Shown piece by piece: positions 1-64,000 of a DNA stretch of 64,000 nucleotides. The position numbers were made by a program, and so were the translations under genes. Location: the NCBI RefSeq assembly GCF_026410305.1, contig NZ_JAPMLQ010000005.1, forward strand, positions 1 to 64,000, given 5' to 3'. The notes beneath the pieces were generated by a model. It was not told where the DNA came from, searched no databases, and saw only the letters and a program-made list of their open reading frames with translations. The stretch is from Sulfitobacter sp. F26204. Its GTDB lineage: Bacteria > Pseudomonadota > Alphaproteobacteria > Rhodobacterales > Rhodobacteraceae. Every line of letters starts with the position of its first letter. The first letter of the stretch is position 1.

Positions 1-1
1 G

Positions 2-604
2 CCCTTTGTACTTGTGGATTCACGGCCCCAAACCATGTCTACGGTTGACTTTATTGGCACCAACCACGTTCAAAGCACAGGTTTGATTACTGAATACTTG
101 GCAAGAGTCGGCGGACCACCTGTATTTCTGGCAATGCCGCGGGTCAATTTTAACGCGATGGAACGGGAACAGGCCTATATCGCAAAAATGGAAGAATTGG
201 GGCTCGATCCACGGGTGATCGGCACCGAGCTTATCAGCGAAAATTGGCACTTTGAGGCGCATGGCCTGGCCGTGCTTGATCGGGAGTTTGCCAGCGGTCG
301 GTTGATCAACGAATCCATCCTCTGCGCCAATGACCGCGTGGCAATTGGTGCCTTGCGGGCAGCGGCGCAACACGGATTGCAACCCGGTGCCCTGCGTAAT
401 GGTGGTTTGCGAATCGCAGGGCATGACGACTATCCACTTTGCCCCTTTTCCACACCAAGCCTGACAACCGTAGCGCAAAATGTCGATGCAATCGGCCATG
501 CAGCCGTTCAGCGCCTGGTACAAAACATACACGCGGAAAAACCTGCCTCAGAACAAGTCGTTAAGTTGTTCGATGGCGAAATGAAGGTGCGTGAATCCGC
601 CTGA
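2..604 (+). CDS. LacI-family transcriptional regulator, C-terminal part (5' truncated by window edge)
   Basis: About 200 codons are open from the first bases, so the gene enters from the left and its DNA-binding helix-turn-helix lies outside the window. What remains resembles the periplasmic-binding-protein-like effector domain of LacI/GalR regulators: a segment with CANDRVAIGALRAA (the usual site where the family has 'NDxxAxG'), then GHDDYPLCPFSTPSLTTV and a C-terminal dimer segment. It lies about 100 bp upstream of the polyol transporter genes in the same direction. By analogy with other sugar operons it probably represses them and responds to a polyol (inference). The effector cannot be read from the sequence. 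Confidence 0.8.
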   Translation, partial: PFVLVDSRPQTMSTVDFIGTNHVQSTGLITEYLARVGGPPVFLAMPRVNFNAMEREQAYIAKMEELGLDPRVIGTELISENWHFEAHGLAVLDREFASGRLINESILCANDRVAIGALRAAAQHGLQPGALRNGGLRIAGHDDYPLCPFSTPSLTTVAQNVDAIGHAAVQRLVQNIHAEKPASEQVVKLFDGEMKVRESA

Positions 605-708
605 ATATCGCAATATTGCTGCGCGAGAACCTTCTCTTTTCAAGATAAATGTTGACGGATGTACAAATGACAGCCTAATTATGGACACGTGTAAAAGGGA
701 GGACAATC
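605..708 (+). promoter_or_regulatory. Candidate promoter and operator region of the polyol operon
   Basis: This 104-bp gap separates the LacI-type gene from smoE. It contains a perfect 10-bp palindrome GCAATATTGC at 610-619. A sigma70-like pair TTGACG (652-657) and TAATTA (676-681) has an 18-bp spacer. The ribosome site AGGGAGGA lies just before the smoE ATG at 709. The palindrome is a plausible LacI-family operator, but that is inference; the promoter is matched by eye only. Confidence 0.4.
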
Positions 709-2022
709 ATGTCTATCAAGAGAACATTGCTGGCCACATCCGTCAGTCTTGGCCTAACTGCAGGCATTGCAGCCGCAGACAGCCATGCAAAAACCATCAC
801 CATCGCCACCGTGAACAATGGCGATATGGTCCGCATGCAAGGCTATACGGATAAATTCACCGAAGAAACCGGCATCGCCGTTGAATGGGTGACACTCGAA
901 GAGAATGTCCTGCGTCAGCGCGTTACGACGGACATCACCACCAAAGGCGGCTCTTTCGACATCATGACCATCGGCATGTATGAAACGCCGATCTGGGGTG
1001 CAAACGGTTGGCTGGTGCCGCTGGATGATCTCTCGGCTGAATATGATGTTGACGACATTCTGCCTGCCATGGCGGGGGGTCTGAGCCACAATGGTACCCT
1101 TTATGCAGCACCTTTTTACGGCGAAAGCTCAATGGTGATGTATCGCACGGATCTGATGGAAAAAGCCGGTCTTGAAATGCCCAAAGATCCAACATGGGAA
1201 TTCATCGCCAAAGCAGCGGCAGCAATGACAGACCGTGAAAACGAAATCAACGGCATCTGCCTGCGCGGCAAGGCTGGCTGGGGCGAGGGTGGTGCATTTA
1301 TCACTGCGACAGCCAACTCTTTTGGCGCACGCTGGTTTGACGAAGACTGGAAGCCCCAGTTCGACACGGAAGAATGGGCCAACACGGTCAACTTCTTCAA
1401 GGACACAATGGATGCCTCGGGTCCTGCCGGTTATGCGACAAATGGCTTTAACGAAAACCTGTCACTGTTCCAGCAAGGCAAATGTGGCATGTGGATCGAC
1501 GCCACTGTCGCCGCTTCCTTTGTGACCAACCCAGAAGATTCTACTGTGGCTGAGCATGTCGGTTTTGCATTGGCGCCCGACACTGGACTGGGCAAGCGCG
1601 GCAACTGGTTGTGGGCATGGGCCTTGGCAATTCCTGCCGGCACGCAAAAGCAAGCAGAAGCCAAAGAGTTCATTGAGTGGGCCACTTCGAAAGATTATAT
1701 CGAAATGGTTGCCGCAAACGAAGGTTGGGCCAATGTCCCTCCGGGTGCCCGTACTTCCCTGTACAAGAACCCAGAATACCTGAAAGTGCCTTTTGCACAG
1801 ATGACGCTGGATTCAATTCTAACAGCTGATCCCAACAATCCGACGGTCAAACCAGTCCCATACGTCGGTGTCCAATTTGCTGCGATCCCGGAATTTGCGG
1901 GCATCGCAACCGAAGTAAGCCAGGAATTCTCGGCGGCCTATGCTGGACAGCAAACGGTTGAAGAAGCCTTGGAGAACGCTCAGGAAATCGCAACCGAAGC
2001 AATGGAAGCGGCTGGCTACTAA
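709..2022 (+). CDS. smoE: Sorbitol/mannitol ABC transporter substrate-binding protein
   Basis: A 437-residue periplasmic sugar-binding protein of SBP family 1. A signal peptide is visible at residues 1-23 with an AAA-D cleavage region. The mature start contains TITIATVNNGDMVRMQ, followed by a typical MalE-like fold. The start is fixed by a strong AGGGAGGA ribosome site. It heads an operon of binding protein, two permeases, ATPase, sorbitol dehydrogenase and mannitol dehydrogenase, the order known for the R. sphaeroides polyol (smo) system. It should deliver sorbitol, mannitol or a related hexitol to SmoF/SmoG. The exact polyol range is inferred from the two dehydrogenases downstream. Confidence 0.88.
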   Translation: MSIKRTLLATSVSLGLTAGIAAADSHAKTITIATVNNGDMVRMQGYTDKFTEETGIAVEWVTLEENVLRQRVTTDITTKGGSFDIMTIGMYETPIWGANGWLVPLDDLSAEYDVDDILPAMAGGLSHNGTLYAAPFYGESSMVMYRTDLMEKAGLEMPKDPTWEFIAKAAAAMTDRENEINGICLRGKAGWGEGGAFITATANSFGARWFDEDWKPQFDTEEWANTVNFFKDTMDASGPAGYATNGFNENLSLFQQGKCGMWIDATVAASFVTNPEDSTVAEHVGFALAPDTGLGKRGNWLWAWALAIPAGTQKQAEAKEFIEWATSKDYIEMVAANEGWANVPPGARTSLYKNPEYLKVPFAQMTLDSILTADPNNPTVKPVPYVGVQFAAIPEFAGIATEVSQEFSAAYAGQQTVEEALENAQEIATEAMEAAGY

Positions 2023-2045
2023 GCCTTCCGAAACATCCTTTCCAA

Positions 2046-2069
2046 AGGCGGCGCTCACGCGCGCCGCCT
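2046..2069. other. Intercistronic GC-rich hairpin after smoE
   Basis: A 9-bp stem (AGGCGGCGC pairs with GCGCCGCCT) with a 6-nt loop lies in the 166-bp gap between smoE and smoF. No T-run follows, so it is not a standard Rho-independent terminator. Hairpins at this place are known in other sugar operons to protect the binding-protein mRNA from 3' decay and so raise its level over the permeases. The same arrangement occurs twice more in this window. Confidence 0.6.
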
Positions 2070-2188
2070 GCCTGGTCTGGCCCCATTTCCCGCCGGCACA
2101 TCCAGAGCAGCCGCTTTCGCAAATTCCCCTGGAATTTTCGCAAGATGCTGCTGCGTCTTACCCGACCTCAAAAACACGGAGTTTCGTC

Positions 2189-3055
2189 ATGGCAACAGCA
2201 CAGTCACGATCAGCGGCACGCATCATGATCGCACCCGCCGTGTTCCTCTTGCTGGTGTGGATGCTGATCCCGCTTTGCATGACGCTCTACTTTTCATTTG
2301 CAGACTACCGCCCCTTGCGCGCAACCTTTGATGCCTGGATCGGCTTTGACAATTATATCCGCTTCTTCAGTTCGTCATCCTTTCTCAAATCCGTGGTGAC
2401 CACGCTCTGGATGGTCAGCGGGATCCTTCTGATCACCATCATTGGCGGTGTGTTGATGGCGTTGCTGCTGGACAGGCCCATGTTCGGGCAAGGTATTGTC
2501 CGCATCCTTGTGATTGCCCCGTTCTTTGTAATGCCTACCGTATCAGCGCTGGTCTGGAAGAACATGTTCTTTAACGTCGACAACGGATTGTTTTCATATC
2601 TTTACAAGTTCATAGGCCTACAACCCTATGATTTTCTTAGCCAATCACCTGTGTTTTCAATTGTGATCATCGTGGCCTGGCAATGGTTGCCCTTTGCGAC
2701 GCTGATCTTGCTGACAGCGGTGCAATCGCTCGACAGCGAACAGCTTGAAGCAGCGGAAATGGACGGCGCTCCTGCCTTGGCACGTTTCCGATTCATCATC
2801 CTGCCACATATGAGCCGTGCCATTACCGTCGTCATCCTGATCCAGACTATTTTTCTCTTGTCGATCTTTGCTGAAATCTTTGTCACCACCAGCGGTGCCT
2901 TTGGCACCCGCACATTGACCTACCTTGTCTACCAACGCGTGCTGGAAAGCCAGAACATCGGTCTCGGATCCGCCGGCGGCATTATCGCTGTCATACTCGC
3001 CAACATCGTCGCGATCTTCCTGATGCGGATCGTTGGCAAGAACCTCGATAACTGA
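2189..3055 (+). CDS. smoF: Polyol ABC transporter permease 1
   Basis: A 288-residue inner-membrane permease of the MalF type with about six hydrophobic segments. The EAA loop that docks the ATPase is visible as LEAAEMDGAPALARFRFIILP at roughly residues 186-206. The reading frame stays open far upstream, but ATG 2189 has an ACGGAG ribosome site and gives the usual permease N-terminus, so the longer version is rejected. It pairs with SmoG as the translocation pore. It is 15 nt upstream of smoG, so the two are probably co-translated. Confidence 0.87.
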   Translation: MATAQSRSAARIMIAPAVFLLLVWMLIPLCMTLYFSFADYRPLRATFDAWIGFDNYIRFFSSSSFLKSVVTTLWMVSGILLITIIGGVLMALLLDRPMFGQGIVRILVIAPFFVMPTVSALVWKNMFFNVDNGLFSYLYKFIGLQPYDFLSQSPVFSIVIIVAWQWLPFATLILLTAVQSLDSEQLEAAEMDGAPALARFRFIILPHMSRAITVVILIQTIFLLSIFAEIFVTTSGAFGTRTLTYLVYQRVLESQNIGLGSAGGIIAVILANIVAIFLMRIVGKNLDN

Positions 3056-3070
3056 GAGAGGAGAAAGCAA

Positions 3071-3901
3071 ATGGCGCGCGCTGTTACCACTCAGAAAAAA
3101 GTTATGTGGACCGCCCTTGCCTGGGGATTTGGCCTACTGATGTTCTTTCCGATCCTCTGGACCTTCCTGACATCGTTCAAGACCGAAGCCGCCGCGATCT
3201 CTGATCCGCCGGTCTGGTTGTTCTTTGACTGGACGCTTGAGAACTATACAGCAGTTCAGGATCGTTCCAACTATCCAAAGGCATTGATGAATTCGATCAT
3301 TATTGCCGTCGGATCGACTCTGTTGGGCATTCTGATTGCGGTGCCAGCGGCCTGGGCCATGGCCTTTGTTCCCGGCAAACGTACCAAAGACATCCTGCTG
3401 TGGATGCTCTCAACCAAGATGCTTCCAGCAGTTGGCGTTCTTTATCCAATGGTCTTGCTGGCCAAATGGCTTGGCGTCATGGACAGCCGCATCTTGCTGA
3501 TTGTGGTACTAATGCTGATCAACCTGCCGATCATCGTCTGGATGCTCTACACATATTTCAAGGAAATTCCCGGCGAAATTCTTGAAGCAGCCCGCATGGA
3601 TGGTGCCACCTTGCGTTCTGAAATCATCCATGTGCTGACGCCTATGGCGCTGCCAGGAATTGCATCTACCATCTTGCTCAACATCATTCTCGCGTGGAAC
3701 GAAGCCTTCTGGACGATCCTGTTAACAACGGTCGATGCGGCACCACTGACCGCGTTTATCGCAAGCTTCTCGGCACCCGAGGGATTATTTTACGCCAAAC
3801 TTTCAGCCGCCTCAATGATGGCCATCGCACCAATCCTGATCATGGGTTGGTTCTCACAAAAGCAGCTCGTTCGCGGGCTTACATTCGGAGCAGTGAAATA
3901 A
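3071..3901 (+). CDS. smoG: Polyol ABC transporter permease 2
   Basis: A 276-residue MalG-type permease with about six membrane segments. Its EAA loop reads [19 protein letters not shown] near residues 172-190. A GAGAGGAGAAAG ribosome site precedes the ATG. Its stop overlaps the ATPase start by one base (TAATG). With SmoF it forms the heterodimeric membrane channel for hexitol uptake; the partnership rests on gene order and family knowledge. Confidence 0.87.
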
Positions 3902-4905
3902 TGGGAAACATCAGCCTCAATCAGGTCACCAAAAGCTTTGGCGACGTTCAGGTCATCCCGCCGTTGGATCTTGACATTAACGAAGGCGAGTTTGTGGTTT
4001 TTGTCGGCCCCTCCGGATGTGGCAAATCAACACTGTTGCGCCTGATCGCCGGTCTAGAAGACACAACCTCAGGCCATATCAATATTGACGGCAAGGATGC
4101 CACACAACTACCCCCTGCCAAGCGCAGTCTGGCGATGGTTTTCCAGTCTTACGCGCTCTATCCACATATGTCCGTGCGCAAGAACATTGCCTTTCCGATG
4201 CGCATGGCAGGCCTGGACGAAGCCACACAAAATGCCAAGATCGAGGCAGCGGCCAAAGCATTGAACCTTACGGATTACCTTGATCGCAAGCCCGGACAAT
4301 TATCGGGCGGCCAGCGACAGCGTGTCGCCATTGGCCGCGCAATTGTACGCGAACCCGCCGCCTTTCTGTTTGATGAGCCGCTTTCGAATCTGGACGCCGC
4401 CCTGCGGGTCGGTATGCGGCTCGAAATCATGGAACTCCATAAAAAACTCGAAACAACTATGATCTACGTGACCCATGATCAGGTAGAAGCAATGACAATG
4501 GCCGACAAGATCGTCGTCCTTCAGGCTGGTGTTATTGAACAGGTCGGCTCCCCTCTTGAATTGTATCATGCCCCGCGTAACAAATTCGTGGCAGGCTTCA
4601 TCGGCTCCCCCAAAATGAATTTGATCGAAGGACCCGAGGCTGCAAAGCACGATGCAACTTCCATCGGCATCCGTCCCGAACATATCGCGGTATCAAAAAC
4701 AGAAGGTCTTTGGAAAGGGCGCGTCGGCGTTGCCGAACATCTGGGCTCTGATACCTTTATCCATGTACATGACACCGGGCTACTGGACATGATGACCGTC
4801 CGCATCACCGGTGACATCGAAGCGCGCCATGGCGACTCGATCTACCTCACACCGGATGCCGATCAGATGCACCGCTTTGATCAAAAAGGCCTGCGGATCG
4901 CATGA
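3901..4905 (+). CDS. smoK: Polyol ABC transporter ATP-binding protein
   Basis: A 334-residue MalK/UgpC-type ATPase. Walker A is GPSGCGKST (residues 36-44), the signature is LSGGQRQR, and Walker B with the catalytic glutamate is [13 protein letters not shown] shortened C-terminal TOBE-like regulatory domain follows (SIGIRPEHI region). The frame is open upstream to 3694, but the ATG at 3901 overlaps the smoG stop and gives the canonical N-terminus [13 protein letters not shown]. It energises SmoF/SmoG. The gene ends in an ATGA overlap with the dehydrogenase gene, linking uptake and catabolism in one message. Confidence 0.9.
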
Positions 4906-5675
4906 AACGGCTGGACGGAAAATCCGCCCTGATAACGGGTGCGGCTCGTGGCATTGGGCGAGGCTTTGCAGAAGGTTTCATTGCCCAGGGTGCAACTGTG
5001 GCAATCGCTGACAAGAACCTTACCGCTGCTGAACAAACAGCCTCGGAACTGGGTGCCGGTGCCTATGCCGTAAACCTGGATGTCAGTAACCAGGTCAGCA
5101 TCGACGCGGCAATCTCCAGCGTGGTGGCCAGAACTGGCAAGCTTGACATTCTGATCAACAATGCAGCCTTGTTCGATGCTGCTGAAACCGTCGACATTAC
5201 CCGTGACAGCTTTGACAGGCTCTACGCAGTAAACGTCGCTGGTACATTGTTCACGATGCAGGCCGCGGCCAAGCAGATGATTGCCCAGGGACATGGCGGC
5301 AAAATCATCAACATGGCGTCTCAGGCGGGGCGGCGCGGCGAAAGCCTTGTCTTGGTGTATTGTTCAACCAAAGCCGCAGTGATTTCCATGACCCAATCCG
5401 CAGGTCTGAATTTGATCAGGCATGGTATCAACGTCAATGCAATCGCGCCGGGTGTGGTTGAAGGTGAACATTGGGAACACGTCGATGCAATGTTTGCTGA
5501 ACTCGAAGGCAAACCCCTTGGCCAGAAAAAGACCGAAGTCGCAGCCGGTGTCCCCGCGGGGCGCTTTGCAGTGCCTGCCGATCTGACTGGCATGGCTGTG
5601 TTTCTGGCATCGGCTGACGCCGATTATATTGTATCACAGACGTATAACGTCGATGGCGGTCAGTGGATGAGCTGA
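4902..5675 (+). CDS. smoS: Sorbitol (glucitol) dehydrogenase, short-chain family
   Basis: A 257-residue SDR enzyme. The nucleotide-binding motif TGAARGIG is at residues 12-19, NNAA at 87-90, and the catalytic set Ser140, Tyr153 and Lys157 (YCSTK) is intact. Its position directly after the ATPase (ATGA overlap) and before a mannitol dehydrogenase matches R. sphaeroides SmoS, which oxidises D-glucitol to D-fructose and galactitol to tagatose with NAD. The polyol assignment comes from context; the SDR fold and catalytic residues are directly visible. Confidence 0.85.
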
Positions 5676-7138
5676 TGAAACTTAGCCTCAAAACCCTTGC
5701 GGATTTGCCTGAAGACGTACGTGTCCCCTCTTACAAGAGATCCGATCTCAGCGCTGGCATCGTGCACATTGGATTGGGCAATTTCCATCGCGCGCATCAG
5801 GCATGGTATCTTCACCGTTTGATGGATCTCGGCCTCGCGCAGGACTGGGCGATCCTTGGTGCCGGTGTGCGACCTGCGGATGCAAAACAAAGAGAAAAAA
5901 TGTTGGCGCAGGATTGCCTGACGACCTTGATCGAACTTGACCCATCCGGCAAATCTGCCGAGGTGACAGGTGCAATGATCGGTTTCATACCCGTCGCAAC
6001 CGATAATTCCCCGCTTATCGCGCATATGAGCGAGCCGGCAATTCGCATCGTTGCCCTCACCGTGACCGAAGGCGGCTATTTCCTGAACAGCAGCGGATGC
6101 TTTGACACGACCCATCCCGACATTCAACATGACGCTGCCCACCCCGAGACACCGATAACGGCCTTTGGTGCGATCATTGCGGCGCTACGTATTCGTCGCA
6201 ATGCAAATACCGGTCCCTTTACCTGTCAAAGCTGCGACAATCTGCAGGGAAACGGTGATGTTTTCCGTCAAACAATATCGGGACTTGCGCATTTGTCGGA
6301 TCCTGAACTGGCTAAATGGATAGACCGGAACGTCACCTTCCCAAACGCCATGGTGGATTGTATTGTTCCTGCCACCGGCCCGTCAGAGATGAATTTGGTG
6401 CGCAGCTTTGGCATCTGCGACGCAGCCCCTGTCACGCATGAGAACTTTCGGCAATGGGTGATGGAAGACAAGTTCTGCGCCGGACGCCCTGACTGGGATA
6501 AAGTGGGCGCGACCTTTACTAGCGATGTGCACAGCTATGAGGCGATGAAACTGCGCCTGTTGAATGCTGGACATCAGATAATCGCGACACCGGGCGAATT
6601 GCTGTCTGTTGACACCATTGCAGACACCATGGCGCATCCTTTGATCGAGGGGCTATTCCGCAAGACAGAGATCCAGGAAATCGTGCCACTTGTCGCCGCG
6701 GTGCCCGATATGAAACCTCTGGACTATGTTGATTTGATCGGCACCCGTTTCGCGAACCCAGAGATACGCGATACCACCCGTCGAGTGGCGTTCGACGGCT
6801 CATCCCGACATGCAGGTTTCCTGCACCCGATCCTGCGGGATGCGCTGGCGCTGGACGCTCCGATTGCCGGGCTTGCTCTTGTCGAGGCCTTATGGGCACG
6901 CATGTGTTTTGGTACCCGCGAAGACGGCAGCGTGATCGAAGCCAATGATCCCTACTGGGATACATTGATCGCGGCGGCAAAAATCGCACGGCAAGACCCC
7001 AGGACATGGATTAACCAACAACAATTTTATGGTGATCTGGGTCAAAATCCGCGCTTTGCCGACTCCTTCGACACTTGGTTGCGCATGATTTGGATAGAGG
7101 GAACAGAAATGGCATTACGCCGTTACCTGGAAATCTGA
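5675..7138 (+). CDS. mtlK: Mannitol 2-dehydrogenase
   Basis: A 487-residue polyol-specific long-chain dehydrogenase that should oxidise D-mannitol to D-fructose with NAD. The N-terminal nucleotide-binding stretch IVHIGLGNFHRAHQ is typical of the family. The catalytic motif KLRLLNAGH gives Lys292, Asn297 and His300, matching the Lys-Asn-His site of the Pseudomonas enzyme. I chose ATG 5675, which overlaps the smoS stop by one base, over a GTG four codons upstream. It closes the polyol operon; fructose would then need a fructokinase not present in this window. Confidence 0.9.
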   Translation: MKLSLKTLADLPEDVRVPSYKRSDLSAGIVHIGLGNFHRAHQAWYLHRLMDLGLAQDWAILGAGVRPADAKQREKMLAQDCLTTLIELDPSGKSAEVTGAMIGFIPVATDNSPLIAHMSEPAIRIVALTVTEGGYFLNSSGCFDTTHPDIQHDAAHPETPITAFGAIIAALRIRRNANTGPFTCQSCDNLQGNGDVFRQTISGLAHLSDPELAKWIDRNVTFPNAMVDCIVPATGPSEMNLVRSFGICDAAPVTHENFRQWVMEDKFCAGRPDWDKVGATFTSDVHSYEAMKLRLLNAGHQIIATPGELLSVDTIADTMAHPLIEGLFRKTEIQEIVPLVAAVPDMKPLDYVDLIGTRFANPEIRDTTRRVAFDGSSRHAGFLHPILRDALALDAPIAGLALVEALWARMCFGTREDGSVIEANDPYWDTLIAAAKIARQDPRTWINQQQFYGDLGQNPRFADSFDTWLRMIWIEGTEMALRRYLEI

Positions 7139-7145
7139 ACAGCCG

Positions 7146-7641
7146 TCACTGACCCATGCAAGCGGCCGCGTCGCCAATTCCGGATGCCACTGCCGTCGCT
7201 TGCGAGGCAGTCAAATTGTACAAACCAAAGGCGTCTACAGGATTGGGACCACAGAATGTGATCCATAAGGCCATTGGGGCGAAACGGGCTGTCGGCGATA
7301 CCGTCACCGCCCAAATCAAGGCTGGCATGATCCGACCATAAGTTACCCTTTCCTTCAAAACTCCATTCAATGTGGCCTGTACCCACATATTTGACCTGCC
7401 TGCGATTACCCAGAAAACCATTACCCATCGGTACATTACGTTCTGTACCAACGGTGAAGTGAATACCGATGTTACAGCCCTCAAAACGGTCGCTGTAAAT
7501 CAAGTTCTTGTGGGCGATGTAGATGGACCTAGAGCGATCCGCACGGTTGGCCGTTTTGACCGAGGTGTAATCATTGCCCCTGAGTCCATCTTGATAAAAG
7601 TGCTTGGCGCTTGCATCAAATTTTTGGAAACTGGGACGCTT
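7146..7641 (-). pseudogene. nosD remnant (C-terminal part of the nitrous-oxide reductase maturation protein)
   Basis: Read on the minus strand from 7641, one open frame without a proper start gives segments such as RSIYIAHKN, FEGCNIGIHFT, GNRRQVKYVGT, WSDHASLDLGGDGIAD and FRPNGLMDHILWSQ. These are the recognisable C-terminal blocks of NosD, the periplasmic beta-helix protein of the copper-Z-site maturation system. After ILWSQ the match appears to shift to another frame (SQA ... M near the end), so the tail is frameshifted. The N-terminal two thirds are missing. It starts directly after the stop of the neighbouring regulator gene. No other nos gene is present, so it cannot function; it is a scar of a lost denitrification cluster. 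Confidence 0.75.
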
Positions 7642-8247
7642 TCATTTCTCACGCGTCGCTGACACCACATGGTCGCCGTCAATTCCGCCAAGTGAGTGGA
7701 ACAGACCGCTTGTGTTGTTGACGTTGAATTTCCGCAGCAATTTGGCACGGTAGACTTCGACTGTGCGGTGGGAAATATCCAGACTCAAAGCAATCTCCTT
7801 GCTGGTTAGCCCTTCGCTCAACAGACTCAGGATTTCGCGCTCCCGGCGGGTCAGCGGAGAATAGGGCCGCTCAGCAGACAGATCTGCAAAGCTCCAGACC
7901 GCGCGTTCCAGGGGCGAATCGGGGGTAAAGGAATGGCCGCGCACCCGACACCAGAACAAGGAACCGTCACGGCGCGCCATGATGCGTTCATCCCAATAAG
8001 TATTTGTCTCACGCAGCTGTTTGACCCCGCGGTCGCGGATGTTCACGAACTCTGCATCCGTTGGATAAAGGATCGAGAAGACCTGGTTGCGCAGAGCACC
8101 ATCCTCATATCCAAACATCTCTGCGAACGCGATGTTGCAGTCTCGTATCACCCGGTTTTCTGTCACCACCAAACCGATCGGGGCATAGGTAAACGCCAGT
8201 TCACCAAAGTTTCCCTGATCGAAGCAATCGTTGATACGTATTTCCAC
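7642..8247 (-). CDS. PAS domain LuxR-type transcriptional regulator
   Basis: A regulator of about 201 residues. A PAS sensor domain covers roughly residues 20-125 (FTYAPIGLVVTENRVI ... FWCRVRGHSFTP), then a C-terminal LuxR/FixJ helix-turn-helix (LTRREREILSLLSEG, SKEIALSLDISHRTVEVY). No response-regulator receiver domain is seen. The frame is open further up to 8430, which would overlap the divergent gene. A GTG at 8247 gives a sensible protein and leaves a 100-bp shared promoter region; the start is uncertain. Its divergent placement suggests it controls the ABC importer to the right in response to a small molecule bound by the PAS domain (inference). Confidence 0.8.
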   Translation of the reverse strand: MEIRINDCFDQGNFGELAFTYAPIGLVVTENRVIRDCNIAFAEMFGYEDGALRNQVFSILYPTDAEFVNIRDRGVKQLRETNTYWDERIMARRDGSLFWCRVRGHSFTPDSPLERAVWSFADLSAERPYSPLTRREREILSLLSEGLTSKEIALSLDISHRTVEVYRAKLLRKFNVNNTSGLFHSLGGIDGDHVVSATREK

Positions 8248-8347
8248 TATCTTGTCCCATGCCGCACTCTCCCCGATGATACGCTCACACGTAAAACGAC
8301 GGGGTGCAACGGCACAACAACCGGTCCTGTCGATCTCGGAGGATATC
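8248..8347. promoter_or_regulatory. Divergent promoter region between the PAS-LuxR regulator and ABC importer
   Basis: This 100-bp gap should hold the promoters of both diverging genes. The only element I can point to is a strong ribosome site CGGAGGA at 8337-8343 for the binding-protein gene. I did not find a clear palindrome or a confident -35/-10 pair. Confidence 0.35.
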
Positions 8348-9550
8348 ATGAATACACTAAAGCGGCTTATTGCCACATTTGCCACATCGCTTGCCCTGAC
8401 CGGGGCAGCGTGGGCGCAAGACCCTATCAAGATTGCGCTGGTTCATGGCTTGTCCGGTTCCAGCTTTGAAGCTTTTTCCAAACAGGCACAGACCGGGTTC
8501 GAACTGGGGCTGGAATATGCCACCAAAGGAACGAACGCGGTCAATGGTCGCCCTATCGAGGTGATCATCAAGGACACGCAGTTCAAACCCGATGTTGCGC
8601 GCGCGGTTCTGGCCGAGGCCTATGGCGATGACGAAGTCTTGTTGGCGGTAGGTGCCACTTCCTCAGGAGTGACCAAGGGCATGCTGCCCATTGCCGAGGA
8701 ATACGAAAAGATCCTGATTGTGGAGCCTGCGGTTGCAGACAGCCTGACCGGGCCGGACAGCAACCGCTATGTCTTCAAGACCTCGCGCAATTCATCAATG
8801 GATATGCAGGCTCAGGCGATCGCATTGCAACCTGACGAAAACCTTTTCGTTGCCACGCTTGCCGAAGACTATGCCTTTGGCCGTGACGGTGTCGCGGCGT
8901 TCAAGGCCGCATTGGATGGTACCGGTGCCACCGTCGTCACCGAGGAATACGTACCCCAAGGTACGGCCGATTTCACAGCCGCAACCGAACGCATGTTTAA
9001 CGCATTGAAGGATCATGAAGGTCGCAAGGTTATCCTGGTGTACGTTGCCGGAGGCGGTGATGCGCCCGGTAAAATTCAGGCACTGGACCCAAACCGTTAT
9101 GGCATCGAGATTTCGATGGGCGGCCATATCCTGCCAGTGCTGCCAACCTACAAACGCTTTCCCGGCATGGAGGGTGCGGTCTACTATTACTACGAAGCCT
9201 ACGACAATCCGGTTAACAAATGGCTGGTTGAGACCCATCAAGAGCGTTTCGATGGCCCACCGGATTTCTTTACCGCCGGTGGTATGTCTGCAGCGCTTGC
9301 CGTGGTCAAAGCACTTGAAACCGCAGAAAGCTACGAAACTGACGACCTGATCGCCGCTATGGAAGGTATGTCCTGGGATACACCCAAAGGCGAAATGACT
9401 TTCCGTCCCGAAGATCATCAGGCGCTGCAATCCATGGTGCATTTCAAGATCCGCGTGGATGACGCCGTTGATTGGGCCATCCCGGATCTGGTGCGCATCA
9501 TTGAAGCAGACGAGATGGACATCCCCGTCGGTCGCGACAACAGCCAGTAA
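8348..9550 (+). CDS. ABC transporter substrate-binding protein, branched-chain amino-acid type
   Basis: A 400-residue periplasmic binding protein of the LivJ/AmiC-like family (type 1 periplasmic binding fold). A signal peptide ending in GAAWAQ is visible at residues 1-23, followed by DPIKIALVHGLSGSSFEAF. The ATG at 8348 follows a GGAGG ribosome site; a longer frame to 8231 is rejected because it would run across the promoter region. It leads a five-gene importer operon with two ATPases and two permeases. The family also serves amides, urea, aromatic acids and other compounds, so the ligand is not settled. Confidence 0.85.
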   Translation: MNTLKRLIATFATSLALTGAAWAQDPIKIALVHGLSGSSFEAFSKQAQTGFELGLEYATKGTNAVNGRPIEVIIKDTQFKPDVARAVLAEAYGDDEVLLAVGATSSGVTKGMLPIAEEYEKILIVEPAVADSLTGPDSNRYVFKTSRNSSMDMQAQAIALQPDENLFVATLAEDYAFGRDGVAAFKAALDGTGATVVTEEYVPQGTADFTAATERMFNALKDHEGRKVILVYVAGGGDAPGKIQALDPNRYGIEISMGGHILPVLPTYKRFPGMEGAVYYYYEAYDNPVNKWLVETHQERFDGPPDFFTAGGMSAALAVVKALETAESYETDDLIAAMEGMSWDTPKGEMTFRPEDHQALQSMVHFKIRVDDAVDWAIPDLVRIIEADEMDIPVGRDNSQ

Positions 9551-9563
9551 GACATCCTCAGCT

Positions 9564-9581
9564 CCACTCTTGTCAGAGTGG
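9564..9581. other. Intercistronic hairpin after the binding-protein gene
   Basis: CCACTCT and AGAGTGG form a 7-bp stem with a TGTC loop, in the 62-bp gap before the first ATPase gene. No T-run follows. It mirrors the hairpin after smoE and probably protects the highly expressed binding-protein mRNA segment (inference). Confidence 0.55.
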
Positions 9582-9612
9582 GGCACGGACATTTGAATAT
9601 CAGGCGGATCCG

Positions 9613-10380
9613 ATGCCCTCCCCTTCCCTTTCCACACGTAATCTGACGATCCGTTTTGGTGGCCATGTCGCTGTCAACGCAGTCACCTGCGATTTCCACG
9701 CCGGCGAAACCACTGTGATTGTCGGTCCCAACGGTGCAGGCAAGACGACCTATTTCAACCTTGTTTCCGGTCAGTTGAGCGCAAGTTCGGGCAGCGTGAT
9801 CAAGGGCAAGAGCGACATCACACGTTTGTCTCCCGCCGCCCGAGCGCGCAGCGGCATTGGTCGTGCCTTTCAACTGACGAACCTGTTTCCACAACTTTCC
9901 GTTCTGGAAAACATCCGGCTTGCCGTTCAGGTACGTGCAGGTGCGGGTTGGGGTCTATTGCGCTCCGCCGCTGCATTGACCCATCTGCGCGACAAGGCCC
10001 AACATTATCTTGATGCCGCACAATTGGGGGCAAAGGCGGCCATGCCTGCCGCCGCGCTTCCCCATGGGGATCAACGCAAGCTGGAAGTTGCCCTTTTGAT
10101 GGCCATGGAACCCGACATCTATATGTTCGACGAGCCCACTGCAGGCATGTCACTCGATCAGGCTCCGGCCATTCTTGAGTTGATCGCCACCATCAAGGCA
10201 GACCCAACAAAGACCGTATTATTGGTTGAACACAAGATGGACGTGGTTCGCGCCTTGGCCGATCGCATCATCGTGTTGCACAACGGCGAATTGCTTGCCG
10301 ACGGAGCACCGGCAGAGGTGATGGACAGTCAGATCGTACGCGATGTCTATCTCGGCACCGCAACGGAGGAGACCGCATGA
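9613..10380 (+). CDS. ABC transporter ATP-binding protein, LivG type
   Basis: A 255-residue ATPase. Walker A is GPNGAGKTT (from residue 38) and Walker B is IYMFDEPTAGMS. The signature is the variant LPHGDQRKLE, as is common in LivG (usually LxxGxQRxLE). It works with the LivF-type ATPase downstream, which it overlaps by ATGA, to power uptake through the two permeases. The C-terminal segment resembles the BCA family extension. Confidence 0.88.
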   Translation: MPSPSLSTRNLTIRFGGHVAVNAVTCDFHAGETTVIVGPNGAGKTTYFNLVSGQLSASSGSVIKGKSDITRLSPAARARSGIGRAFQLTNLFPQLSVLENIRLAVQVRAGAGWGLLRSAAALTHLRDKAQHYLDAAQLGAKAAMPAAALPHGDQRKLEVALLMAMEPDIYMFDEPTAGMSLDQAPAILELIATIKADPTKTVLLVEHKMDVVRALADRIIVLHNGELLADGAPAEVMDSQIVRDVYLGTATEETA

Positions 10381-11084
10381 ACGTCCTGCTTTCGATCCGC
10401 GACATGAAAACCAGCATTGGACAGTATCATGTGCTGCACGGGGTCACCTTTGATGTCCGCGAAGGCGGGGTTTTCGTATTGCTGGGCCGTAACGGAGCGG
10501 GCAAAACGACGACCCTGCGGTCGATCATGGGCTTGTGGCAACCCTCGCCCGCCTCCATCACATTCAAGGGTCAGAACATTGCCGGTATGACCACAGCCGA
10601 CATTGCCCGTTTGGGCATCGCCTACGTACCCGAGAACATGGGGATTTTTGGCGGTTTGACGGTTCAGGAAAACCTCATCCTCGCCACAACGAAAGGCAGA
10701 TTTGACCAGATCCGCCTGCGTCGAATCTATGAGTTGTTCCCCGCGCTCGAACAGTTTTGGTCTAAACAGGCATGGGCGCTCTCAGGCGGGCAAAAACAGA
10801 TGCTTGCCGTCGCCCGTGCCATTATTGAACCCCGCGATCTTATCCTTGTCGACGAACCGACCAAGGGGCTGGCCCCGTCCATCGTTGCGGCCATGGGCGA
10901 AGCGTTTCGAGAGATAGCTCTGACCACTACAATCCTGCTGGTGGAACAGAATTTCAATTTCGCTCGCAGCCTTGGGCGTGACATGGCTGTCATCGATGAT
11001 GGACATGTTGTGCATCGCGGGACCATGGCGGATTTCGCCGCTGACTCAGATTTGCAAGGAAAACTGCTGGGGCTTTCGGCATGA
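10377..11084 (+). CDS. ABC transporter ATP-binding protein, LivF type
   Basis: A 235-residue ATPase with Walker A GRNGAGKTT, signature ALSGGQKQM and Walker B LILVDEPTKGLAP, all intact. It has ATGA overlaps with the genes on both sides. Pairing of a LivG-like and a LivF-like ATPase is diagnostic of the branched-chain amino-acid-type transporters. Confidence 0.89.
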   Translation: MNVLLSIRDMKTSIGQYHVLHGVTFDVREGGVFVLLGRNGAGKTTTLRSIMGLWQPSPASITFKGQNIAGMTTADIARLGIAYVPENMGIFGGLTVQENLILATTKGRFDQIRLRRIYELFPALEQFWSKQAWALSGGQKQMLAVARAIIEPRDLILVDEPTKGLAPSIVAAMGEAFREIALTTTILLVEQNFNFARSLGRDMAVIDDGHVVHRGTMADFAADSDLQGKLLGLSA

Positions 11085-12082
11085 GAAATTCCATGGACAC
11101 AATATCAGATACGCTGGGCCGGTTCGGCGGTGTCTACTTGCTGCCGCTGGCATTGGGGGCTGTGGCCTTTATCCTGATGGGTGCCCCTTCGTCGTGGGTA
11201 ACCCTGACCATCGCAGGGCTGGCAATGGGGATGATGGTATTTCTGATGGCTTCCGGACTCAGCCTGGTTTTCGGGCTGATGGATGTCTTGAATTTTGGTC
11301 ACTCCGCCTTCATCAGTTTTGGAGCATTTGTCGCGGCAAGTATTCTTGCCGGTCTGAGCGGGTGGTTGGAAGGCGGTTGGTTCCTGGCTTCTGCTGCCCT
11401 CGCCTTGGCGCTGCTGGGGTCAATCGCATTTGGTCTTGCGGCGGGGTTGTTCTTTGAAACCGTCATCATACGCCCGGTTTACCGCGACCACCTGCGCCAG
11501 ATTCTGATTACCATGGGCGCGTTGATCGTGTCAGAGCAATTAATCCTCGCTATCTGGGGCGGCACCCCTTTCACGGTAGCGCGCCCGACCTTTCTTGAGG
11601 GGGCCTGGATCATCGGGGATGTCAGTATCGAAATCTACCGGGTATTTGCCTTTGTTCTTGGATTGTCCGTCTTTGTCGGGTTGATGCTGCTTCTGAACCG
11701 CACGCGCATCGGATTGCTCATTCGTGCAGGCGTGGAAAACCGCGAAATGGTAGAGTCGCTTGGCTTTAAGATTAACCGTTTGTTCATCGGCGTGTTCATG
11801 CTTGGATCCGCCCTGGCAGCATTGGGCGGTGCCATGTGGGCGGGTTACGAAACATTGATCACCCCAGCACTAGGTGGCGAGATGATGATAGTTGTGTTCA
11901 TTGTCGTCATCATTGGCGGCCTGGGCTCTATCGAAGGGACGCTATTGGGAGCGATCATTGTAGGACTGACGGCGAATTATGTTGGGTTCCTCGCTCCCAA
12001 ATTGGCACTTGCGTCCAACATGATCCTGATGATGGCCATTTTGATGTGGCGGCCCAGCGGCCTGAAACCAGCGGTCAAGTGA
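11081..12082 (+). CDS. ABC transporter permease, LivH type
   Basis: A 333-residue integral membrane protein with about eight hydrophobic segments. The family stretch SLVFGLMDVLNFGHSAFISFGAF is present near residues 60-83, and GGLGSIEGTLLGAIIVGL lies near the C-terminus. It starts in an ATGA overlap with the LivF-type gene; a second ATG four codons in is possible. It forms half of the membrane channel. Confidence 0.88.
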   Translation: MRNSMDTISDTLGRFGGVYLLPLALGAVAFILMGAPSSWVTLTIAGLAMGMMVFLMASGLSLVFGLMDVLNFGHSAFISFGAFVAASILAGLSGWLEGGWFLASAALALALLGSIAFGLAAGLFFETVIIRPVYRDHLRQILITMGALIVSEQLILAIWGGTPFTVARPTFLEGAWIIGDVSIEIYRVFAFVLGLSVFVGLMLLLNRTRIGLLIRAGVENREMVESLGFKINRLFIGVFMLGSALAALGGAMWAGYETLITPALGGEMMIVVFIVVIIGGLGSIEGTLLGAIIVGLTANYVGFLAPKLALASNMILMMAILMWRPSGLKPAVK

Positions 12083-12089
12083 GGCAGAT

Positions 12090-13163
12090 ATGAAAGACTC
12101 ATTCGGCACCGTAACCGTCAAGGCCACGATGTTGGTCATTGCCGCCTTGCTACTCTTTGCGCCCTTTCTGTTTCAGGACATACGCGCCCTGGAAGTCGCT
12201 GCACGCATATGTATTTTCATCGTTCTGGTGGCCAGCTTTGATTTGCTGATCGGCTATACCGGTATCGTCAGTTTTGCCCATACGATGTTTTTCGGCTTTG
12301 GCGCATATGGGTCGGCCATCGCTCTAAAGCAGATGGGTCCAGGATGGGACGCGGTCGCCGCTGGTACCATTGCAGGGATCGCCGTATCGCTTGTCGTGGC
12401 GACAGCGATCGGATTGGTCAGTCTTCGGGTCAAGGCAATCTTCTTTGCAATGATCACGCTTGCGGCCGCCTCGGTCGTTCTGGTTCTGGCATCGCAACTC
12501 AGCCAGGTTACAGGTGGCGAGGACGGGATCACCTATCGAACTCCCGAATTGTTCAAAACCGCGACCAAACTGGCGGTGGACGAGGATGGCAAGGTGTTGC
12601 GCTGGTTTGGCGTCAAATTGAACGGCAAACTGGCTGCCTATTACTTTGTCTTTGCCACATCGCTGCTGCTGTTTCTTTTGATGTTACGTATAACTGTTTC
12701 GCCATTTGGCACCGTCTTGAAAGCCATTCGTGAAAACGAAGCGCGTGCCGAAGCCATCGGGTATCGTGTGGTTGCTTACCGCACCTTTGTTTTCTGCCTA
12801 TCCGCCGTCGTCGCCTCTTTGGCTGGGTCTGTCTATGCGATCTGGCTGAAATACACCGGCCCAGACACTGCTTTGTCTTTTGCGATCATGATCGACATCC
12901 TGTTGATGGTGGTGATCGGCGGTATGGGTACCATGTGGGGGGCGGTGATCGGGGCGGTTTTGATGGTCATGGCGCAATACTACCTGCGCGATCTGATGGG
13001 TGCCGCCTCCGAGGCCGTTGCCAGTGTCGGCGTGCCGTTTCTGCCTGAATTATTGGCACCCGACCGGTGGCTGCTTTGGTTGGGCGTGATCTTTATCCTA
13101 TTGGTATACTTCTTTCCGCGCGGGATCGCCGGGACGCTGATGGCCAAAGGAATACGCAAATGA
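12090..13163 (+). CDS. ABC transporter permease, LivM type
   Basis: A 357-residue integral membrane protein. The family blocks DLLIGYTGIVSFAHTMFFGFGAY and, later, GGMGTMWGAVIGAVLM are present. It is 7 nt after the LivH-type gene, with an AGGCAG ribosome site, and it overlaps the hydrolase gene by ATGA. It forms the second half of the channel. Confidence 0.88.
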   Translation: MKDSFGTVTVKATMLVIAALLLFAPFLFQDIRALEVAARICIFIVLVASFDLLIGYTGIVSFAHTMFFGFGAYGSAIALKQMGPGWDAVAAGTIAGIAVSLVVATAIGLVSLRVKAIFFAMITLAAASVVLVLASQLSQVTGGEDGITYRTPELFKTATKLAVDEDGKVLRWFGVKLNGKLAAYYFVFATSLLLFLLMLRITVSPFGTVLKAIRENEARAEAIGYRVVAYRTFVFCLSAVVASLAGSVYAIWLKYTGPDTALSFAIMIDILLMVVIGGMGTMWGAVIGAVLMVMAQYYLRDLMGAASEAVASVGVPFLPELLAPDRWLLWLGVIFILLVYFFPRGIAGTLMAKGIRK

Positions 13164-14008
13164 TGGAAGGGCGCAGTACCTTTGTTCCGGTCATGGACCA
13201 TGAAATTCACGTCACAGAATGGGGCACACCCGGTGCCCCGGCATTGCTGATGATGCACGGGCTGGCGCGCACGGGGCGGGATTTTGACGAAATCGCCGCT
13301 GCGCTGTCAGACCAATATCATGTATTATGTCCTGACATGATCGGGCGGGGACTTTCGAGTTGGTCCGCCAACCCCGCCGCAGAATACCGGATCGAATACT
13401 ACACCGGGATCGCTTCGGATCTGATGGATCATTATGTCATCGACCGTGCTGCATGGCTGGGCACCTCGATGGGTGGTCAGATCGGCATGCGGTTGGCATC
13501 CGGTCCTCACAATGACCGGCTATCTTGCCTTTTGATCAATGACATTGGCCCAGAAGTCCCCCAATCGGCAATCGAACGTATCTTGTCCTATGTTGGCAAT
13601 CCCCCGCATTTTGGCAGCTTTGCACAGGCTCAGAAATGGTTACGCAGTGCCTATGCACCCTTTGGCCCCGCCCCGGATACTTTTTGGGAACGTCTGACAC
13701 TGACCTCTTTGCGACGTCGCTCTGACGGGCGGCTGACGCTGCATTATGATCCGGCAATTGTCGAGCAGTTGAAAGATGCAGCAGAAGAGCTGACATCCTG
13801 GGACCGTTGGCAAAAAATCGACACAGCAACCCATATCATCTTTGGAGCAAAGTCGGACCTACTGACTGCCGAAATCCTGGCGAGAATGGTAAAATCAGGC
13901 CCGTTTCCAGGCAAAACAGAAATCAGTGACTGTGGTCACGCGCCGACATTGTCACGGCCTGCCGACATCAACTTGGTGCGCAATTTACTGCGAAATTATG
14001 ATCAGTGA
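13160..14008 (+). CDS. Alpha/beta hydrolase
   Basis: A 282-residue soluble alpha/beta-hydrolase. The nucleophile elbow GTSMGG places Ser103. The oxyanion-type motif MMHGLARTG is near residues 31-39, a likely acidic residue lies in FGAKSDLL, and the catalytic His is in DCGHAPTL near the end. It has no signal peptide. The ATG overlaps the last permease gene (ATGA; a second ATG follows immediately). As the terminal gene of the importer operon it probably hydrolyses an ester, amide or lactone form of the imported substrate (inference). The specific reaction is unknown. Confidence 0.82.
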   Translation: MMEGRSTFVPVMDHEIHVTEWGTPGAPALLMMHGLARTGRDFDEIAAALSDQYHVLCPDMIGRGLSSWSANPAAEYRIEYYTGIASDLMDHYVIDRAAWLGTSMGGQIGMRLASGPHNDRLSCLLINDIGPEVPQSAIERILSYVGNPPHFGSFAQAQKWLRSAYAPFGPAPDTFWERLTLTSLRRRSDGRLTLHYDPAIVEQLKDAAEELTSWDRWQKIDTATHIIFGAKSDLLTAEILARMVKSGPFPGKTEISDCGHAPTLSRPADINLVRNLLRNYDQ

Positions 14009-14084
14009 GATTGCAGGGCACCGGGTTCCTTTTCAGTAAATGTGAAGCAACACCGCTCCAAAGGACACCCGCGCTGACTCCGGC

Positions 14085-15278
14085 TTATCCGCCCTCATCA
14101 ATTCGCGGCAAAAACCAGGCAGCAAGACCCGCAAGAGGCAGGAAGGAACAGATCCGGTACACCGTTTCCACGTCATAATTTTCAGCAAGCAGACCCAGAA
14201 ACGCAGCCGCAACACCACCAAGCCCGAAGTTTAGGCCATAAAACAAACCACCGATCAATCCGATACGATTGGGCAGAAGATCCATCGCGTAGATCAGAAT
14301 GGATGCAAAGGCGCTGGCCATGATCAGATTGATCATGATCGTCAACACTCCGGTCCAGAACAGATCAGCATAGGGCAGCATCAATGTCAGTGGCAGCGGC
14401 CCGAGCACCGAAATCCAGATGATCCGGTATCGACCGATCCGGTCTCCGATAATACCTCCGATCAACACGCCCACCGCCGCCGCCAACAAGAAAACGAACA
14501 GCATCAACTGCGAGGCGGGGATGGACAGACCGAAACGTTCGATCAGGTAAAAGGTATAGAAAGACCGGAAACTTTCCCCATAAAAGTTCTTGGTAAACAT
14601 CAGGAAAGTCAGCACAAACAGACCGATACCGATCGTCAGGTGCGTGTGGGTGGGTGCCTGAATTTCCGCTTTGCGTCGTGCACGCATTTCAAGAAATTCG
14701 GCACTGATCTGGCGCTGCTTACTGCCGATCCAAGCCAGCAGCAGCATTGCCAACAGAGCAAGGACAGCAAACCACGCAAGGCTGGGCTGCCCCCAGGGCA
14801 CAACGATGAATGCGGCAAACACCGGTCCAAGCGCCCCACCTGCCTGTCCGCCAACTTGGAAAATTCCTTGCGCAAACCCTTGCCTTCCCCCCGCAGCGTA
14901 TCTCGCCATCCGCGTCGCCTCAGGGTGGAAAATTGATGAGCCGATACCAATCAAGGCCACCGAAACGAGGATCACCGCATAACTATGGGCATAGGCGAGG
15001 CTGACCAGCCCGGACAAAGTAAACATCATTCCTACGACAGGGGAATAAGGGGCCGGGTATCTGTCCGTCACCATGCCCATCACCGGTTGCAGCAGGGCAC
15101 CTGCAATCTGGAAAGTCAGGGTGATCATGCCAATCTGGAAGAAATCCAGTGCGTAGGTTTCCTTGAGAATAGGGTAAGACGCCGGAATCAGTGATTGCAG
15201 CAAATCGTTGAGCAGATGCGTAGACCCCAGCACAACCAAAACAGAAAGATAGGTCCTGGATCGAATTGCAGTCGTCAT
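14085..15278 (-). CDS. MFS transporter, fosmidomycin-resistance (Fsr)-like
   Basis: A 397-residue, about 12-segment major facilitator protein. The N-terminal block HLLNDLLQSLIPASYPIL, the IFHPEATRMARYAAGG stretch and the following FAQGIFQVGGQAGGALGP are characteristic of the Fsr subfamily. Members export fosmidomycin and probably natural toxic metabolites. It is transcribed leftward behind the peptide-importer genes but 241 bp away, so it may have its own promoter. The natural substrate is unknown. Confidence 0.83.
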   Translation of the reverse strand: MTTAIRSRTYLSVLVVLGSTHLLNDLLQSLIPASYPILKETYALDFFQIGMITLTFQIAGALLQPVMGMVTDRYPAPYSPVVGMMFTLSGLVSLAYAHSYAVILVSVALIGIGSSIFHPEATRMARYAAGGRQGFAQGIFQVGGQAGGALGPVFAAFIVVPWGQPSLAWFAVLALLAMLLLAWIGSKQRQISAEFLEMRARRKAEIQAPTHTHLTIGIGLFVLTFLMFTKNFYGESFRSFYTFYLIERFGLSIPASQLMLFVFLLAAAVGVLIGGIIGDRIGRYRIIWISVLGPLPLTLMLPYADLFWTGVLTIMINLIMASAFASILIYAMDLLPNRIGLIGGLFYGLNFGLGGVAAAFLGLLAENYDVETVYRICSFLPLAGLAAWFLPRIDEGG

Positions 15279-15519
15279 AGCGAAAGGTCTTTCGGATTTG
15301 TGCGGTCAATCGCCACTTGAAACAATTGCGCACAGGATGCTGGAAACTGCAATGGCTGCAGCGCGATAATGGCCACAGCAGATCTGGTTCATAGCGTCCT
15401 CTGTCAGTTATGTGGCGTGTGCATCGACAGGTATTCCGGCCCGAAAAGTGCACCGAGTTTCGCGCTGCTTCTTTCCGTCTCTCTTGAGACTGACATGAAT
15501 ACAGCCCAATCGAGCAACG

Positions 15520-16305
15520 TTACATGATGCGCTTCTCACCCGCCTCAATCCGCGCTGACACCAGGTTTTCGCGTGGGGGCAACGGACAGACGGCAAAGGG
15601 TGTAAAGGCGCAAGGCGGGTTAACGGCCCTGTTGAAATCCAGAACAACACTGTCTTGCGTCACCTCCTCGCCAAAGAGGAATCTGGCCTTTTCATAGGTG
15701 TCGTCCAGTGAAGTCATATCACGAAATACAAATTGCGGACGCTCGGGCGTGCCATAGGTCGCAAGCATCGACATCGCCTGCCCGACCACGTCGAAATGTG
15801 CGACGTAGCTAATGCTCGCGCGGTTCGGCAGGCCTGCGATCGTATCGATCGTTATTTCCATTGGCGGGTCCAGCTTTTCCAACCGGGCAGTGATGCGCAA
15901 GGAGGGGTCCAACGGAAAAGAAGGGAGTTTTTCGGTCGTGGCAAGCGCCGCAGATTCCTTGTCGCGAATGCGCAAAGCAAGTTGTGTGCCCGCCCGCGAG
16001 ATTTCCATGATGAACCGGCCAATCTCAAGCTCGGGGTTCCCCTCACCGCGAAAGACCAGGTTTTCTTTGCCACCAGCGGGCAAGAAACTTGCTGAATAAT
16101 CTGGGTGCAGTGTCACCTGACCAAAATGATCGGGCGCATTAACCAACTGCACGTCATTCTCAGGCAATGCACCCAATGTATAGGTGCCAACCGAGATTGG
16201 CCAACGCCCGATCAGGTTCAGCCATCCGCGCACATCGGTAAGTTTTGCCATACGGGTCTGGCGCCATGCTTCATGAGCGCTGGCAAAATCGGCGATAGGG
16301 TTCAT
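15520..16305 (-). CDS. DUF1684 domain protein
   Basis: A 261-residue protein of the DUF1684 family, recognised from the C-terminal block NPPCAFTPFAVCPLPPREN, the LDFNRAVNPPC context and the N-terminal W-rich segment (RGWLNLIGRWPISVG). No signal peptide is seen. Its biochemical function is not established. It starts in an ATGA overlap with the last ATPase gene of the peptide-type importer, so it is translationally coupled and probably acts on what that importer brings in (inference). Confidence 0.75.
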   Translation of the reverse strand: MNPIADFASAHEAWRQTRMAKLTDVRGWLNLIGRWPISVGTYTLGALPENDVQLVNAPDHFGQVTLHPDYSASFLPAGGKENLVFRGEGNPELEIGRFIMEISRAGTQLALRIRDKESAALATTEKLPSFPLDPSLRITARLEKLDPPMEITIDTIAGLPNRASISYVAHFDVVGQAMSMLATYGTPERPQFVFRDMTSLDDTYEKARFLFGEEVTQDSVVLDFNRAVNPPCAFTPFAVCPLPPRENLVSARIEAGEKRIM

Positions 16306-17087
16306 AGGTCACTCCGGACGTTATCATGGGTTTGATCCCACTCTGGTATGCGCGGGATCGAGTCAAGCAAACTGCGCGTATAAGTATGTTGAGGGTTTGC
16401 CAGAACAGACCGGGTCGAACCTGCCTCTACCACTGTGCCGCGCTCAAGGATCACTATTTCATCGCATAGCGCGGCAACGACGGCCAGATCATGTGACACA
16501 AAGAGTAACGTCGTCTGGCTGGCAATCTCACGAAAAAGCTCGACAATGCGTACCTGCGTGGAAAGGTCCAATGCGCTGACAACTTCATCAGCAAGGATCA
16601 GCCTCGGCTCTGACACGATGGCACGAGCAATAGCGATCCGTTGCCGTTGACCGCCTGAGAACGCGCTGGGGTATCGGTCGATTGCATCTTCCGGCAGGTC
16701 GACAGCCGCGAGCGCCCGCTTCACTCTTGAGGCATTCTGATCAGCGATGCCAAGAGAATTAAGAGGTTCTGAAATGATCGATCTTACCTTCTGGCGTGGA
16801 TCCAGCGATGAATAGGGGTCTTGGAAAACGGGCTGCACTGCACGCCGATACCCTTTCATCAAGATGCGGTTGCCAATGTCCAGCGGCGCGCCCTCGAACT
16901 GGATCGCGCCCGAAGAGGGCTTCGCCAACCCCATCAAAAGTTTGAGGATTGTAGACTTGCCTGATCCAGATTCCCCGACCAACCCGACAGTGCGACCGCT
17001 GGCAACCGAAAAGGAAACCTCATTCAGAACCTTGTTTCCGCGCGTATAGGAAAAGCAGACTTTGTTGAGTTCGAGCAAATTCATCAT
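16302..17087 (-). CDS. Peptide-type ABC transporter ATP-binding protein (DppF/OppF-like)
   Basis: A 261-residue ATPase with Walker [10 protein letters not shown], signature FSGGQRQRIAIARA and Walker B LILADEVVSALDLS. It lacks the long C-terminal extension of some OppF proteins. It overlaps its partner ATPase upstream by ATGA (a second ATG follows) and DUF1684 downstream by ATGA. With DppD-like and two permeases it forms a dipeptide/nickel/opine-family importer. Confidence 0.87.
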   Translation of the reverse strand: MMNLLELNKVCFSYTRGNKVLNEVSFSVASGRTVGLVGESGSGKSTILKLLMGLAKPSSGAIQFEGAPLDIGNRILMKGYRRAVQPVFQDPYSSLDPRQKVRSIISEPLNSLGIADQNASRVKRALAAVDLPEDAIDRYPSAFSGGQRQRIAIARAIVSEPRLILADEVVSALDLSTQVRIVELFREIASQTTLLFVSHDLAVVAALCDEIVILERGTVVEAGSTRSVLANPQHTYTRSLLDSIPRIPEWDQTHDNVRSDL

Positions 17088-17890
17088 ATATCCTGTAAAT
17101 AGGAGTCAAAGGTGCGGGCGGCCTCCATCAGGCCTTGAGAATACGGGTTGCTAGGAGCCTCGAAAACCTGACGCGTCGTCCCTTGCTCAACCACTTCGCC
17201 AAGCCGAAGCACTGTCACGTCATCAACGATAGACGCCACCACCGGCAAGTCATGACTTATGAAAAGAAGTGACATGCCATAGTCCCTAACCAGCCCGTCC
17301 AAAAGCTTTAACACTTCGGCCTGGGTGGTCACATCCAGTGCCGTTGTAGGTTCATCAGCAATCAGCAATTTCGGGCGACAGGCCACCGCCATGGCGATTG
17401 CAACGCGCTGGCGCTGACCACCGGAAATTTCATGCGGATAGCGGTTTAACATCAGTTTCGGCTCTGGCAGGCGCACTTGCTCCATCAGGGAGAGCACTTC
17501 GTTTCGCACTGCTTCACGGTTTGTCGTCTGTCCTTCACGTCGGAAACGGCGGCGCACCGGCCAGCCAATTTGGTCCCCTATCTTCATTAGAGGATCGAGG
17601 GCAGTCAGCGGTTCTTGAAACACGACTGCGACATCGGATCCCCGCATCCGGTTTAATGCCTGATCTGGAGTGCCGATGATTTCCTGCGCGCCAATGATGA
17701 CCGATCCTGAAGCCGTAATCGCAGGCGGCAGAAGTCCCGTTGCCGCAAGGGCGGTCAGCGACTTGCCAGAACCAGATTCCCCGATAAGTCCCATCCGCGC
17801 GCCTTCCGGAAGGGAAAAGGATACATTCTTGACCAGTTCTTTCTCAGCGGTCCTGATCGACAAATCAACGACGGTCAACAAATCGCTCAT
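17084..17890 (-). CDS. Peptide-type ABC transporter ATP-binding protein (DppD/OppD-like)
   Basis: A 268-residue ATPase with Walker [11 protein letters not shown], signature [14 protein letters not shown] and Walker [15 protein letters not shown]. The frame remains open upstream to 18046, inside the permease gene. ATG 17890 overlaps the permease stop (ATGA) and gives the usual N-terminus [11 protein letters not shown], so I use it. Confidence 0.88.
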
Positions 17891-18741
17891 CTCTCGTTCC
17901 TCCGTGTTGGATCGGCAATGTCGCGCAAACCGTCCGCAAACATGTTGGCACCAATAACCAACAGCACCAATGCAACACCCGGTGCAATGGCACCAAGCGG
18001 CGAAGTATAAACTGTCCCTTGTGCTTCCTGAAGCAATCGACCCCACGACGTATTCGGAAGAGGCGCACCCAACCCCAGATAGGACAACGAAGCCTCTGCA
18101 ATGATCGCCATGCCGAACTGAAGCGCAAAGTTCACTGCAAGGAAGGGCCAGATATTAGGCAGTACATGCAGCCATACCAACCGCACCCAGCCCGTCCCGG
18201 CACAACGGGATGCCGTGATATAATCATTTTGTAGAACCCGTTTGACCAATATCCGAGTCAGCCGAGCGACAATGGCCGACATCGCAATTCCTAACGCAAG
18301 CACAGCGGTCCAGAGGCTTGGCTGGGGGCTGGCCGCGACAACCAGCATGGCCAGCAACAACACCGGAAAGGCAATCAGAATGTCAAGGACCGCAGCAAGC
18401 ACATCGTCCCAAACGCGGGTCGCAAATCCCGCCAAAAGACCTATTGTCACGCCAATGAAAGCGCCCAAGGCAACAGACCCGATACCCACAATCATTGCGA
18501 TACGCGAGCCGACCATAATCTGGGTCAATGTATCACGTCCAAGCCGGTCAGTGCCCAACCAATGCGCCAGCGAAGGTTTTTCAAGGCGCAGTCCGACCAG
18601 ATCAAGCGGATCATATGGTGTCCAGAACAGGGTCAGCACCGCGATGAACAGATGCGCACCGACCAGAAGCAGGCCGCATCTGAATACCCATGAACCCTTG
18701 GGCCTTTCCGGGTTGTGCGCTACGTCGGTTGCATCAGTCAT
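17887..18741 (-). CDS. Peptide-type ABC transporter permease (DppC-like)
   Basis: A 284-residue inner-membrane permease. The block HWLGTDRLGRDTLTQIMVGSR and the EAA-type loop ITASRCAGTGWVRLVWLHVLPN are both typical of DppC/OppC. About six membrane segments are seen. It overlaps the DppB-like gene by 4 nt at its start. It pairs with the upstream permease. Confidence 0.88.
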   Translation of the reverse strand: MTDATDVAHNPERPKGSWVFRCGLLLVGAHLFIAVLTLFWTPYDPLDLVGLRLEKPSLAHWLGTDRLGRDTLTQIMVGSRIAMIVGIGSVALGAFIGVTIGLLAGFATRVWDDVLAAVLDILIAFPVLLLAMLVVAASPQPSLWTAVLALGIAMSAIVARLTRILVKRVLQNDYITASRCAGTGWVRLVWLHVLPNIWPFLAVNFALQFGMAIIAEASLSYLGLGAPLPNTSWGRLLQEAQGTVYTSPLGAIAPGVALVLLVIGANMFADGLRDIADPTRRNER

Positions 18742-19685
18742 TGCATCAACCCTTTTGATTGCCGCAAACGTGGATCAATAATCCGTTGCAGCACATCAGC
18801 TAGAAAGCCGACAATCAGAACCAACAGCGTCGAAATCATCAAAACTCCCTGAATATTCGGATAGTCACGCTGTTCGATCGCGGTAAGCAACATCGACCCA
18901 AGTCCGGGCAAAGTGAAAACCCGTTCGATCACGACCGCGCCCAGGAAGGCTGTGCTCAGTTCGATCCCGAGAATTGAAATCACCGGAATTGATCCATTGG
19001 GCAGTCCATGTCGCATGAACGCTTCTGGAAAACTGGCACCCATTGCACGCGCTGTACGCATGTAATCGCTGCCAAGCACATCCAAGGTTGCCGAACGCAC
19101 ATAACGCAGCTGTGAGGCGGCAATGATCAGCGCGATGGTGATTGCAGGCAAAACCAGACTGGTTAACACGCTGCCCGGCTTGTCCCAACCGCTAGCGGGA
19201 TAACCTCCAGAAGGCAGCCACCCCAGTTTGATCGAAAAGACCAGAACTAAAAGTATGCCCATCCAGAACGCTGGCACCGCCAGTCCGACCTGAGAGATAA
19301 CCGAGATGACCTGCGCATACCAACGATCGGTATTGACACCTGATATGATGCCAAGAGGTACAGCAATCATCATGGACAGCATGAACCCGATCAATGCAAG
19401 TGGAATGGTAACGGTCAGACGTGCGCCGATCTCATCCAATACAGAAGCATTGTTCACAAACGAAGTGCCCAGATCAAGCCGGAACATGTCTGCCAGAAAG
19501 GAGGCGAATTGTTTTGCAATTGGCAGATCCGACCCTACCTGCGCCCTTGCTGCTTCGATTTGTGCCTGGTCGGCACCAACTGAAAGCAATGCAGCAGCCG
19601 GATCACCTGGCAGCAGGCGCAACAACAAAAACAGCACCAGAGAAGCAACCAGCAACGACATTATCAGAATTGCGGTACGACGCAT
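18738..19685 (-). CDS. Peptide-type ABC transporter permease (DppB-like)
   Basis: A permease of about 315 residues with the DppB features: FLLLRLLPGDPAAAL near the start, a long periplasmic loop, and the EAA-type loop YMRTARAMGASFPEAFMRHGLPN. The start is unsettled. A TTG at 19766 would run through a hairpin and is unlikely. ATG 19685 gives MRRTAIL but has no close ribosome site. A GAAGGA lies better placed for an ATT codon at 19700, which would give the common N-terminus xLNYLMRR. ATG is used here as the conservative choice. Confidence 0.83.
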   Translation of the reverse strand: MRRTAILIMSLLVASLVLFLLLRLLPGDPAAALLSVGADQAQIEAARAQVGSDLPIAKQFASFLADMFRLDLGTSFVNNASVLDEIGARLTVTIPLALIGFMLSMMIAVPLGIISGVNTDRWYAQVISVISQVGLAVPAFWMGILLVLVFSIKLGWLPSGGYPASGWDKPGSVLTSLVLPAITIALIIAASQLRYVRSATLDVLGSDYMRTARAMGASFPEAFMRHGLPNGSIPVISILGIELSTAFLGAVVIERVFTLPGLGSMLLTAIEQRDYPNIQGVLMISTLLVLIVGFLADVLQRIIDPRLRQSKGLMQ

Positions 19686-19733
19686 CAGATAGTTAAGAAT
19701 ATCGAAGTTCCTTCTATTAAGGCCGCCCTGGAT

Positions 19734-19755
19734 CTCTGGCGGACAGCCGCCAGAG
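19734..19755. other. Intercistronic hairpin after the peptide-binding-protein gene
   Basis: CTCTGGCGG and CCGCCAGAG form a perfect 9-bp stem with a 4-nt loop, between the binding-protein stop (19776) and the DppB-like permease. No T-run is present on the transcribed strand. It is the third hairpin of this kind in the window and argues against the upstream TTG start for the permease. Confidence 0.6.
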
Positions 19756-19775
19756 TCCTTGTTCAACCCAAACTG

Positions 19776-21281
19776 TTATTTTGCCTTTTTTATGTCGTAG
19801 GCAAAGAACTGCGAATTGAGAGCATTCCGCGGGTAACCTGTAACATTCGAAGACGACACCAGGATGATCGGATTCAGAAACAGCCACACGCCCGCCGCAT
19901 CCTCGGCAATCAGCTTGTTGGCTTGCGTGAGCTTTTCAATCTGCTCTGCTTCGGTTGCCATGGTTTCGGAATCGGCAATCAGTTTCACAACCTCGGGGTT
20001 GTTGTAGCCAAAATAAAAGTCAGGATTGCCGTAAAATCCTATGTCACGGTGGTTTACATGAGTAATCAGCGTGCCCTGAAAATCGCGTGCTTTGTACACT
20101 TTGGTAAACCATTCATTTGGCGTTATGAGATTGATGGAAAGATCAATGCCAATCTCGGCCAGGTCGCGCTGCAGGATCTGGGCAACAATCTGATGGGGCT
20201 CGACATTCGGTGTTTCGAGCTGCATTTTGAACCCGTCTTTATACCCGGCTTCTTCCATCAAGGCTTTGGCACTTTCGGGGTCATATGCATCAACCGCATT
20301 CAGATCGACAAACCAAGGATCAGTGGGCGGTACGAAAGAACCGATCAAGGTACCATGGTCACCCCAAACGGCATTAAGCAGGCGGGGTTTGTTAATGGCG
20401 CGGCTGATCGCCTTGCGTACACGTTTGTCACTGAATGGTTCGACGCTGACATTCAGCGAAAAAACCTCACGGCTTGTTGATGTCCCTTCTGCGATGGTGA
20501 AATTGGGATTGTTGGCGAACTGTAGCAATGCATCAGGGCTACCCACTTCAGTCGAAATGTCGATTGCGCCTGTCAACAACGCATTGTTCATCGCCGTCGG
20601 GTCGCTGAAATAGCTAAAGGTCACACCTCCGTTTGTTGGAGCATCGCCCCAATAATCAGCAAAGGGTTTCAATACCACCGAAGCACCGCGTCGGAAACTA
20701 TCAAGGTAATATGGCCCGGTTCCGTCCGCCGTACTGCTAAGGTCGCCAGCGCTATCATTGACAATGAAAATATAGCTTAGGTTGTATGGCAAGGAGATCG
20801 AAGGCTCTGAAATGGTGATCACGACCGTCGAGTCATCTGGCGTTTCGATTGACGTAATCGACGACAACGAACGCTTGCGAGCACTTTTCGATTCTTCAGC
20901 GCGAATACGTTCGATACTGAACTTTACATCTGCTGCAGTCAGCGGTTCACCAGAATGGAAAAGAACGTCTGGTTGCAATGTAAAGGTGTAGGTCTTGCGA
21001 TCTTCGCTGATGGTGAAATCGCGCGCCAGTTGCTTGACCACGTCACCGGCATCAGTAAGCTGAAACAAGGCCTCGTAAACGTTGCCATAAAAGGCTTGTT
21101 GTATGCCCTGGACGCCGATGGAACTGTCAAAAGTCAGCGGCTCGGCCATTGAACCCACTGTAATCATGGCACCCGGGTCATAATCCGCAGCGCTCGCCGT
21201 GCCGCCTGCATATATGGCAGCAGCGGACACCGCAGCAGCGCGGAGCAAGGCCACAAGGTTGGAAACTCCAAATGTTGTCAT
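19776..21281 (-). CDS. ABC transporter substrate-binding protein, peptide/nickel/opine family (SBP_bac_5)
   Basis: A 501-residue periplasmic protein. A signal peptide is visible at residues 1-32 (ending GGTASA-A). Typical SBP_bac_5 blocks follow: MAEPLTFDSSIG, LQPDVLFHSGEPLTAADVKFSIERI and KRVRKAISRAINKPRLL. The ATG at 21281 has an AGGGGAAA ribosome site; a longer frame to 21398 lacks support. It heads the leftward importer operon. The ligand could be a di/oligopeptide, opine or another compound; nothing in the sequence fixes it. Confidence 0.88.
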   Translation of the reverse strand: MTTFGVSNLVALLRAAAVSAAAIYAGGTASAADYDPGAMITVGSMAEPLTFDSSIGVQGIQQAFYGNVYEALFQLTDAGDVVKQLARDFTISEDRKTYTFTLQPDVLFHSGEPLTAADVKFSIERIRAEESKSARKRSLSSITSIETPDDSTVVITISEPSISLPYNLSYIFIVNDSAGDLSSTADGTGPYYLDSFRRGASVVLKPFADYWGDAPTNGGVTFSYFSDPTAMNNALLTGAIDISTEVGSPDALLQFANNPNFTIAEGTSTSREVFSLNVSVEPFSDKRVRKAISRAINKPRLLNAVWGDHGTLIGSFVPPTDPWFVDLNAVDAYDPESAKALMEEAGYKDGFKMQLETPNVEPHQIVAQILQRDLAEIGIDLSINLITPNEWFTKVYKARDFQGTLITHVNHRDIGFYGNPDFYFGYNNPEVVKLIADSETMATEAEQIEKLTQANKLIAEDAAGVWLFLNPIILVSSSNVTGYPRNALNSQFFAYDIKKAK

Positions 21282-21975
21282 TATTCTATTTCCCCTGTTG
21301 TTAGTTGGTTTTTCCTTGATCCCGCACAGTTTCCCAGCTGGCGAAGGATCATTCCTATCTGATACAAGATCTCTCCTGTTGAGAGGCCTTGCCGTCAAGT
21401 TATTGATCTGAGTAAACTTTTATCCCCCTCGCACCTTCTATCTTGGGTATTTGACTGTATTTCGTCCTGGCCAATCCACCTCACTTTCAATTCGCTTGCC
21501 TTTCAGGATTGCAGCCGCCCAAAACCCAAGGCATCCAAGCAAACGTTCAAAGACGGTGAAAACAATAAAGCCCGACGTCACGCAGCCGCGACGAAAATTC
21601 CATAGGCTCATTCAGGTCATGGTGGCTCTCTGATGTAAATCGATCGAATAACGCGCCTGGCTCAGGCTCACACCACCAGGACACGAGGAACCGATTACCA
21701 GGGTCGGCTGAGCGTTTCACCACATGTGACACCTGCTTGATCTGGTCTTTGATAGGTCCATCGTAGACGACAATTACCGTCCATTTTTCACCATTTTTTC
21801 AATGATTCATCTAACTATTGGGTCATTTGAATGAATTTTTGACGATCTTGCGGTGTTTTGATCTATGATTTGGGATTTCCCTTAATAGGTGAGAATCTTG
21901 CTCGTCGCGGTTGGGCACAACCGCCAGGCCGACAAGCACGCGATCAGGGTTTGATTGCCGCGGTTCAGAACTTGT
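21282..21975. other. Intergenic region upstream of the peptide importer; one unassigned coding-like fragment
   Basis: About 690 bp without a confident gene. It should hold the promoter of the leftward importer operon. On the minus strand between about 21804 and 21550 one frame is open and protein-like (pieces: KWTVIVVYDGPIKDQIKQ, RSADPGNRFLVSWWCEPEP, HHDLNEPMEFSSRLRDVG). It has no ATG with a ribosome site and is bounded by a TGA upstream. I do not recognise it; it may be a gene fragment. The stretch 21780-21880 is AT-rich. Confidence 0.3.
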
Positions 21976-22584
21976 TCAGCCCGCATCATCCAGCATTTCG
22001 CGATCCGGCAAATCCCTGAGCGTTTCAAGCCCAAAGGCAACAAGAAACTGGTCGGTTGTGACAAAGGTATAGGGTGCGCCACGCTGCGGACTACGGGGCC
22101 CACTGGCGATCAAATTGCGTGCTTGCAAACGGGCAATCAAGTCCCGGTTGATTTTTTTCCCAAAAATATCACGCAAACCTTCACGAGTGATCGGCTGGTG
22201 ATAAGCCACGGCGGCCAGCACGGCGACATCGAACTCTTTCAGATCGAGGTTTTGACCACCAACATCTGCCGCCGCACGTATCACCGAGGCATAAGCCGGA
22301 CGTGTACGCATCAACCAACCGTCTTCAACCGCTGTAACCATGTAAGGCCGGTCTGCAAGTTCCGCATTAAGATCTTCGATCAACAGATCAAGCGCTGCAC
22401 CCTTGCCTACCACACGCGCCAGATCCTTACGTCCCACTGGCGAGGCTGAGGCAAATAAAACCGCTTCGACCCGGCGTATCCAGATCTGCCAACGCTGCGC
22501 ATCCGACAACTCTGCCAATTCTCGGTCGATGTCGGTCAAAACAGGTAAATCATATGCAAGGCAATTGGTCAGATGCGCCAACAT
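21976..22584 (-). CDS. scpB: Segregation and condensation protein B
   Basis: A 202-residue ScpB, the winged-helix partner of ScpA/kleisin in the SMC chromosome-condensation complex. Recognisable blocks are IEAVLFASA-like (VEAVLFASASPVGRKDLARVVG), a DLxEFDVAVLAAVAYHQPITRxGLRDIFGKKI core, LIARLQARNLIASGPR and GAPYTFVTTDQFLVAFGL. The true start may be a codon about 16 residues further in, because the first residues are atypical. No scpA is adjacent, so it stands alone. Rhodobacteraceae carry such an ScpB form. Confidence 0.82.
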   Translation of the reverse strand: MLAHLTNCLAYDLPVLTDIDRELAELSDAQRWQIWIRRVEAVLFASASPVGRKDLARVVGKGAALDLLIEDLNAELADRPYMVTAVEDGWLMRTRPAYASVIRAAADVGGQNLDLKEFDVAVLAAVAYHQPITREGLRDIFGKKINRDLIARLQARNLIASGPRSPQRGAPYTFVTTDQFLVAFGLETLRDLPDREMLDDAG

Positions 22585-22962
22585 AGCCTGTCACCGCTTT
22601 TCTCCGGTCGGTGAGGGCGCAGTCGACCAGAGCGCTAATCCTGTTATTGGCAGCTTGAAAGTAAGGCATCATATATCCCGTCTGGCCGTCTTAATTGCTA
22701 GTTATTTTGACCGACCTTGTCAAAACCTGCATCATACACTGCAGTCTCTGTTAACTCTTGTTCCCCGATATTCGGATGCAGGCATCATATGTCCAGCGGC
22801 GACCCTGTAACGCCCATCCGATTTCCGGATTTAATGACTGTTCGGCAGGTCGCGGCAAATTGGCCTTGTCCGAGATAACCCTATGGTCACAGATGCCATA
22901 TTGAAAGATTCACGTGCCGCAATGTCCCCTGAACAGGGTCATCGCAACGCGCCGAAGAACAA
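22585..22962. other. Intergenic region with three GCATCATA repeats
   Basis: About 380 bp with no supported gene. Three direct copies of GCATCATA occur at 22666, 22729 and 22782 (followed by T, C and T). Spacing is 63 and 53 nt. They could be regulator sites for scpB or chance; no terminator is obvious. Confidence 0.35.
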
Positions 22963-24273
22963 TCAGATCTTGTCCCGAGCACGGCTGTTACAGGAAAACC
23001 AGAAAAAAACAGACATCCTTTGGCACGCCCCGGCTGTCAAAAGGTTCCGCCAGCTTGCACCCATCCGCTCACCAAGCGGAATATTGGCCACGGAAACCGC
23101 AATTTCCGTGGTTGCCACACCACCATGAAGCGCCATGCCAATACGTCCTTCTGACAACACAGCAGCACTTTCAGGCGTCAGCTCTGCTATCATCTGCACC
23201 TGACCAGCTTGAGCGGCGCGCAAGGTATCGCGGTGTTTGGTCACCTGTCCGTGCAACCGAAACGGACGATCCGTCATGCGACGGATCAGCATGCTTACTG
23301 GAGTGCCTGGTGGCAGATGCGCAACGCGAGGCCGTGGCACGGTAAAATGCACAAGATATTGGGTCGCGGAGTCGGACAACACCTTCATGATTGGGACGGA
23401 CGCTCGGGCCTGGGTACCCAACGCAATCGGGCGCAGCCGGTGGATTGTTCCCGCCACCGGGGCCAGCAAACGCGGTGCATTCAGCAAAAGCGACAGCTGC
23501 GCGCGTTCCATGATATCCGCCTCGATCTCTTGCATGATCTTGTCCATCCGGTTGCGCAGATCGACGTTGGTCTCAAGCTGCTGGCTCCGCTCATCGAGCG
23601 TAAGCGTTGTGAGCCGCGCCTCAAATGAGTTCATCCTTGACGCAAGAGCAATGGCCGCTTCAACCTGACGGATTTTCTGGGCGTCGGTCTGAGGCCGTAT
23701 CTGTAGCAATAGACGGTTGTGTTTGGTGGCCACATCCAGCTGATCCTGCAGAACCCTTCGTTCGGCCGCAATCCTGTCTTGGGCAACCTCAGCCCTGGCG
23801 TGCAGATCGTGGCAGGCGCCCAAGCTGCTTTCAGCGGCAAGGCGTGTCTCTTGCGATAAATCGTTGGGCAACAGGTCTTCTAGCGGCGTTTCACGGCTGT
23901 CATGGTGCAGACATTCGCGGGTGATGCCCGCAACAAGGATGCCACGGTCAAGGTCTTCCAACCGCTCTTTGATTTTCTCGCGGTCCAAAGTCGCCAGCGT
24001 TTGACCCGCATCGACATGATCACCCTCAGTGACAAGCACCGCCTCCAGAGTCACGCCAGCAGGCAGTATTATGGGGACAGGATCCGCTGCAGGGACCAAA
24101 GCACCCTGATAGGTCTGACGTGACGGCACGGAAATCAGCTGTGATCCAACAAGGATGCCCATCAGCAAGGTGAACAAAAGTAATGCGGTCCATATCAACC
24201 ACAGCACCGCTGACCAGCCCAAGGACCGTGCCGGACAATGGGCAAAGCCGCTTTCATCACGCCGTATTATCAT
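22963..24273 (-). CDS. HlyD-family periplasmic adaptor subunit
   Basis: A 436-residue membrane fusion protein. It has a short cytoplasmic tail, one membrane segment near residues 20-45 (SAVLWLIWTALLLFTLLMGIL), a lipoyl-like half (ILPAGVTLEAVLVTEGDHVDAGQTLATLD), a long helical central region about residues 95-265 rich in heptads, then the second lipoyl half (RLLAPVAGTIHRLRP) and a beta-barrel. I use ATG 24273, which has an AGGGG ribosome site and overlaps the upstream ABC gene by 17 nt. It is translationally coupled to an unusual ABC protein and lies at the left edge of the polysaccharide locus, so it may help move polymer or a modifying factor across the periplasm (inference). Confidence 0.83.
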   Translation of the reverse strand: MIIRRDESGFAHCPARSLGWSAVLWLIWTALLLFTLLMGILVGSQLISVPSRQTYQGALVPAADPVPIILPAGVTLEAVLVTEGDHVDAGQTLATLDREKIKERLEDLDRGILVAGITRECLHHDSRETPLEDLLPNDLSQETRLAAESSLGACHDLHARAEVAQDRIAAERRVLQDQLDVATKHNRLLLQIRPQTDAQKIRQVEAAIALASRMNSFEARLTTLTLDERSQQLETNVDLRNRMDKIMQEIEADIMERAQLSLLLNAPRLLAPVAGTIHRLRPIALGTQARASVPIMKVLSDSATQYLVHFTVPRPRVAHLPPGTPVSMLIRRMTDRPFRLHGQVTKHRDTLRAAQAGQVQMIAELTPESAAVLSEGRIGMALHGGVATTEIAVSVANIPLGERMGASWRNLLTAGACQRMSVFFWFSCNSRARDKI

Positions 24274-26209
24274 CGACGCGCGCCCCTTTTGTCTTGCGTG
24301 GATCAAAGGTGGGCACCTTGACCGTGATTACCCGTTGGCCGTTTTCGCTGCTGCTGTCGACGGAGTCGGCCCCACGCATCACCGTTGCCAAGGGCGAAAC
24401 CCTGGTTACATCATCGCCTGCCTCTGCCTCGATCCGGGCTCTTTCCAATGCTGCCGAGGATAAAACAGGATCGGAATCGATCATGCGAAGTAAGCCGTAG
24501 TTTTCGAAATGCTTGAATTCAAAGGTGATGTTTTGATCCTCAAGTCCGCTCACGGTCTGGCAAGAAAACGCCAGAAGTTCGCTACAAATCAGGCCGACAT
24601 TGCGACGGTTGGCTTCATCTCCGGGACGTTTGAACAGATTACGGCACCACAAGATAAGATGTTCCTCAAGGGAAAGGGCGCGCAGAGCAACCAGACGCGA
24701 CCATCCGTTCGAGATTTTTTCGCGCACTTCTTGTGCGTCGCCAAAATCCACCAACCTCCCCTCCTGTAAAACCATGATTTTATCGCACATTTCCAGCAAG
24801 GCGCGGTTGTCTGTGATCAACATGAAGCTTCGACCCAGGCGGACTTCCTGCGCAATCTTGCTACAAAGTGCGACGACAAATGCATCCGAAACGCCGTCTT
24901 CCGGCCGATCCATCAAATAGACCGAAGGCGACAACAAGAACGCCCGTGCCATCGCCAATGCTCGTCTTTTCATGGCCGGTAGCCGGGTTGCATCTGGCGT
25001 GTCACAGATCGCTTGGGCATCCTCCACCGAGAACACCAGTTGTTCCAGATGCTGTTGACCACGCTGCAAGGCGGCCCCCTCGTGAAAACAGGTCAGGTTG
25101 TCCTGTCCTGAAGACGGCAGCAGCAGCGGAACCTCTGGCATGAACAATATCGGCAGAGCTTGCAATTTGGCCTGTCGCGCCCAAAGCGGCGTGCCATTCA
25201 AGGTCACCTCACCACGCAAGGACATGCCCACGAGGTCATAGGGTGACGCCAGCGCCTGACACAGCAGGGTCTTGCCCACCCCGCTTGGCCCGGTGATGCC
25301 CACCACACTTCCGGGCGGCACCTCAAACGAGATATTCGACAAGAGACTGCCCCCGCCGGTCAAATGCACATTCAATCCAGAAACCCGCAGCCCCGGGGCA
25401 TCTGGCGTTTCATTCTGGCTCAACACTTCGACCCGGTCCGACAACCCTGTAACCTGCCGTGCAGCGGGACCCTGTCCCATGATAAAACCTGCGAGCGCAT
25501 CAGCAGACCACAGCGTAATCAAGGTCGCCCCCAACATCGCACTGCTGTTCAGCACGCCCATCGTGACCAGCGCACTGCTGGTTGCAACGACGGCCAGGAC
25601 CGAAAGCCATGTAATCGCGCGGAGCAGCGGGTAGTGGAGCGCGGTGATAGCCGGCCGGGAGCGCGCCATTCGCAGACCACTCGGGTCGCGGCCAGCCAGT
25701 ATCGCGACAGCTTCAGCTGTGTTGAAATCCCACAAGGGTTCGGGCAAATGTCTGCTGTCGCGCCACGCAACAAGTGCAGCCGACGCCGCGGCAAAAGCAA
25801 TGCCAAGACCCAGAAAAGGGTGCACGAGGCATAGAACCAGAAACGCGAGGCACGCCATCCCAGCGTCTACTTTGCGCCCAGCACCTTCACGCAGGCTGCG
25901 ATAGCCGGCTAATGCCTTGGCGTATCCGTATTCCAACAACAATGCCCCGGCCACAGTCACTACGCCGACTGCCCCCAACAATGGGGCCAACAGGGTGTCG
26001 CCCTGGGTAGCGACAAGATCACCCAGAAACATCGCCAGGATGGAAATCGACAACAAACAGACCGCAGCGCCGCTTTTGAACAGGAAAGCCAGAACATGCG
26101 CCGAACGTGGCAGCGCCCGGTCCTGAAAATGGGCAACAGGCTGGGCGACCGGGGATTCGGGCGAAGGCCCAGTTTCTGACGTATGACCCAGTTGATTGTC
26201 TTGTAGCAT
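24257..26209 (-). CDS. ABC-type protein with substituted ATPase motifs (probable pseudo-ATPase), membrane domain fused
   Basis: A 650-residue protein with about four to six membrane segments in residues 35-250 and a nucleotide-binding domain around 275-495. Walker A is normal (GPSGVGKT, 307-314). Other catalytic features are altered. The signature region reads ATRLPAMKRRA instead of LSGGQ. Walker B SVYLMDRPEDG has Arg435 where the catalytic Glu is expected. The switch His is Asp467 (LITDNR). A C-terminal extension of about 150 residues (e.g. NVGLICSELLAFSCQ, ITFEFKHFENYGLLRMID) is not recognised. It forms a minus-strand pair with the HlyD adaptor and diverges from the first DUF3131 gene. It may bind ATP without cycling, acting as a structural or regulatory subunit (inference). 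Confidence 0.75.
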   Translation of the reverse strand: MLQDNQLGHTSETGPSPESPVAQPVAHFQDRALPRSAHVLAFLFKSGAAVCLLSISILAMFLGDLVATQGDTLLAPLLGAVGVVTVAGALLLEYGYAKALAGYRSLREGAGRKVDAGMACLAFLVLCLVHPFLGLGIAFAAASAALVAWRDSRHLPEPLWDFNTAEAVAILAGRDPSGLRMARSRPAITALHYPLLRAITWLSVLAVVATSSALVTMGVLNSSAMLGATLITLWSADALAGFIMGQGPAARQVTGLSDRVEVLSQNETPDAPGLRVSGLNVHLTGGGSLLSNISFEVPPGSVVGITGPSGVGKTLLCQALASPYDLVGMSLRGEVTLNGTPLWARQAKLQALPILFMPEVPLLLPSSGQDNLTCFHEGAALQRGQQHLEQLVFSVEDAQAICDTPDATRLPAMKRRALAMARAFLLSPSVYLMDRPEDGVSDAFVVALCSKIAQEVRLGRSFMLITDNRALLEMCDKIMVLQEGRLVDFGDAQEVREKISNGWSRLVALRALSLEEHLILWCRNLFKRPGDEANRRNVGLICSELLAFSCQTVSGLEDQNITFEFKHFENYGLLRMIDSDPVLSSAALERARIEAEAGDDVTRVSPLATVMRGADSVDSSSENGQRVITVKVPTFDPRKTKGARVDDNTA

Positions 26210-26377
26210 GATGACGGCCCTATCATAATTGCGACACCTAGATAGGGGAACGTGATTAACAAATTACTTTGCTTATTACTTACTTCTGCAGGTTTTTGCC
26301 TCGCCCTGGATCTGTTCCAATTTAATTAACCTAGAGCGGCTAATGGAAGTGTAGTTCTAAATTTCTACGGGCGGCCC
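26210..26377. promoter_or_regulatory. Divergent promoter region of the polysaccharide locus (left part)
   Basis: A 168-bp AT-rich gap lies between the leftward ABC/HlyD pair and the rightward DUF3131 gene. It must contain the promoters for both. Visible elements are a TTTAATTAA palindrome-like stretch near 26321-26329 and several ATTA runs. No confident operator or -35/-10 pair was identified. Confidence 0.35.
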
Positions 26378-28069
26378 ATGGTTGAAATACCCAGATCGGG
26401 AAGATCACGCAGGAGTACTGGTTTCGGCTGGTTTACCTTGTCGGCTGCGGTAGTGTCCGTTATCGGCACCGTCGCTTTGGTCGGTTCAGCGGCGCGATCG
26501 ATATTTCTCGCCCAGGAAGACATTACCACCATCATAGCCGGCGGGGATTTTGATGATTTGCCCGCCTTACTGCGGGGCAACGTCGCCGCTGCCACCACCA
26601 GTTCAGTAAGAAATGTACCAAGAAGAGAGAAGCCTCCACGCCAATGCGAAATGCCCCAAGACTGGTTCACCAAACAAGACCTGACAGCAACACGTGAGCC
26701 CGGTTATACCCTGCGGAACGAATACGTCAGCCCATACAAGCGCCGGCGCGGGTTTCTCAATGACCGTGAAATGCGTGCAGCAGAGGTCGCCTGGCATTAC
26801 TTCGAAACTTACACTCAGGATTCAACCGGTCTGGCAAACTCCGTCGGCAATTATCCATCAACCACTCTATGGGATACCGCTTCTTACATTGCCGGTGCTG
26901 TCGCCGCTTATGAGCTATGCTTGATCGAAAAACCCGATTTTGACCGTCGCATGACCCAGCTTTTGACCACAATCAAAGGTTTGGATCTGTTCCGGGGCGA
27001 ACTGCCCAACAAGGTGTATCATACTAAAACCGGGAACAAGGTCGACTACTCCAACAAACCCGGTGAAATAGGTTATTCTGCGCTTGATATTGGGCGATTG
27101 TTGGTATGGCTTCGCATTTTGAAGAACCGTTATACCTATCTCGGCAACACAGTCGATGCAGTGCTGCTGAAATGGGATTTCAGTCGTGTGATCGACGATG
27201 AGGGGCTGCTGTACGGGGCTTCGATAGACAAGGAGACCGGCGAAACAGTATATAATCAGGAAGGACGTTTGGGGTACGAGGAATATGCGGCCAAGGGCTT
27301 TGCTCTTTGGGGATTCCGGCCTGTGCTGGCCCACCGGGCCGAGCCGTTTCTGACCGCCTCCATGATGGGTGTGCCGGTGCCCTATGACGGGCGTGATCCA
27401 CGCATTTTCCATTCCCAGAATTACGTTGTGACTGAATCATACCTGCAAGACGGGCTAGAGCTGGGATTTGATCTGCCCCATGACGATTCAACTCCTGAAT
27501 GGCTGCATTCTGATGGTTGGCGCGCCGAATTTGCCGACAGGATTTACCGCGTCCAGGAAGCCCGCTGGCGCAAGACAGGTTTTATGACCGCCCGATCTGA
27601 ACACAACGTCAAGGGGCCGCCATATTTCACCTATGACACGATTTTTTCAGATGGATACTCTTGGAACACCGTCACCCCACGCGGGGATTACGTGCCGGAT
27701 CATGCCGCTGTTGCCGCAAAAGCGGCGCTCGGGCTTTGGGCACTGTGGGACACTGAATATACCGACGTACTTTATGACGCGATCATTGAACTCTACGACC
27801 CTGAAAATGGAATGTACGAAGGTCTCTATGAACGCGGACAAGGACGGGTTGAAATCTTTACCGCCAACAACAACGGCATCATCCTGACATCTCTACTTCA
27901 TAAGGTGCAGGGCACGATCTTGACACCTTACACCGGCAATACCGAAGTCTGGTACACGGCCTACCGCGATCAGGATCTGCGCGAAAAACGCAGATACCCC
28001 GATCCGCCGCTTGAGGAAGACTGGCTTCCCGCGCTGCGGCACACCTTTCACAGAGGGAATGATTTCTGA
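26378..28069 (+). CDS. DUF3131 domain protein, membrane-anchored
   Basis: A 563-residue protein. One N-terminal membrane segment (about residues 17-45) is followed by a Pro/Arg-rich linker and a large DUF3131 domain (about 130-540). Conserved blocks are TTLWDTASYIAGAVAAYELC, FRGELPNKVYHTKTG, YSALDIGRLLVWLRILK, GRLGYEEYAAKGFALWGF and the late FTYDTIFSDGYSWNTV. A paralogue with the same blocks lies at 31427-32746. DUF3131 proteins have an alpha-toroid glycosidase-like look, but no activity is established. It should sit in the periplasm and process the GT2 product (inference). It overlaps the next gene by 1 nt (TGATGG). Confidence 0.82.
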   Translation: MVEIPRSGRSRRSTGFGWFTLSAAVVSVIGTVALVGSAARSIFLAQEDITTIIAGGDFDDLPALLRGNVAAATTSSVRNVPRREKPPRQCEMPQDWFTKQDLTATREPGYTLRNEYVSPYKRRRGFLNDREMRAAEVAWHYFETYTQDSTGLANSVGNYPSTTLWDTASYIAGAVAAYELCLIEKPDFDRRMTQLLTTIKGLDLFRGELPNKVYHTKTGNKVDYSNKPGEIGYSALDIGRLLVWLRILKNRYTYLGNTVDAVLLKWDFSRVIDDEGLLYGASIDKETGETVYNQEGRLGYEEYAAKGFALWGFRPVLAHRAEPFLTASMMGVPVPYDGRDPRIFHSQNYVVTESYLQDGLELGFDLPHDDSTPEWLHSDGWRAEFADRIYRVQEARWRKTGFMTARSEHNVKGPPYFTYDTIFSDGYSWNTVTPRGDYVPDHAAVAAKAALGLWALWDTEYTDVLYDAIIELYDPENGMYEGLYERGQGRVEIFTANNNGIILTSLLHKVQGTILTPYTGNTEVWYTAYRDQDLREKRRYPDPPLEEDWLPALRHTFHRGNDF

Positions 28070-29412
28070 TGGCATACAAACATATAGCAACCGTATTCAT
28101 GCTGGGGCTTCTCACCCTTGCGCCGCTGCGGTCACAGGCCCAGCAAGCGTCGAGCCCCCCTGACACCTTTGCCTCGGAGAATGCCATTCTCGACACGTCA
28201 ATTCCTTTTGCCATTGGTGCCCGCGAAGCGCGGCAGGAATTGCGCGGTGCCTTTGGGTGGGCAACCTTCCAAGAAGGGCTGGTGGAGGGTGTCTATTTCC
28301 GGTTCGACCCAGACGGCTATGCCCGGTTTGCCCCGACGCCGCGACTGGATGAAGACGTGTTTGAAGTAATCTGCCGTCCGCGCACCCTGTCATGCATGGG
28401 AAGAAAGCAAGAGCTTTCTATGTTTCTCAATACCCGAGGGCAATTGGAACTGCGCATTGAGGGCACTCAGCCGGGAGATCAGTTTTTCATGGCTGAAGGA
28501 TTGAACGAAATCCAGCTGCCCAACAGAATCTTGCAACCATTGGAAGACGGTCTGGAAACGCTTCTTGGCTCAGGCGGAGAATTGATCATGCGCCGCAACG
28601 AAGCCGAAGCAGCGCGTATTTCACTGGAAGGGTTCGGCGCGGTGGTCGCCTATCTGCGCTGGATCGTGGCGCGTCAGGATTACACCGTCCTGCCCCGTGG
28701 CTGGCCGGTGCCGGGTGCAGTCAGCAATGGTTCCGCCAACCTGACCCAGACCCCGGCCTGGCTCTCCCCTATGCCGCAGCCTATGGTCCCACAGGCAACG
28801 CAGACAACTGCCGATCCGGAATTGAATCGCGTCCGTGATGAGTTGAGCATGCTGCGCACGTTGTTGGCGCAAAGAGCACTTGGACCGGAAACCTCTTCGA
28901 CGCAGGCCGGATCAGATAGTCGTCAGATGCCCGCCCCAATACCCGCTTATCCTGACACGACACAACGTATGGATGACATTCAAAGCGCGATTGGCAATCT
29001 TGAACGACAACTGGCCCAAGCACGCACACACCCCGGACAGCCCGCACCAGTTTATGGAGGTCCCGGGCTAGATACCTCGCCGAGACCAGACAATCTACCG
29101 GCAGAGGAGCAGCACACGACCACGGCAAATGGTAACGATATCGCGCGTCGGTTGGCCTATCTGATTTCGGAAATCGGGCTTGATCCGCGTGCTGCTGTCA
29201 TGGTGCTGCAGCTCAGGGAAGGAAAATCAACCCAGGTTGGCGATCTCGCCACATCTGATCAGGTGGTGAGCGACATCATGGGTGAACTGCGCCAAACAAC
29301 GCGCGACGTCGGCGTGGGAAACGGGGAAGCTCCCCAGGTCACAACGACAGACTATATGATCCTGTCGGATTATTTTTGTGCCATCATGAAGGAAAAAGCA
29401 TTCTGCCCATAA
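28069..29412 (+). CDS. Secreted protein with Cys-x6-Cys domain and coiled-coil linker, unknown function
   Basis: A 447-residue protein with a signal peptide (residues 1-24). Residues about 45-205 form a domain containing CRPRTLSC (Cys102, Cys109) and FGAVVAYLRWIV. That domain is shared, with the same Cys spacing, with the next gene's product. The middle is Pro/Gln-rich with two short heptad stretches (RVRDELSMLRTLLAQ, MDDIQSAIGNLERQLAQ). A small C-terminal helical domain follows (about 360-447, ending in a Cys pair YFCAIMKEKAFCP). I do not recognise a family. It is co-transcribed with the DUF3131 gene and is presumably a periplasmic partner of polysaccharide handling. Confidence 0.75.
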   Translation: MAYKHIATVFMLGLLTLAPLRSQAQQASSPPDTFASENAILDTSIPFAIGAREARQELRGAFGWATFQEGLVEGVYFRFDPDGYARFAPTPRLDEDVFEVICRPRTLSCMGRKQELSMFLNTRGQLELRIEGTQPGDQFFMAEGLNEIQLPNRILQPLEDGLETLLGSGGELIMRRNEAEAARISLEGFGAVVAYLRWIVARQDYTVLPRGWPVPGAVSNGSANLTQTPAWLSPMPQPMVPQATQTTADPELNRVRDELSMLRTLLAQRALGPETSSTQAGSDSRQMPAPIPAYPDTTQRMDDIQSAIGNLERQLAQARTHPGQPAPVYGGPGLDTSPRPDNLPAEEQHTTTANGNDIARRLAYLISEIGLDPRAAVMVLQLREGKSTQVGDLATSDQVVSDIMGELRQTTRDVGVGNGEAPQVTTTDYMILSDYFCAIMKEKAFCP

Positions 29413-29483
29413 TTCACGATGCTTGACTCCTAAATTTTTCGCTATTTGCCCAATGCTTGACGTATTCTGGCGGCTTTTGGGTC

Positions 29484-30194
29484 ATGGTTCTGCGCCATCT
29501 GAAAGGCATGACCCGTACTCTGTGCCCTTTGATTGCTGCCTGCTTTTGCTTGATCTTGATTGGATTGGCGATGGAACTCCCGCGCGCAACACATGCCGAA
29601 ATCGGAAACGACATCAGCGCTTCTGGAAGTGCAATGTTTTATAATGTGACATCGCAGGGGCGGCTGCCTGTATGGTCAGTGACCTGCCGCGTGCCGTTGC
29701 GAGGATGTATTGCGCGCGCCAATGGGGCAGTGCTGCATCTGGATGCCACAGGCGCGCCTTGGCTTCTGGTCGCGCGATCCATCCAGGGCAGCTTGTGGAT
29801 CCAACATCAAAACCTGCGCCGCAACGCGGATGAAATCACCTCGCGCCCGCTCAGCGATTTCGCCATCGGCGAATTGTCCCGTCCCGGTGCCGCGCTGCTT
29901 GCCGAAGAACCCGGCTTGCCCTCCATCCGCATTGCAACCACGGGAATAGATCATGTCGTCAGATATTTGCACTGGGTGGAAAGCGAAACAGCAAGAGTAC
30001 TGCGCGATGCACGGTTATGGCCGGACAAAGGCACGTTGGAATTGAATGAAACAGAGGCCGCAGTACTGGATCGCTATCTGCAACGTGAGCTGATAGAGAC
30101 CGCATCACCGCAATATCTGGTTCCTTCGACAAAACCCCAAATTGAATTTTCCATTCGCGGCCAGGGCGGACATTCCTTAACCCCCGACTCCTGA
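29484..30194 (+). CDS. Secreted single-domain protein with Cys-x6-Cys motif, unknown function
   Basis: About 236 residues with an N-terminal hydrophobic export signal (about residues 13-38). The mature part aligns with the first domain of the preceding protein: CRVPLRGC (Cys68, Cys75), a FAIGELSRPGAALL segment and IDHVVRYLHWVESE. The start could be TTG 29457, ATG 29484 or ATG 29508; none has an ideal ribosome site. It lies 71 nt after the previous gene in the same direction. The duplication suggests two interacting or alternative periplasmic subunits. Function unknown. Confidence 0.65.
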   Translation: MVLRHLKGMTRTLCPLIAACFCLILIGLAMELPRATHAEIGNDISASGSAMFYNVTSQGRLPVWSVTCRVPLRGCIARANGAVLHLDATGAPWLLVARSIQGSLWIQHQNLRRNADEITSRPLSDFAIGELSRPGAALLAEEPGLPSIRIATTGIDHVVRYLHWVESETARVLRDARLWPDKGTLELNETEAAVLDRYLQRELIETASPQYLVPSTKPQIEFSIRGQGGHSLTPDS

Positions 30195-30212
30195 AAGTAC
30201 CAACCAGGTGGC

Positions 30213-31430
30213 CTAGTTTTTCCGGTTGCGCCGCAACAACCGCAACTTCAAACGTGATAACGTATCTGGATCTGCAATGCCGGACATGATCAAGCCTTCG
30301 TCAGACTGGAATTTCAACAGAGCTGCTCGGCTTGTGCTATCCCACCCTGTGCCCGAGACATTGCCGAGATAACCTAGCAAAACCAAACCCAGTTTGGTTG
30401 CCCGAAGCGGATCTGGCACCCTGCCCTGGACCGGCGACGGTGTTAAGGCGGTCAGCGGTGCAACCTTTTTGGCTGGAGAAGAAACCGGTACCGGAACAGC
30501 GGCGGAGCGACTCTTGGAAGCGGGTTTCAAGGGCGTCTGCTTGTTTACGGAAGGTTTGACGGATTGCACTCTCTGCACTTTCGGCGTGGCCATTTTTATG
30601 TGTTTTTGGGCAGCCTCAAATGTTTCAGTATCTGACGCAGGCTGTTCGCCGGCGCCACTATAGGGCCCCTGCAAACACCTGGTATAGGGAACGCCCGAAT
30701 GCCTGCCCAAGAGTTCAATCACCCCGAGTTCGATCAGATTGCGGGCAGCCTGTGCTTCGCTTTCAACTCTTTTGATGCGCAACGTTATCCCGGCTTTTGA
30801 GGCATTGATTGTGCCTTCAGAGCCGGTGCCCCAGTCACGCCCCACTACAACCATGGAATTGGCCACCGATGCGCCCGGCACAACCTGCCGGCTGGGATAG
30901 CGCACCAGATGCAGATCCACCGAAACGATCGATAACCGCCGCGCCGCATCGAACAGGCTGGTTTTGCCGCGATTTGGGAGCACTTCGATATCCACTTCAT
31001 TTGTGTGAACATTGCGGTCAACCTGACTGATCGAGCCTCGGATATAGTAGCTGGGCTTGGGTTCTTTCTTGCGGTCCGATTTGGCAATCAGGAAATCGAT
31101 CGCGCCATCCTTGCGAGCCAGCGCTTGATCCAGGAAAACATATGCACCGCTTCGGCGATTCATCTGGCTGATCGCGTGGATCAACATATCATTCCCACCA
31201 ATCGGCAACTTATATGTCATGTCAGGAATGGCATTCGAAGACAAAATGACCTTGGGCCGCCTCGCCACGTCAAAGAGACCATCCATACAGATCAGCGCCT
31301 CGGTGAAAGATGTAATATTACGGATCGGCAAAGCATCCGGTTGGGCAGCATCCCGTGCCGTCCGGCTCAAGTCGGTCCCGCAACCCACAAGAGCGAGAAC
31401 AAAACCGAAAGAGACAATGACCGCCTTCAC
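30213..31430 (-). CDS. CsgG-like outer-membrane lipoprotein with peptidoglycan-binding-like C-terminus
   Basis: A 405-residue lipoprotein. Signal peptide and lipobox LVGC place the acylated Cys at residue 17. Residues about 30-275 resemble the CsgG/HfaB family: YYIRGSISQVDRNVHTNEVDIE, then VDLHLVRYPSRQVVPGASVANSM and a helical end AARNLIELGVIELLGRHSG. A Pro/Lys/Ser linker (about 300-350) leads to a PG_binding_1-like domain (LGYLGNVSGTGWDSTSRAALLKFQ). The GTG start at 31430 forms a 4-nt GTGA overlap with the DUF3131 stop. CsgG proteins form outer-membrane secretion pores, so this may be the exit channel or anchor of the polysaccharide system (inference). Confidence 0.68.
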   Translation of the reverse strand: MKAVIVSFGFVLALVGCGTDLSRTARDAAQPDALPIRNITSFTEALICMDGLFDVARRPKVILSSNAIPDMTYKLPIGGNDMLIHAISQMNRRSGAYVFLDQALARKDGAIDFLIAKSDRKKEPKPSYYIRGSISQVDRNVHTNEVDIEVLPNRGKTSLFDAARRLSIVSVDLHLVRYPSRQVVPGASVANSMVVVGRDWGTGSEGTINASKAGITLRIKRVESEAQAARNLIELGVIELLGRHSGVPYTRCLQGPYSGAGEQPASDTETFEAAQKHIKMATPKVQRVQSVKPSVNKQTPLKPASKSRSAAVPVPVSSPAKKVAPLTALTPSPVQGRVPDPLRATKLGLVLLGYLGNVSGTGWDSTSRAALLKFQSDEGLIMSGIADPDTLSRLKLRLLRRNRKN

Positions 31431-32746
31431 AACAATGGCCCCTGAGCGATGTAGTGGATCGCTTCCAGAATGACCGCGTTGGTGTTCAAGGTCCGGATGT
31501 CGTTGGCCGTATCGGTCGCCGTGTACCAGCCAGCGGACCATCCGGCCTCCGTATCTCCAAGTTGGGGTACCAGTTTTCCGCGCAGATCGGTTGTATACTC
31601 AGTACCATAGAGCGCATTCCACGCAAAAACGGCTTTGAGGCTGACCGTGCGCAAATCCTCATGATGTTCGCCATCTTCGGTCAGTACGGCCCAGGGACGA
31701 CCATCGCTGTAAACGGTATTATATAGAAAGCTGGGAGATCGATTGATATGGTCCTCTGACACCATGGTCGGCTGTCCGGTTTCATGAAACCGGGCTTCCT
31801 GCGCAAGGTAAACCCTGGCCGCCAGATGCTGTCCTTCGCTGTTTAACCCCATCTCGAGACCCTGGAGCATATATGGTTCGCTCAAGGTGGGGGAAATCGC
31901 CCCAAAACTGGTGCGACGGCGCAGGTCCACCGGCACGTCCACTCCCGACAGCGCTTCCCAGCGCACAGCGCGTGCTGCCGAAATCGCTTGCGTGACGTCC
32001 AGACCCCACAGTGCCATACCGCGTGCGGCATATTGTTCATATCCAATCCGGCCTTCCTGCAACAGGTCGATTTCGTTACCGACACGCAAAGCGCCCATCA
32101 GCTCCCCGCCTTCGCTGAGCGCCGCCAGATCCCATTCCTTCAGAAGCTCGCGCAGCGGAAGGCGCAGAGAGGGCACATGGCTTTCCAGCACACGAAACGC
32201 GATCAACAAGCGTCCAAGGTCGATGGCGGACCACCCTATTCCTGCAGGAGCGGGAGAGTTATCGTAATCCACCATTGCCAGGGAACGGGTGTCATAGGCC
32301 TTGTTGGGTAGTTTGCCATCAAACAAAGGCAGCGCGGCCATGCTCGTCAAAAATTGATCCGCCCGCCTGTCAAATTCCTCCTGGTCGATCACACCCAGAT
32401 TGTAGGCGGAAACCAGCCCCAACAGATAGGATCCCTGATCCCAGAGCGTTGTTGAAGGGAACCCTGCAACAGAGGTGACAAGTCCCGTATCAGGGTCGGT
32501 GTTTTCCGCAATATATCGCCATGCCATCCGTGCCGCATCCATATCCATGGCGGAAACCGCACGGGGAGAAAGCGGAGACAATTCCGGCGCGGCAGAAAGG
32601 TTGATCATCCCGCTGCCTGAACGACGTGCAAATTGGGCAAGGCCATCTCCGGACACAGCAAGCGCTGCCGCCAGGATCAAGCCAATCAGAAACATCAAAC
32701 TGCCGCGATGGGCCTTAAGTGAGGTTTGGAGTAGGGCCATGAACAT
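31427..32746 (-). CDS. DUF3131 domain protein, second copy
   Basis: A 439-residue paralogue of the 26378-28069 product, lacking the long linker. A membrane anchor or uncleaved signal (about residues 17-38) precedes the DUF3131 domain. Shared blocks are FPSTTLWDQGSYLLGLVSAYNL, FDGKLPNKAYDTRSL, GWSAIDLGRLLIAFRVLE, GRIGYEQYAARGMALWGL and SFLYNTVYSDGRPWAVL. An AGAGGA ribosome site precedes ATG 32746; the gene overlaps the glycosyltransferase by 32 nt. Keeping two diverged copies in oppositely oriented operons of one locus suggests two distinct processing steps or a heteromeric complex (inference). Confidence 0.82.
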   Translation of the reverse strand: MFMALLQTSLKAHRGSLMFLIGLILAAALAVSGDGLAQFARRSGSGMINLSAAPELSPLSPRAVSAMDMDAARMAWRYIAENTDPDTGLVTSVAGFPSTTLWDQGSYLLGLVSAYNLGVIDQEEFDRRADQFLTSMAALPLFDGKLPNKAYDTRSLAMVDYDNSPAPAGIGWSAIDLGRLLIAFRVLESHVPSLRLPLRELLKEWDLAALSEGGELMGALRVGNEIDLLQEGRIGYEQYAARGMALWGLDVTQAISAARAVRWEALSGVDVPVDLRRRTSFGAISPTLSEPYMLQGLEMGLNSEGQHLAARVYLAQEARFHETGQPTMVSEDHINRSPSFLYNTVYSDGRPWAVLTEDGEHHEDLRTVSLKAVFAWNALYGTEYTTDLRGKLVPQLGDTEAGWSAGWYTATDTANDIRTLNTNAVILEAIHYIAQGPLL

Positions 32747-34649
32747 CTATGTCCTCTGCTAGGGAAGAAGGAAAGGAAGGCACCTCTGGCTCTTGGTCAG
32801 GATGCCAAAACGCCGCCAACCCGATCCTACCCAGAGCCAGAGCGTTCCAACCCAGCCAGAACAAGTTGACTGCAATCAGGGGAAGACCGTAGTCAGGGTT
32901 TTCGAGCCAGAATTGGACAAAAGCGTAAATGGCGGCCAATGACATCAACCCAACAAGAAACAAATTGGGAGCAACGCGACGCAACATCAATGAAACCATC
33001 GGAGTTTTAGGCGTCGTCGGAAATTGGGGATGGCGTCCACGCAGCACCGAGGCAAAAGCCCGCAATTGCAGCGGCAAGGCAGTGATCGACCCAATCTGTC
33101 CTTGATGTGGGTTGTATCCCTTGCAGGTTACGGCCATCGCCATTTCATTAAATATCAGAACCGGCAATAGGTGCCTGAAAAATTCAGCAGAATATGCAGA
33201 GACCGGTGTCCATCCGGTAAATAGCACCAGCACTGGCGCCAGCATCAAGACCGGCACCCAAAGCATGCTGAGATAGGACCAAAAGGTCGCGGCATAATGC
33301 AGACGGTGCCGCCATCCCAAGCCACGCCCCAAAGCGGTCCAGATCGGGTTGGCCCGCAACATGATGTCCAAAGTGCCCCCAGCATATTTCAAACGCTGGG
33401 TGGCCCAGGCCTCCATAGACCAGGGGGACAACATCCGGCTTTCGACCTGAGGATGATAAACCGATTTCCACCCAGCCGTCCGGTCGCTGTGTAGCAGGAT
33501 CGAGGTCATCAAATCCTCGGATACATGATACCGAAACGGTTGTAACTCCACCGCGGGCAACAGCAGCCCCGGCGTATCCTCAGTGGCGGGCAGGAAAGAT
33601 GATTTGCGCCCCTTAAGTCGATCAATGCTCTGGCGTGACAAACGACACAGGGCAAATTTTAAGCGTAGGTACCAGGACAATCGCCAACGTCGTTGCAATT
33701 TTTCCAAATCCACACCTTGACGGGATAGAGCTGATCGAAACAACGCCTCGGTGCGGTGAATGGATCCGGCTCCGCAACAAAATGAGGCACCGTTCCGATT
33801 GCGCCGGCGTTGGATGACATCAAAAAACAAAACAGGGTCCGATAAAAACGGATCCACGCCAATTTTGTCGCGCCCGGTCAGCCATCGCATGCCATAGCCA
33901 AGTGCAGCAGCCCCTCGCGATCCAAAAAACGGGGCCAGGGCTGCCTGCCAGGAACGCCCCATCGGAATATCATAAAACCAGTGCGGGGTTTGGACCCACG
34001 CCACCCTGGGATCACGAAAATACCCAAGGGTATGTTCCAGAAAACCGGGAAAAACCCGGGTATCCGCATCACAGATGACCAGGAAATCACACCGCGACCG
34101 GAATAACGCCTGACGCAAATTGCCAGCCTTGAACCCACGGTTCCCGTCACGCCGCGCATAAAGTATGCCGGTGCGTCGCGCCAATTCAGCCATTTCCGAT
34201 CGATCGCCATCATCGCAAAGCCAGATTTCAAGTTGCACATTCTCGGGGATTTCAAGGGCACGCAATGCCGCAATCGAGGGGGCCAGAATATCCTCGGTTT
34301 CATCAAAACTGGTCAGGAACACATCGACCTTGATCGGCCCCTCACCGTATAGTCCAGCTTCCGCCCGCGTGAGCGGCGGCGGCTTTTGCGGTGTATCATC
34401 TTCTCGCCAAATATCATGGAAAAACAATAGTGTACCCAGAAAACACAGGGTTTCAGCCAGGGCAACAACCACCGAAAACAACAGTGCGTCGGGATTAAGG
34501 GACGCGGTCCAGCGCCAATGCAGATAGTAAAGCGCAAAACTCACCGTCATACCCGCCAAAAACTGCCAAAGCATTTCGCGTTGCGCCGACATCGGAGATA
34601 TCTGCGGCACGGGGCGATTTTCGTATCGTTGGAAATAAGGTCGGGGCAT
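32715..34649 (-). CDS. Cellulose-synthase-like family 2 glycosyltransferase
   Basis: A 644-residue processive inner-membrane beta-glycosyltransferase. Membrane segments lie near residues 27-80. The catalytic domain follows with Asp146/147 (LCDDGD), the DAD motif at 194-196, FCCG at 290-293, an SED variant of the TED catalytic triad (377-379), and QRLKY at 418-422 in place of QxxRW. Several membrane helices lie at 440-620. No C-terminal PilZ domain is present, unlike BcsA, so control by cyclic di-GMP is not evident. The fold indicates synthesis and translocation of a beta-linked glycan; the sugar cannot be read. A GH16 enzyme nearby hints at a beta-1,3/1,4-glucan (inference). Confidence 0.87.
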   Translation of the reverse strand: MPRPYFQRYENRPVPQISPMSAQREMLWQFLAGMTVSFALYYLHWRWTASLNPDALLFSVVVALAETLCFLGTLLFFHDIWREDDTPQKPPPLTRAEAGLYGEGPIKVDVFLTSFDETEDILAPSIAALRALEIPENVQLEIWLCDDGDRSEMAELARRTGILYARRDGNRGFKAGNLRQALFRSRCDFLVICDADTRVFPGFLEHTLGYFRDPRVAWVQTPHWFYDIPMGRSWQAALAPFFGSRGAAALGYGMRWLTGRDKIGVDPFLSDPVLFFDVIQRRRNRNGASFCCGAGSIHRTEALFRSALSRQGVDLEKLQRRWRLSWYLRLKFALCRLSRQSIDRLKGRKSSFLPATEDTPGLLLPAVELQPFRYHVSEDLMTSILLHSDRTAGWKSVYHPQVESRMLSPWSMEAWATQRLKYAGGTLDIMLRANPIWTALGRGLGWRHRLHYAATFWSYLSMLWVPVLMLAPVLVLFTGWTPVSAYSAEFFRHLLPVLIFNEMAMAVTCKGYNPHQGQIGSITALPLQLRAFASVLRGRHPQFPTTPKTPMVSLMLRRVAPNLFLVGLMSLAAIYAFVQFWLENPDYGLPLIAVNLFWLGWNALALGRIGLAAFWHPDQEPEVPSFPSSLAEDIDVHGPTPNLT

Positions 34650-34759
34650 GATCCCTCCGGTTGTGGCAGGATTTTGATTAAGGGGTCGGCGTTAGATCCT
34701 CATGAATGAACTACCCTGGCCAAGGGCATGCATCCGGCCTCATGCAGTATCTCATTCGA

Positions 34760-36277
34760 TTAAGCTTCGTGACGCCGTGTCGACGGGGTCAATGCGGCAA
34801 CCGCTGGCAAATCCGCAGCAACGGGACCGACTTGACCAAGAACACCTTTTTCGACCGCACCACCGGTGGCAAAACGGTGATCCACCGCCCAATCTCCGGA
34901 CACGATCATGTGATCAACAAGGCCGCCCTGTTCCACTCGGGTATCCGCCCAGATGATACTGTTGCGGATCAAGGTTTTACCAGCTATCTGCGCACCTGCC
35001 CCGATCATGCAGGGGCCATCGATCCTTGCGCCCGCCTCGATCACGGCACCCTCCCCAATGTGGCAGGGTCCTGTGATCTGTGCCCGAGGGGATACTCTTG
35101 CCCCGGAGCCAATCCATAGACCGGGCCGTTTTTGCACACCGGTAGCAGTAACCGCCGGCCCCAACCCGCGCAGGGCATCGGAAACTGCTGCATAATAGGC
35201 CTGCGGATTACCCATATCAGCCCATTGAAACGGCGCATTAAACACCTGCAAACGGATGCCGTCCCGCAACAATGTAGGCAACAGATCGTTACCGATGTCC
35301 AACCCTTCAACTTCCCATTCAGGGCCGCGCAAAGCGCGCAGTACATCCGCACGGAAAATATAGATACCCGTACTGGCCAATGTCGACCGGGCCTCCCCGA
35401 GGCTTGGCTTTTCCTGAAACGCAGTAATCTGGCCGCCGCGATTTGCGACGATGATGCCGTATTGATTGACCTGCGATTTGTCGACCTCCTGCACCGCAAT
35501 GGTCACGCCGGCACTGGATTCGCGATGTTTCTTCAGCATCGCAACGAAATCAATGTCGGTCAGCGCATCCCCGCACATTACGACAGTATCATCACCAAAG
35601 GCGCTGTGATTGGCATTGAGCTGTGTCAAGGTCGACGCTGAGCCAAGCGGGTTGGCCTGCCATGCGCCATCGTTCCAACAACCCTCGTTGACAAACAGAA
35701 ACCGCTGGCTGTTTTGGTTCCTTTGAAAATATTCAGGGATTTGATAGCCCAGATGACCCGGATTCACGATCAGATCATGCAGGCCACAACGACCCAAATG
35801 AGCCGCCAGATGTGCCAACACAGGGCGGCCCAGTACCTCAAGCATTGGCTTGGGCACAGCATCGGACAATGGGGCCATGCGCGACCCTTTGCCCGCACTC
35901 AAAATCAACGCCTTCAATCCAGTCAGGTGTTGACGCCGAAATACCTCAACTTCGAGAGCCTGCTCCACCCGGTCAAACAAAGGCAAGGCCTGGGCGATGC
36001 CATTTGATGCCAGACAGGCCCGCGCCTTGGCATCCAGGCCGCAAAACCCCAAGGACAGCTCTGCCCCGAAGCAAGTGTAAAGCTCAACCACACCGGCAAG
36101 CCCACCATGGTTCCAGCGGGACAGTTTCGAAAGGTCAATCAAGACCGCCGCGCAGCCATTGTCCTGCAAACTCGAGCAGATTGGTTGCAGAGTGGCAAAG
36201 GTTCCCGCATCAAGCGCGCCGTCAGTAAGCCTGACAACAACGAGGGAAGAAGAGATTTTCTGGATCATGGAAAGCAT
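34760..36277 (-). CDS. STAS domain fused to nucleotidyltransferase and left-handed beta-helix (sugar-1-phosphate nucleotidyltransferase)
   Basis: A 505-residue three-part protein. Residues about 8-110 form a STAS (anti-sigma-antagonist-like) domain (VLIDLSKLSRWNHGGLAGVVELY). In the usual phospho-acceptor region the DSSG motif is NHGG, so phosphorylation there is unlikely. Residues about 120-370 are a nucleotidyltransferase (LSAGKGSRM at 126-134; VVMCGDALTDIDF; YGIIVANRGGQITAFQEKP). The C-terminus (about 385-490) has hexapeptide repeats (IGSGARVSPRAQITGPCHIGEG). It probably makes an NDP-sugar for the GT2. The STAS fusion is unusual. It overlaps the acyltransferase stop by 1 nt and lies 110 bp before the GT2 gene. 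Confidence 0.82.
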   Translation of the reverse strand: MLSMIQKISSSLVVVRLTDGALDAGTFATLQPICSSLQDNGCAAVLIDLSKLSRWNHGGLAGVVELYTCFGAELSLGFCGLDAKARACLASNGIAQALPLFDRVEQALEVEVFRRQHLTGLKALILSAGKGSRMAPLSDAVPKPMLEVLGRPVLAHLAAHLGRCGLHDLIVNPGHLGYQIPEYFQRNQNSQRFLFVNEGCWNDGAWQANPLGSASTLTQLNANHSAFGDDTVVMCGDALTDIDFVAMLKKHRESSAGVTIAVQEVDKSQVNQYGIIVANRGGQITAFQEKPSLGEARSTLASTGIYIFRADVLRALRGPEWEVEGLDIGNDLLPTLLRDGIRLQVFNAPFQWADMGNPQAYYAAVSDALRGLGPAVTATGVQKRPGLWIGSGARVSPRAQITGPCHIGEGAVIEAGARIDGPCMIGAGAQIAGKTLIRNSIIWADTRVEQGGLVDHMIVSGDWAVDHRFATGGAVEKGVLGQVGPVAADLPAVAALTPSTRRHEA

Positions 36278-37428
36278 CAGGACACCTTGGACTTACGTGG
36301 AAACGGAAACAGAGAGAAAAGGCGTGAAATTGAATCAGGCAGCGGGCCGAGACCTACTGTCCAAGCCAGCGCCGGCAGGCGGCGCAGCACAACAACCAGC
36401 AGTGACGTGCCAACAACTGCGACGCCAATCTTGAACAAGACCTGTGTTATCGGCAAAAATTCAGTGCCTACCAACGCAATTTCAGCCATATCAAGAAAGA
36501 TCGGATGGCACAGATAGATCCCAAAGGAATAGGGAGCCATGCGTGAGATCACAGCGGGCCAACCCCGGTCTGACAAGCACAAACACAGCATGAAAAGAAC
36601 AACCGGCATCAGGAAATCGGCCCAGAAACCAGGTACGAAACTGTGCGGCCAACGACCTGATGTCACGGTGATCCATGTCGCGGCGAGCTTGATCATGAAC
36701 AACAAAGCCCCGCCCCAGAGCAGCCCCGGCAAAAGAACCATACGGGTCTGCGGACGTACCTCGCGCCACAACATCACCATCCCCCCCGCGACCATTCCGT
36801 ACCCAACATATGTGAACACCTTTACCGCCCGGATCAGCCAGGGCAGAATCGGATCACCGTGAAAGGTGGACCAGATAAAGACGTCCAGTTCATGCTTGGC
36901 AGCCAAAGCGGCAATCACCAACAGGGCAAGTGCCGGCTGGCGCATGGCACTGCGATAGACCGGGAAAAACAGCAGCACACAAAAAAGCGTCGGGATGAAA
37001 TGCATATGATATTTTACCTCGCCCAGCAGCAGCCAGCGTGCCCAGGTGGCGGGATCCGTCAACCCCGACACAAGGGTCGGCAAGTAGCCAAAAGCGCTGG
37101 CTTTGATCAGGTTAAACAGCGCATAAAAGAGGGTCCAGAACGCAAAGGGCAGCAGCAGTCGGCGCGCCTGTTCGGCAATTACCTCGCCGTATGACCGTGG
37201 CCGCCGGTCAAGCCCCAGGAGCAACAGGAACAGTGCAATGATGATGAACAATTCCGTCCGCGCGATATAGATCACCGCACGCAGCAGCATAGGCGCGATG
37301 CGATCCTCGGGCGACCAGGCGATAAAAGGCTGTCCCGTGGCGTCAGCCGTGGCATGCAACCCGATCATCGACACCCCGGCGACAAGGCGCAGCGCATCCA
37401 GCCAAATCATGCGTTTTGATGAGGACAT
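36277..37428 (-). CDS. Acyltransferase family 3 membrane protein
   Basis: A 383-residue integral membrane protein of acyltransferase family 3 (OafA/ExoZ type) with about ten hydrophobic segments. The N-terminal WLDALRLVAGVSMIGLHATAD holds the conserved His of the family. It would transfer an acetyl or succinyl group to the polysaccharide on the inner membrane. It is the first gene of the leftward operon acyltransferase - nucleotidyltransferase - GT2 - DUF3131 - CsgG-like. The gap of about 140 bp to the divergent OmpA-like gene probably holds that operon's promoter. Confidence 0.83.
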   Translation of the reverse strand: MSSSKRMIWLDALRLVAGVSMIGLHATADATGQPFIAWSPEDRIAPMLLRAVIYIARTELFIIIALFLLLLGLDRRPRSYGEVIAEQARRLLLPFAFWTLFYALFNLIKASAFGYLPTLVSGLTDPATWARWLLLGEVKYHMHFIPTLFCVLLFFPVYRSAMRQPALALLVIAALAAKHELDVFIWSTFHGDPILPWLIRAVKVFTYVGYGMVAGGMVMLWREVRPQTRMVLLPGLLWGGALLFMIKLAATWITVTSGRWPHSFVPGFWADFLMPVVLFMLCLCLSDRGWPAVISRMAPYSFGIYLCHPIFLDMAEIALVGTEFLPITQVLFKIGVAVVGTSLLVVVLRRLPALAWTVGLGPLPDSISRLFSLFPFPRKSKVS

Positions 37429-37567
37429 GTATCTCTTTCACGTTGTTGGTTACGAACGCATCTAGAGAGCAAGCTCTAAGAAAAACTAAATGTAAGTATT
37501 TATTATGAAATGAAATTATAAGTTTTTATTAAGCTTCTCCGGGTATTCCGCTGCGATGGAGAACTTT

Positions 37568-38101
37568 ATGCCCTTACGTCTTACATGTATTATCCTCGGC
37601 TGCCTTGTGGCGCATGCCGCACAGGCCATCGATCTGACACCGACAGATTGTAATTTGTTGCAAAATGAATACGGCATGACGCCGCCGGAATGCCAGGGAC
37701 CTGTCAGCACCCTACCGCAGGTGACGGGTACACATGGGCTGAGTGGGGTTCAAAAGATTAATCACATTTTTTTCCCCAAAGGAGGGACTGATCTGGATGT
37801 CGATGCTCAGAATCAACTGAACCGTTTGTCAAAGGCACTGGAAACGGCACCGCTACTCGATGCTTGCCTGCGGTTGACGGGCTATGCGGATACCTCCGGC
37901 GATCCTGTGCGTAATCTGCGGTTATCACGCGCGAGGGCCGAACAGGTTGCCAGCTTCTTGCGCCAGCATCTACTCGACCCGGCACGCATCGTCGAAATCC
38001 AGGCCGAGGGGGCAACCAACGGCCTTCCCGGATTTCCCGGCACCGCCCGCGAAAATCGCCGTGTCGCCGTACATGCCCGTAAATGTCGCGACACCCCCTA
38101 A
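37568..38101 (+). CDS. OmpA-family periplasmic/outer-membrane protein
   Basis: A 177-residue secreted protein. The signal peptide covers residues 1-20 (ends HAAQA-I). A short Cys-containing segment precedes an OmpA-like C-terminal domain (about 65-175) with LTGYADTSGDPVRNLRLSRARAEQVASFL, which binds peptidoglycan in this family. I chose ATG 37568 because GGAGAA lies 7 nt upstream; an ATG at 37556 is also in frame. It diverges from the polysaccharide operon and is probably an envelope-anchoring part of it (inference). Confidence 0.8.
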   Translation: MPLRLTCIILGCLVAHAAQAIDLTPTDCNLLQNEYGMTPPECQGPVSTLPQVTGTHGLSGVQKINHIFFPKGGTDLDVDAQNQLNRLSKALETAPLLDACLRLTGYADTSGDPVRNLRLSRARAEQVASFLRQHLLDPARIVEIQAEGATNGLPGFPGTARENRRVAVHARKCRDTP

Positions 38102-38153
38102 TGAGATACTGATCTTCTTGATTTCTCAGGCAATCACTCGAACTTTGCACCTC

Positions 38154-38906
38154 TCAGCCGCCATTCGGATCTGCGGTTCGTGGATTATTCGCCGCAAAAT
38201 AAGCCGCTACAAATTTTTCCAACACCTCCGTCATGGCATCGTCAATGCTGAAATCAAAATCATCTTGCTTCTGCGCGGATGATCCACTCCAGGTGGTCCC
38301 TCGGATCATCAGTGTAGTGTCACGTTCAATCAGCAGGTTCTGGGCAAGGCTTAGCGACAGGGACCACATTTTGCACCCTTGAACAGCCGGGGAAAACCTG
38401 AGCTTCAACTCGGGCGCACCGGGTTCAAGCGTCATCTCGTTCTTTGACAGTTTTTTCAGGCCAACAGCCTGTAATGCCGAGTCAATCCTGTCTTGCGCGG
38501 TGGCTCCGAAACTGCCGCTATACCCCGGCGGACCAGCAACACCGCGCACATCGACAAAGACACCGCCAATCGCTCGCAGGGTTTCGTCGGCAGTAGCCAA
38601 TGCAGTCGTCGCGTCCTGCGCCAAATCATCCAAACAGATCGGCAACTTTTCATGCACCATATTCGCGGTACCATACCGTTGCGCCAGCGGTTCCAGAGAT
38701 TTGAATACCACTGCAGATTCCTGATCCGTCATGTTCAAGATAAAATGACTGCGAAACGCCTTCCTGATTTCACAGTTAGGACCGGCACAAAACGGATCCA
38801 ACGACTGCCCACGTTCCCAGATCAACCACAATGAGCCCGTATCCGCACCCAGTCCGCCAAACGGCAGCACGGAGAGAACCAGTGCCGGCACAACAAAAGC
38901 GCGCAT
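38154..38906 (-). CDS. Secreted protein of unknown function
   Basis: About 250 residues with a clean signal peptide (MRAFVVPALVLSVLPFGGLGA). The mature part has a Cys pair early (FCAGPNC) and two further Cys. No family is recognised. The segment LKLRFSPAVQGCKMWSLSLSL and the C-terminal FSIDDAMTEVLEKFVAAYF suggest a mixed alpha/beta fold. ATG 38906 is chosen for the signal peptide; ATG 38942 is also possible, and the frame is open to 39077 inside the GH16 gene. It follows the GH16 gene on the same strand and is probably co-expressed with it. Confidence 0.6.
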   Translation of the reverse strand: MRAFVVPALVLSVLPFGGLGADTGSLWLIWERGQSLDPFCAGPNCEIRKAFRSHFILNMTDQESAVVFKSLEPLAQRYGTANMVHEKLPICLDDLAQDATTALATADETLRAIGGVFVDVRGVAGPPGYSGSFGATAQDRIDSALQAVGLKKLSKNEMTLEPGAPELKLRFSPAVQGCKMWSLSLSLAQNLLIERDTTLMIRGTTWSGSSAQKQDDFDFSIDDAMTEVLEKFVAAYFAANNPRTADPNGG

Positions 38907-38979
38907 GGAACCTACAGAAAGATATTTCAAAGGAGCGATCATGGTCGCAACTTCGCACAGGCTGGTTAAACCCGGGTTA

Positions 38980-39726
38980 TCAACTGCCCAATTCACCGGT
39001 GCGTAGCGGTCGGAAACTGACCTTACCCACCAATGCTTCGGCGTGATCACCTTGAAAGGGGTCGCCAGACCAGACACTGATTGACGGATCCGCGGCCCAA
39101 AGGTTTATGAACAACCGGCTCGGGATTTTCGGCAAAGCAGCATCCTGCTCTGTCACCTCCAAGATCATTTGCCCGTCGGCCCACCACCGCAAACGGTCAG
39201 GCAACCAGTCAAAGGCATAACTTCGCGCGCGATCGGCCGCATCAAACCCCAGATCGATGAAGTGGTTTGTCAGTTGGCCATCTACAAACCATGCCACGTG
39301 GATCTGGCTTGTGTTCTTGCCCAGAAATTCGATGTCAATTTCATCATGGCGGGTACCATAGGCTGGCCCGGTATAGGTAAAGAAACCGGTAACCAATCCG
39401 CTGCCACGGGCCGGGCGCATCGTCGCCTCATAGCGGCCGAAACCCGTAATTGTTTCGCGCCGGACTGAGCCACTGACAAAAGCATTTTCCTTACCGCTCT
39501 GACGATCAAGCCGCAGGACAAGCCCGTCGCCCGTTTGCACCTGATTGGCCCTCCAATCCGTATCAAAATGAGGATTGGTAAAATCATACTCCGCAAGATG
39601 CCAATCCTGTCTGGATAGCTGCTGAAAATTTTCGGAAAAGCCCGTTCTCTCGGGTGTTTGAGCCATCCCTGAGTGTGCCACCGCCGCCATCATCAAAGTC
39701 ATGGTCATATGTTTGAAAGCTTCCAC
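38980..39726 (-). CDS. Glycoside hydrolase family 16 enzyme, secreted
   Basis: A 248-residue GH16 beta-glucanase. A signal peptide ends near residue 22 (GMAQ). The catalytic motif EIDIEF gives nucleophile Glu129, Asp131 and acid/base Glu133. Supporting blocks are GRYEATMRPARGSGLVTGFFTYTGP and FDWLPDRLRWWADGQMI. It most resembles ExoK/lichenase-type enzymes that trim beta-1,3/1,4-glucans or succinoglycan. In bacterial exopolysaccharide loci these set polymer length. This supports a beta-glucan-like product of the neighbouring GT2 (inference). Confidence 0.88.
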   Translation of the reverse strand: MEAFKHMTMTLMMAAVAHSGMAQTPERTGFSENFQQLSRQDWHLAEYDFTNPHFDTDWRANQVQTGDGLVLRLDRQSGKENAFVSGSVRRETITGFGRYEATMRPARGSGLVTGFFTYTGPAYGTRHDEIDIEFLGKNTSQIHVAWFVDGQLTNHFIDLGFDAADRARSYAFDWLPDRLRWWADGQMILEVTEQDAALPKIPSRLFINLWAADPSISVWSGDPFQGDHAEALVGKVSFRPLRTGELGS

Positions 39727-39740
39727 GTCGTTTACCTTTT

Positions 39741-39783
39741 GCTAACCAGTTAACAAAGGTTAACGTGAGCGAAATGTTAACAA
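39741..39783. promoter_or_regulatory. Cluster of three GTTAAC palindromes upstream of the GH16 gene
   Basis: GTTAAC occurs at 39749, 39759 and 39776 within 33 bp, about 25-55 bp upstream of the GH16 start (minus strand). GTTAAC is palindromic. Two copies are 10 bp apart, about one helical turn, which favours cooperative protein binding. The TTAA spacing of 6 differs from the 7 of the CtrA consensus (TTAA-N7-TTAA), so CtrA is only a weak candidate. Confidence 0.35.
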
Positions 39784-39951
39784 CTACGGCAAAATGATGA
39801 CGTGGTTAATCCAAGGTGCAAGCCAACGGAAACCCGAACAAAATCAGAAAGATCGCGGTTCACAACCTGTCGACCAACCTTGCCGAACGATCAGCCGAGA
39901 CGCAGAACCATTAGGGATGAGTTGCTGTCAAACATGACATCAGTCAGGATT

Positions 39952-40389
39952 TCAGAAATGGACCCGCACCCAAACCAGCCAGAAGCCAATGGCAAGCCAG
40001 GGACCAAAGGCAATTTGCCGGTTGGTGGTCGGTTTACGGATCAGGGCAATTATCAATCCACCGACCGTCGCCACCAACAGAACATAGGGCAGCCATCCAA
40101 CACCCAGCCATGCACCACAGGCCGAAAAAAGCTTGGCATCGCCGAGCCCAAGCCCCTCTTGTCCGGTGCGGCGATAATAGAAGTGGCCCACTGCCCAGAA
40201 TAACGCAAACCCGATCAAACACCCCGTGAGCGCATTTATCAGACCAATACCGTCAACACCCGCGGCCAAAACCAGCCCGGCAACCATCAGCGGCAATGTG
40301 TAAATGTCTGGCAATCGGTAAGTTCGAAGATCGAGCCACACCAAACGCATCAAAATCACAGTTAAAGCTAAAAACTCAAAATACACCAA
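39952..40389 (-). CDS. Prepilin peptidase (type IV leader peptidase, short form)
   Basis: A 145-residue membrane aspartyl protease of family A24 without the N-terminal methyltransferase part. The two catalytic Asp are visible: Asp20 in WLDLRTYRLPD and Asp84 in GLGDAKL (GxGD). It should cleave the leader of the type II pseudopilins encoded 3-10 kb away, acting as GspO. The start is TTG 40389 or GTG 40386; a shorter ATG at 40350 would remove the first membrane helix. Methylation of the new N-terminus would need another enzyme. Confidence 0.82.
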   Translation of the reverse strand: MVYFEFLALTVILMRLVWLDLRTYRLPDIYTLPLMVAGLVLAAGVDGIGLINALTGCLIGFALFWAVGHFYYRRTGQEGLGLGDAKLFSACGAWLGVGWLPYVLLVATVGGLIIALIRKPTTNRQIAFGPWLAIGFWLVWVRVHF

Positions 40390-40430
40390 TTATTGTAATG
40401 CCTTAGAATAAATATCGTTTTTTTGCGACG

Positions 40431-40480
40431 ATGTGAAACTATGTCGGGCGGTGATCCGTGTGTCTCTTACTGAACAAAAT
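40431..40480 (+). promoter_or_regulatory. Candidate ECF-sigma promoter of the DUF4331 gene
   Basis: Three blocks, GAAAC (40435-40439), TGATCC (40452-40457) and AACAAA (40473-40478), match the region upstream of the ECF sigma gene with the same spacings (17 and 21 bp between block starts). TGATCC resembles the -35 element known for R. sphaeroides RpoE-type sigma factors. AACAAA would then sit at the -10 position. The gene start at 40542 is 64 bp downstream of the last block. Confidence 0.55.
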
Positions 40481-40541
40481 AATTCTACCAAAATGGTATA
40501 TTTGGGGAAATCCCGCGTTGCCATCCAATCAGGAGAGACAA

Positions 40542-42104
40542 ATGCGACTAAAGAACAAAGCTGCACATTTCGCAATGACGGTCAGCGCCGCGGCTCTTGT
40601 TGCTTCGGCAGCGACAGCGTCTTCGCACCGCGAAGCCCCGGGGATCACCGAACAACCCAAGGTCGATGCGACAGATTTTTATATGTTCCGCAGCTATGAA
40701 CCAGGCCGTGCGGATTATGTGACCTTCATCGCAAACTACATTCCGTTGCAGGCCCCCTATGGCGGCCCGAATTATTTCACCATGGACCCCGATGCGATTT
40801 ACGAGATTCACATCGACAATGACGGTGACGCCGTCGAAGACGTGACATTCCAATTTGATTTCAAGAACGAGCTGGCAAATGACGGCGCTGGCATCGCACT
40901 GCAAATCGGTGATGCAACAGTCGCGATCCCCTTGCGAACGGCTGGTCCGATTACAGGTGCAGCCGCCGATCCGTTGAACGAAATCGAAAGCTATACATTG
41001 ACACATATCACTGGGGACCGGCGCTCTGGCACCGCAACTCCGGTGACCGGCACAGGCGGCAAAACCTCGTTCAGCAAGCCGCTCGATAATGTCGGGGAGA
41101 AAACGATCCCCAACTATGCAGGCTATGCCAACAGCAAGATCCACGACATCACCATTCCTGGCTGTGACGTCGGCGGCAAGGTTTTCGTCGGCCAGCGTGC
41201 AGAAGCATTTGCGGTGAACCTTGGTCAGGTATTTGACCTTGTGAACCTGGTGCCCCTCGAAGGATCAATTGAAAACGTCCGTGCCAACGACGATCTGGTG
41301 GACCGTTTCAACGTCACATCACTTGCAATCGAAGTACCAATTGCCTGTGTCACGGGCGACGGCAACGGCGTGATTGGCGCATGGACAACGGCCAGCTTGC
41401 CACAAGGCAATGTCGAAGATCCATCTCCGACCTATGCCGCCACATCACAGTATGGCGGTGCCTACGTGCAGCAGTCACGTTTGTCTGCCCCGCTTGTAAA
41501 CGAAGTGGTTATCGGCTTGCCTGACAAAGATCTGTTCAACGCAGCAGAACCGACGCAGGATAGCGCCTTGGCCGTCTATGTCACAAATCCGACATTCCCG
41601 GCACTGATCGACATCCTGTTCCGCGATGCCTTGGGCGCGACGTCCAATATTGCACCATCCAATCTGCCACGTCAGGATCTGGTTACAGCCTTCCTGACCG
41701 GCTTTCCGGGTGTGAACCAGCAAGCGACTGTTACGGGGTCTGAAATGATGCGCCTGAACACGGCGTTCCCGGTAACTCCACGTGATGCACAAAACCCCTA
41801 CGGCCTTGTTGCAGAAGACCTTGCAGGCTTTCCAAACGGCCGTCGTCCGGGTGACGATACCGTTGACATCGCCCTGCGCGTGGTCATGGGCGCCCTGTGC
41901 CACCCACTGCCTTTAGGTGCGGAACTGGGGGTCGCGGATGCTGTTGAAGACACGGACAGTGACATGGTCAATCTTGGCCTTTGCGCCCCCGAGGACGCAC
42001 CCGTTGGCACGGCACCGTTTATTGACGGTGCACCCATCTCGGCGGCCGAGTTGCAGAATGTGTTCCCATATCTGAACACACCCCTGCCTGGCGCAACAAA
42101 CTAA
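40542..42104 (+). CDS. DUF4331 domain secreted protein
   Basis: A 520-residue protein. The signal peptide covers about residues 1-26. SSHREAPGITEQPKVDATDFYMFRSYEPG is the hallmark start of DUF4331, followed by YFTMDPDAIYEIHIDNDGDAVEDVTFQFDF. The mature protein has a beta-rich look; function is unestablished. The AGGAGAG ribosome site supports ATG 40542 over an in-frame GTG at 40458. It shares an upstream element with the ECF sigma gene at 55279, so it is probably expressed under that stress regulon. It could be a substrate of the neighbouring type II secretion system (inference). Confidence 0.82.
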   Translation: MRLKNKAAHFAMTVSAAALVASAATASSHREAPGITEQPKVDATDFYMFRSYEPGRADYVTFIANYIPLQAPYGGPNYFTMDPDAIYEIHIDNDGDAVEDVTFQFDFKNELANDGAGIALQIGDATVAIPLRTAGPITGAAADPLNEIESYTLTHITGDRRSGTATPVTGTGGKTSFSKPLDNVGEKTIPNYAGYANSKIHDITIPGCDVGGKVFVGQRAEAFAVNLGQVFDLVNLVPLEGSIENVRANDDLVDRFNVTSLAIEVPIACVTGDGNGVIGAWTTASLPQGNVEDPSPTYAATSQYGGAYVQQSRLSAPLVNEVVIGLPDKDLFNAAEPTQDSALAVYVTNPTFPALIDILFRDALGATSNIAPSNLPRQDLVTAFLTGFPGVNQQATVTGSEMMRLNTAFPVTPRDAQNPYGLVAEDLAGFPNGRRPGDDTVDIALRVVMGALCHPLPLGAELGVADAVEDTDSDMVNLGLCAPEDAPVGTAPFIDGAPISAAELQNVFPYLNTPLPGATN

Positions 42105-42116
42105 GGAAGGGTTGAT

Positions 42117-42323
42117 ATGAAACTGAAATCAAAATCCTCGGTTGTTTTGGCCGGCGCATTGTTCCTTGCGGCTTGTGGCGGTTCTGCCGTCACGGTTGCC
42201 GGCATCGACAGTTTTGGCAGCGCCTTTCGTGCCATGTTTGACGCTGACCGCAATGCAGAACCTGTAGACGCCCAAAGCGTCGACATCGCGGTGAGTCTGA
42301 CAGACGACCCCTTTAACCCGTAA
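42117..42323 (+). CDS. Small lipoprotein
   Basis: A 68-residue protein with a lipoprotein signal (lipobox LAAC, acylated Cys about residue 20) followed by GGSAVTVAG and an acidic tail. An AAGGAAGG ribosome site lies before the ATG, 12 nt after the DUF4331 stop, so the two form an operon closed by the terminator at 42347. No family is recognised; it may anchor or chaperone the DUF4331 protein at the envelope (inference). Confidence 0.7.
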   Translation: MKLKSKSSVVLAGALFLAACGGSAVTVAGIDSFGSAFRAMFDADRNAEPVDAQSVDIAVSLTDDPFNP

Positions 42324-42346
42324 GTGGTTTAACGTGTAACGAGTTG

Positions 42347-42378
42347 AACGGCCCTTCATCACTGGAGGGCCGTTTTTT
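42347..42378 (+). terminator. Rho-independent terminator of the DUF4331 operon
   Basis: AACGGCCCT pairs with AGGGCCGTT in a 9-bp stem with a 10-nt loop, followed by a run of six T. It lies 23 bp after the small lipoprotein stop, and separates this operon from the convergent gspK. Confidence 0.88.
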
Positions 42379-42395
42379 GCTGTCCGCACGATCCC

Positions 42396-43247
42396 TCAAG
42401 GTGTGGGGGCGTCGTAAATGAATCTCCTCTGTGCAACTTCGACCGCTTTCACCCCACGCGCATTACGTCGGATGATGACGCTTTGCATCCTGATCCTGGC
42501 ATTTCCGGCGGTGGCCAGAATATCCGCCAGATAGGCATTAGAGGTGAAACCGCTGTTTTGCGGACGCAGCGCACCGATGGCAGTCAATGCCTCAAGAGAT
42601 AACGACCCACGACTTTCGCGGGTACGCACAAGCTGCGCGGTCTGGCTTCGGTTTTGTAACATCACGTTCAGTAAGAAAGGATCGACCGAATTCAGGTTGA
42701 TCGTGCCCGACACCGGCAGGACCGTGACATAGGGAGCCAATGCCGCGATAGCTTCTGGCGCGACACCGTAGGTCTCCAGTTCCTCCAGTCGGGCGACCGG
42801 ACCCACTGCCCCCAGAATACGCGCGATTTGATTGGCAATTGCCGGCGGTTGGTCCAGCGCCGTCATCAGGCGACGGGCAAAATCCTGCGTTCCTGCAGTC
42901 AGATCAGCCAGCAGGTTTACATCAAACTTAGCTTGCAGATCAGTTATACCAACCGAAAATCGGCCTGTCGGCAACACGACCTCTTGCTGTATCACGCCCA
43001 GTGCCCAGGCTTCGTTCAAATGATCCTTCTCGGGCGCCACGTCCAGATCACGACGCAAAGCATCAACAACCGAAGCTTCAGCCCCCAGCGCGATCTGGCG
43101 TACAATCGCAGCATCACTGCTGCGTGCAACACGGTCAAGCGCCGCCTCCTGGCTGGAAATCAGCAACACCATCAGCCCCCCCGCGATGGCCAGCACGACC
43201 AGGACATTGACCAAAACGACACCGCCTTCGGACTGACGGGTGTTCAT
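42396..43247 (-). CDS. gspK: Type II secretion minor pseudopilin GspK
   Basis: A 283-residue minor pseudopilin, the large tip subunit. The N-terminal leader and hydrophobic helix read GGVVLVNVLVVLAIAGGLMVLL. The large globular part has the GspK helical insertion and NLNSVDPFLL (SAM-like region). It lacks the canonical Glu5, as is normal for GspK. It overlaps gspJ by 4 nt. Confidence 0.87.
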   Translation of the reverse strand: MNTRQSEGGVVLVNVLVVLAIAGGLMVLLISSQEAALDRVARSSDAAIVRQIALGAEASVVDALRRDLDVAPEKDHLNEAWALGVIQQEVVLPTGRFSVGITDLQAKFDVNLLADLTAGTQDFARRLMTALDQPPAIANQIARILGAVGPVARLEELETYGVAPEAIAALAPYVTVLPVSGTINLNSVDPFLLNVMLQNRSQTAQLVRTRESRGSLSLEALTAIGALRPQNSGFTSNAYLADILATAGNARIRMQSVIIRRNARGVKAVEVAQRRFIYDAPTP

Positions 43248-43795
43248 CTGCCCTGTCCCGCGGGTAAAAGGATCAGACGAGTCACTCTCTGCGGTGCAAT
43301 ATTCTCAGCACGCAAAACATCAAGGGTGAGTTCGGCAGCATAAGGGCGACCAGGGGTTTCGGTACCTGCAGGCGGCCAACTCTCGTGCCAGCGTTTGCTG
43401 CGATCCATCAAACGCCACTGCAATCCTGCAACTCCTGTAAGAAGAAGCTGATCAACAATTCCCCCAACCCTGCTCTCGATACGGCGGACCAATGCAGATT
43501 GATCGAACAAAAATACAATCTCAATATCACGTTCTGAACCTGTGCGATGAAACGCCAGCATACCGGCGTCCAGCGCCATCTCGGCCATAGTCACCTGTTC
43601 CAAATCCCGACTGATCACCAGAAACGCGCGGTCCAATTCGGCCAGTCTGTCCAACCGCCCGTCGGTACGCTCGCCCGTGCGCGCAACCGTGTTGAGCACT
43701 GCCAGGCCAGCAATGCCGATAACCGCGAAAATTGCCAGCGACACCAGCACCTCAATCAGGCTTATCCCTGCGTCGGCACCGCGCTTTTGCGTCAT
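43244..43795 (-). CDS. gspJ: Type II secretion minor pseudopilin GspJ
   Basis: A 183-residue pseudopilin. The prepilin site G-ISLIEVLVSLAIFAVIG has Glu5 and a hydrophobic helix. The C-terminal beta region includes LQWRLMDRSKRWHESWPP, typical of GspJ. It overlaps gspK downstream and the LpoA-like gene upstream by ATGA, so all three are translated as one unit. Confidence 0.87.
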   Translation of the reverse strand: MTQKRGADAGISLIEVLVSLAIFAVIGIAGLAVLNTVARTGERTDGRLDRLAELDRAFLVISRDLEQVTMAEMALDAGMLAFHRTGSERDIEIVFLFDQSALVRRIESRVGGIVDQLLLTGVAGLQWRLMDRSKRWHESWPPAGTETPGRPYAAELTLDVLRAENIAPQRVTRLILLPAGQGR

Positions 43796-44907
43796 ACTGA
43801 GGTGCTTCCGATCAAGCTGAATTCTCCGGCACCGACCTTGAGCACGCCCAGGCCCCGTTCACACAGGCCGGATTTCTGAAACCGATAGGGGCCGACTACA
43901 CCGGTAAAGCCTTCTTTACGTGTCAACCCTCTGGCCGAAAGCCGTCCCGATTGTCCCAGAATGCGCAGCAACTCAACCCCGTCAAAGGCAAGCCCGCTGA
44001 TAATGCCGCCGGGTTTTCCCGTGGCATTGGAAAAGGCGTCGTCAAACGCCGCAAAACGTAACGGGTCGGGCGCGGCAAACCACGCATCACGAAATGCCAC
44101 ACGCCCCGACAGATCCAGGGCAGACCATTGCGTCGATCCCAAAAGCTGGACGTCCTGGCCCCGTAAAGCCTGCGCAAAAGGTTCCAACGTCGCATCGGCA
44201 GCAGGCAGGTAAACCGCATTGGGCAGCCCGCCTTCCCTGCGCAGGGCCGCCAGCAATCCTTTGCCATCGGCTTGCACCAATGGCGCGCGCATCGACAGAC
44301 CAAGAGCGCGGCCCACCTTTACCGCCGCCGCTGCTGATTGCGCTCCGAAAGCACCGGGTGGCACAACGATGGCGACGTCACGCAGATTGCGTTGCGCGGC
44401 AATCGACAATATCGCCTGTGCCGATTGTGCAGGTGTTACGCCAAATACATAGGTGCCCCCACCCGCCAGCGACTCGTTGTTGGACAACGTCACGACCGGC
44501 ACCTGCACGGCTTTGCCTACGGCGGCGGCCTGTGCGCTGAACACCGGTCCGACGATCATTTTCGCGCCTGTCGCAACCGCACGTTGGGCCGCCGCCACGG
44601 CGGTTTCAGGTGTCGATCCACTGTCAATAATCTCTATCCCGACACCGGGGCCGCCGCCAAGGGTTGCAGCAGCTTGCAATGTCTGACCTAACTCGGATGA
44701 CGCCCCAGATAGCGGCAATAGCAACGCAGATTTCTGCGCCTTACCGCTGTTGCTCGATGCTCCGCTTGCGGGAAACGAGATTTGACCACAACCCGCCCCA
44801 AGGGAGATCATAGATGCCGCCGAAAGACCTGCCAGCACCCGCCGCCGCGACGGGACGACAGCCATTTCGGCACTTGAAGAGCTGGTTCTTGGGGTTGGTT
44901 TTGACAT
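43792..44907 (-). CDS. Periplasmic-binding-fold lipoprotein (penicillin-binding-protein-activator/LpoA-like) in the T2SS operon
   Basis: About 371 residues. The N-terminus has a twin-arginine stretch (SRRRVLAGLS) followed by a lipobox GAGC, so it looks like a Tat-exported lipoprotein. The body has the type 1 periplasmic-binding fold of the LivJ/LpoA family (KSALLLPLSGASSELGQTLQAAATL; KMIVGPVFSAQAAAVGKAV; GLAFDGVELLRILG). ATG 44907 has an AGGA ribosome site; its 5' end overlaps divergent gspN by 94 bp. A shorter start at 44865 would avoid the overlap. It is not a core Gsp subunit. It may locally remodel peptidoglycan for secreton assembly (inference). Confidence 0.7.
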   Translation of the reverse strand: MSKPTPRTSSSSAEMAVVPSRRRVLAGLSAASMISLGAGCGQISFPASGASSNSGKAQKSALLLPLSGASSELGQTLQAAATLGGGPGVGIEIIDSGSTPETAVAAAQRAVATGAKMIVGPVFSAQAAAVGKAVQVPVVTLSNNESLAGGGTYVFGVTPAQSAQAILSIAAQRNLRDVAIVVPPGAFGAQSAAAAVKVGRALGLSMRAPLVQADGKGLLAALRREGGLPNAVYLPAADATLEPFAQALRGQDVQLLGSTQWSALDLSGRVAFRDAWFAAPDPLRFAAFDDAFSNATGKPGGIISGLAFDGVELLRILGQSGRLSARGLTRKEGFTGVVGPYRFQKSGLCERGLGVLKVGAGEFSLIGSTSV

Positions 44908-45554
44908 GTGCGATCCTTGTCTCACTGGCTGGTGTGGTGGGAGTCTTGATGCCGCTAAGCCTGCTTACACGAAACATGAATTTGGCACCAGCGGTGGTCA
45001 CCCTCTATGGTTCGCTGCGCAAAGGTCGTGCGGATCTGGTTGGCGGTTATCAGGTTGCCTGGACCACAACTCCCGCTTTCTTTGCTCTGCCTCATCTTGC
45101 CACCAGTTTCACGCTGGATGGCAGTGACTCGCGGGTGACAGGCGAAGTGCAATATGGATTTAGCGGCATCACATTGCAGGGGGTCCAAGGCAGAGCCGGC
45201 CCTGGCCTCGCACGGCTGGTGCCGGGAGCATGGCGTTGTGACATGACAGCCAACCTGCGCGATGTCGGATTTTTCTGGGGATGGCGCAGGGCAGCAGCAA
45301 GCGGTGTAATCACAACCGCCGAAGGCACATGCGCAATGAAACAGCGCAAGATTTCCCTGCCACCACTTGCCTTGCGCCTGCGTGGTGACGGCACCGATGC
45401 GATCGCGACGCTCACAGGCAGGCAAGCGTCAGAACTTGCAGAAATAAAACTGCGCCGCGCCCGCACCCTTGACATTGAGATCCAACCAACGGCTGCGGAT
45501 ATTTTCCCGCAGTTTCCACGCGGTGGCCCGATCAACCTGAGCCTGACATTCTGA
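44814..45554 (+). CDS. gspN: Type II secretion system protein GspN
   Basis: A 246-residue bitopic inner-membrane protein: one helix near residues 24-50, then a periplasmic beta-rich domain (LYGSLRKGRADLVGGYQVAW; VQGRAGPGLARLVPGAW; LTGRQASELAEIKLRRARTLDIEI). GspN is an optional secreton component. The ATG at 44814 has a GGGAG site 8 nt upstream. It overlaps the oppositely oriented lipoprotein gene head to head. Its stop abuts the gspF stop (45554/45555), leaving no room for a terminator. Confidence 0.75.
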   Translation: MPPKDLPAPAAATGRQPFRHLKSWFLGLVLTCAILVSLAGVVGVLMPLSLLTRNMNLAPAVVTLYGSLRKGRADLVGGYQVAWTTTPAFFALPHLATSFTLDGSDSRVTGEVQYGFSGITLQGVQGRAGPGLARLVPGAWRCDMTANLRDVGFFWGWRRAAASGVITTAEGTCAMKQRKISLPPLALRLRGDGTDAIATLTGRQASELAEIKLRRARTLDIEIQPTAADIFPQFPRGGPINLSLTF

Positions 45555-46763
45555 CTATCCAGCCAATGCATTCAACCCCACAATCGGCATCAGGATCGAC
45601 ATTACCAACAACATTACAATCCCGCCCATAATCAAAAGGACTGCTGGTTCGACCAAAGCGACAATCGCCGTCACAGTTGCCTTGAGCGATGCCGTCTGGT
45701 CATTGGCTGCGCGCTCCAGACTTTCCCCCAGTTTGCCGCCCGCCTCACCGCTGGCAATCATCGCCACCAGCATGGGTGGAAAGACTCCAGCCGCCTGGAC
45801 GGATTTGGAAAGGACTGCCCCGTCCTGCACATTACGCGTAATCTGCGCCACCCGTGCACGAATAAAGCGATTGGGCACGGTCCCGGACGCCGCCGCCAAT
45901 GCGTCAGCCAGCGGCACACCAGATTGGACCAGCGTGGCAAGCGTACCTGAAAACTGCGCGGAATTCAGGCGCAGCACCAAGGTATTGATCCCCGGCGCAC
46001 GGGTCAGCCATTTATCCCAATTGAGCCTCAAGGCAGGCTGACGCAAAAGAACATGCGCCCCTACAAGCGCGGCGACAAAAATTCCCGCCGTGATCACTCC
46101 CCAACGCTGTAGCCAGTCGGAGATTGCGATCAATCCCCGCGTCAGCGCCGGAAGCTCCGCCCCCCGTGCGGTGAACACACGCACAATATCCGGCACCACA
46201 AATGTCAGCAGCGCTACGATTACGCTCAACGACACAAACGCCAGCAACGCAGGATAGATCAACGCAAGTTGCAGGGTCTGCCGATTGCGCGCGCGGTCCT
46301 CGATATGCAGCGCGAGGTGTTCCATCACTTCGGGCAGTTTGCCTGCGCTTTCGCCCGCCCGCACCGAAGCGCGATAATATTCGTCAAAACTTCCCCTCGC
46401 CTCCTCAAGGCTTTCGGCAAAGCTGCGGCCATCGACGATAGCGCTGCGCATATTCAACAGCAACGACACGTCGCGTGCGCCTTTCATCTGTTCCGCGACG
46501 ACCTTGATCGCATCCTCGATCCGCACCTGCGCCCCGAGTAGCGTGGCAAGTTGGCGCGTGACCAACACCTGCTTTTTCAGGTTCATCCGGTAAGAGCGCA
46601 AACCGCCGGACACCCCTGATCGCTGTTGTGTTGCTTCGACGGTCAAAGGTAGCAAGTTGAGTTTGCGCAAATCGGCACGCACCGCGCTTTCGTTAGCGGC
46701 CTCAAGCAAGCCTTTCGATCTTTTGCCAGCCGGATCAACCGCACGATAAAGGAACGCTGGCAT
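45555..46763 (-). CDS. gspF: Type II secretion inner-membrane platform protein GspF
   Basis: A 402-residue platform protein with two T2SSF domains (about 65-190 and 265-390) and three membrane helices. Typical blocks are FLYRAVDPAGKRSKGLLEA, GESAGKLPEVMEHLA and GEAGGKLGESLERAA. I use ATG 46763; a TTG two codons upstream overlaps the gspE stop. It links the ATPase GspE to pseudopilus assembly. Confidence 0.9.
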   Translation of the reverse strand: MPAFLYRAVDPAGKRSKGLLEAANESAVRADLRKLNLLPLTVEATQQRSGVSGGLRSYRMNLKKQVLVTRQLATLLGAQVRIEDAIKVVAEQMKGARDVSLLLNMRSAIVDGRSFAESLEEARGSFDEYYRASVRAGESAGKLPEVMEHLALHIEDRARNRQTLQLALIYPALLAFVSLSVIVALLTFVVPDIVRVFTARGAELPALTRGLIAISDWLQRWGVITAGIFVAALVGAHVLLRQPALRLNWDKWLTRAPGINTLVLRLNSAQFSGTLATLVQSGVPLADALAAASGTVPNRFIRARVAQITRNVQDGAVLSKSVQAAGVFPPMLVAMIASGEAGGKLGESLERAANDQTASLKATVTAIVALVEPAVLLIMGGIVMLLVMSILMPIVGLNALAG

Positions 46764-46765
46764 CT

Positions 46766-48256
46766 TCAACCTTCCCCAATCAGACCGTCATCGCGCACGG
46801 CGCGCGCAACCTCTTGTATCGTGGTCAGCCCGTCACGAATTTTTGCAGCGCCGTCTTGCAGTATCCCTGGTGCAATCTTACGCGCCTCGGCTGTCAGCGC
46901 CGCCTCAGAGGCCCCTTCGTGGATCATGGTTTCCAACGCAGGCGACATCGCAACAATCTCATAGACGGGCAGCCGCCCCCGGTATCCGGTTTGCCCGCAG
47001 GCGTCACAGCCCCTTGCCGCAAAGACCGCCGCACCCACCACCAGCGCCTCTGAAAGCAAGGCAGCATCCGCCGCGGTTACGTGATGGGGTGTCCGGCATT
47101 CAGGGCATAATTTGCGCACCAATCGTTGCGCAATCAACCCGCGCACCATTGGGGCCAGCAGAAATCGTTCCACCCCCATATCAATCAATCGCGACACAGC
47201 CCCAATTGCCGTATTTGTGTGAAGGGTGGACAGAACCAAGTGACCGGTCATCGCGCTTTCTACGGCGATCTTTGCGGTTTCGCCATCGCGGATTTCGCCG
47301 ACCATGATCACATCAGGGTCCTGCCGCAATATCGCACGCAACCCGCGCGCAAAGGTCATTTCAGTCTTGGCATTCACCTGAATTTGCCCGACCCCGTCCA
47401 TTGAGTATTCGATAGGATCTTCGACCGTCAGTATGTTGCGTTGTCGGTCATTCAGCGCATGCAACGCAGCGTAAAGCGATGTGGTCTTGCCCGAACCCGT
47501 TGGCCCGGTGACGAGAACAAGACCTTCGGGTGCCGTGATGATCTGATTGAATGTGGCACTGTCACGCTCTGACATTCCTAGATGCGCAATGCCAAGTTGG
47601 GTCTGGCCCCGATCAAGCAAACGCAGCACGACGCGTTCACCAAATTGCGACGGCAGGGTCGAAATGCGCACATCCAATTCATAGCTGCCCACCCGCAAGC
47701 TGACACGCCCGTCCTGCGGCAATCGCTTTTCAGCGATGTCGAGTTTGCCCATCACTTTGAGGCGGCTGGACAATTGCGGAGCCAGAGCGCGGCGCGGCTC
47801 CAAAACCTCGCGCAACACACCATCGACACGAAACCGCACGACAAGCCGTTTTTCCTCAACCTCGATATGGATGTCCGACGCGCCATCCTTGACTGCCTCA
47901 AGCAGCAGCGCGTTGATCAAACGAACCACGGGCGCGTCGTCTTTTTGATCCAGCAAATCATCGACGGATGCAGCAGTTTCCGCCAGCGCGCTGAGATCGT
48001 CGCCTTCATCCTCCGTCATATGCGCGGCCTGAGATGCACTGTCTCGATAGGTGGTTGACAAGGCCGCGTCAAAGTTCTGGGCGTCCATCGGATCAAACCT
48101 GACCAGACAGCCCGCGATCCGCTGTGCTTCAAGCAGGGCAGACAAGGAAGCGTCTGGCAGATGACGGCAAACCGGCGGGCCACCGGGGGCATCGGTGTTG
48201 TCCAGCAGCACGCCGTTGGCCTTGGCAAATCCGTAGCTTAACGTGGTGACGGTCAT
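46766..48256 (-). CDS. gspE: Type II secretion ATPase GspE
   Basis: A 496-residue cytoplasmic hexameric ATPase. Features are an N1-like domain, Walker A GPTGSGKTTSLY, an Asp box (TVEDPIEY), Walker B region (PDVIMVGEIRDGETA), a His box (LSTLHTNTA) and the zinc-binding four-Cys motif (CPEC ... CDACGQTGYRGRLPVYEI). All catalytic features are intact. It overlaps gspM by ATGA. It powers pseudopilus extension through GspF and GspL. Confidence 0.92.
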   Translation of the reverse strand: MTVTTLSYGFAKANGVLLDNTDAPGGPPVCRHLPDASLSALLEAQRIAGCLVRFDPMDAQNFDAALSTTYRDSASQAAHMTEDEGDDLSALAETAASVDDLLDQKDDAPVVRLINALLLEAVKDGASDIHIEVEEKRLVVRFRVDGVLREVLEPRRALAPQLSSRLKVMGKLDIAEKRLPQDGRVSLRVGSYELDVRISTLPSQFGERVVLRLLDRGQTQLGIAHLGMSERDSATFNQIITAPEGLVLVTGPTGSGKTTSLYAALHALNDRQRNILTVEDPIEYSMDGVGQIQVNAKTEMTFARGLRAILRQDPDVIMVGEIRDGETAKIAVESAMTGHLVLSTLHTNTAIGAVSRLIDMGVERFLLAPMVRGLIAQRLVRKLCPECRTPHHVTAADAALLSEALVVGAAVFAARGCDACGQTGYRGRLPVYEIVAMSPALETMIHEGASEAALTAEARKIAPGILQDGAAKIRDGLTTIQEVARAVRDDGLIGEG

Positions 48257-48711
48257 TGCGCCTGCTCCAGAGTCATGCGCAAGGACACCTGCGCAGGTTC
48301 TGTCAATCGCGTCATTTCGACCGAGAGCAGGCGCAGACCGCTGGCGGATTCAAGATTTGCAATCCAAGTGGTCGCTTCGTTGTAGCCGAGTTTGGCAACT
48401 GTCACCCGCAATCGCGCACCTTCGGGGTCGAGACGCGACAGCGGTATGCCCGCGGCCTGCGCACTTTGAGTAACAAGGGGGGCTAATGGTGTGCTACTGG
48501 GTGTAGACACTACCTTTCGCGGGGCATCCTCGCGGGTTGTGCGGGCGATGTCCAGAATCGTGAGGTAACGTGCGATCCGATCCGCCTGAAGGCTGCGGTC
48601 CGACATAACCGGTTGCCAGACATAATACCAAAGTGCCAGCACCACGAGGATCGCACCCCCGCATGACACCATGATCTGTTCGCGCAGGGTGAGGTTACGG
48701 AATGCCCTCAT
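48253..48711 (-). CDS. gspM: Type II secretion system protein GspM
   Basis: A 152-residue bitopic protein: short cytoplasmic N-terminus (RNLTLREQIMVS), one membrane helix (about 15-32), a helical linker and a ferredoxin-like periplasmic domain (LRVTVAKLGYNEATTWIANLE). It forms the inner-membrane platform with GspL; the ATGA overlaps on both sides suggest equimolar translation. Confidence 0.85.
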   Translation of the reverse strand: MRAFRNLTLREQIMVSCGGAILVVLALWYYVWQPVMSDRSLQADRIARYLTILDIARTTREDAPRKVVSTPSSTPLAPLVTQSAQAAGIPLSRLDPEGARLRVTVAKLGYNEATTWIANLESASGLRLLSVEMTRLTEPAQVSLRMTLEQAQ

Positions 48712-49862
48712 CTCTGCACCGTCAATTCAGCGCGTGCAGCCCCGGCGTCGGCTGTTGCGGAACCGCTTGTGACACGCAGACCCGCCGACTTGAGCCGCGC
48801 CTCGGCCTGTTGCAATGCATCGAGGTCAGAGGCCTCTACGGTAAGGCGTAAACCGTCAGTGTCCCAATTCAATTGTCGAAACCTGAGCGCATCATCCGCC
48901 CCCAACAATGCACGCGCAACACTGTCCATCAAGGGCAAGAATGATGATCCCCGCTGTGGGCGGCTTTGCGCATGCAATTGACGCAATATCACTTCCGGCG
49001 CGGTCTCGACCGATACAGAGGGCAGCCGGGCCGCAATGGCTGTTGTGGCTTGTTCCCGTAAACCCTCGGCGATGGCACGCTGCGCGCGGGCATCAGCGAC
49101 GGCGATTGCCAGATGGACGATGCCGGCCAGCATGACACTTGCGACGAGGTATTTCAGCGGTCGCCACAGACCGCGTGAAGGTCGATGGATGCCTTGCCGC
49201 AAATCGTTTTCGATAAGGGCCGGTTCAGTTGGAATTCCTTTATCGGAGCTGTCGGTCCACACCATTTCCGAAGGCAGGGGGGCTCCATAGTTCTCCACGT
49301 CAGGTTTGTTCGCTGCACGCCACAGCAATCCCAACTTATCTGCAAGCGCGACAAACCCCGTCCCGTCAGACACCCGCACCAGAACCCTGTTGCCTTCGCG
49401 GTAAGTCCGCCAGCTTTCCCGCCCGTCTACGCCGGATGTCCCCGTGGGGATCAATGTCTGTTCAGGGATCAAGGGTGTGTCCGGCCACTCTGTCACCCAT
49501 TTCTTCATGAGTTCCGCATCAACGACTGCGGCCAGAGTCTTGCCTTCTCGTGTTGATCTGCACAGTGCGAAATGGACGTGTTCAAGCGGCTGACCCACAC
49601 GTTCCTCCAACGCGAAGGGGAGCGCAGCCTGACGTTGCCGGGTAGATCGCACTGGCAGATCAATCACGTGAAACGTGACTAATTCAGCAGGAACGACATA
49701 TATGGCATTGTGTTGCTCAGCCGTAAGCAGGAAGGTGAATGCCTGATCCTGCGCCGCAATGGCAGTGCTTGGAAATGGCACAACCACAGCTTCTTCGGGC
49801 CCGGAACCTTCCCGCGCTTTCGCCTTATCTTTTTGATTTGAATACGTTTTATTGCTTTCCAC
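48708..49862 (-). CDS. gspL: Type II secretion system protein GspL
   Basis: A 384-residue protein with a cytoplasmic actin-like domain (about 35-230; VTFHVIDLPVRSTRQRQAALPFALEE), one membrane helix near 240-262 and a small periplasmic domain. It recruits GspE to the membrane. The GTG start at 49862 lacks a clear ribosome site, so an internal start is possible. It is the first gene of the leftward gspLMEF block and diverges from gspG. Confidence 0.84.
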   Translation of the reverse strand: MESNKTYSNQKDKAKAREGSGPEEAVVVPFPSTAIAAQDQAFTFLLTAEQHNAIYVVPAELVTFHVIDLPVRSTRQRQAALPFALEERVGQPLEHVHFALCRSTREGKTLAAVVDAELMKKWVTEWPDTPLIPEQTLIPTGTSGVDGRESWRTYREGNRVLVRVSDGTGFVALADKLGLLWRAANKPDVENYGAPLPSEMVWTDSSDKGIPTEPALIENDLRQGIHRPSRGLWRPLKYLVASVMLAGIVHLAIAVADARAQRAIAEGLREQATTAIAARLPSVSVETAPEVILRQLHAQSRPQRGSSFLPLMDSVARALLGADDALRFRQLNWDTDGLRLTVEASDLDALQQAEARLKSAGLRVTSGSATADAGAARAELTVQR

Positions 49863-49964
49863 TACGCATTTCTATGTTAAGGTCAAAACGGGAATTCTTG
49901 GCGGCATTCCTGTCTGGTGACGACGACACTACATTACTAACGGTGCAGACAGGAAAAGAGTTTC
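49863..49964. promoter_or_regulatory. Divergent gspL-gspG promoter region with a 10-bp inverted repeat
   Basis: TTCCTGTCTG (49907-49916) and CAGACAGGAA (49946-49955) are perfect inverted copies 29 nt apart. The right arm covers the AGGAAAAGAG ribosome site of gspG. In RNA the arms could form a long-loop hairpin hiding that site. In DNA the half-site centres are 39 bp apart, which would suit an operator. The region must also hold promoters for both T2SS half-operons. Confidence 0.55.
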
Positions 49965-50444
49965 ATGATGTTGAATAAACCTGCAGTTGGCAAACGCAAA
50001 AAGCGACGTGACGCGCAGGCCGGTGTGACGCTGATCGAGATGATGGTGGTTTTGGTCATTATCGCTGTGGTCGCCGCCATGGTGGTACCAAGTGTGATCG
50101 GCCGCCCTGACGAGGCGCGCGTGACTGTCGCGCAAAGTGATCTGCGCTCCATCGCGGGTGCCCTTGAAATCTACCGGCTTGATAACCGGACCTATCCGAC
50201 GACTGCACAGGGTTTGTCCGCATTGGTCAACCGCCCGACAGTACCGCCAGAGCCGGTGAGTTGGGCCTCTGACGGCTATCTCAGTGTCATGCCGCAAGAC
50301 CCGTGGGGCACCCCTTATGTTTATCGCTCTCCGGGACAAAGCGGGCAATTCGATCTGATCACTTTGGGTGCTGACGGCCAACCCGGCGGGGAAGGTGTGA
50401 ATGCCGACATTGCCTTTGGCAATAGGCAAGCCGCCAATGGGTAA
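49965..50444 (+). CDS. gspG: Type II secretion major pseudopilin GspG
   Basis: A 159-residue pseudopilin. The prepilin site AG-VTLIEMMVVLVIIAVVAAMV has Glu5 and is followed by PTTAQGLSALV and DPWGTPYVYRSPG, the calcium-binding C-terminal region of GspG. The leader of about 19 residues is basic. It forms the body of the pseudopilus. Two ATG codons lie side by side (49965 and 49968). Confidence 0.92.
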   Translation: MMLNKPAVGKRKKRRDAQAGVTLIEMMVVLVIIAVVAAMVVPSVIGRPDEARVTVAQSDLRSIAGALEIYRLDNRTYPTTAQGLSALVNRPTVPPEPVSWASDGYLSVMPQDPWGTPYVYRSPGQSGQFDLITLGADGQPGGEGVNADIAFGNRQAANG

Positions 50445-50916
50445 AGAGCGGATCACGGACAGTGGCGTCACCTTGATCGAAGTACTTGTCGTACTGGCAC
50501 TGATCGGTGTGAGCGCCGGTATTGTGACCTATGCCCTGCCGTCCGGCGCAGGAACCCGCACGCTCGATCAGGAAGCCGCGCTGCTTGCATCGCGCCTGAA
50601 TATCGCCGCCGAGCGCAGTTTGGTCGGCGGGCATCAGTACCGGTTGGACTGGACCGCTGCAGGGTACAATTTTGCGCAGTGGCGAGACTCCGCATGGCAC
50701 AAAGCATCAACTGCCCCCCTGAACCAGGATCACACATTGACGGGTAGCACCCTGTTGACTGACCGCGACGGCAGGCGACAAGGTGATCTGCGGATAACGC
50801 CGGATTTGCTGCCTGCGCCGCAAGGCGGTAGCAGATTGCAGTTGGAGGCCGGTATGTTTCGTCGGGTGGTGCTCTTTGACGGTGCGGCCGCCAATATCTT
50901 GCAGGAGGAGCGTTGA
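50437..50916 (+). CDS. gspH: Type II secretion minor pseudopilin GspH
   Basis: A 159-residue pseudopilin with DSG-VTLIEVLVVLALIGVSAG (Glu5 present) and a GspH-type C-terminal half (LASRLNIAAERSLVGGHQYRLDW). ATG 50437 overlaps the gspG stop by 8 nt and gives a normal short leader. An in-frame ATG at 50401 has a better purine-rich site but an unusually long leader. Confidence 0.83.
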   Translation: MGKERITDSGVTLIEVLVVLALIGVSAGIVTYALPSGAGTRTLDQEAALLASRLNIAAERSLVGGHQYRLDWTAAGYNFAQWRDSAWHKASTAPLNQDHTLTGSTLLTDRDGRRQGDLRITPDLLPAPQGGSRLQLEAGMFRRVVLFDGAAANILQEER

Positions 50917-51290
50917 TGGACAACCACAGCCGCGACGCGGGGTTTACATTGATCGAAACGCTTGTTGCTCTCGCGGTTTTGGCGATCGGATCCATGACGT
51001 TGATGACGGGTGTAGAACGTCACGCGGCAGGCACAAGAGGGTTATCAGATCGCGTTGTAGCACGGTGGGTGGCAGAAAATGCGCTGGCGGCCACAACATT
51101 GGGCATCACGGTTGATCCACGCTGGACCGTGGCGCTTGGGGTGGAATGGTCCGTCACACAAGAAGCCCGTCCCTTGACCGGGTCCGGCTTGCATGCGGTC
51201 ACGGTACAGGTGGCGGATGCCGCAGCCGGAGCCAATGCCTCTCTTGTGTCATTGACGGGTTACCTTGCCCTGATGGGGGCGGTGCAATGA
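50916..51290 (+). CDS. gspI: Type II secretion minor pseudopilin GspI
   Basis: A 124-residue pseudopilin: DAG-FTLIETLVALAVLAIGSM with Glu5, then WVAENALAATTLG, typical of GspI. ATG 50916 follows AGGAGG and overlaps the gspH stop by one base (TGATG). It forms the tip complex with GspJ and GspK. Confidence 0.87.
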   Translation: MDNHSRDAGFTLIETLVALAVLAIGSMTLMTGVERHAAGTRGLSDRVVARWVAENALAATTLGITVDPRWTVALGVEWSVTQEARPLTGSGLHAVTVQVADAAAGANASLVSLTGYLALMGAVQ

Positions 51291-52171
51291 CATCCGGGCG
51301 ACTATGGCTGCTTACCCTATTTGTCGGTCTGGGCTTGCTTGCCTCACTGGTCTTTGCTGCATTGCGGCTTGGCTGGCATGCGGGAGGTTATACCGGCCTG
51401 CTGCCTTTGGAGGTGTCCGTGCCGCCTGCCGATCAAGTGGAAGATACCCCTCATGACATCAACACGATCCTTGCATTGGCACCTTTTGGACAGACCCCCG
51501 CGCCGGATCAAGTTTCGCAAGCCGGCTCATCAGCAATGAAATCTGACGTAGCACTGCGCGGCGTTTTGGTCGATCCTGATCCAGCGCAATCGCGCGCTTT
51601 TATCCTGGTAAATGGCAGCACAGCGGTCGTTCGCATCGGAGAAACGGTGCAAGCCGCCGAACTTGTTGCAATCAATTCGGATACGATCACACTCAAACAT
51701 GCAGACGGCCTGCTTGTTATAGGGTTTGACGGTATCGAAAACGGCAACGACCCGTTGACGCAGACGGCCGAACCCACGGTCGAGGACAACAACGATCCCT
51801 TTGCCAGGCTGGCAGCGGCCATCGTTCCCGGACAGGGATCTATTGATTTACGCGAGGCACCCCCGCCGGAAACGACGGATGAATATATCGACCTGTGGCG
51901 TGACCGGATCACCCAGAATCCACAGGCGGCAATGGATGCGGTTGGTGTCGAATTGGTGGAAAACGGTTATCGTATCAATGCAGAGCCCAACATTGGTGTC
52001 ACTTTGGCTGGGCTAAGGCCCGGCGATGTGGTAACGCGGTTGAACGGTCAAGCCGTTGGTGATCTGGATCAGGATCGCGCCCTATATGATACCGTGGCTG
52101 CATCGGGCATCGCGCGTTTGGAAGTGGTGAGGGACGGGCAAGCATTGTTGCTGACGTTCCCGTTGAGGTAG
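51287..52171 (+). CDS. gspC: Type II secretion system protein GspC
   Basis: A 294-residue bitopic protein: N-terminal helix (about 5-28), HR domain (about 85-150; LRGVLVDPDPAQSRAFILVNG ... VRIGETV) that contacts GspD, and a C-terminal PDZ domain (AEPNIGVTLAGLRPGDVVTRLNGQAV). The ATG overlaps the gspI stop; the frame is open upstream to 51146 but without support. It couples the inner platform to the outer-membrane secretin. Confidence 0.85.
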   Translation: MTSGRLWLLTLFVGLGLLASLVFAALRLGWHAGGYTGLLPLEVSVPPADQVEDTPHDINTILALAPFGQTPAPDQVSQAGSSAMKSDVALRGVLVDPDPAQSRAFILVNGSTAVVRIGETVQAAELVAINSDTITLKHADGLLVIGFDGIENGNDPLTQTAEPTVEDNNDPFARLAAAIVPGQGSIDLREAPPPETTDEYIDLWRDRITQNPQAAMDAVGVELVENGYRINAEPNIGVTLAGLRPGDVVTRLNGQAVGDLDQDRALYDTVAASGIARLEVVRDGQALLLTFPLR

Positions 52172-54114
52172 TGAGCTTGGAAACCAGAAAAATCTGCAGA
52201 TTTGTTGCCCATCTCTTGCTTCTGGCATGGTTGTTGCCGACGGCGCTTGCGGCACAGCTTGCCCCGCTCAACGATACAGATGCCGATTTTACCATCAATC
52301 TGCGCAATGCTGAAATCTCTGTATTGGCTGAACAGGTATCAGAGATCACGCAACGCACTTTGGTCATCAATCCCGGGCTGACCGGCGATGTCACCGTCAT
52401 TTCCGCGCAACCCTTGACCCAAGCGGGTGTTTGGTCGCTGTTTCAGTCCATGCTGCGGGTGCGCGGCTTTGTAGCGGTCGAAGCCGGTGTCATCTGGGAA
52501 ATCGTGCCTGAAACGCAATCAATCGCCAAAGGCGGCACCACTCCGCCGGGAGGGCGCGGCGGGGATCAGGATGTCATCACCAAGTTGGTACCGCTCGACC
52601 GCCTCCCCTCTGCCGAGGCAGTTCGGGTTTTGCGCCCGCTTGTCGCGCAGACGGGATACATCGAAGCACTGACAGATCCCAACGCGATCATCATCACCGA
52701 TACACAGGCCAATGTGGACCGCATCGTCAACATCGCCCGCACCTTCGACACCCCCGAAGAACAACGTACCGAAGTCATCCGGTTCAACTTTGCCGAAGCT
52801 GATACCGTAGCCCAGGCCATGTCCGACGTTCTGGGCACATCCGGCACAGGCGCAAGAATCTCGGTTGATACCGCCTCGAACCTGCTGCTCGTACGCGGTA
52901 CAGAGCGCGACATCAGCCAGATAAGACAGCTGGCGCGCGATCTGGATGTTGCCCCGCGCAATAACCCACAGGTAGAAAAGCGCACGCATCTGTACGCGCT
53001 GAAATTCGGCGATGCCGAAATCGTGGCCGAGATCGTTGCCAATACACTGCAAGGTGGCACCGACATTGTTAACCCCGTCGCCGATGCGGTAGAGGGCGAA
53101 GGTGCCCCCCTGCCCTCTGGACCGGCGCCCGAAGTATCGGTTCAAGCCTCGACAGAGACCAATTCGATCGTCATCCGCGGCACCGCACGCCAGATTCAGG
53201 AAGCCTCCAACCTGATTGCAGCGCTTGATCAGCGCCCGGCCCAGGTCATGATCGAGGCAGCCATTGTAGAAGTCTCGGGTGAAGTCGCAGAACGCCTTGG
53301 CGTGCAGCTTGGCCTTGGGGACAACATCCCGCGTGGCGGGATCGCGGCCACATCGTTCAGCAACGGTGGCACATCGCTGGGCAATGTCCTTAGTGCACTT
53401 GGCGTCAGCCAGGCAGCCGGTCTTGCCAGCGGTCTGACTTTGGGCGGTTCCGCGGACAATTTCGGCATCCTGGTGCAAGCGCTCTCGCAATCGACGCAGG
53501 CGAACCTTTTATCCACACCGTCGATCACCACCACAGACAACAAACCCGCAACAATTGTCGTAGGCCAGAACGTACCGTTTCGCACCGGATCATTCGCCAC
53601 TGATGGCAATACAGCCACACCATTTACCACCATCGAGCGGCGCGATGTGGGCATCACAATGCAAGTGCTGCCGCGCGTTACCTCCAATGGGATCGTGCGA
53701 TTGGACATCTCGCAGGAAGTTTCAAGCCTTGTCGATGCGAATGTCGAGGGGGCTGCGGACTTGATCACCAACCGCCGTGTGATTGAAACAACCGTTCAGG
53801 CCCAGGACGGTGGAACTGTTGTCCTTGGCGGGCTGATCACTGACGACAATAGTTCCGTCAATGGAAAGGTGCCAGGCCTTGGCGATGCGCCGATAATCGG
53901 CGGGCTGTTCCGTTCGCGCAGCAAGAACCAGACGCGCCGCACCCTGTTTGTCTTTATGCGCCCTACGGTGATCGACAGTCAGCACAAGGCCAGTACCGTT
54001 GCACGCCGCCAGTTTCAAAAAATTCGCAAGGCAGACGCCTCTGAGCCGCCACGGAGCCTGTTGAAAGAACGCAAGGTGGAGCGTTTGCCGTTGGAAATTA
54101 ACGGGCTTTATTGA
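52171..54114 (+). CDS. gspD: Type II secretion secretin GspD
   Basis: A 647-residue outer-membrane secretin. Signal peptide (about 1-28), N0 domain (FTINLRNAEISVLAEQVSEIT), N1-N3 domains with repeated IVIRGTARQIQEASNLIAALD-like KH folds, then the secretin barrel (VGQNVPFRTGSF; GTVVLGGLITDDNSSVNGKVPGLGD; TLFVFMRPTVI). The GTG at 52171 overlaps the gspC stop (TAGTG). No GspS pilotin gene is seen. Its 3' end overlaps the convergent DUF4198 gene by 7 nt. Confidence 0.92.
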   Translation: MSLETRKICRFVAHLLLLAWLLPTALAAQLAPLNDTDADFTINLRNAEISVLAEQVSEITQRTLVINPGLTGDVTVISAQPLTQAGVWSLFQSMLRVRGFVAVEAGVIWEIVPETQSIAKGGTTPPGGRGGDQDVITKLVPLDRLPSAEAVRVLRPLVAQTGYIEALTDPNAIIITDTQANVDRIVNIARTFDTPEEQRTEVIRFNFAEADTVAQAMSDVLGTSGTGARISVDTASNLLLVRGTERDISQIRQLARDLDVAPRNNPQVEKRTHLYALKFGDAEIVAEIVANTLQGGTDIVNPVADAVEGEGAPLPSGPAPEVSVQASTETNSIVIRGTARQIQEASNLIAALDQRPAQVMIEAAIVEVSGEVAERLGVQLGLGDNIPRGGIAATSFSNGGTSLGNVLSALGVSQAAGLASGLTLGGSADNFGILVQALSQSTQANLLSTPSITTTDNKPATIVVGQNVPFRTGSFATDGNTATPFTTIERRDVGITMQVLPRVTSNGIVRLDISQEVSSLVDANVEGAADLITNRRVIETTVQAQDGGTVVLGGLITDDNSSVNGKVPGLGDAPIIGGLFRSRSKNQTRRTLFVFMRPTVIDSQHKASTVARRQFQKIRKADASEPPRSLLKERKVERLPLEINGLY

Positions 54115-54929
54115 GCATCGGGCGTTCGAAACGTGAGCGATGCCCAAAGGGATTCCCAAATTGCCCCACGGGTTTCTGCGACAACTTCACGCGCTGGTTC
54201 GCGCAGCAATACTGAATCAACAAGATAGATGCGCCCAGCAACCTGCTTGAACGAAACCTCGCCGTTCCCGTCAGTTTGCAAATAGTTTTCAGTGACCTCA
54301 CCCGACGCCTGTCGGGCGAATACTGTCACTCGATTATTTACCAGAGGTGCCCCCTGATAAAGCAGTTGAAAACGCAGGTCCTGATCAAGTGGCGTGCGAT
54401 AGGGATTAGTGAGCGCGACGATTTCCAATTCCAGACCCCGCGCTGCATCCTGACCCTGTCCCGTTCCAACGGCAATCAACGCTTTGGCAAACCGTGAATA
54501 GGCCTCTTTGATCGGTGCCTGTGGCAGGCCGCGTGCGGCATGGGCGTCCAAAATTGCCTGATGGCCCTTTTCAGTAACGAAACTGGCGAATTTTTCGTGC
54601 TCCTTGTAGGTAATCGTGCTCAACCCGGATTGATAAAGTAGGGTCACCAACCCATCCTCTGTCGCAGCCGTTCTGAGCGCAGGTACATCCCCCAGACGAC
54701 CAACGATCGGTTCCATATCTGCACCCTGCCATTTTTCCGCGCGTAGCGTTGCCTTGTCATTCCACGACAGTTTGATCCCCTTGAGGTTCTGGCCGTTCAA
54801 TATCTGTCCAGCGACTTCCGAACCGACGTTTATCGTCCACTGTGCCGGTTCGATCCAGACCTCATGCGCTTTTGCTGGAGCTACATTCAAGGCAATGGCC
54901 GCGATCAAGGCGATACAGACTTTGTGCAT
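54108..54929 (-). CDS. DUF4198 domain periplasmic protein
   Basis: A 273-residue protein. The signal peptide ends PAKA-H, and mature HEVWIEPAQWTINVGSEVAGQI is the DUF4198 start, with an N-terminal His as in many metal-linked family members. It ends in a beta-sandwich-like region (TVFARQASGEVTENYLQTDGNGEVSF). Some relatives lie next to metal uptake genes, but no such gene is here. ATG 54929 is chosen for the signal peptide; the frame is open to 55040. Function not established. Confidence 0.75.
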   Translation of the reverse strand: MHKVCIALIAAIALNVAPAKAHEVWIEPAQWTINVGSEVAGQILNGQNLKGIKLSWNDKATLRAEKWQGADMEPIVGRLGDVPALRTAATEDGLVTLLYQSGLSTITYKEHEKFASFVTEKGHQAILDAHAARGLPQAPIKEAYSRFAKALIAVGTGQGQDAARGLELEIVALTNPYRTPLDQDLRFQLLYQGAPLVNNRVTVFARQASGEVTENYLQTDGNGEVSFKQVAGRIYLVDSVLLREPAREVVAETRGAIWESLWASLTFRTPDAQ

Positions 54930-55278
54930 TTTCAATGGCTTTCTTTTCAGGTTCAGATCAAAATCGAATTCGGGCAAGGCGGCTTTACTCCCGCGGACCG
55001 TGTTATTCGGTATTGATGAAGATACGTGGCCCAAAGCCATCGAGTTTCAAGGAAAGCGCCAGCCAACTTCACTTTGCTCAAATGGGCGTGTGATCAAAAG
55101 CGGCAATTACCGTCAGCATGGGGCTTCTGATACATTTTTGGCGCTTTGATGCCCCTTGTGAACAGGGAATTTGGGTAAATGCTTTATATTCGCATGACAG
55201 GTTGCGAAACCGCACTATATCCTGATCCATACAAAAGCACTGCAACAAAGCCCAGTTATTAAAGGTCCCAACTGCCCC
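54930..55278. promoter_or_regulatory. Divergent region between DUF4198 and ECF sigma genes, with candidate ECF promoter
   Basis: A 349-bp gap. On the plus strand GAAAC (55206-55210), TGATCC (55223-55228) and AACAAA (55244-55249) match the element before the DUF4331 gene with identical spacing, 30 bp upstream of the sigma start. This suggests autoregulation. No matching copy was seen on the minus strand for the DUF4198 gene. The remaining sequence shows nothing recognisable. Confidence 0.55.
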
Positions 55279-55821
55279 ATGACCACCAGAGATGAAATCG
55301 AAGATCTGATTGCCAGGGTCAGTCTGGGCGACCGCAAGGCTTTTTCTGCTTTGTATGAGGCGACTTCGGCGAAACTCTTTGGCGTCTGTCTTCGTATCTT
55401 GAATAACCGTGCAGAAGCGGAGGAGACACTACAAGAAGCCTTTGTGAGGATTTGGCAGAAGTCGGGTAGCTATGCCGCAAACGGGTATAGCCCGATGACC
55501 TGGCTCATCACTTTGACGCGTAATCTCGCGATTGACAAACTGCGCACCAGAAAAGGACGCACTTTCGATATAGATGAAATGTACGACCTCAGCGATGACA
55601 AACCCGGGCCCGAAGCTCAGGCCATCGCAACATCGGAGCGTGCACAGATAGATGCCTGTATGGCCGAACTGGAGCAAGAAAAAGCAACCGCAGTGAAATC
55701 TGCTTACCTTGAAGGCTATAGCTATCAGGAACTGGCAACTCGGTACGATGTGCCGCTAAATACAATGCGAACCTGGCTGCGCCGCAGTCTGATAAAATTG
55801 AAAGAATGTCTGACTCGATGA
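55279..55821 (+). CDS. ECF-type RNA polymerase sigma factor
   Basis: A 180-residue sigma factor with region 2 (LYEATSAKLFGVCLRILNNRAEAEETLQEAFVRIWQ; about 25-60, including the core-binding and -10-recognition helices) and region 4 (YLEGYSYQELATRYDVPLNTMRTWLRRSLIKLK; about 142-174). Its stop overlaps the anti-sigma gene by 16 nt. The RskA-like partner places it near the SigK-type group. It probably recognises the three-block element found before itself and before the DUF4331 gene (inference). Confidence 0.9.
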   Translation: MTTRDEIEDLIARVSLGDRKAFSALYEATSAKLFGVCLRILNNRAEAEETLQEAFVRIWQKSGSYAANGYSPMTWLITLTRNLAIDKLRTRKGRTFDIDEMYDLSDDKPGPEAQAIATSERAQIDACMAELEQEKATAVKSAYLEGYSYQELATRYDVPLNTMRTWLRRSLIKLKECLTR

Positions 55822-56504
55822 CCCCGCAAGAAGATCATAGCAACGACGACGCCCTTGCGGGTGAATATGCGCTGCATCTTCTTGATGCGGAGGAACGCCA
55901 AGCCTTTGAAGACCGCATGGTGACGGACTCCCGCTTGCTAGAACGCGTGAGGGACTGGGACCACCATTTTGCTGCAATGGCGGAAAGTTTTACGCCTGTA
56001 GTGCCGTCTTCCGACATCAAGGTGCGTATCGACGACAGGTTATTCGGAACTGCAGGCGACAAACCCGGGTCAAGATGGCGCTGGTTCACCAGCTTCGGAC
56101 TGGGCGCGACTGTCGCATTGATTGCCATCATCGCCGTCCTGTCCTTTGTCAATCCGCCCCCTGCAGAACCTGCCTTCACAGCACAGGTTGCAGCCGAAGA
56201 TGCATCGCTGGTTGTTGTCGCAAATTATTTCCCGCAAACAGGTAGGTTGCAGATCGACCGACTGGTCGGAGCAGCGGCTGATGGCCGTGCACTCGAATTG
56301 TGGCTGATCGCCGAGGGTGCCTCTGCACCGGTATCACTTGGCCTGCTTTCAGCCGATGCCGTGACGGCACTGCAAGTCAATTCGAGTCTCGCGCCACAAA
56401 TTGCCGGTGCTACCTTGGCAATCAGTGACGAACCTTCCGGCGGATCCCCGACCGGCGCGCCAACGGGCGATGTCCTTGCCGTGGGTCAAGTCAGCGAAAT
56501 CTGA
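55806..56504 (+). CDS. Membrane anti-sigma factor (RskA-like)
   Basis: A 232-residue protein. The N-terminal cytoplasmic anti-sigma domain (LAGEYALHLLDAEERQAFEDRM; RVRDWDHHFAAMAE) precedes one membrane helix at about 98-118 and a periplasmic beta domain with VVANYFPQTGRLQIDRL and RALELWLIAEGASAPVSLGLL, as in pfam10099. It should hold the upstream sigma factor inactive until a periplasmic signal leads to its release. The overlap with the sigma gene supports coupled synthesis. Confidence 0.87.
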   Translation: MSDSMTPQEDHSNDDALAGEYALHLLDAEERQAFEDRMVTDSRLLERVRDWDHHFAAMAESFTPVVPSSDIKVRIDDRLFGTAGDKPGSRWRWFTSFGLGATVALIAIIAVLSFVNPPPAEPAFTAQVAAEDASLVVVANYFPQTGRLQIDRLVGAAADGRALELWLIAEGASAPVSLGLLSADAVTALQVNSSLAPQIAGATLAISDEPSGGSPTGAPTGDVLAVGQVSEI

Positions 56505-56932
56505 GGATCGGTTGAATGACCCTGTCATTTTGCTGTGAACCTGTGGTGATGCGCGGGCTGGTAACAGGCCTTTACCTGATTAAACGTCAAAGGAATTGAC
56601 CGCACCACGGGTTTCCCAAACCTCTCAACCAGCGTCCCTGCGGGTGCCTTTGGCATTTTGATCCTGTTTGCTTTCCTGCTGTGTGTAAGGGAACTGCAGT
56701 TTTCGCCTATTCCTGAGCCGCTATTAGGCAAGATTTAGACAAGACTTATCCGAAAATGCACCTGTTTCTAAGGGCATGTGAAACGGTCCTTGACTGAGAC
56801 GCTGGCACGGCTCAGGCGGTGCATCCGGACCCCCTCAATTGCGCGTATCCATTCCGGTACCTCAATGTGCGGGAATATGCCGACCCCTATTTTGAACCCT
56901 ATACCTCTCCTCAACAAAAGGGAGAGAAACAG
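56505..56932. other. Intergenic region upstream of luxI
   Basis: About 430 bp with no supported gene. AATGAC-CCT-GTCATT followed by TTTT at 56515-56531 is a weak hairpin that may end the sigma operon. CCTGT and ACAGG lie 19 nt apart near 56539-56567, too far for a normal lux box (CTGT-N10-ACAG). No clear lux box or promoter was found. A GGGAGAG ribosome site precedes the luxI ATG. Confidence 0.35.
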
Positions 56933-57607
56933 ATGTTCACAACGATCCAGCCACACCAGACAGCCCAGAATAGGGACCTGCTGATCAAGGCCATGAAGCT
57001 GCGCAAGCAGGTGTTTGCAGACCAGTTAAAATGGAATGTGCCGGTCCAGGACGACATGGAATATGACATCTATGACATGATGGGTGCGTCCTATGTTGTC
57101 TGGTGCTCTGAGGATCGTGAAACCATGTATGGCATGGTGCGTCTGATGGTCACGACCGGGCCGACATTGCTCCATGATGTGTTCCATGCCACCCACGATA
57201 GCAGCACCGATCTGATTGCGGATGATGTCTGGGAAGGCACCCGCATGTGCATCAACGAAACCGCGATCCAGCGTGATTTTGGTCTTGACGCGTCACAAGC
57301 CTTCAACCGCCTGTTTCTGGGTCTTGCCGAGGCTGCAAATGCTTTGGGCATTCGAAAGCTGGTCTCGAACTTTGAGGCCTGCATGAGCCGGATCTACCGT
57401 CGCGCCGGGCTTCGCTATGACCTGCATGGCAAGGCGGATGGCTATGGGGAAAAACCGGTTTTTTGTGCCTCCTTTGAGGTGACCCCCGCAGTGATTGCAC
57501 AGATGCAGCAAAAGATCGGTATCCCGTTCCCCCTGTTCCGCCAGCCCGAAGGTTTCCTGCGTGCCGTTGGCATCGATCAACCTCGGTCCCCGCGCCTTGC
57601 GGCCTGA
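56933..57607 (+). CDS. Acyl-homoserine-lactone synthase (LuxI family)
   Basis: A 224-residue LuxI-type autoinducer synthase. All usual conserved residues are at the expected positions: Arg24, Phe28, Trp34, Asp45, Asp48, Arg70, Phe84, Glu101 and Arg104 (KLRKQVFADQLKWNV; YGMVRLMVTTGPTLLHDVF; WEGTRMCI). It makes a signal from S-adenosylmethionine and an acyl-ACP or acyl-CoA. ATG 56933 follows GGGAGAG; a longer frame from 56819 is rejected. No luxR lies within the window. The gene is followed 22 nt later by a set of acyl-chain-building genes, which may supply a special acyl group (inference). Confidence 0.92.
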   Translation: MFTTIQPHQTAQNRDLLIKAMKLRKQVFADQLKWNVPVQDDMEYDIYDMMGASYVVWCSEDRETMYGMVRLMVTTGPTLLHDVFHATHDSSTDLIADDVWEGTRMCINETAIQRDFGLDASQAFNRLFLGLAEAANALGIRKLVSNFEACMSRIYRRAGLRYDLHGKADGYGEKPVFCASFEVTPAVIAQMQQKIGIPFPLFRQPEGFLRAVGIDQPRSPRLAA

Positions 57608-57629
57608 TTTCTGGAGTGAAGGAAAAACC

Positions 57630-58076
57630 ATGACCTTGACTGCCTCTTCCCCGCCCACTCTGGATCAACTGAACACGATGATCGGCGAACTGCGCCAGAC
57701 CTTGCCTTTTCTTTACGTCGATAAAGTCTGTGCAGTATCCGATGACCTTACCGAGATTCTGGGCGCTGTGACCTTTGCCCATCCGGAGCGTTACCTGCCG
57801 CCCTCTCGCAATCCTCTGTTGATCGAGGCACTTGCGCAATTGTCGAGTTTGTTGCTGCGCAACTTTACCAATTCACGCGCCGGAGGTGTCCTGGCTTCGG
57901 TCGAGGATGCCAGATGGTTGGGTACACTTGACCCCCATACACCCGCGGAACTCTCAGTTCGGATACACAAGATTTCATTTCCACTTTTTTCGCTGACCGG
58001 AACGGTGCGCCAAAACGGCGAGATCCTTTCAATTGTCGATTTTACCACCCGATCCAACGCCGGAGACCCCCAATGA
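57630..58076 (+). CDS. Hotdog-fold protein, FabZ-related with altered active-site motif
   Basis: A 148-residue hotdog-fold protein. The helix motif NPLLIEALAQLSSLLLRN retains the dehydratase Glu (Glu66). The canonical GHFPGxPxxPG is replaced by FAHPERYLPPSRN, with a single His51 15 residues before the Glu instead of 14. It may be a dehydratase with changed substrate or an inactive partner of the next gene's product. The ATG has an AAGGAAAAA site and ends in an ATGA overlap with that gene. Confidence 0.75.
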   Translation: MTLTASSPPTLDQLNTMIGELRQTLPFLYVDKVCAVSDDLTEILGAVTFAHPERYLPPSRNPLLIEALAQLSSLLLRNFTNSRAGGVLASVEDARWLGTLDPHTPAELSVRIHKISFPLFSLTGTVRQNGEILSIVDFTTRSNAGDPQ

Positions 58077-58513
58077 ATGCCCCCATTCTTTCGCTGCTGC
58101 GTCAGCGTCCGCCCTTCCTTTTTGTCAACTCATATGAGCCGCTACCGGACGGTGGGATTGAAACGATTTACCATGTGTCCGGTGCAGAGCCTTTTTTTGA
58201 AGGCCATTTCCCCGGAGAGCCGGTCTTTCCAGGGGTGCTCATCATCGAAGCAATGGCACAGGCAGCGCGGGTGGCATTGGCCCATCAGTTCGGCGAACGC
58301 AAAGCGGGTCTTATGGCCGGAGTCAGCAAAGCCCGATTTACCAAGCCGGTAATTCCGCCGCAGGACCTGCGGATTCGCGCGGTGTTGCTGGACACGGATC
58401 AGACACTGACCACCGGTTTTGCCAATGCGAAATGCACCGCGTTCATCGGTCGCCAACGTGCGGCGCGTGCTGATGTTCAACTCTCCATTCGTGAGGCCGC
58501 CACCGCGGCCTGA
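58073..58513 (+). CDS. 3-hydroxyacyl-ACP dehydratase, FabZ type
   Basis: A 146-residue hotdog dehydratase with an intact motif GHFPGEPVFPGVLIIEAMAQ: catalytic His45 and Glu59. The N-terminal RPPFLFVNSYE is also typical. It should dehydrate a 3-hydroxyacyl-ACP to the trans-2-enoyl form. The coupled upstream homologue suggests a heterodimer, as seen in aryl-polyene systems (analogy only). Confidence 0.87.
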   Translation: MNAPILSLLRQRPPFLFVNSYEPLPDGGIETIYHVSGAEPFFEGHFPGEPVFPGVLIIEAMAQAARVALAHQFGERKAGLMAGVSKARFTKPVIPPQDLRIRAVLLDTDQTLTTGFANAKCTAFIGRQRAARADVQLSIREAATAA

Positions 58514-58613
58514 CGAAGACCCCCGCCCACCCTTCAACCGCAACCTTTAACCCTTAAACCACCTGGGTCGTGCCGGCCCGAAATAAACTCAACCAACAGT
58601 TAGGACAAAATTC

Positions 58614-58901
58614 ATGACCAAATCTATTGCTGACATCCTGAAAGAAGACGTTCTGTATACCGGCCTTGAACTGGGCGATCTCGGGATCGATCTGGAAGAA
58701 ATCACCGACACTGTCACCATCATCGGAGATGACGGTCTGGCCTTGGACAGCGTCGATGCTCTGGAAATCGTTTCTCTGTTGAAGCGGCATTTCAACATTG
58801 ATGTCGAAGCCCCCAACAAAGAGTTCTTCGAAGATCACCTTGGCACCTTTGACCGACTTGTTTCCTTTGTCGAGCGTTCTGCCCAGAAGGTGGCCGCATA
58901 A
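58614..58901 (+). CDS. Acyl carrier protein
   Basis: A 95-residue acidic helical protein. GLALDSVDALEIVSLLKRHF contains the phosphopantetheine-attachment Ser46. A TTAGGA ribosome site lies about 10 nt before the ATG. It is longer than housekeeping AcpP, with an extra N-terminal segment, so it is a dedicated carrier. The stop overlaps the next gene by one base (TAATG). Confidence 0.88.
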   Translation: MTKSIADILKEDVLYTGLELGDLGIDLEEITDTVTIIGDDGLALDSVDALEIVSLLKRHFNIDVEAPNKEFFEDHLGTFDRLVSFVERSAQKVAA

Positions 58902-59977
58902 TGATACGCCCCGTACCAGAGACCGCATTGATCACCGGTACGGGCCGGTATCTTCCGGGGGAGCCGGTCGGATCTGACCAGCTTTCCCAGGCGATGCCGA
59001 CCCTACCCATTGACATGTTTCACCAGTACTTTGGTGTGGATACCCGCCATTATGTACTGGACCCCGCAACAGGGGCACGCCGCAAGGTCACTGCAGAAAA
59101 TGGTGATGAGGTCGAACTCACCACCACAGAAATGGGCGCGCTGGCCGCTTTGGTTGCGCTGAAATCTGCCGGCCTCGTGGCGCAGGATGTGGACGCGATT
59201 ATCACCAATTCCACCACACCCGATGGGATGTTGCCGCCCTTTGCGCTGCAACTGCAACGACGTCTGAACATTGAAAATGCACAGTTACTCGATGTACGCG
59301 GCGGATGTTCAGCCTCCATTCAGGCACTGAATGTGGCGCAGATGTTGGTGGCAACTGGCAAGGCACGAAATGTGCTGATCGTCAGTTCGGAATGCACGAG
59401 CCAATATTATCTCAAGAAGCTGCGCGAAATGGAGGAGCCGCGTTTTAACGATGTTGTAAACGGATTGCTTTTTGCAGATGGCGCGAGTGCCGTCGTGGTC
59501 GAGGCGTCTTCGGTTGCGAAAGAGCGCGACAAGGACGGATTTATCATTGGATATTCCGGCACGCAGTCCTGCTTTGCCGATCACAAGGCAGGCTTTTCGC
59601 TCCACACCAAATCAGATGGCCGGATCGAGACCCGTCATAACCACAAAGCCATCAGCGCCACGCTGCCCATGGTTGTCGCCCGTGGCTATGAAGAACTGTC
59701 AAAGCACACAGGCCGCGGCCCGGGTGAATTTGATGTCACGATCATACCGCAGGTCAACAAGTCAATGGTGGATCTAGTTTCCGATGCGGGCAGTTCTCCC
59801 GAGGAATTGGGCTTTTGCTATTACGGCAATGAAACTGGCAACATTCCTGCAGCAGCCATGTTCATGGCCCTGGATTTCGCGCGCGAGCGCGGGCGTATCA
59901 AACCCGGCGACAAAATCGGGATTCTCTCCATTGAAACAACCTCTTGGAACTATGCGGTTGCTGAGCTGGCTGCCTGA
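58901..59977 (+). CDS. 3-oxoacyl-ACP synthase III-like protein with atypical catalytic set
   Basis: A 358-residue thiolase-fold protein of the KAS III (FabH) group. The nucleophile Cys136 is in DVRGGCSASIQAL, and an Asn lies in YGNETGNIPAAAM. In the place of the usual PHQAN stretch it reads IIPQVNKSM, so the catalytic His appears to be missing. Such enzymes often act as starter loaders or acyltransferases. It may prime the ACP with an unusual starter or release the chain (inference). Confidence 0.82.
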   Translation: MIRPVPETALITGTGRYLPGEPVGSDQLSQAMPTLPIDMFHQYFGVDTRHYVLDPATGARRKVTAENGDEVELTTTEMGALAALVALKSAGLVAQDVDAIITNSTTPDGMLPPFALQLQRRLNIENAQLLDVRGGCSASIQALNVAQMLVATGKARNVLIVSSECTSQYYLKKLREMEEPRFNDVVNGLLFADGASAVVVEASSVAKERDKDGFIIGYSGTQSCFADHKAGFSLHTKSDGRIETRHNHKAISATLPMVVARGYEELSKHTGRGPGEFDVTIIPQVNKSMVDLVSDAGSSPEELGFCYYGNETGNIPAAAMFMALDFARERGRIKPGDKIGILSIETTSWNYAVAELAA

Positions 59978-60003
59978 TCCTCAATCTAAAAGGACCCTTA
60001 TCC

Positions 60004-60666
60004 ATGTCTGTTAAAACTGTAATTGTCATTGGGGAGACCGGCACGCTGAAAGCCTGCCAGATCGCCAGTCTAAAAGCCCAGGGCCACAAGGTCATTGAAT
60101 TCGACGCCGATGTCAAAGCGGTTGACCTGAACGCCTGTCGTGATCTGATCGAAGGTGAGCTGCGGGTCATTTTCACCCCCTATATGCATGACGAAATGGC
60201 ATTGCTGGACGCCGACACATCCGCCCTGATCGCAATGGTCGGAAAAAAGACCAAGGCGTTCCTGACACAGGCCCAGGCCGCTTTGCAATTGTTGATGGGT
60301 CGTGGCGGCGGCCAGTTCTGGGTTGCCGACTTTGATGACAGCTTTGCCTATCATCTGGAAACCCCCTGTGCGCCAATCTGTGCGCAGGCCCGGGCCGGGG
60401 CAGTACGATCGCTTGCCAAAGAGTACTCTCGGATGAAAATTTCGGTCAATTCGATGTTGGTACAACCGGTTTCCGACCCCAGCACGGCTTCGATGTTTCG
60501 TAAAGCCTCGGCCGAATTGAAGTCATATGCCATGCGCTACAAGCCCAATGACGCAGGCGCTGTGGCCGATATGCTGACCGATTTTGTCGGCACTGGGAAA
60601 CTGCAGTTTTCAGGAAACATCATCGGAACCGGCACGGGTATCGTGCAGGGCCACCTCACTTCATAA
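60004..60666 (+). CDS. Degenerate short-chain dehydrogenase-like protein
   Basis: A 220-residue protein with SDR traces: an N-terminal beta-alpha unit (TVIVIGETGTLKACQI, glycine pattern degraded) and ARAGAVRSLAKEYSRMKISVNSMLVQPVSDP, the helix after the active site. The YxxxK motif expected near 125-129 reads ICAQA, so Tyr and Lys are absent. It is probably not a reductase. It could be a scaffold or a regulatory partner of the FabG-like enzyme encoded next to it (inference). Confidence 0.7.
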   Translation: MSVKTVIVIGETGTLKACQIASLKAQGHKVIEFDADVKAVDLNACRDLIEGELRVIFTPYMHDEMALLDADTSALIAMVGKKTKAFLTQAQAALQLLMGRGGGQFWVADFDDSFAYHLETPCAPICAQARAGAVRSLAKEYSRMKISVNSMLVQPVSDPSTASMFRKASAELKSYAMRYKPNDAGAVADMLTDFVGTGKLQFSGNIIGTGTGIVQGHLTS

Positions 60667-60678
60667 GGGAGAAAACGA

Positions 60679-61428
60679 ATGTCTGAGGCATTTCTAAAGG
60701 ACCGCGTCTGCATTGTGACAGGCGGCACCCGTGGCATTGGGCGCGCAATTGCCGAATATCTGGCCCGAAACGGTGCGAAACTTGCTGTGACCTATCGTGG
60801 CGACGAAACCGCTGCGCAAGCAACCCGCACAGCCTTGGCCGAAACAGGAGCCGAAGCGCTGGTTCTGCAATCTGACCTGACCAGTTCCGAAGGCGCGAAA
60901 ACACTATTGGGTGTTGTTCAGGATCGCTTTGGTCGGTTGGACGCCTTGATCAACAACGCAGGCCGGACCTTTGATGGGGCTTTTGCCGCGCTGGAACTGG
61001 CGGATTACGAACCTGTTGTCGATACCAATCTGTTGGGCACAATACGTCTGGCACTAGCGGCGGTGCCGATGCTGCGCAAGACACGCGGCAATATTGTGAA
61101 CCTTTCCTCGCTCGCAGCTGTATCCGGCAAAGAGGGTCAGGTTGTCTATTCCACCACCAAGGGCGGAATCAACGGCATGACCCGCATGTTGGCGCGGCAT
61201 CTGGGCACGGATGGCATACGCGTCAATTCAATCGCGCCGGGCTTCATTCGCACTGACATGGTCAATGAGCTTCCGGAAAGCGCCTATTCCCACATTCTCG
61301 ACAGCACTGCCCTGCGCGACATGGGCAATCCCGAGGATGTGGCCAAGACTGCTGCCTTTCTGGCGTCAGAGATGTCGAGCTACGTGAATGGTTCGGTGAT
61401 CCGTATCGATGGGGGATTCCACAGATGA
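60679..61428 (+). CDS. 3-oxoacyl-ACP reductase, FabG type
   Basis: A 249-residue SDR with an intact TGGTRGIG motif (14-21), NNAG (92-95) and the Ser143/144, Tyr157, Lys161 catalytic set (YSTTK). The C-terminal SSYVNGSVIRIDGG is FabG-like. It would reduce the 3-keto group on the ACP-bound chain. A GGGAGAAAA ribosome site lies 12 nt after the degenerate SDR gene; the stop overlaps the ketosynthase gene by ATGA. Confidence 0.88.
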   Translation: MSEAFLKDRVCIVTGGTRGIGRAIAEYLARNGAKLAVTYRGDETAAQATRTALAETGAEALVLQSDLTSSEGAKTLLGVVQDRFGRLDALINNAGRTFDGAFAALELADYEPVVDTNLLGTIRLALAAVPMLRKTRGNIVNLSSLAAVSGKEGQVVYSTTKGGINGMTRMLARHLGTDGIRVNSIAPGFIRTDMVNELPESAYSHILDSTALRDMGNPEDVAKTAAFLASEMSSYVNGSVIRIDGGFHR

Positions 61429-63839
61429 CTTTGAATACAAACAACCAAACCTTCCAACAAGCGCAGAACAGTGCACAAGAAGTGTTCCTGCCTTTCGAAG
61501 CGGCACAGTGTCGCCCGGTTCTGTCCGGTATCGGTGTCGTCACGCCAGTTGCCGATGATCTGGACCGCCTGTGTGATCAGGCATTGTCCGGCAAGAACGC
61601 CTTTCGCAAGATCGATCGATTTGACACCGACTGGTGTGAAACCGATCTGGCCTGTGCTTTTGATCTGGCTGATGACGCCAATTCAATGCCAGACAGCATG
61701 CGCCGTTCTTGGATGGACCGGGCTGTGTGGTATCTTCTCGATGCGCTTGATCGTGCACTTGATGATGCTGGCCTGGATCTGAAATCTTATGATCCCGAAC
61801 GCGTGGCGATTGTTCTGGGCACTTCCCATTCAGGACTCGTCACCACAGAGGATCTGTTCGAAGCCTCGCGCGACAAGACACTTGCACAGACCGATCCGCG
61901 GCGCGTTCTGGCGATTCCGGCGAGCCACATCTGTTCCGCTGTTGCAGCTGCAACCGGCGCAAAGGGCGTACGCCGCACGATCTCTTCTGCTTGTGCCTCC
62001 TCTACCGGGGCGATGGGTTCGGCGGCTGATCTGATCCGTTCCGGCCGGGCAGATGTCGTAATAACGGGGGGAACCGATACTGTTTCGTTGGCGGTACTGG
62101 CAGGATTCAACAGCCTGCGGGCCTTGGCTGCGGATGGCTGTTCGCCCTTTGGCACCAATCCCGGAATAACATTAGGCGAAGGTGCCGGGGTGTTCATCCT
62201 GGAACGTCTTGACCAGGCTGCAGAGCGTGGTGCGGGGGTACAGGCGGAAATACTGGGGTATGCGCTATCCGGAGATGCCCATCATGCAACCGCACCGGAT
62301 GATGATGGCGACGGCATCGCGCGTGTTCTGAATGCTGCATTGGCAAACGCGGGCGTCGCTCCGGATGAGGTGGATTACCTTTCTGCCCATGGCACCGGCA
62401 CGGATGCAAACGACGTTGCCGAAAGCCGCGCCACCGCTGCGATCTTTGGCAATAGAGTGCCTCTTTCCACGCCCAAATCCATCTTTGGTCACACATTGGG
62501 GGCCAGTGGTGTGATCGAAACAGCCTTGACCTTGGGTGCTGCAGGAAGAGGCATGATCCCCCCGACTCTGGGCTTTAGCGGTTTGCGCGCAGGCTGCGAA
62601 GACCTTGACTTTGTACCAAACGCGCCCCGTGCCAGACAGGTCGATACCTTTGTGTGCAACAACTATGGCTTTGGAGGGAACAATGCCTCTGTGGTGTTGC
62701 AGCGATCTGTGTCGCGCAAGGTGCGCGGCGCATCTGCAAAACAGAGACAAAACCGCGTTTTTATCTCCGGCAAAAGCACGGTGAACGCCTCAGGACGGGT
62801 CGGTTCAGAAGATCTGGTGAACATGATGTTCGCGCAGGATGAACCCCAAAACACTATCTACAAAGTTACGGATGATCGCCTGCCCAAGGCGTTCAAGCGA
62901 CAGATCGGGCGAACCTCGCCGATGGTGAAATTTGCAGTTTCGGCCACGGGTGAGGCTTTGGACCGGGCAGGATTGAGCGACGACCTGCGGACGGAAACCG
63001 GATTGATCTATTCCGTTGTGACCAGCGCGCAAAAATCTACCGAAAAATACATGGAATCCATTGCAATCGATGGTCCCGGCTTTGCCAGCGCAACCCAGTT
63101 TCCCAACACAACCAACAATGCGCCTGCAGGCCAAGTTTCAATCGCCTATGGACTGAAAGGGTACAACACGACGCTCTGTGGTTCGGCGGGGGGTATGGGT
63201 TATGCCATCGAACTGATTGCCAATGGACGTCAGGACCGCGTGATCAGCGCAGCAGCGGATGAACACACCGACCTGTTGGATCAGTTCTATGATCATGCGG
63301 GCCTCTTGGCGGGGGAACCTGTGACACCTTTTGACGATCAACCGGGCATCAATTTTGGTGAAGGTGCGGCGGCTATTCTCTTTGAAAGCGAGGCATCCCT
63401 GACAAAGCGGCAGACCGCACCAATGGCCGAGATAACCGGCTGGTCCGAAGGACAGGATGGCACCTATCTGGGTATTGGCCGCAAGGGTGCAGCACTGACC
63501 CGTGCCATTGACGCGGCATTGCTGCAGGCAGGATTGGGCGATGCAGATGTTGATCTTGTCGTCGCGGGGGGCACCGGACCGGGCTATTTCGCCAAGGCGG
63601 AATTGACGGCGCTCGCGCGTTTCGATGAGGCTCAGGTCAAACGGCTTAGCCCTGTGACAGGAAACGGATATGGCCCGGCACATACCCCGATTGCCATTCT
63701 TGGCGCTGGGGCAAGTGCTGTGGCCGAAGCCTGTCTGCCCGATCACAGCCGACCGCATAACGTCCTGTGTGCTGGTCTGGACATTACAGGCGTGGCCTTT
63801 GCCGCCGTGGTCAGCCGCATTGCGGAGGACCTGACATGA
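61425..63839 (+). CDS. Fused ketosynthase and chain-length-factor-like protein
   Basis: An 804-residue protein with two thiolase-fold ketosynthase halves. The first (about 30-425) is complete: Cys190 (SSACASS), His322 (AHGTGTD), Lys351 and His356 (KSIFGHT). The second (about 445-800) is degenerate. Its nucleophile region is TTLCGSAGGM, where Cys585 does not align cleanly, and AGGTGPG replaces AHGTGT, losing one His; His753 may remain. This resembles KS-alpha/KS-beta (chain length factor) pairs of type II polyketide and aryl-polyene systems, here fused. It should condense malonyl units to a defined length (inference). Confidence 0.83.
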   Translation: MTLNTNNQTFQQAQNSAQEVFLPFEAAQCRPVLSGIGVVTPVADDLDRLCDQALSGKNAFRKIDRFDTDWCETDLACAFDLADDANSMPDSMRRSWMDRAVWYLLDALDRALDDAGLDLKSYDPERVAIVLGTSHSGLVTTEDLFEASRDKTLAQTDPRRVLAIPASHICSAVAAATGAKGVRRTISSACASSTGAMGSAADLIRSGRADVVITGGTDTVSLAVLAGFNSLRALAADGCSPFGTNPGITLGEGAGVFILERLDQAAERGAGVQAEILGYALSGDAHHATAPDDDGDGIARVLNAALANAGVAPDEVDYLSAHGTGTDANDVAESRATAAIFGNRVPLSTPKSIFGHTLGASGVIETALTLGAAGRGMIPPTLGFSGLRAGCEDLDFVPNAPRARQVDTFVCNNYGFGGNNASVVLQRSVSRKVRGASAKQRQNRVFISGKSTVNASGRVGSEDLVNMMFAQDEPQNTIYKVTDDRLPKAFKRQIGRTSPMVKFAVSATGEALDRAGLSDDLRTETGLIYSVVTSAQKSTEKYMESIAIDGPGFASATQFPNTTNNAPAGQVSIAYGLKGYNTTLCGSAGGMGYAIELIANGRQDRVISAAADEHTDLLDQFYDHAGLLAGEPVTPFDDQPGINFGEGAAAILFESEASLTKRQTAPMAEITGWSEGQDGTYLGIGRKGAALTRAIDAALLQAGLGDADVDLVVAGGTGPGYFAKAELTALARFDEAQVKRLSPVTGNGYGPAHTPIAILGAGASAVAEACLPDHSRPHNVLCAGLDITGVAFAAVVSRIAEDLT

Positions 63840-64000
63840 GCCCAGTTCACGAGGTGAAAAACCTAGGCCGTCTGTCCCAGGCGTTTCCGATCGAGCCAAT
63901 GCCCTTCAAGGTCGTCTATGCCGATACTGACGCGATGGGCGTAGTCTATCACGCACGATACCTGGACATCGCGGAACGCAGCCGTACAGAATTCGTCGCC
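63836..64000 (+). CDS. Acyl-CoA/ACP thioesterase, YbgC-type hotdog (3' truncated by window edge)
   Basis: The first 55 residues of a 4HBT-family thioesterase. VVYADTDAMGVVYHARYLDIAERSR is the hallmark active-site block, with Asp32. It overlaps the ketosynthase stop by ATGA, so it belongs to the same operon. It may release or edit the finished acyl chain; cluster genes beyond it are out of view. Confidence 0.82.
   Translation, partial: MSPVHEVKNLGRLSQAFPIEPMPFKVVYADTDAMGVVYHARYLDIAERSRTEFVA

Follow-up and report, generated by a model that had tools for sequence, protein, structure and literature searches.

The analysed window comprises the first 64,000 nucleotides of a contig of Sulfitobacter sp. 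F26204. Near its right edge, luxI is followed by genes for two hotdog proteins, an ACP, a KAS III-like protein, a pseudo-SDR, FabG, a KS-CLF fusion and a thioesterase. All these genes are intact and lie on the + strand, with intergenic distances of −14 to +100 bp and a gap of 22 bp between luxI and the first dehydratase gene (hotdog 1). The Pfam and NCBIfam matches confirmed the first-pass annotation, which had described an intact luxI with a one-direction chain-synthase set. The features are:

55279-56504: ECF sigma/anti-sigma pair
56831-56878, + strand: putative quorum-responsive promoter block (48 bp), conserved with two promoters of Pelagimonas phthalicica
56933-57607, + strand: luxI, intact acyl-homoserine-lactone synthase gene (PF00765, E 1.5e-25)
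57630-58076, + strand: hotdog 1, degenerate FabZ-like dehydratase half (NCBIfam FabZ below cut-off; AF2 fold)
58073-58513, + strand: hotdog 2, FabZ-like dehydratase (PF07977, E 5.1e-20; motifs GHFPGEPVFPG and EAMAQ)
58614-58901, + strand: dedicated ACP (LDSVDALE; PF00550, E 7.3e-5)
58901-59977, + strand: KAS III-like protein (PF08545/PF08541)
60004-60666, + strand: pseudo-SDR, degenerate, without the YxxxK pair; homologues in related clusters
60679-61428, + strand: FabG ketoreductase (YSTTK, GGTRGIG; PF13561, E 1.2e-63)
61425-63839, + strand: KS-CLF fusion, 804 aa (PF00109/PF02801, two stretches each)
63836-64306 (within the window to 64000), + strand: 4HBT thioesterase (4HBT_2; PF13279, E 6.8e-17 for the whole gene)
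68794-69513, − strand: luxR, convergent (PF03472, E 1.2e-26; PF00196, E 1e-14)

The window edge, at which the first-pass annotation had stopped, is not the end of the cluster. On the same contig (251,628 bp), the run continues to about 68.75 kb with genes for a periplasmic-type protein, an ABC ATPase, a permease, a LolA-like protein (PF17131), a putative PPTase and a membrane protein, after which the convergent luxR is found; 16 genes were counted in the comparisons. The permease is FtsX/MacB-like, and the exporter is of the ABC/FtsX type. The putative PPTase has no Pfam match itself; a Pelagimonas protein with 26% identity to it over 87 aa (E 6e-4) does score up to the Pfam cut-off for ACPS. 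Scans for sigma-70-type promoters (6 sites, versus 7.6 in shuffled sequences) and for terminators (9 versus 13.3) revealed no excess. The cluster is located on a repABC replicon, and megablast found no near DNA match of it in plasmids. The host is a marine-type bacterium.

Hotdog 1 gave no Pfam match, and its NCBIfam FabZ match (E 7.8e-4) reached 19.4 bits against a curated cut-off of 113. Its AF2 single-sequence model is of low confidence (pLDDT 55.6); when this model was compared with the PDB, the best 40 matches listed were FabZ chains (best E 1.4e-6). In P. phthalicica and in genome G309 the two hotdogs are fused into one protein, and hotdog 1 corresponds by position to its N-terminal half. 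The ACP is 36% identical to that of G309. The KAS III-like protein retains the active-site Cys, and alignments to 2ebd, 4ryb and 6a9n place a Pro in the FabH His column, as is also the case in 5by7; the Cys-His-Asn triad of condensing KAS III (FabH) is therefore incomplete. The pseudo-SDR, without a Pfam match and with an AF2 model too poor for use (pLDDT 41), has homologues in the clusters of P. phthalicica, G309, Vibrio coralliilyticus (presumably andrimid-type) and B. stagnalis.

The top NCBIfam match of FabG is TIGR01830 (3-oxoacyl-ACP reductase), at 236 bits and below the cut-off of 298; although PF13561 carries enoyl reductase in its name, the best NCBIfam matches for this gene are FabG, and it is 56% and 48% identical to its counterparts in G309 and P. 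phthalicica. The motif positions of the KS-CLF fusion and its alignment with six other fusions revealed an N-terminal ketosynthase half with Cys-His-His and a C-terminal half, a second KS fold, that lacks both His. The fusion is 45% identical over 797 aa to that of G309 and 40% over 790 aa to that of P. phthalicica. No enoyl reductase was detected among the cluster genes with Pfam and NCBIfam. A KS half with its triad, a His-less second fold, and private ACP, ketoreductase and dehydratase correspond to the pattern of a type II polyene synthase.

LuxI is full length, in an intact frame, and scores 90.3 bits with PF00765 (cut-off 24). When it was aligned end to end with eight other LuxI proteins, no outlying change was seen by eye. 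By family, it is predicted to be an AHL synthase. A third PF00765 match in the genome (on C20, at 27.5 bits and covering 68 of the 183 profile positions) appeared by eye to be another GNAT-like acyltransferase. The presence of luxI and of a luxR with both domains inside or beside the biosynthetic genes makes this a luxR-linked cluster. Relatives of LuxI and LuxR adjoin NRPS/PKS genes in Paracoccus alcaliphilus (58% and 47% identity) and NRPS genes in Paracoccus alkanivorans (56% and 46%); the polyene cassette was not found in the stretch examined at these two loci.

On sequence comparison, 13 of our 16 genes have counterparts in an uncharacterised, polyene-type cluster of P. phthalicica DSM 26923 (NZ_SOAP01000001.1, about 1984.9-2005.6 kb), where their order is largely kept; the neighbourhood is therefore more than a chance one. 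Besides the KS-CLF fusion, the two clusters share luxI (58%), luxR (48%) and the promoter block. They differ in that luxR (−) and luxI (+) stand at the far end of the P. phthalicica cluster, where luxI has its own promoter block, whereas ours heads the operon; the P. phthalicica hotdogs are fused and ours are separate; and a KAS III match is present only in ours. The P. phthalicica cluster further encodes a FeeM-like N-acyltransferase (score 27.0 bits, equal to the cut-off of 27), a GcvT-like and a malonyltransferase-like protein, a FabZ-like protein, two KSs, and a second ACP and FabG. Because Pfam detected no FeeM-like, GcvT-like or malonyltransferase gene among our 16 genes, the two products are unlikely to be the same. 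Type II secretion genes lie near both clusters, and they were not accepted as synteny because the GspD proteins are only 29% identical.

The promoter block contains CAATTG-N14-GGTACC at 56836-56861, followed 11 nt further by a −10-like GAATAT. It recurs twice in P. phthalicica, ahead of luxI and ahead of the polyene operon, and the distance from the block to the luxI ATG is 102 bp in both species. In the alignment of the three promoters, 26 of the 48 columns are identical throughout (200 dinucleotide shuffles: mean 14.9, maximum 18). The exact motif occurs in the 4.9 Mb genome of P. phthalicica at those two places only; our genome has three further copies, none with the −10-like hexamer at the corresponding distance, and a genome of the same genus (G055) has it once, with GGATTA at the hexamer position. 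A profile of the block placed its top site 96-106 bp ahead of luxI in all eight of the other luxI loci scanned, a subset of those available that includes three closely related Paracoccus loci, with regions of only 116-600 bp searched; the score exceeded all shuffles in five, tied with the best shuffle in one and fell below it in two. Coding conservation was rejected as the cause, since the upstream extension of the LuxI frame contains a stop in P. phthalicica, the 26 identical columns fall 9, 8 and 9 over the codon phases, and the third copy is in another frame. This conservation would be compatible with AHL-dependent expression, presumably through LuxR; another regulator, such as the nearby ECF sigma/anti-sigma pair, could also be the user of the block.

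From these results, we consider it likely (probability of about 0.72) that the operon specifies an exported polyene lipid or pigment and is regulated by the LuxR-LuxI pair. LuxI would make an AHL that activates the product of the convergent luxR, and activated LuxR would act at 56831-56878. Because luxI heads the biosynthetic operon, whose genes are probably co-transcribed, signal and product would rise together in a positive feedback. The ACP, FabG, the two hotdog dehydratases and the KS-CLF fusion may carry out repeated condensation, ketoreduction and dehydration without enoyl reduction, so that the private ACP ends up loaded with a conjugated polyene whose length the CLF half would set. The KAS III-like protein would prime or off-load the chain, the thioesterase would free it, and the PPTase would activate the ACP. 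The ABC ATPase, permease and LolA-like protein could then carry the product towards the outer membrane. The cassette thus probably builds and exports a polyene lipid, most likely made only in dense populations.

The first-pass annotation had proposed either a polyene-like metabolite under quorum control or an autoinducer with an unusual acyl tail. The former is favoured by the promoter block common to luxI and the polyene operon of P. phthalicica, by the luxI/luxR pair beside a related cluster that has its own FeeM-like acyltransferase, and by the similar luxI genes next to NRPS or NRPS/PKS genes in Paracoccus; the latter gained no support. For it, LuxI would have to take a (poly)enoyl chain off the private ACP and link it to SAM, filling the slot of the FeeM-like enzyme of the relatives; the product would be a polyenoyl-homoserine lactone or, alternatively, a polyene lipid with a homoserine-lactone head. 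Both versions seem unlikely to us. Cassette relatives are paired with N-acylating enzymes (FeeM-like in P. phthalicica and in G309, the latter at 33.1 bits; presumably also in the andrimid system), LuxI is the only recognised N-acyltransferase of our cluster, and luxI is its first gene, close to the dehydratase. A FeeM-like gene elsewhere in our genome was rejected, since the sole match (22.7 bits) is below the cut-off of 27 and falls in a gene that we take to be OlsB-like, beside a presumably OlsA-like one. However, the LuxI of P. phthalicica need not off-load the polyene, because of the FeeM-like and other extra genes there; the P. alcaliphilus relative lacks a cassette match beside it; our LuxI carries no outlying change; and a diffusible AHL would not be expected to need ABC-LolA export or a thioesterase.

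We see a slim chance that the cassette feeds both branches, with an ordinary or modestly unsaturated chain going to LuxI and larger amounts to the lipid. The tight packing of luxI and the cassette behind a single promoter block is consistent with this, as is PgaI2 of P. inhibens, reported to accept all substrates tried, unsaturated ones included, except C4:0 and C20:0 (PMC6009203); nevertheless, no positive evidence of shared use was obtained, and other LuxI proteins of the group function without a cassette. Two observations would fit a luxI on its own transcript, functionally unrelated to the genes behind it: the G309 cassette has no luxI or luxR match within 28 kb, and none of 393 other family genomes sampled matched the CLF part at E 1e-22, so that the union is rare. 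This reading was rejected as highly improbable, since P. phthalicica has luxI and luxR together with 11 more of the genes, and the shared block also precedes the polyene operon there.

As we propose it, the operon controlled by LuxR-LuxI is a case in Rhodobacterales of AHL quorum sensing tied to a type II polyene cassette that has a KS-CLF fusion and outer-membrane-type export. It supplies a concrete, testable promoter element and frames the question of whether any LuxI draws on a private acyl-chain synthase. P. phthalicica DSM 26923 is a second cultured strain with such a cluster. A CLF-alignment scan of genome contigs confirmed no relative, and no additional CLF match came from 16 other genomes belonging to the same order as G309. 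Our literature search, which reached few subscription papers, found no paper describing a KS-CLF cassette linked to luxI in Rhodobacterales.

Judged by homology, the cassette is not restricted to AHL chemistry, with relatives in granadaene-type, andrimid-type and two alphaproteobacterial clusters. Andrimid is an acylated beta-amino acid compound. A plasmid cluster of V. coralliilyticus OCN008, which we take to be andrimid-type from its gene set, has ACP, pseudo-SDR, FabG and KS-CLF in the same order as ours (KS-CLF 32% identical over 648 aa). Genes for an aminomutase, NRPS and PKS come next there, and the 25.8 kb examined gave no match for luxI, a LolA-like protein or KAS III.

Granadaene (cyl)-type clusters on Priestia and Enterobacter plasmids have a KS-CLF fusion about 30% identical to ours, with KR, FabZ and ACP, and the Enterobacter one also has ABC export and a LolA-like protein. 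A polyene is the reported product of the cyl genes, with CylF-like and CylE-type genes described as universal in their operons (PMC6985545). Our cluster differs in having luxI, the pseudo-SDR and the KAS III-like gene, and in lacking a CylF-like gene: GCV_T (CylF) matched none of our 16 genes and is present in P. phthalicica and G309. With Pfam profiles, LuxI was the one acyltransferase recognised in our cluster, and no CylE-type candidate emerged.

Aryl polyene (ape) clusters share with ours a type II KS/CLF, KR, two dehydratases, ACP, thioesterase, LolA-like protein and outer-membrane logic (PMC8253772). However, ours lacks the acyl-ACP synthetase ApeH (no AMP-binding match among the 16 genes), the RND exporter ApeM and the lysophospholipid acyltransferase ApeD; its KS and CLF are fused, and an ABC exporter takes the place of RND. 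Membership was rejected on the missing starter activation and RND exporter. The first-pass annotation held luxI and the KS-CLF fusion to be foreign to such clusters, in agreement with the ape gene table of the same source. The R1-I1-mlr5639 AHL circuit of Mesorhizobium japonicum resembles our locus in that luxI is directly followed by an acyl-tailoring gene, and offers a precedent for the polyenoyl-homoserine lactone considered above, as I1 is reported to require the linked crotonase for 2E,4E-C12:2-HSL; there, a single crotonase-family gene is needed for the signal, whereas ours is a full chain-building and export set (PMC10470506). The polyene antibiotic butuanimides are reported to depend on an AHL synthase gene (PMC13151354). 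Among type II polyene synthases, our cassette is closer to those of the granadaene/andrimid kind than to the aryl polyene one, and its novelty lies in known parts in a new arrangement rather than in a new kind of signal.

The first-pass annotation had described, behind luxI, a run of acyl-chain synthesis genes reaching to a thioesterase; all the genes that it named proved intact and lie where it placed them. The window edge cuts this set, which continues on the same contig of the source genome (G000:C23; positions above 64000 are numbered along that contig):

End at 64306: thioesterase
64303-64920: periplasmic-type protein, 205 aa
64907-65632: ABC ATPase
65629-66843: FtsX/MacB-like permease
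66836-67576: LolA-like protein
67580-68197: putative PPTase, without a Pfam match
68249-68749: membrane protein
68794-69513: luxR, on the strand opposite to the rest of the cluster

Intergenic gaps in this cluster of 16 genes range from -14 to +100 bp. Since RepA/B/C-type genes are found at 86.9-90.3 kb, the contig is part of a repABC replicon. Elsewhere in the source genome, contig C25 carries a second strong luxI next to a luxR, and contig C20 a third, partial match to PF00765 (27.5 bits). An ECF sigma factor and RskA-like anti-sigma pair (55279-56504) directly before luxI is a possible second input to the operon, and a RES-domain gene of a toxin-like family (69699-70184; L003:15699-16184 in our numbering of this contig stretch) adjoins luxR.

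The best supported reading, with a probability of about 0.72, is that the cluster makes a polyene lipid for export under quorum control; luxI, as operon head, would then provide positive feedback on the cluster. As a KR and a DH are present without an enoyl reductase, the chain expected by analogy with known type II pathways would be a conjugated polyene. FabG has the motifs GGTRGIG and YSTTK, and hotdog 2 those of FabZ; hotdog 1 is divergent, with a FabZ-like fold in a predicted model of low confidence. The N-terminal half of the KS-CLF fusion contains the ketosynthase Cys, His and His, while the C-terminal half, which matches both KS and CLF chains of the PDB, keeps a Cys and lacks both His motifs. 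In the KAS III-like protein (58901-59977), Cys and Asn are retained, and Pro stands opposite the FabH catalytic His in three of the four PDB alignments listed, the fourth chain (5by7) having Pro itself. Decarboxylative condensation by this protein is therefore doubtful, judging from its residues, and transfer of a starter or of the finished chain seems likelier. Its Streptomyces homologues adjoin KS-CLF fusions, and they may form, with 5by7 and our protein, one non-condensing group.

The pseudo-SDR (60004-60666) has lost YxxxK, and its homologues occur within clusters of Pelagimonas phthalicica DSM 26923, G309 (an alphaproteobacterial genome with the cassette), V. coralliilyticus and B. stagnalis. 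The catalytically dead SDRs of five clusters are:

60004-60666: our cluster
10603-11220: locus L036
11641-12351: locus L052
10057-10707: locus L096 (P. phthalicica)
12541-13245: locus L037 (G309)

In these clusters, which include ours, one andrimid-type and one from Burkholderia, the dead SDR accompanies an ACP and FabG; it may be a KR or DH partner.

The P. phthalicica cluster directly adjoins luxR (minus strand) and luxI (plus strand); by sequence, 13 of our 16 genes recur there. The PPTases agree at 26% over 87 aa, hotdog 1 has a counterpart by position only, and our KAS III and last membrane protein found no match in that cluster. It also encodes a GcvT-like protein (PF01571) and a FeeM-like membrane acyltransferase (PF21926, exactly at the cut-off with 27.0 bits). 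Close upstream of each polyene cluster are genes assigned by eye to type II secretion (42396-54114 in ours; L096:1460-8039 in P. phthalicica); their GspD proteins share only 29% identity.

It is unlikely that LuxI itself takes its chain from the private synthase. We keep a small probability for this because LuxI is the only N-acyltransferase recognised in our cluster and no FeeM match exceeded the cut-off in the source genome. As a related precedent, PMC10470506 reports that a luxI-linked crotonase-family gene of Mesorhizobium is required for 2E,4E-C12:2-HSL. The neighbourhoods of related luxI genes were surveyed in named genomes, using two LuxI queries (ours and the Paracoccus alcaliphilus protein) and yielding 26 loci, a non-exhaustive set based on two short peptide patterns. 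The five LuxI nearest ours (56-61%) belong to P. phthalicica, P. siganidrum, an uncultured Rhodobacteraceae MAG, Paracoccus alkanivorans and a Gemmobacter MAG; KS matches occur in all five genomes, and one spanning the fusion in P. phthalicica only. In P. alcaliphilus (a plasmid record) and P. alkanivorans, luxI, luxR and a PPTase-like gene (26.4 bits, slightly below the cut-off of 27, and 31.4 bits, respectively) lie beside NRPS/PKS and NRPS genes, respectively, with no cassette match at either locus. In P. siganidrum, luxI and luxR are accompanied by an ABC gene. Genes for a PPTase, an AMP-binding protein, a permease (33%) and a LolA-like protein (24%) lie within 10 kb of luxI in the Rhodobacteraceae MAG, and in the Gemmobacter MAG no cluster of this kind was seen. 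Given these mixed neighbours, the clusters that accompany this LuxI/LuxR type differ in chemistry, as would be expected of a regulator. According to an excerpt of PMC5872303, luxI is present in 47% of luxR-linked clusters. A TPR-like protein is encoded directly after luxI in P. alcaliphilus and Pelagimonas (L050:9716-10243, L055:10704-11219); its homologue in our cluster, beside the ABC exporter, is the 64303-64920 protein (L003:10303-10920), which aligns with that of P. alcaliphilus at 30% over 148 aa (Smith-Waterman z of 18 against shuffles).

A copy of the motif CAATTG-N14-GGTACC precedes our luxI. P. phthalicica has only two exact copies in its 4.9 Mb genome, one upstream of luxI and the other upstream of the first gene of the polyene operon, which encodes the double hotdog. 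Exact counts in eight genomes were 4 (source, G000), 1 (G055, same genus), 0 (G309), 2 (G1036) and 0 in each of G1037-G1040; the reversed pattern gave 0, 0, 1, 0, 1, 0, 1 and 0 in the same order. The three other source sites have no -10-like hexamer at that spacing, and the G055 site has GGATTA there. In the 48-bp block around the motif, all three promoters agree in 26 columns (200 dinucleotide shuffles: mean 14.9, maximum 18), and the block lies 102 bp from the luxI ATG in both species. A profile built from the three placed its top-scoring site 96-106 bp ahead of luxI in each of the eight further loci scanned (L050, L056-L061, L063; L051-L054, L062 and L064-L080 were left out), scoring above all 200 mononucleotide shuffles in five, equal in one and below in two. 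Before our second luxI and our luxR, the score was under the shuffle mean. From sequence, we read the block as a putative LuxR box plus -10 of our LuxI group.

The CLF part is rare among sampled genomes. A search of 294 other family genomes with our CLF found matches at or below E 1e-15 in 30 of them (best 3.2e-19, 29% identity; open frames of 404-638 aa), which we read as ordinary KSs and not fusions. At E 1e-25, G309 was the only hit among 384 other class genomes, and none appeared among 397 other phylum genomes; the P. phthalicica CLF had no match at E 1e-22 in any of the 393 other family genomes sampled. All these samples overlap. G309 resembles our cluster in KS-CLF (45% over 797 aa), FabG (56%), pseudo-SDR (37%), ACP (36%), thioesterase (33%), ABC ATPase (46%), permease (36%) and LolA-like protein (27%), and has a double hotdog. 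It adds GcvT-like, FeeM-like, acyl-transferase (PF00698) and PPTase (PF01648) genes, with no luxI or luxR match in the 28 kb examined. A match to the fusion with E no higher than 1e-20 was present in 650 plasmid records, 18 of them covering at least 80% of it. Five of the 650 were inspected (V. coralliilyticus, Priestia, Enterobacter, Streptomyces, Lachnospira eligens): that of V. coralliilyticus holds an andrimid-type cluster, and those of Priestia and Enterobacter hold granadaene-type clusters with GcvT-like and KR/FabZ/ACP genes. In pEC105227L of Enterobacter bugandensis, a Gram-negative plasmid, the granadaene-like polyene set is accompanied by a LolA-like gene and an ABC exporter.

Every part of the cluster is of a known kind. 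As far as our searches show, what is new is that, in Rhodobacterales, an AHL circuit is joined to a KS-CLF cassette for polyene export, that luxI heads the operon, and that a promoter block is shared. In Teredinibacter, an excerpt of PMC13151354 reports, deletion of the AHL synthase gene tbaI abolished the red pigmentation tied to the polyene butuanimides, and the type II proteins of andrimid and butuanimide have no mutual similarity; because of this dissimilarity, butuanimide is a precedent for AHL control and not for our cassette. The G309 and P. phthalicica clusters combine the cyl hallmark, a GcvT-like gene, with a FeeM-like membrane acyltransferase and ABC-LolA export, and look like Gram-negative counterparts of granadaene clusters.
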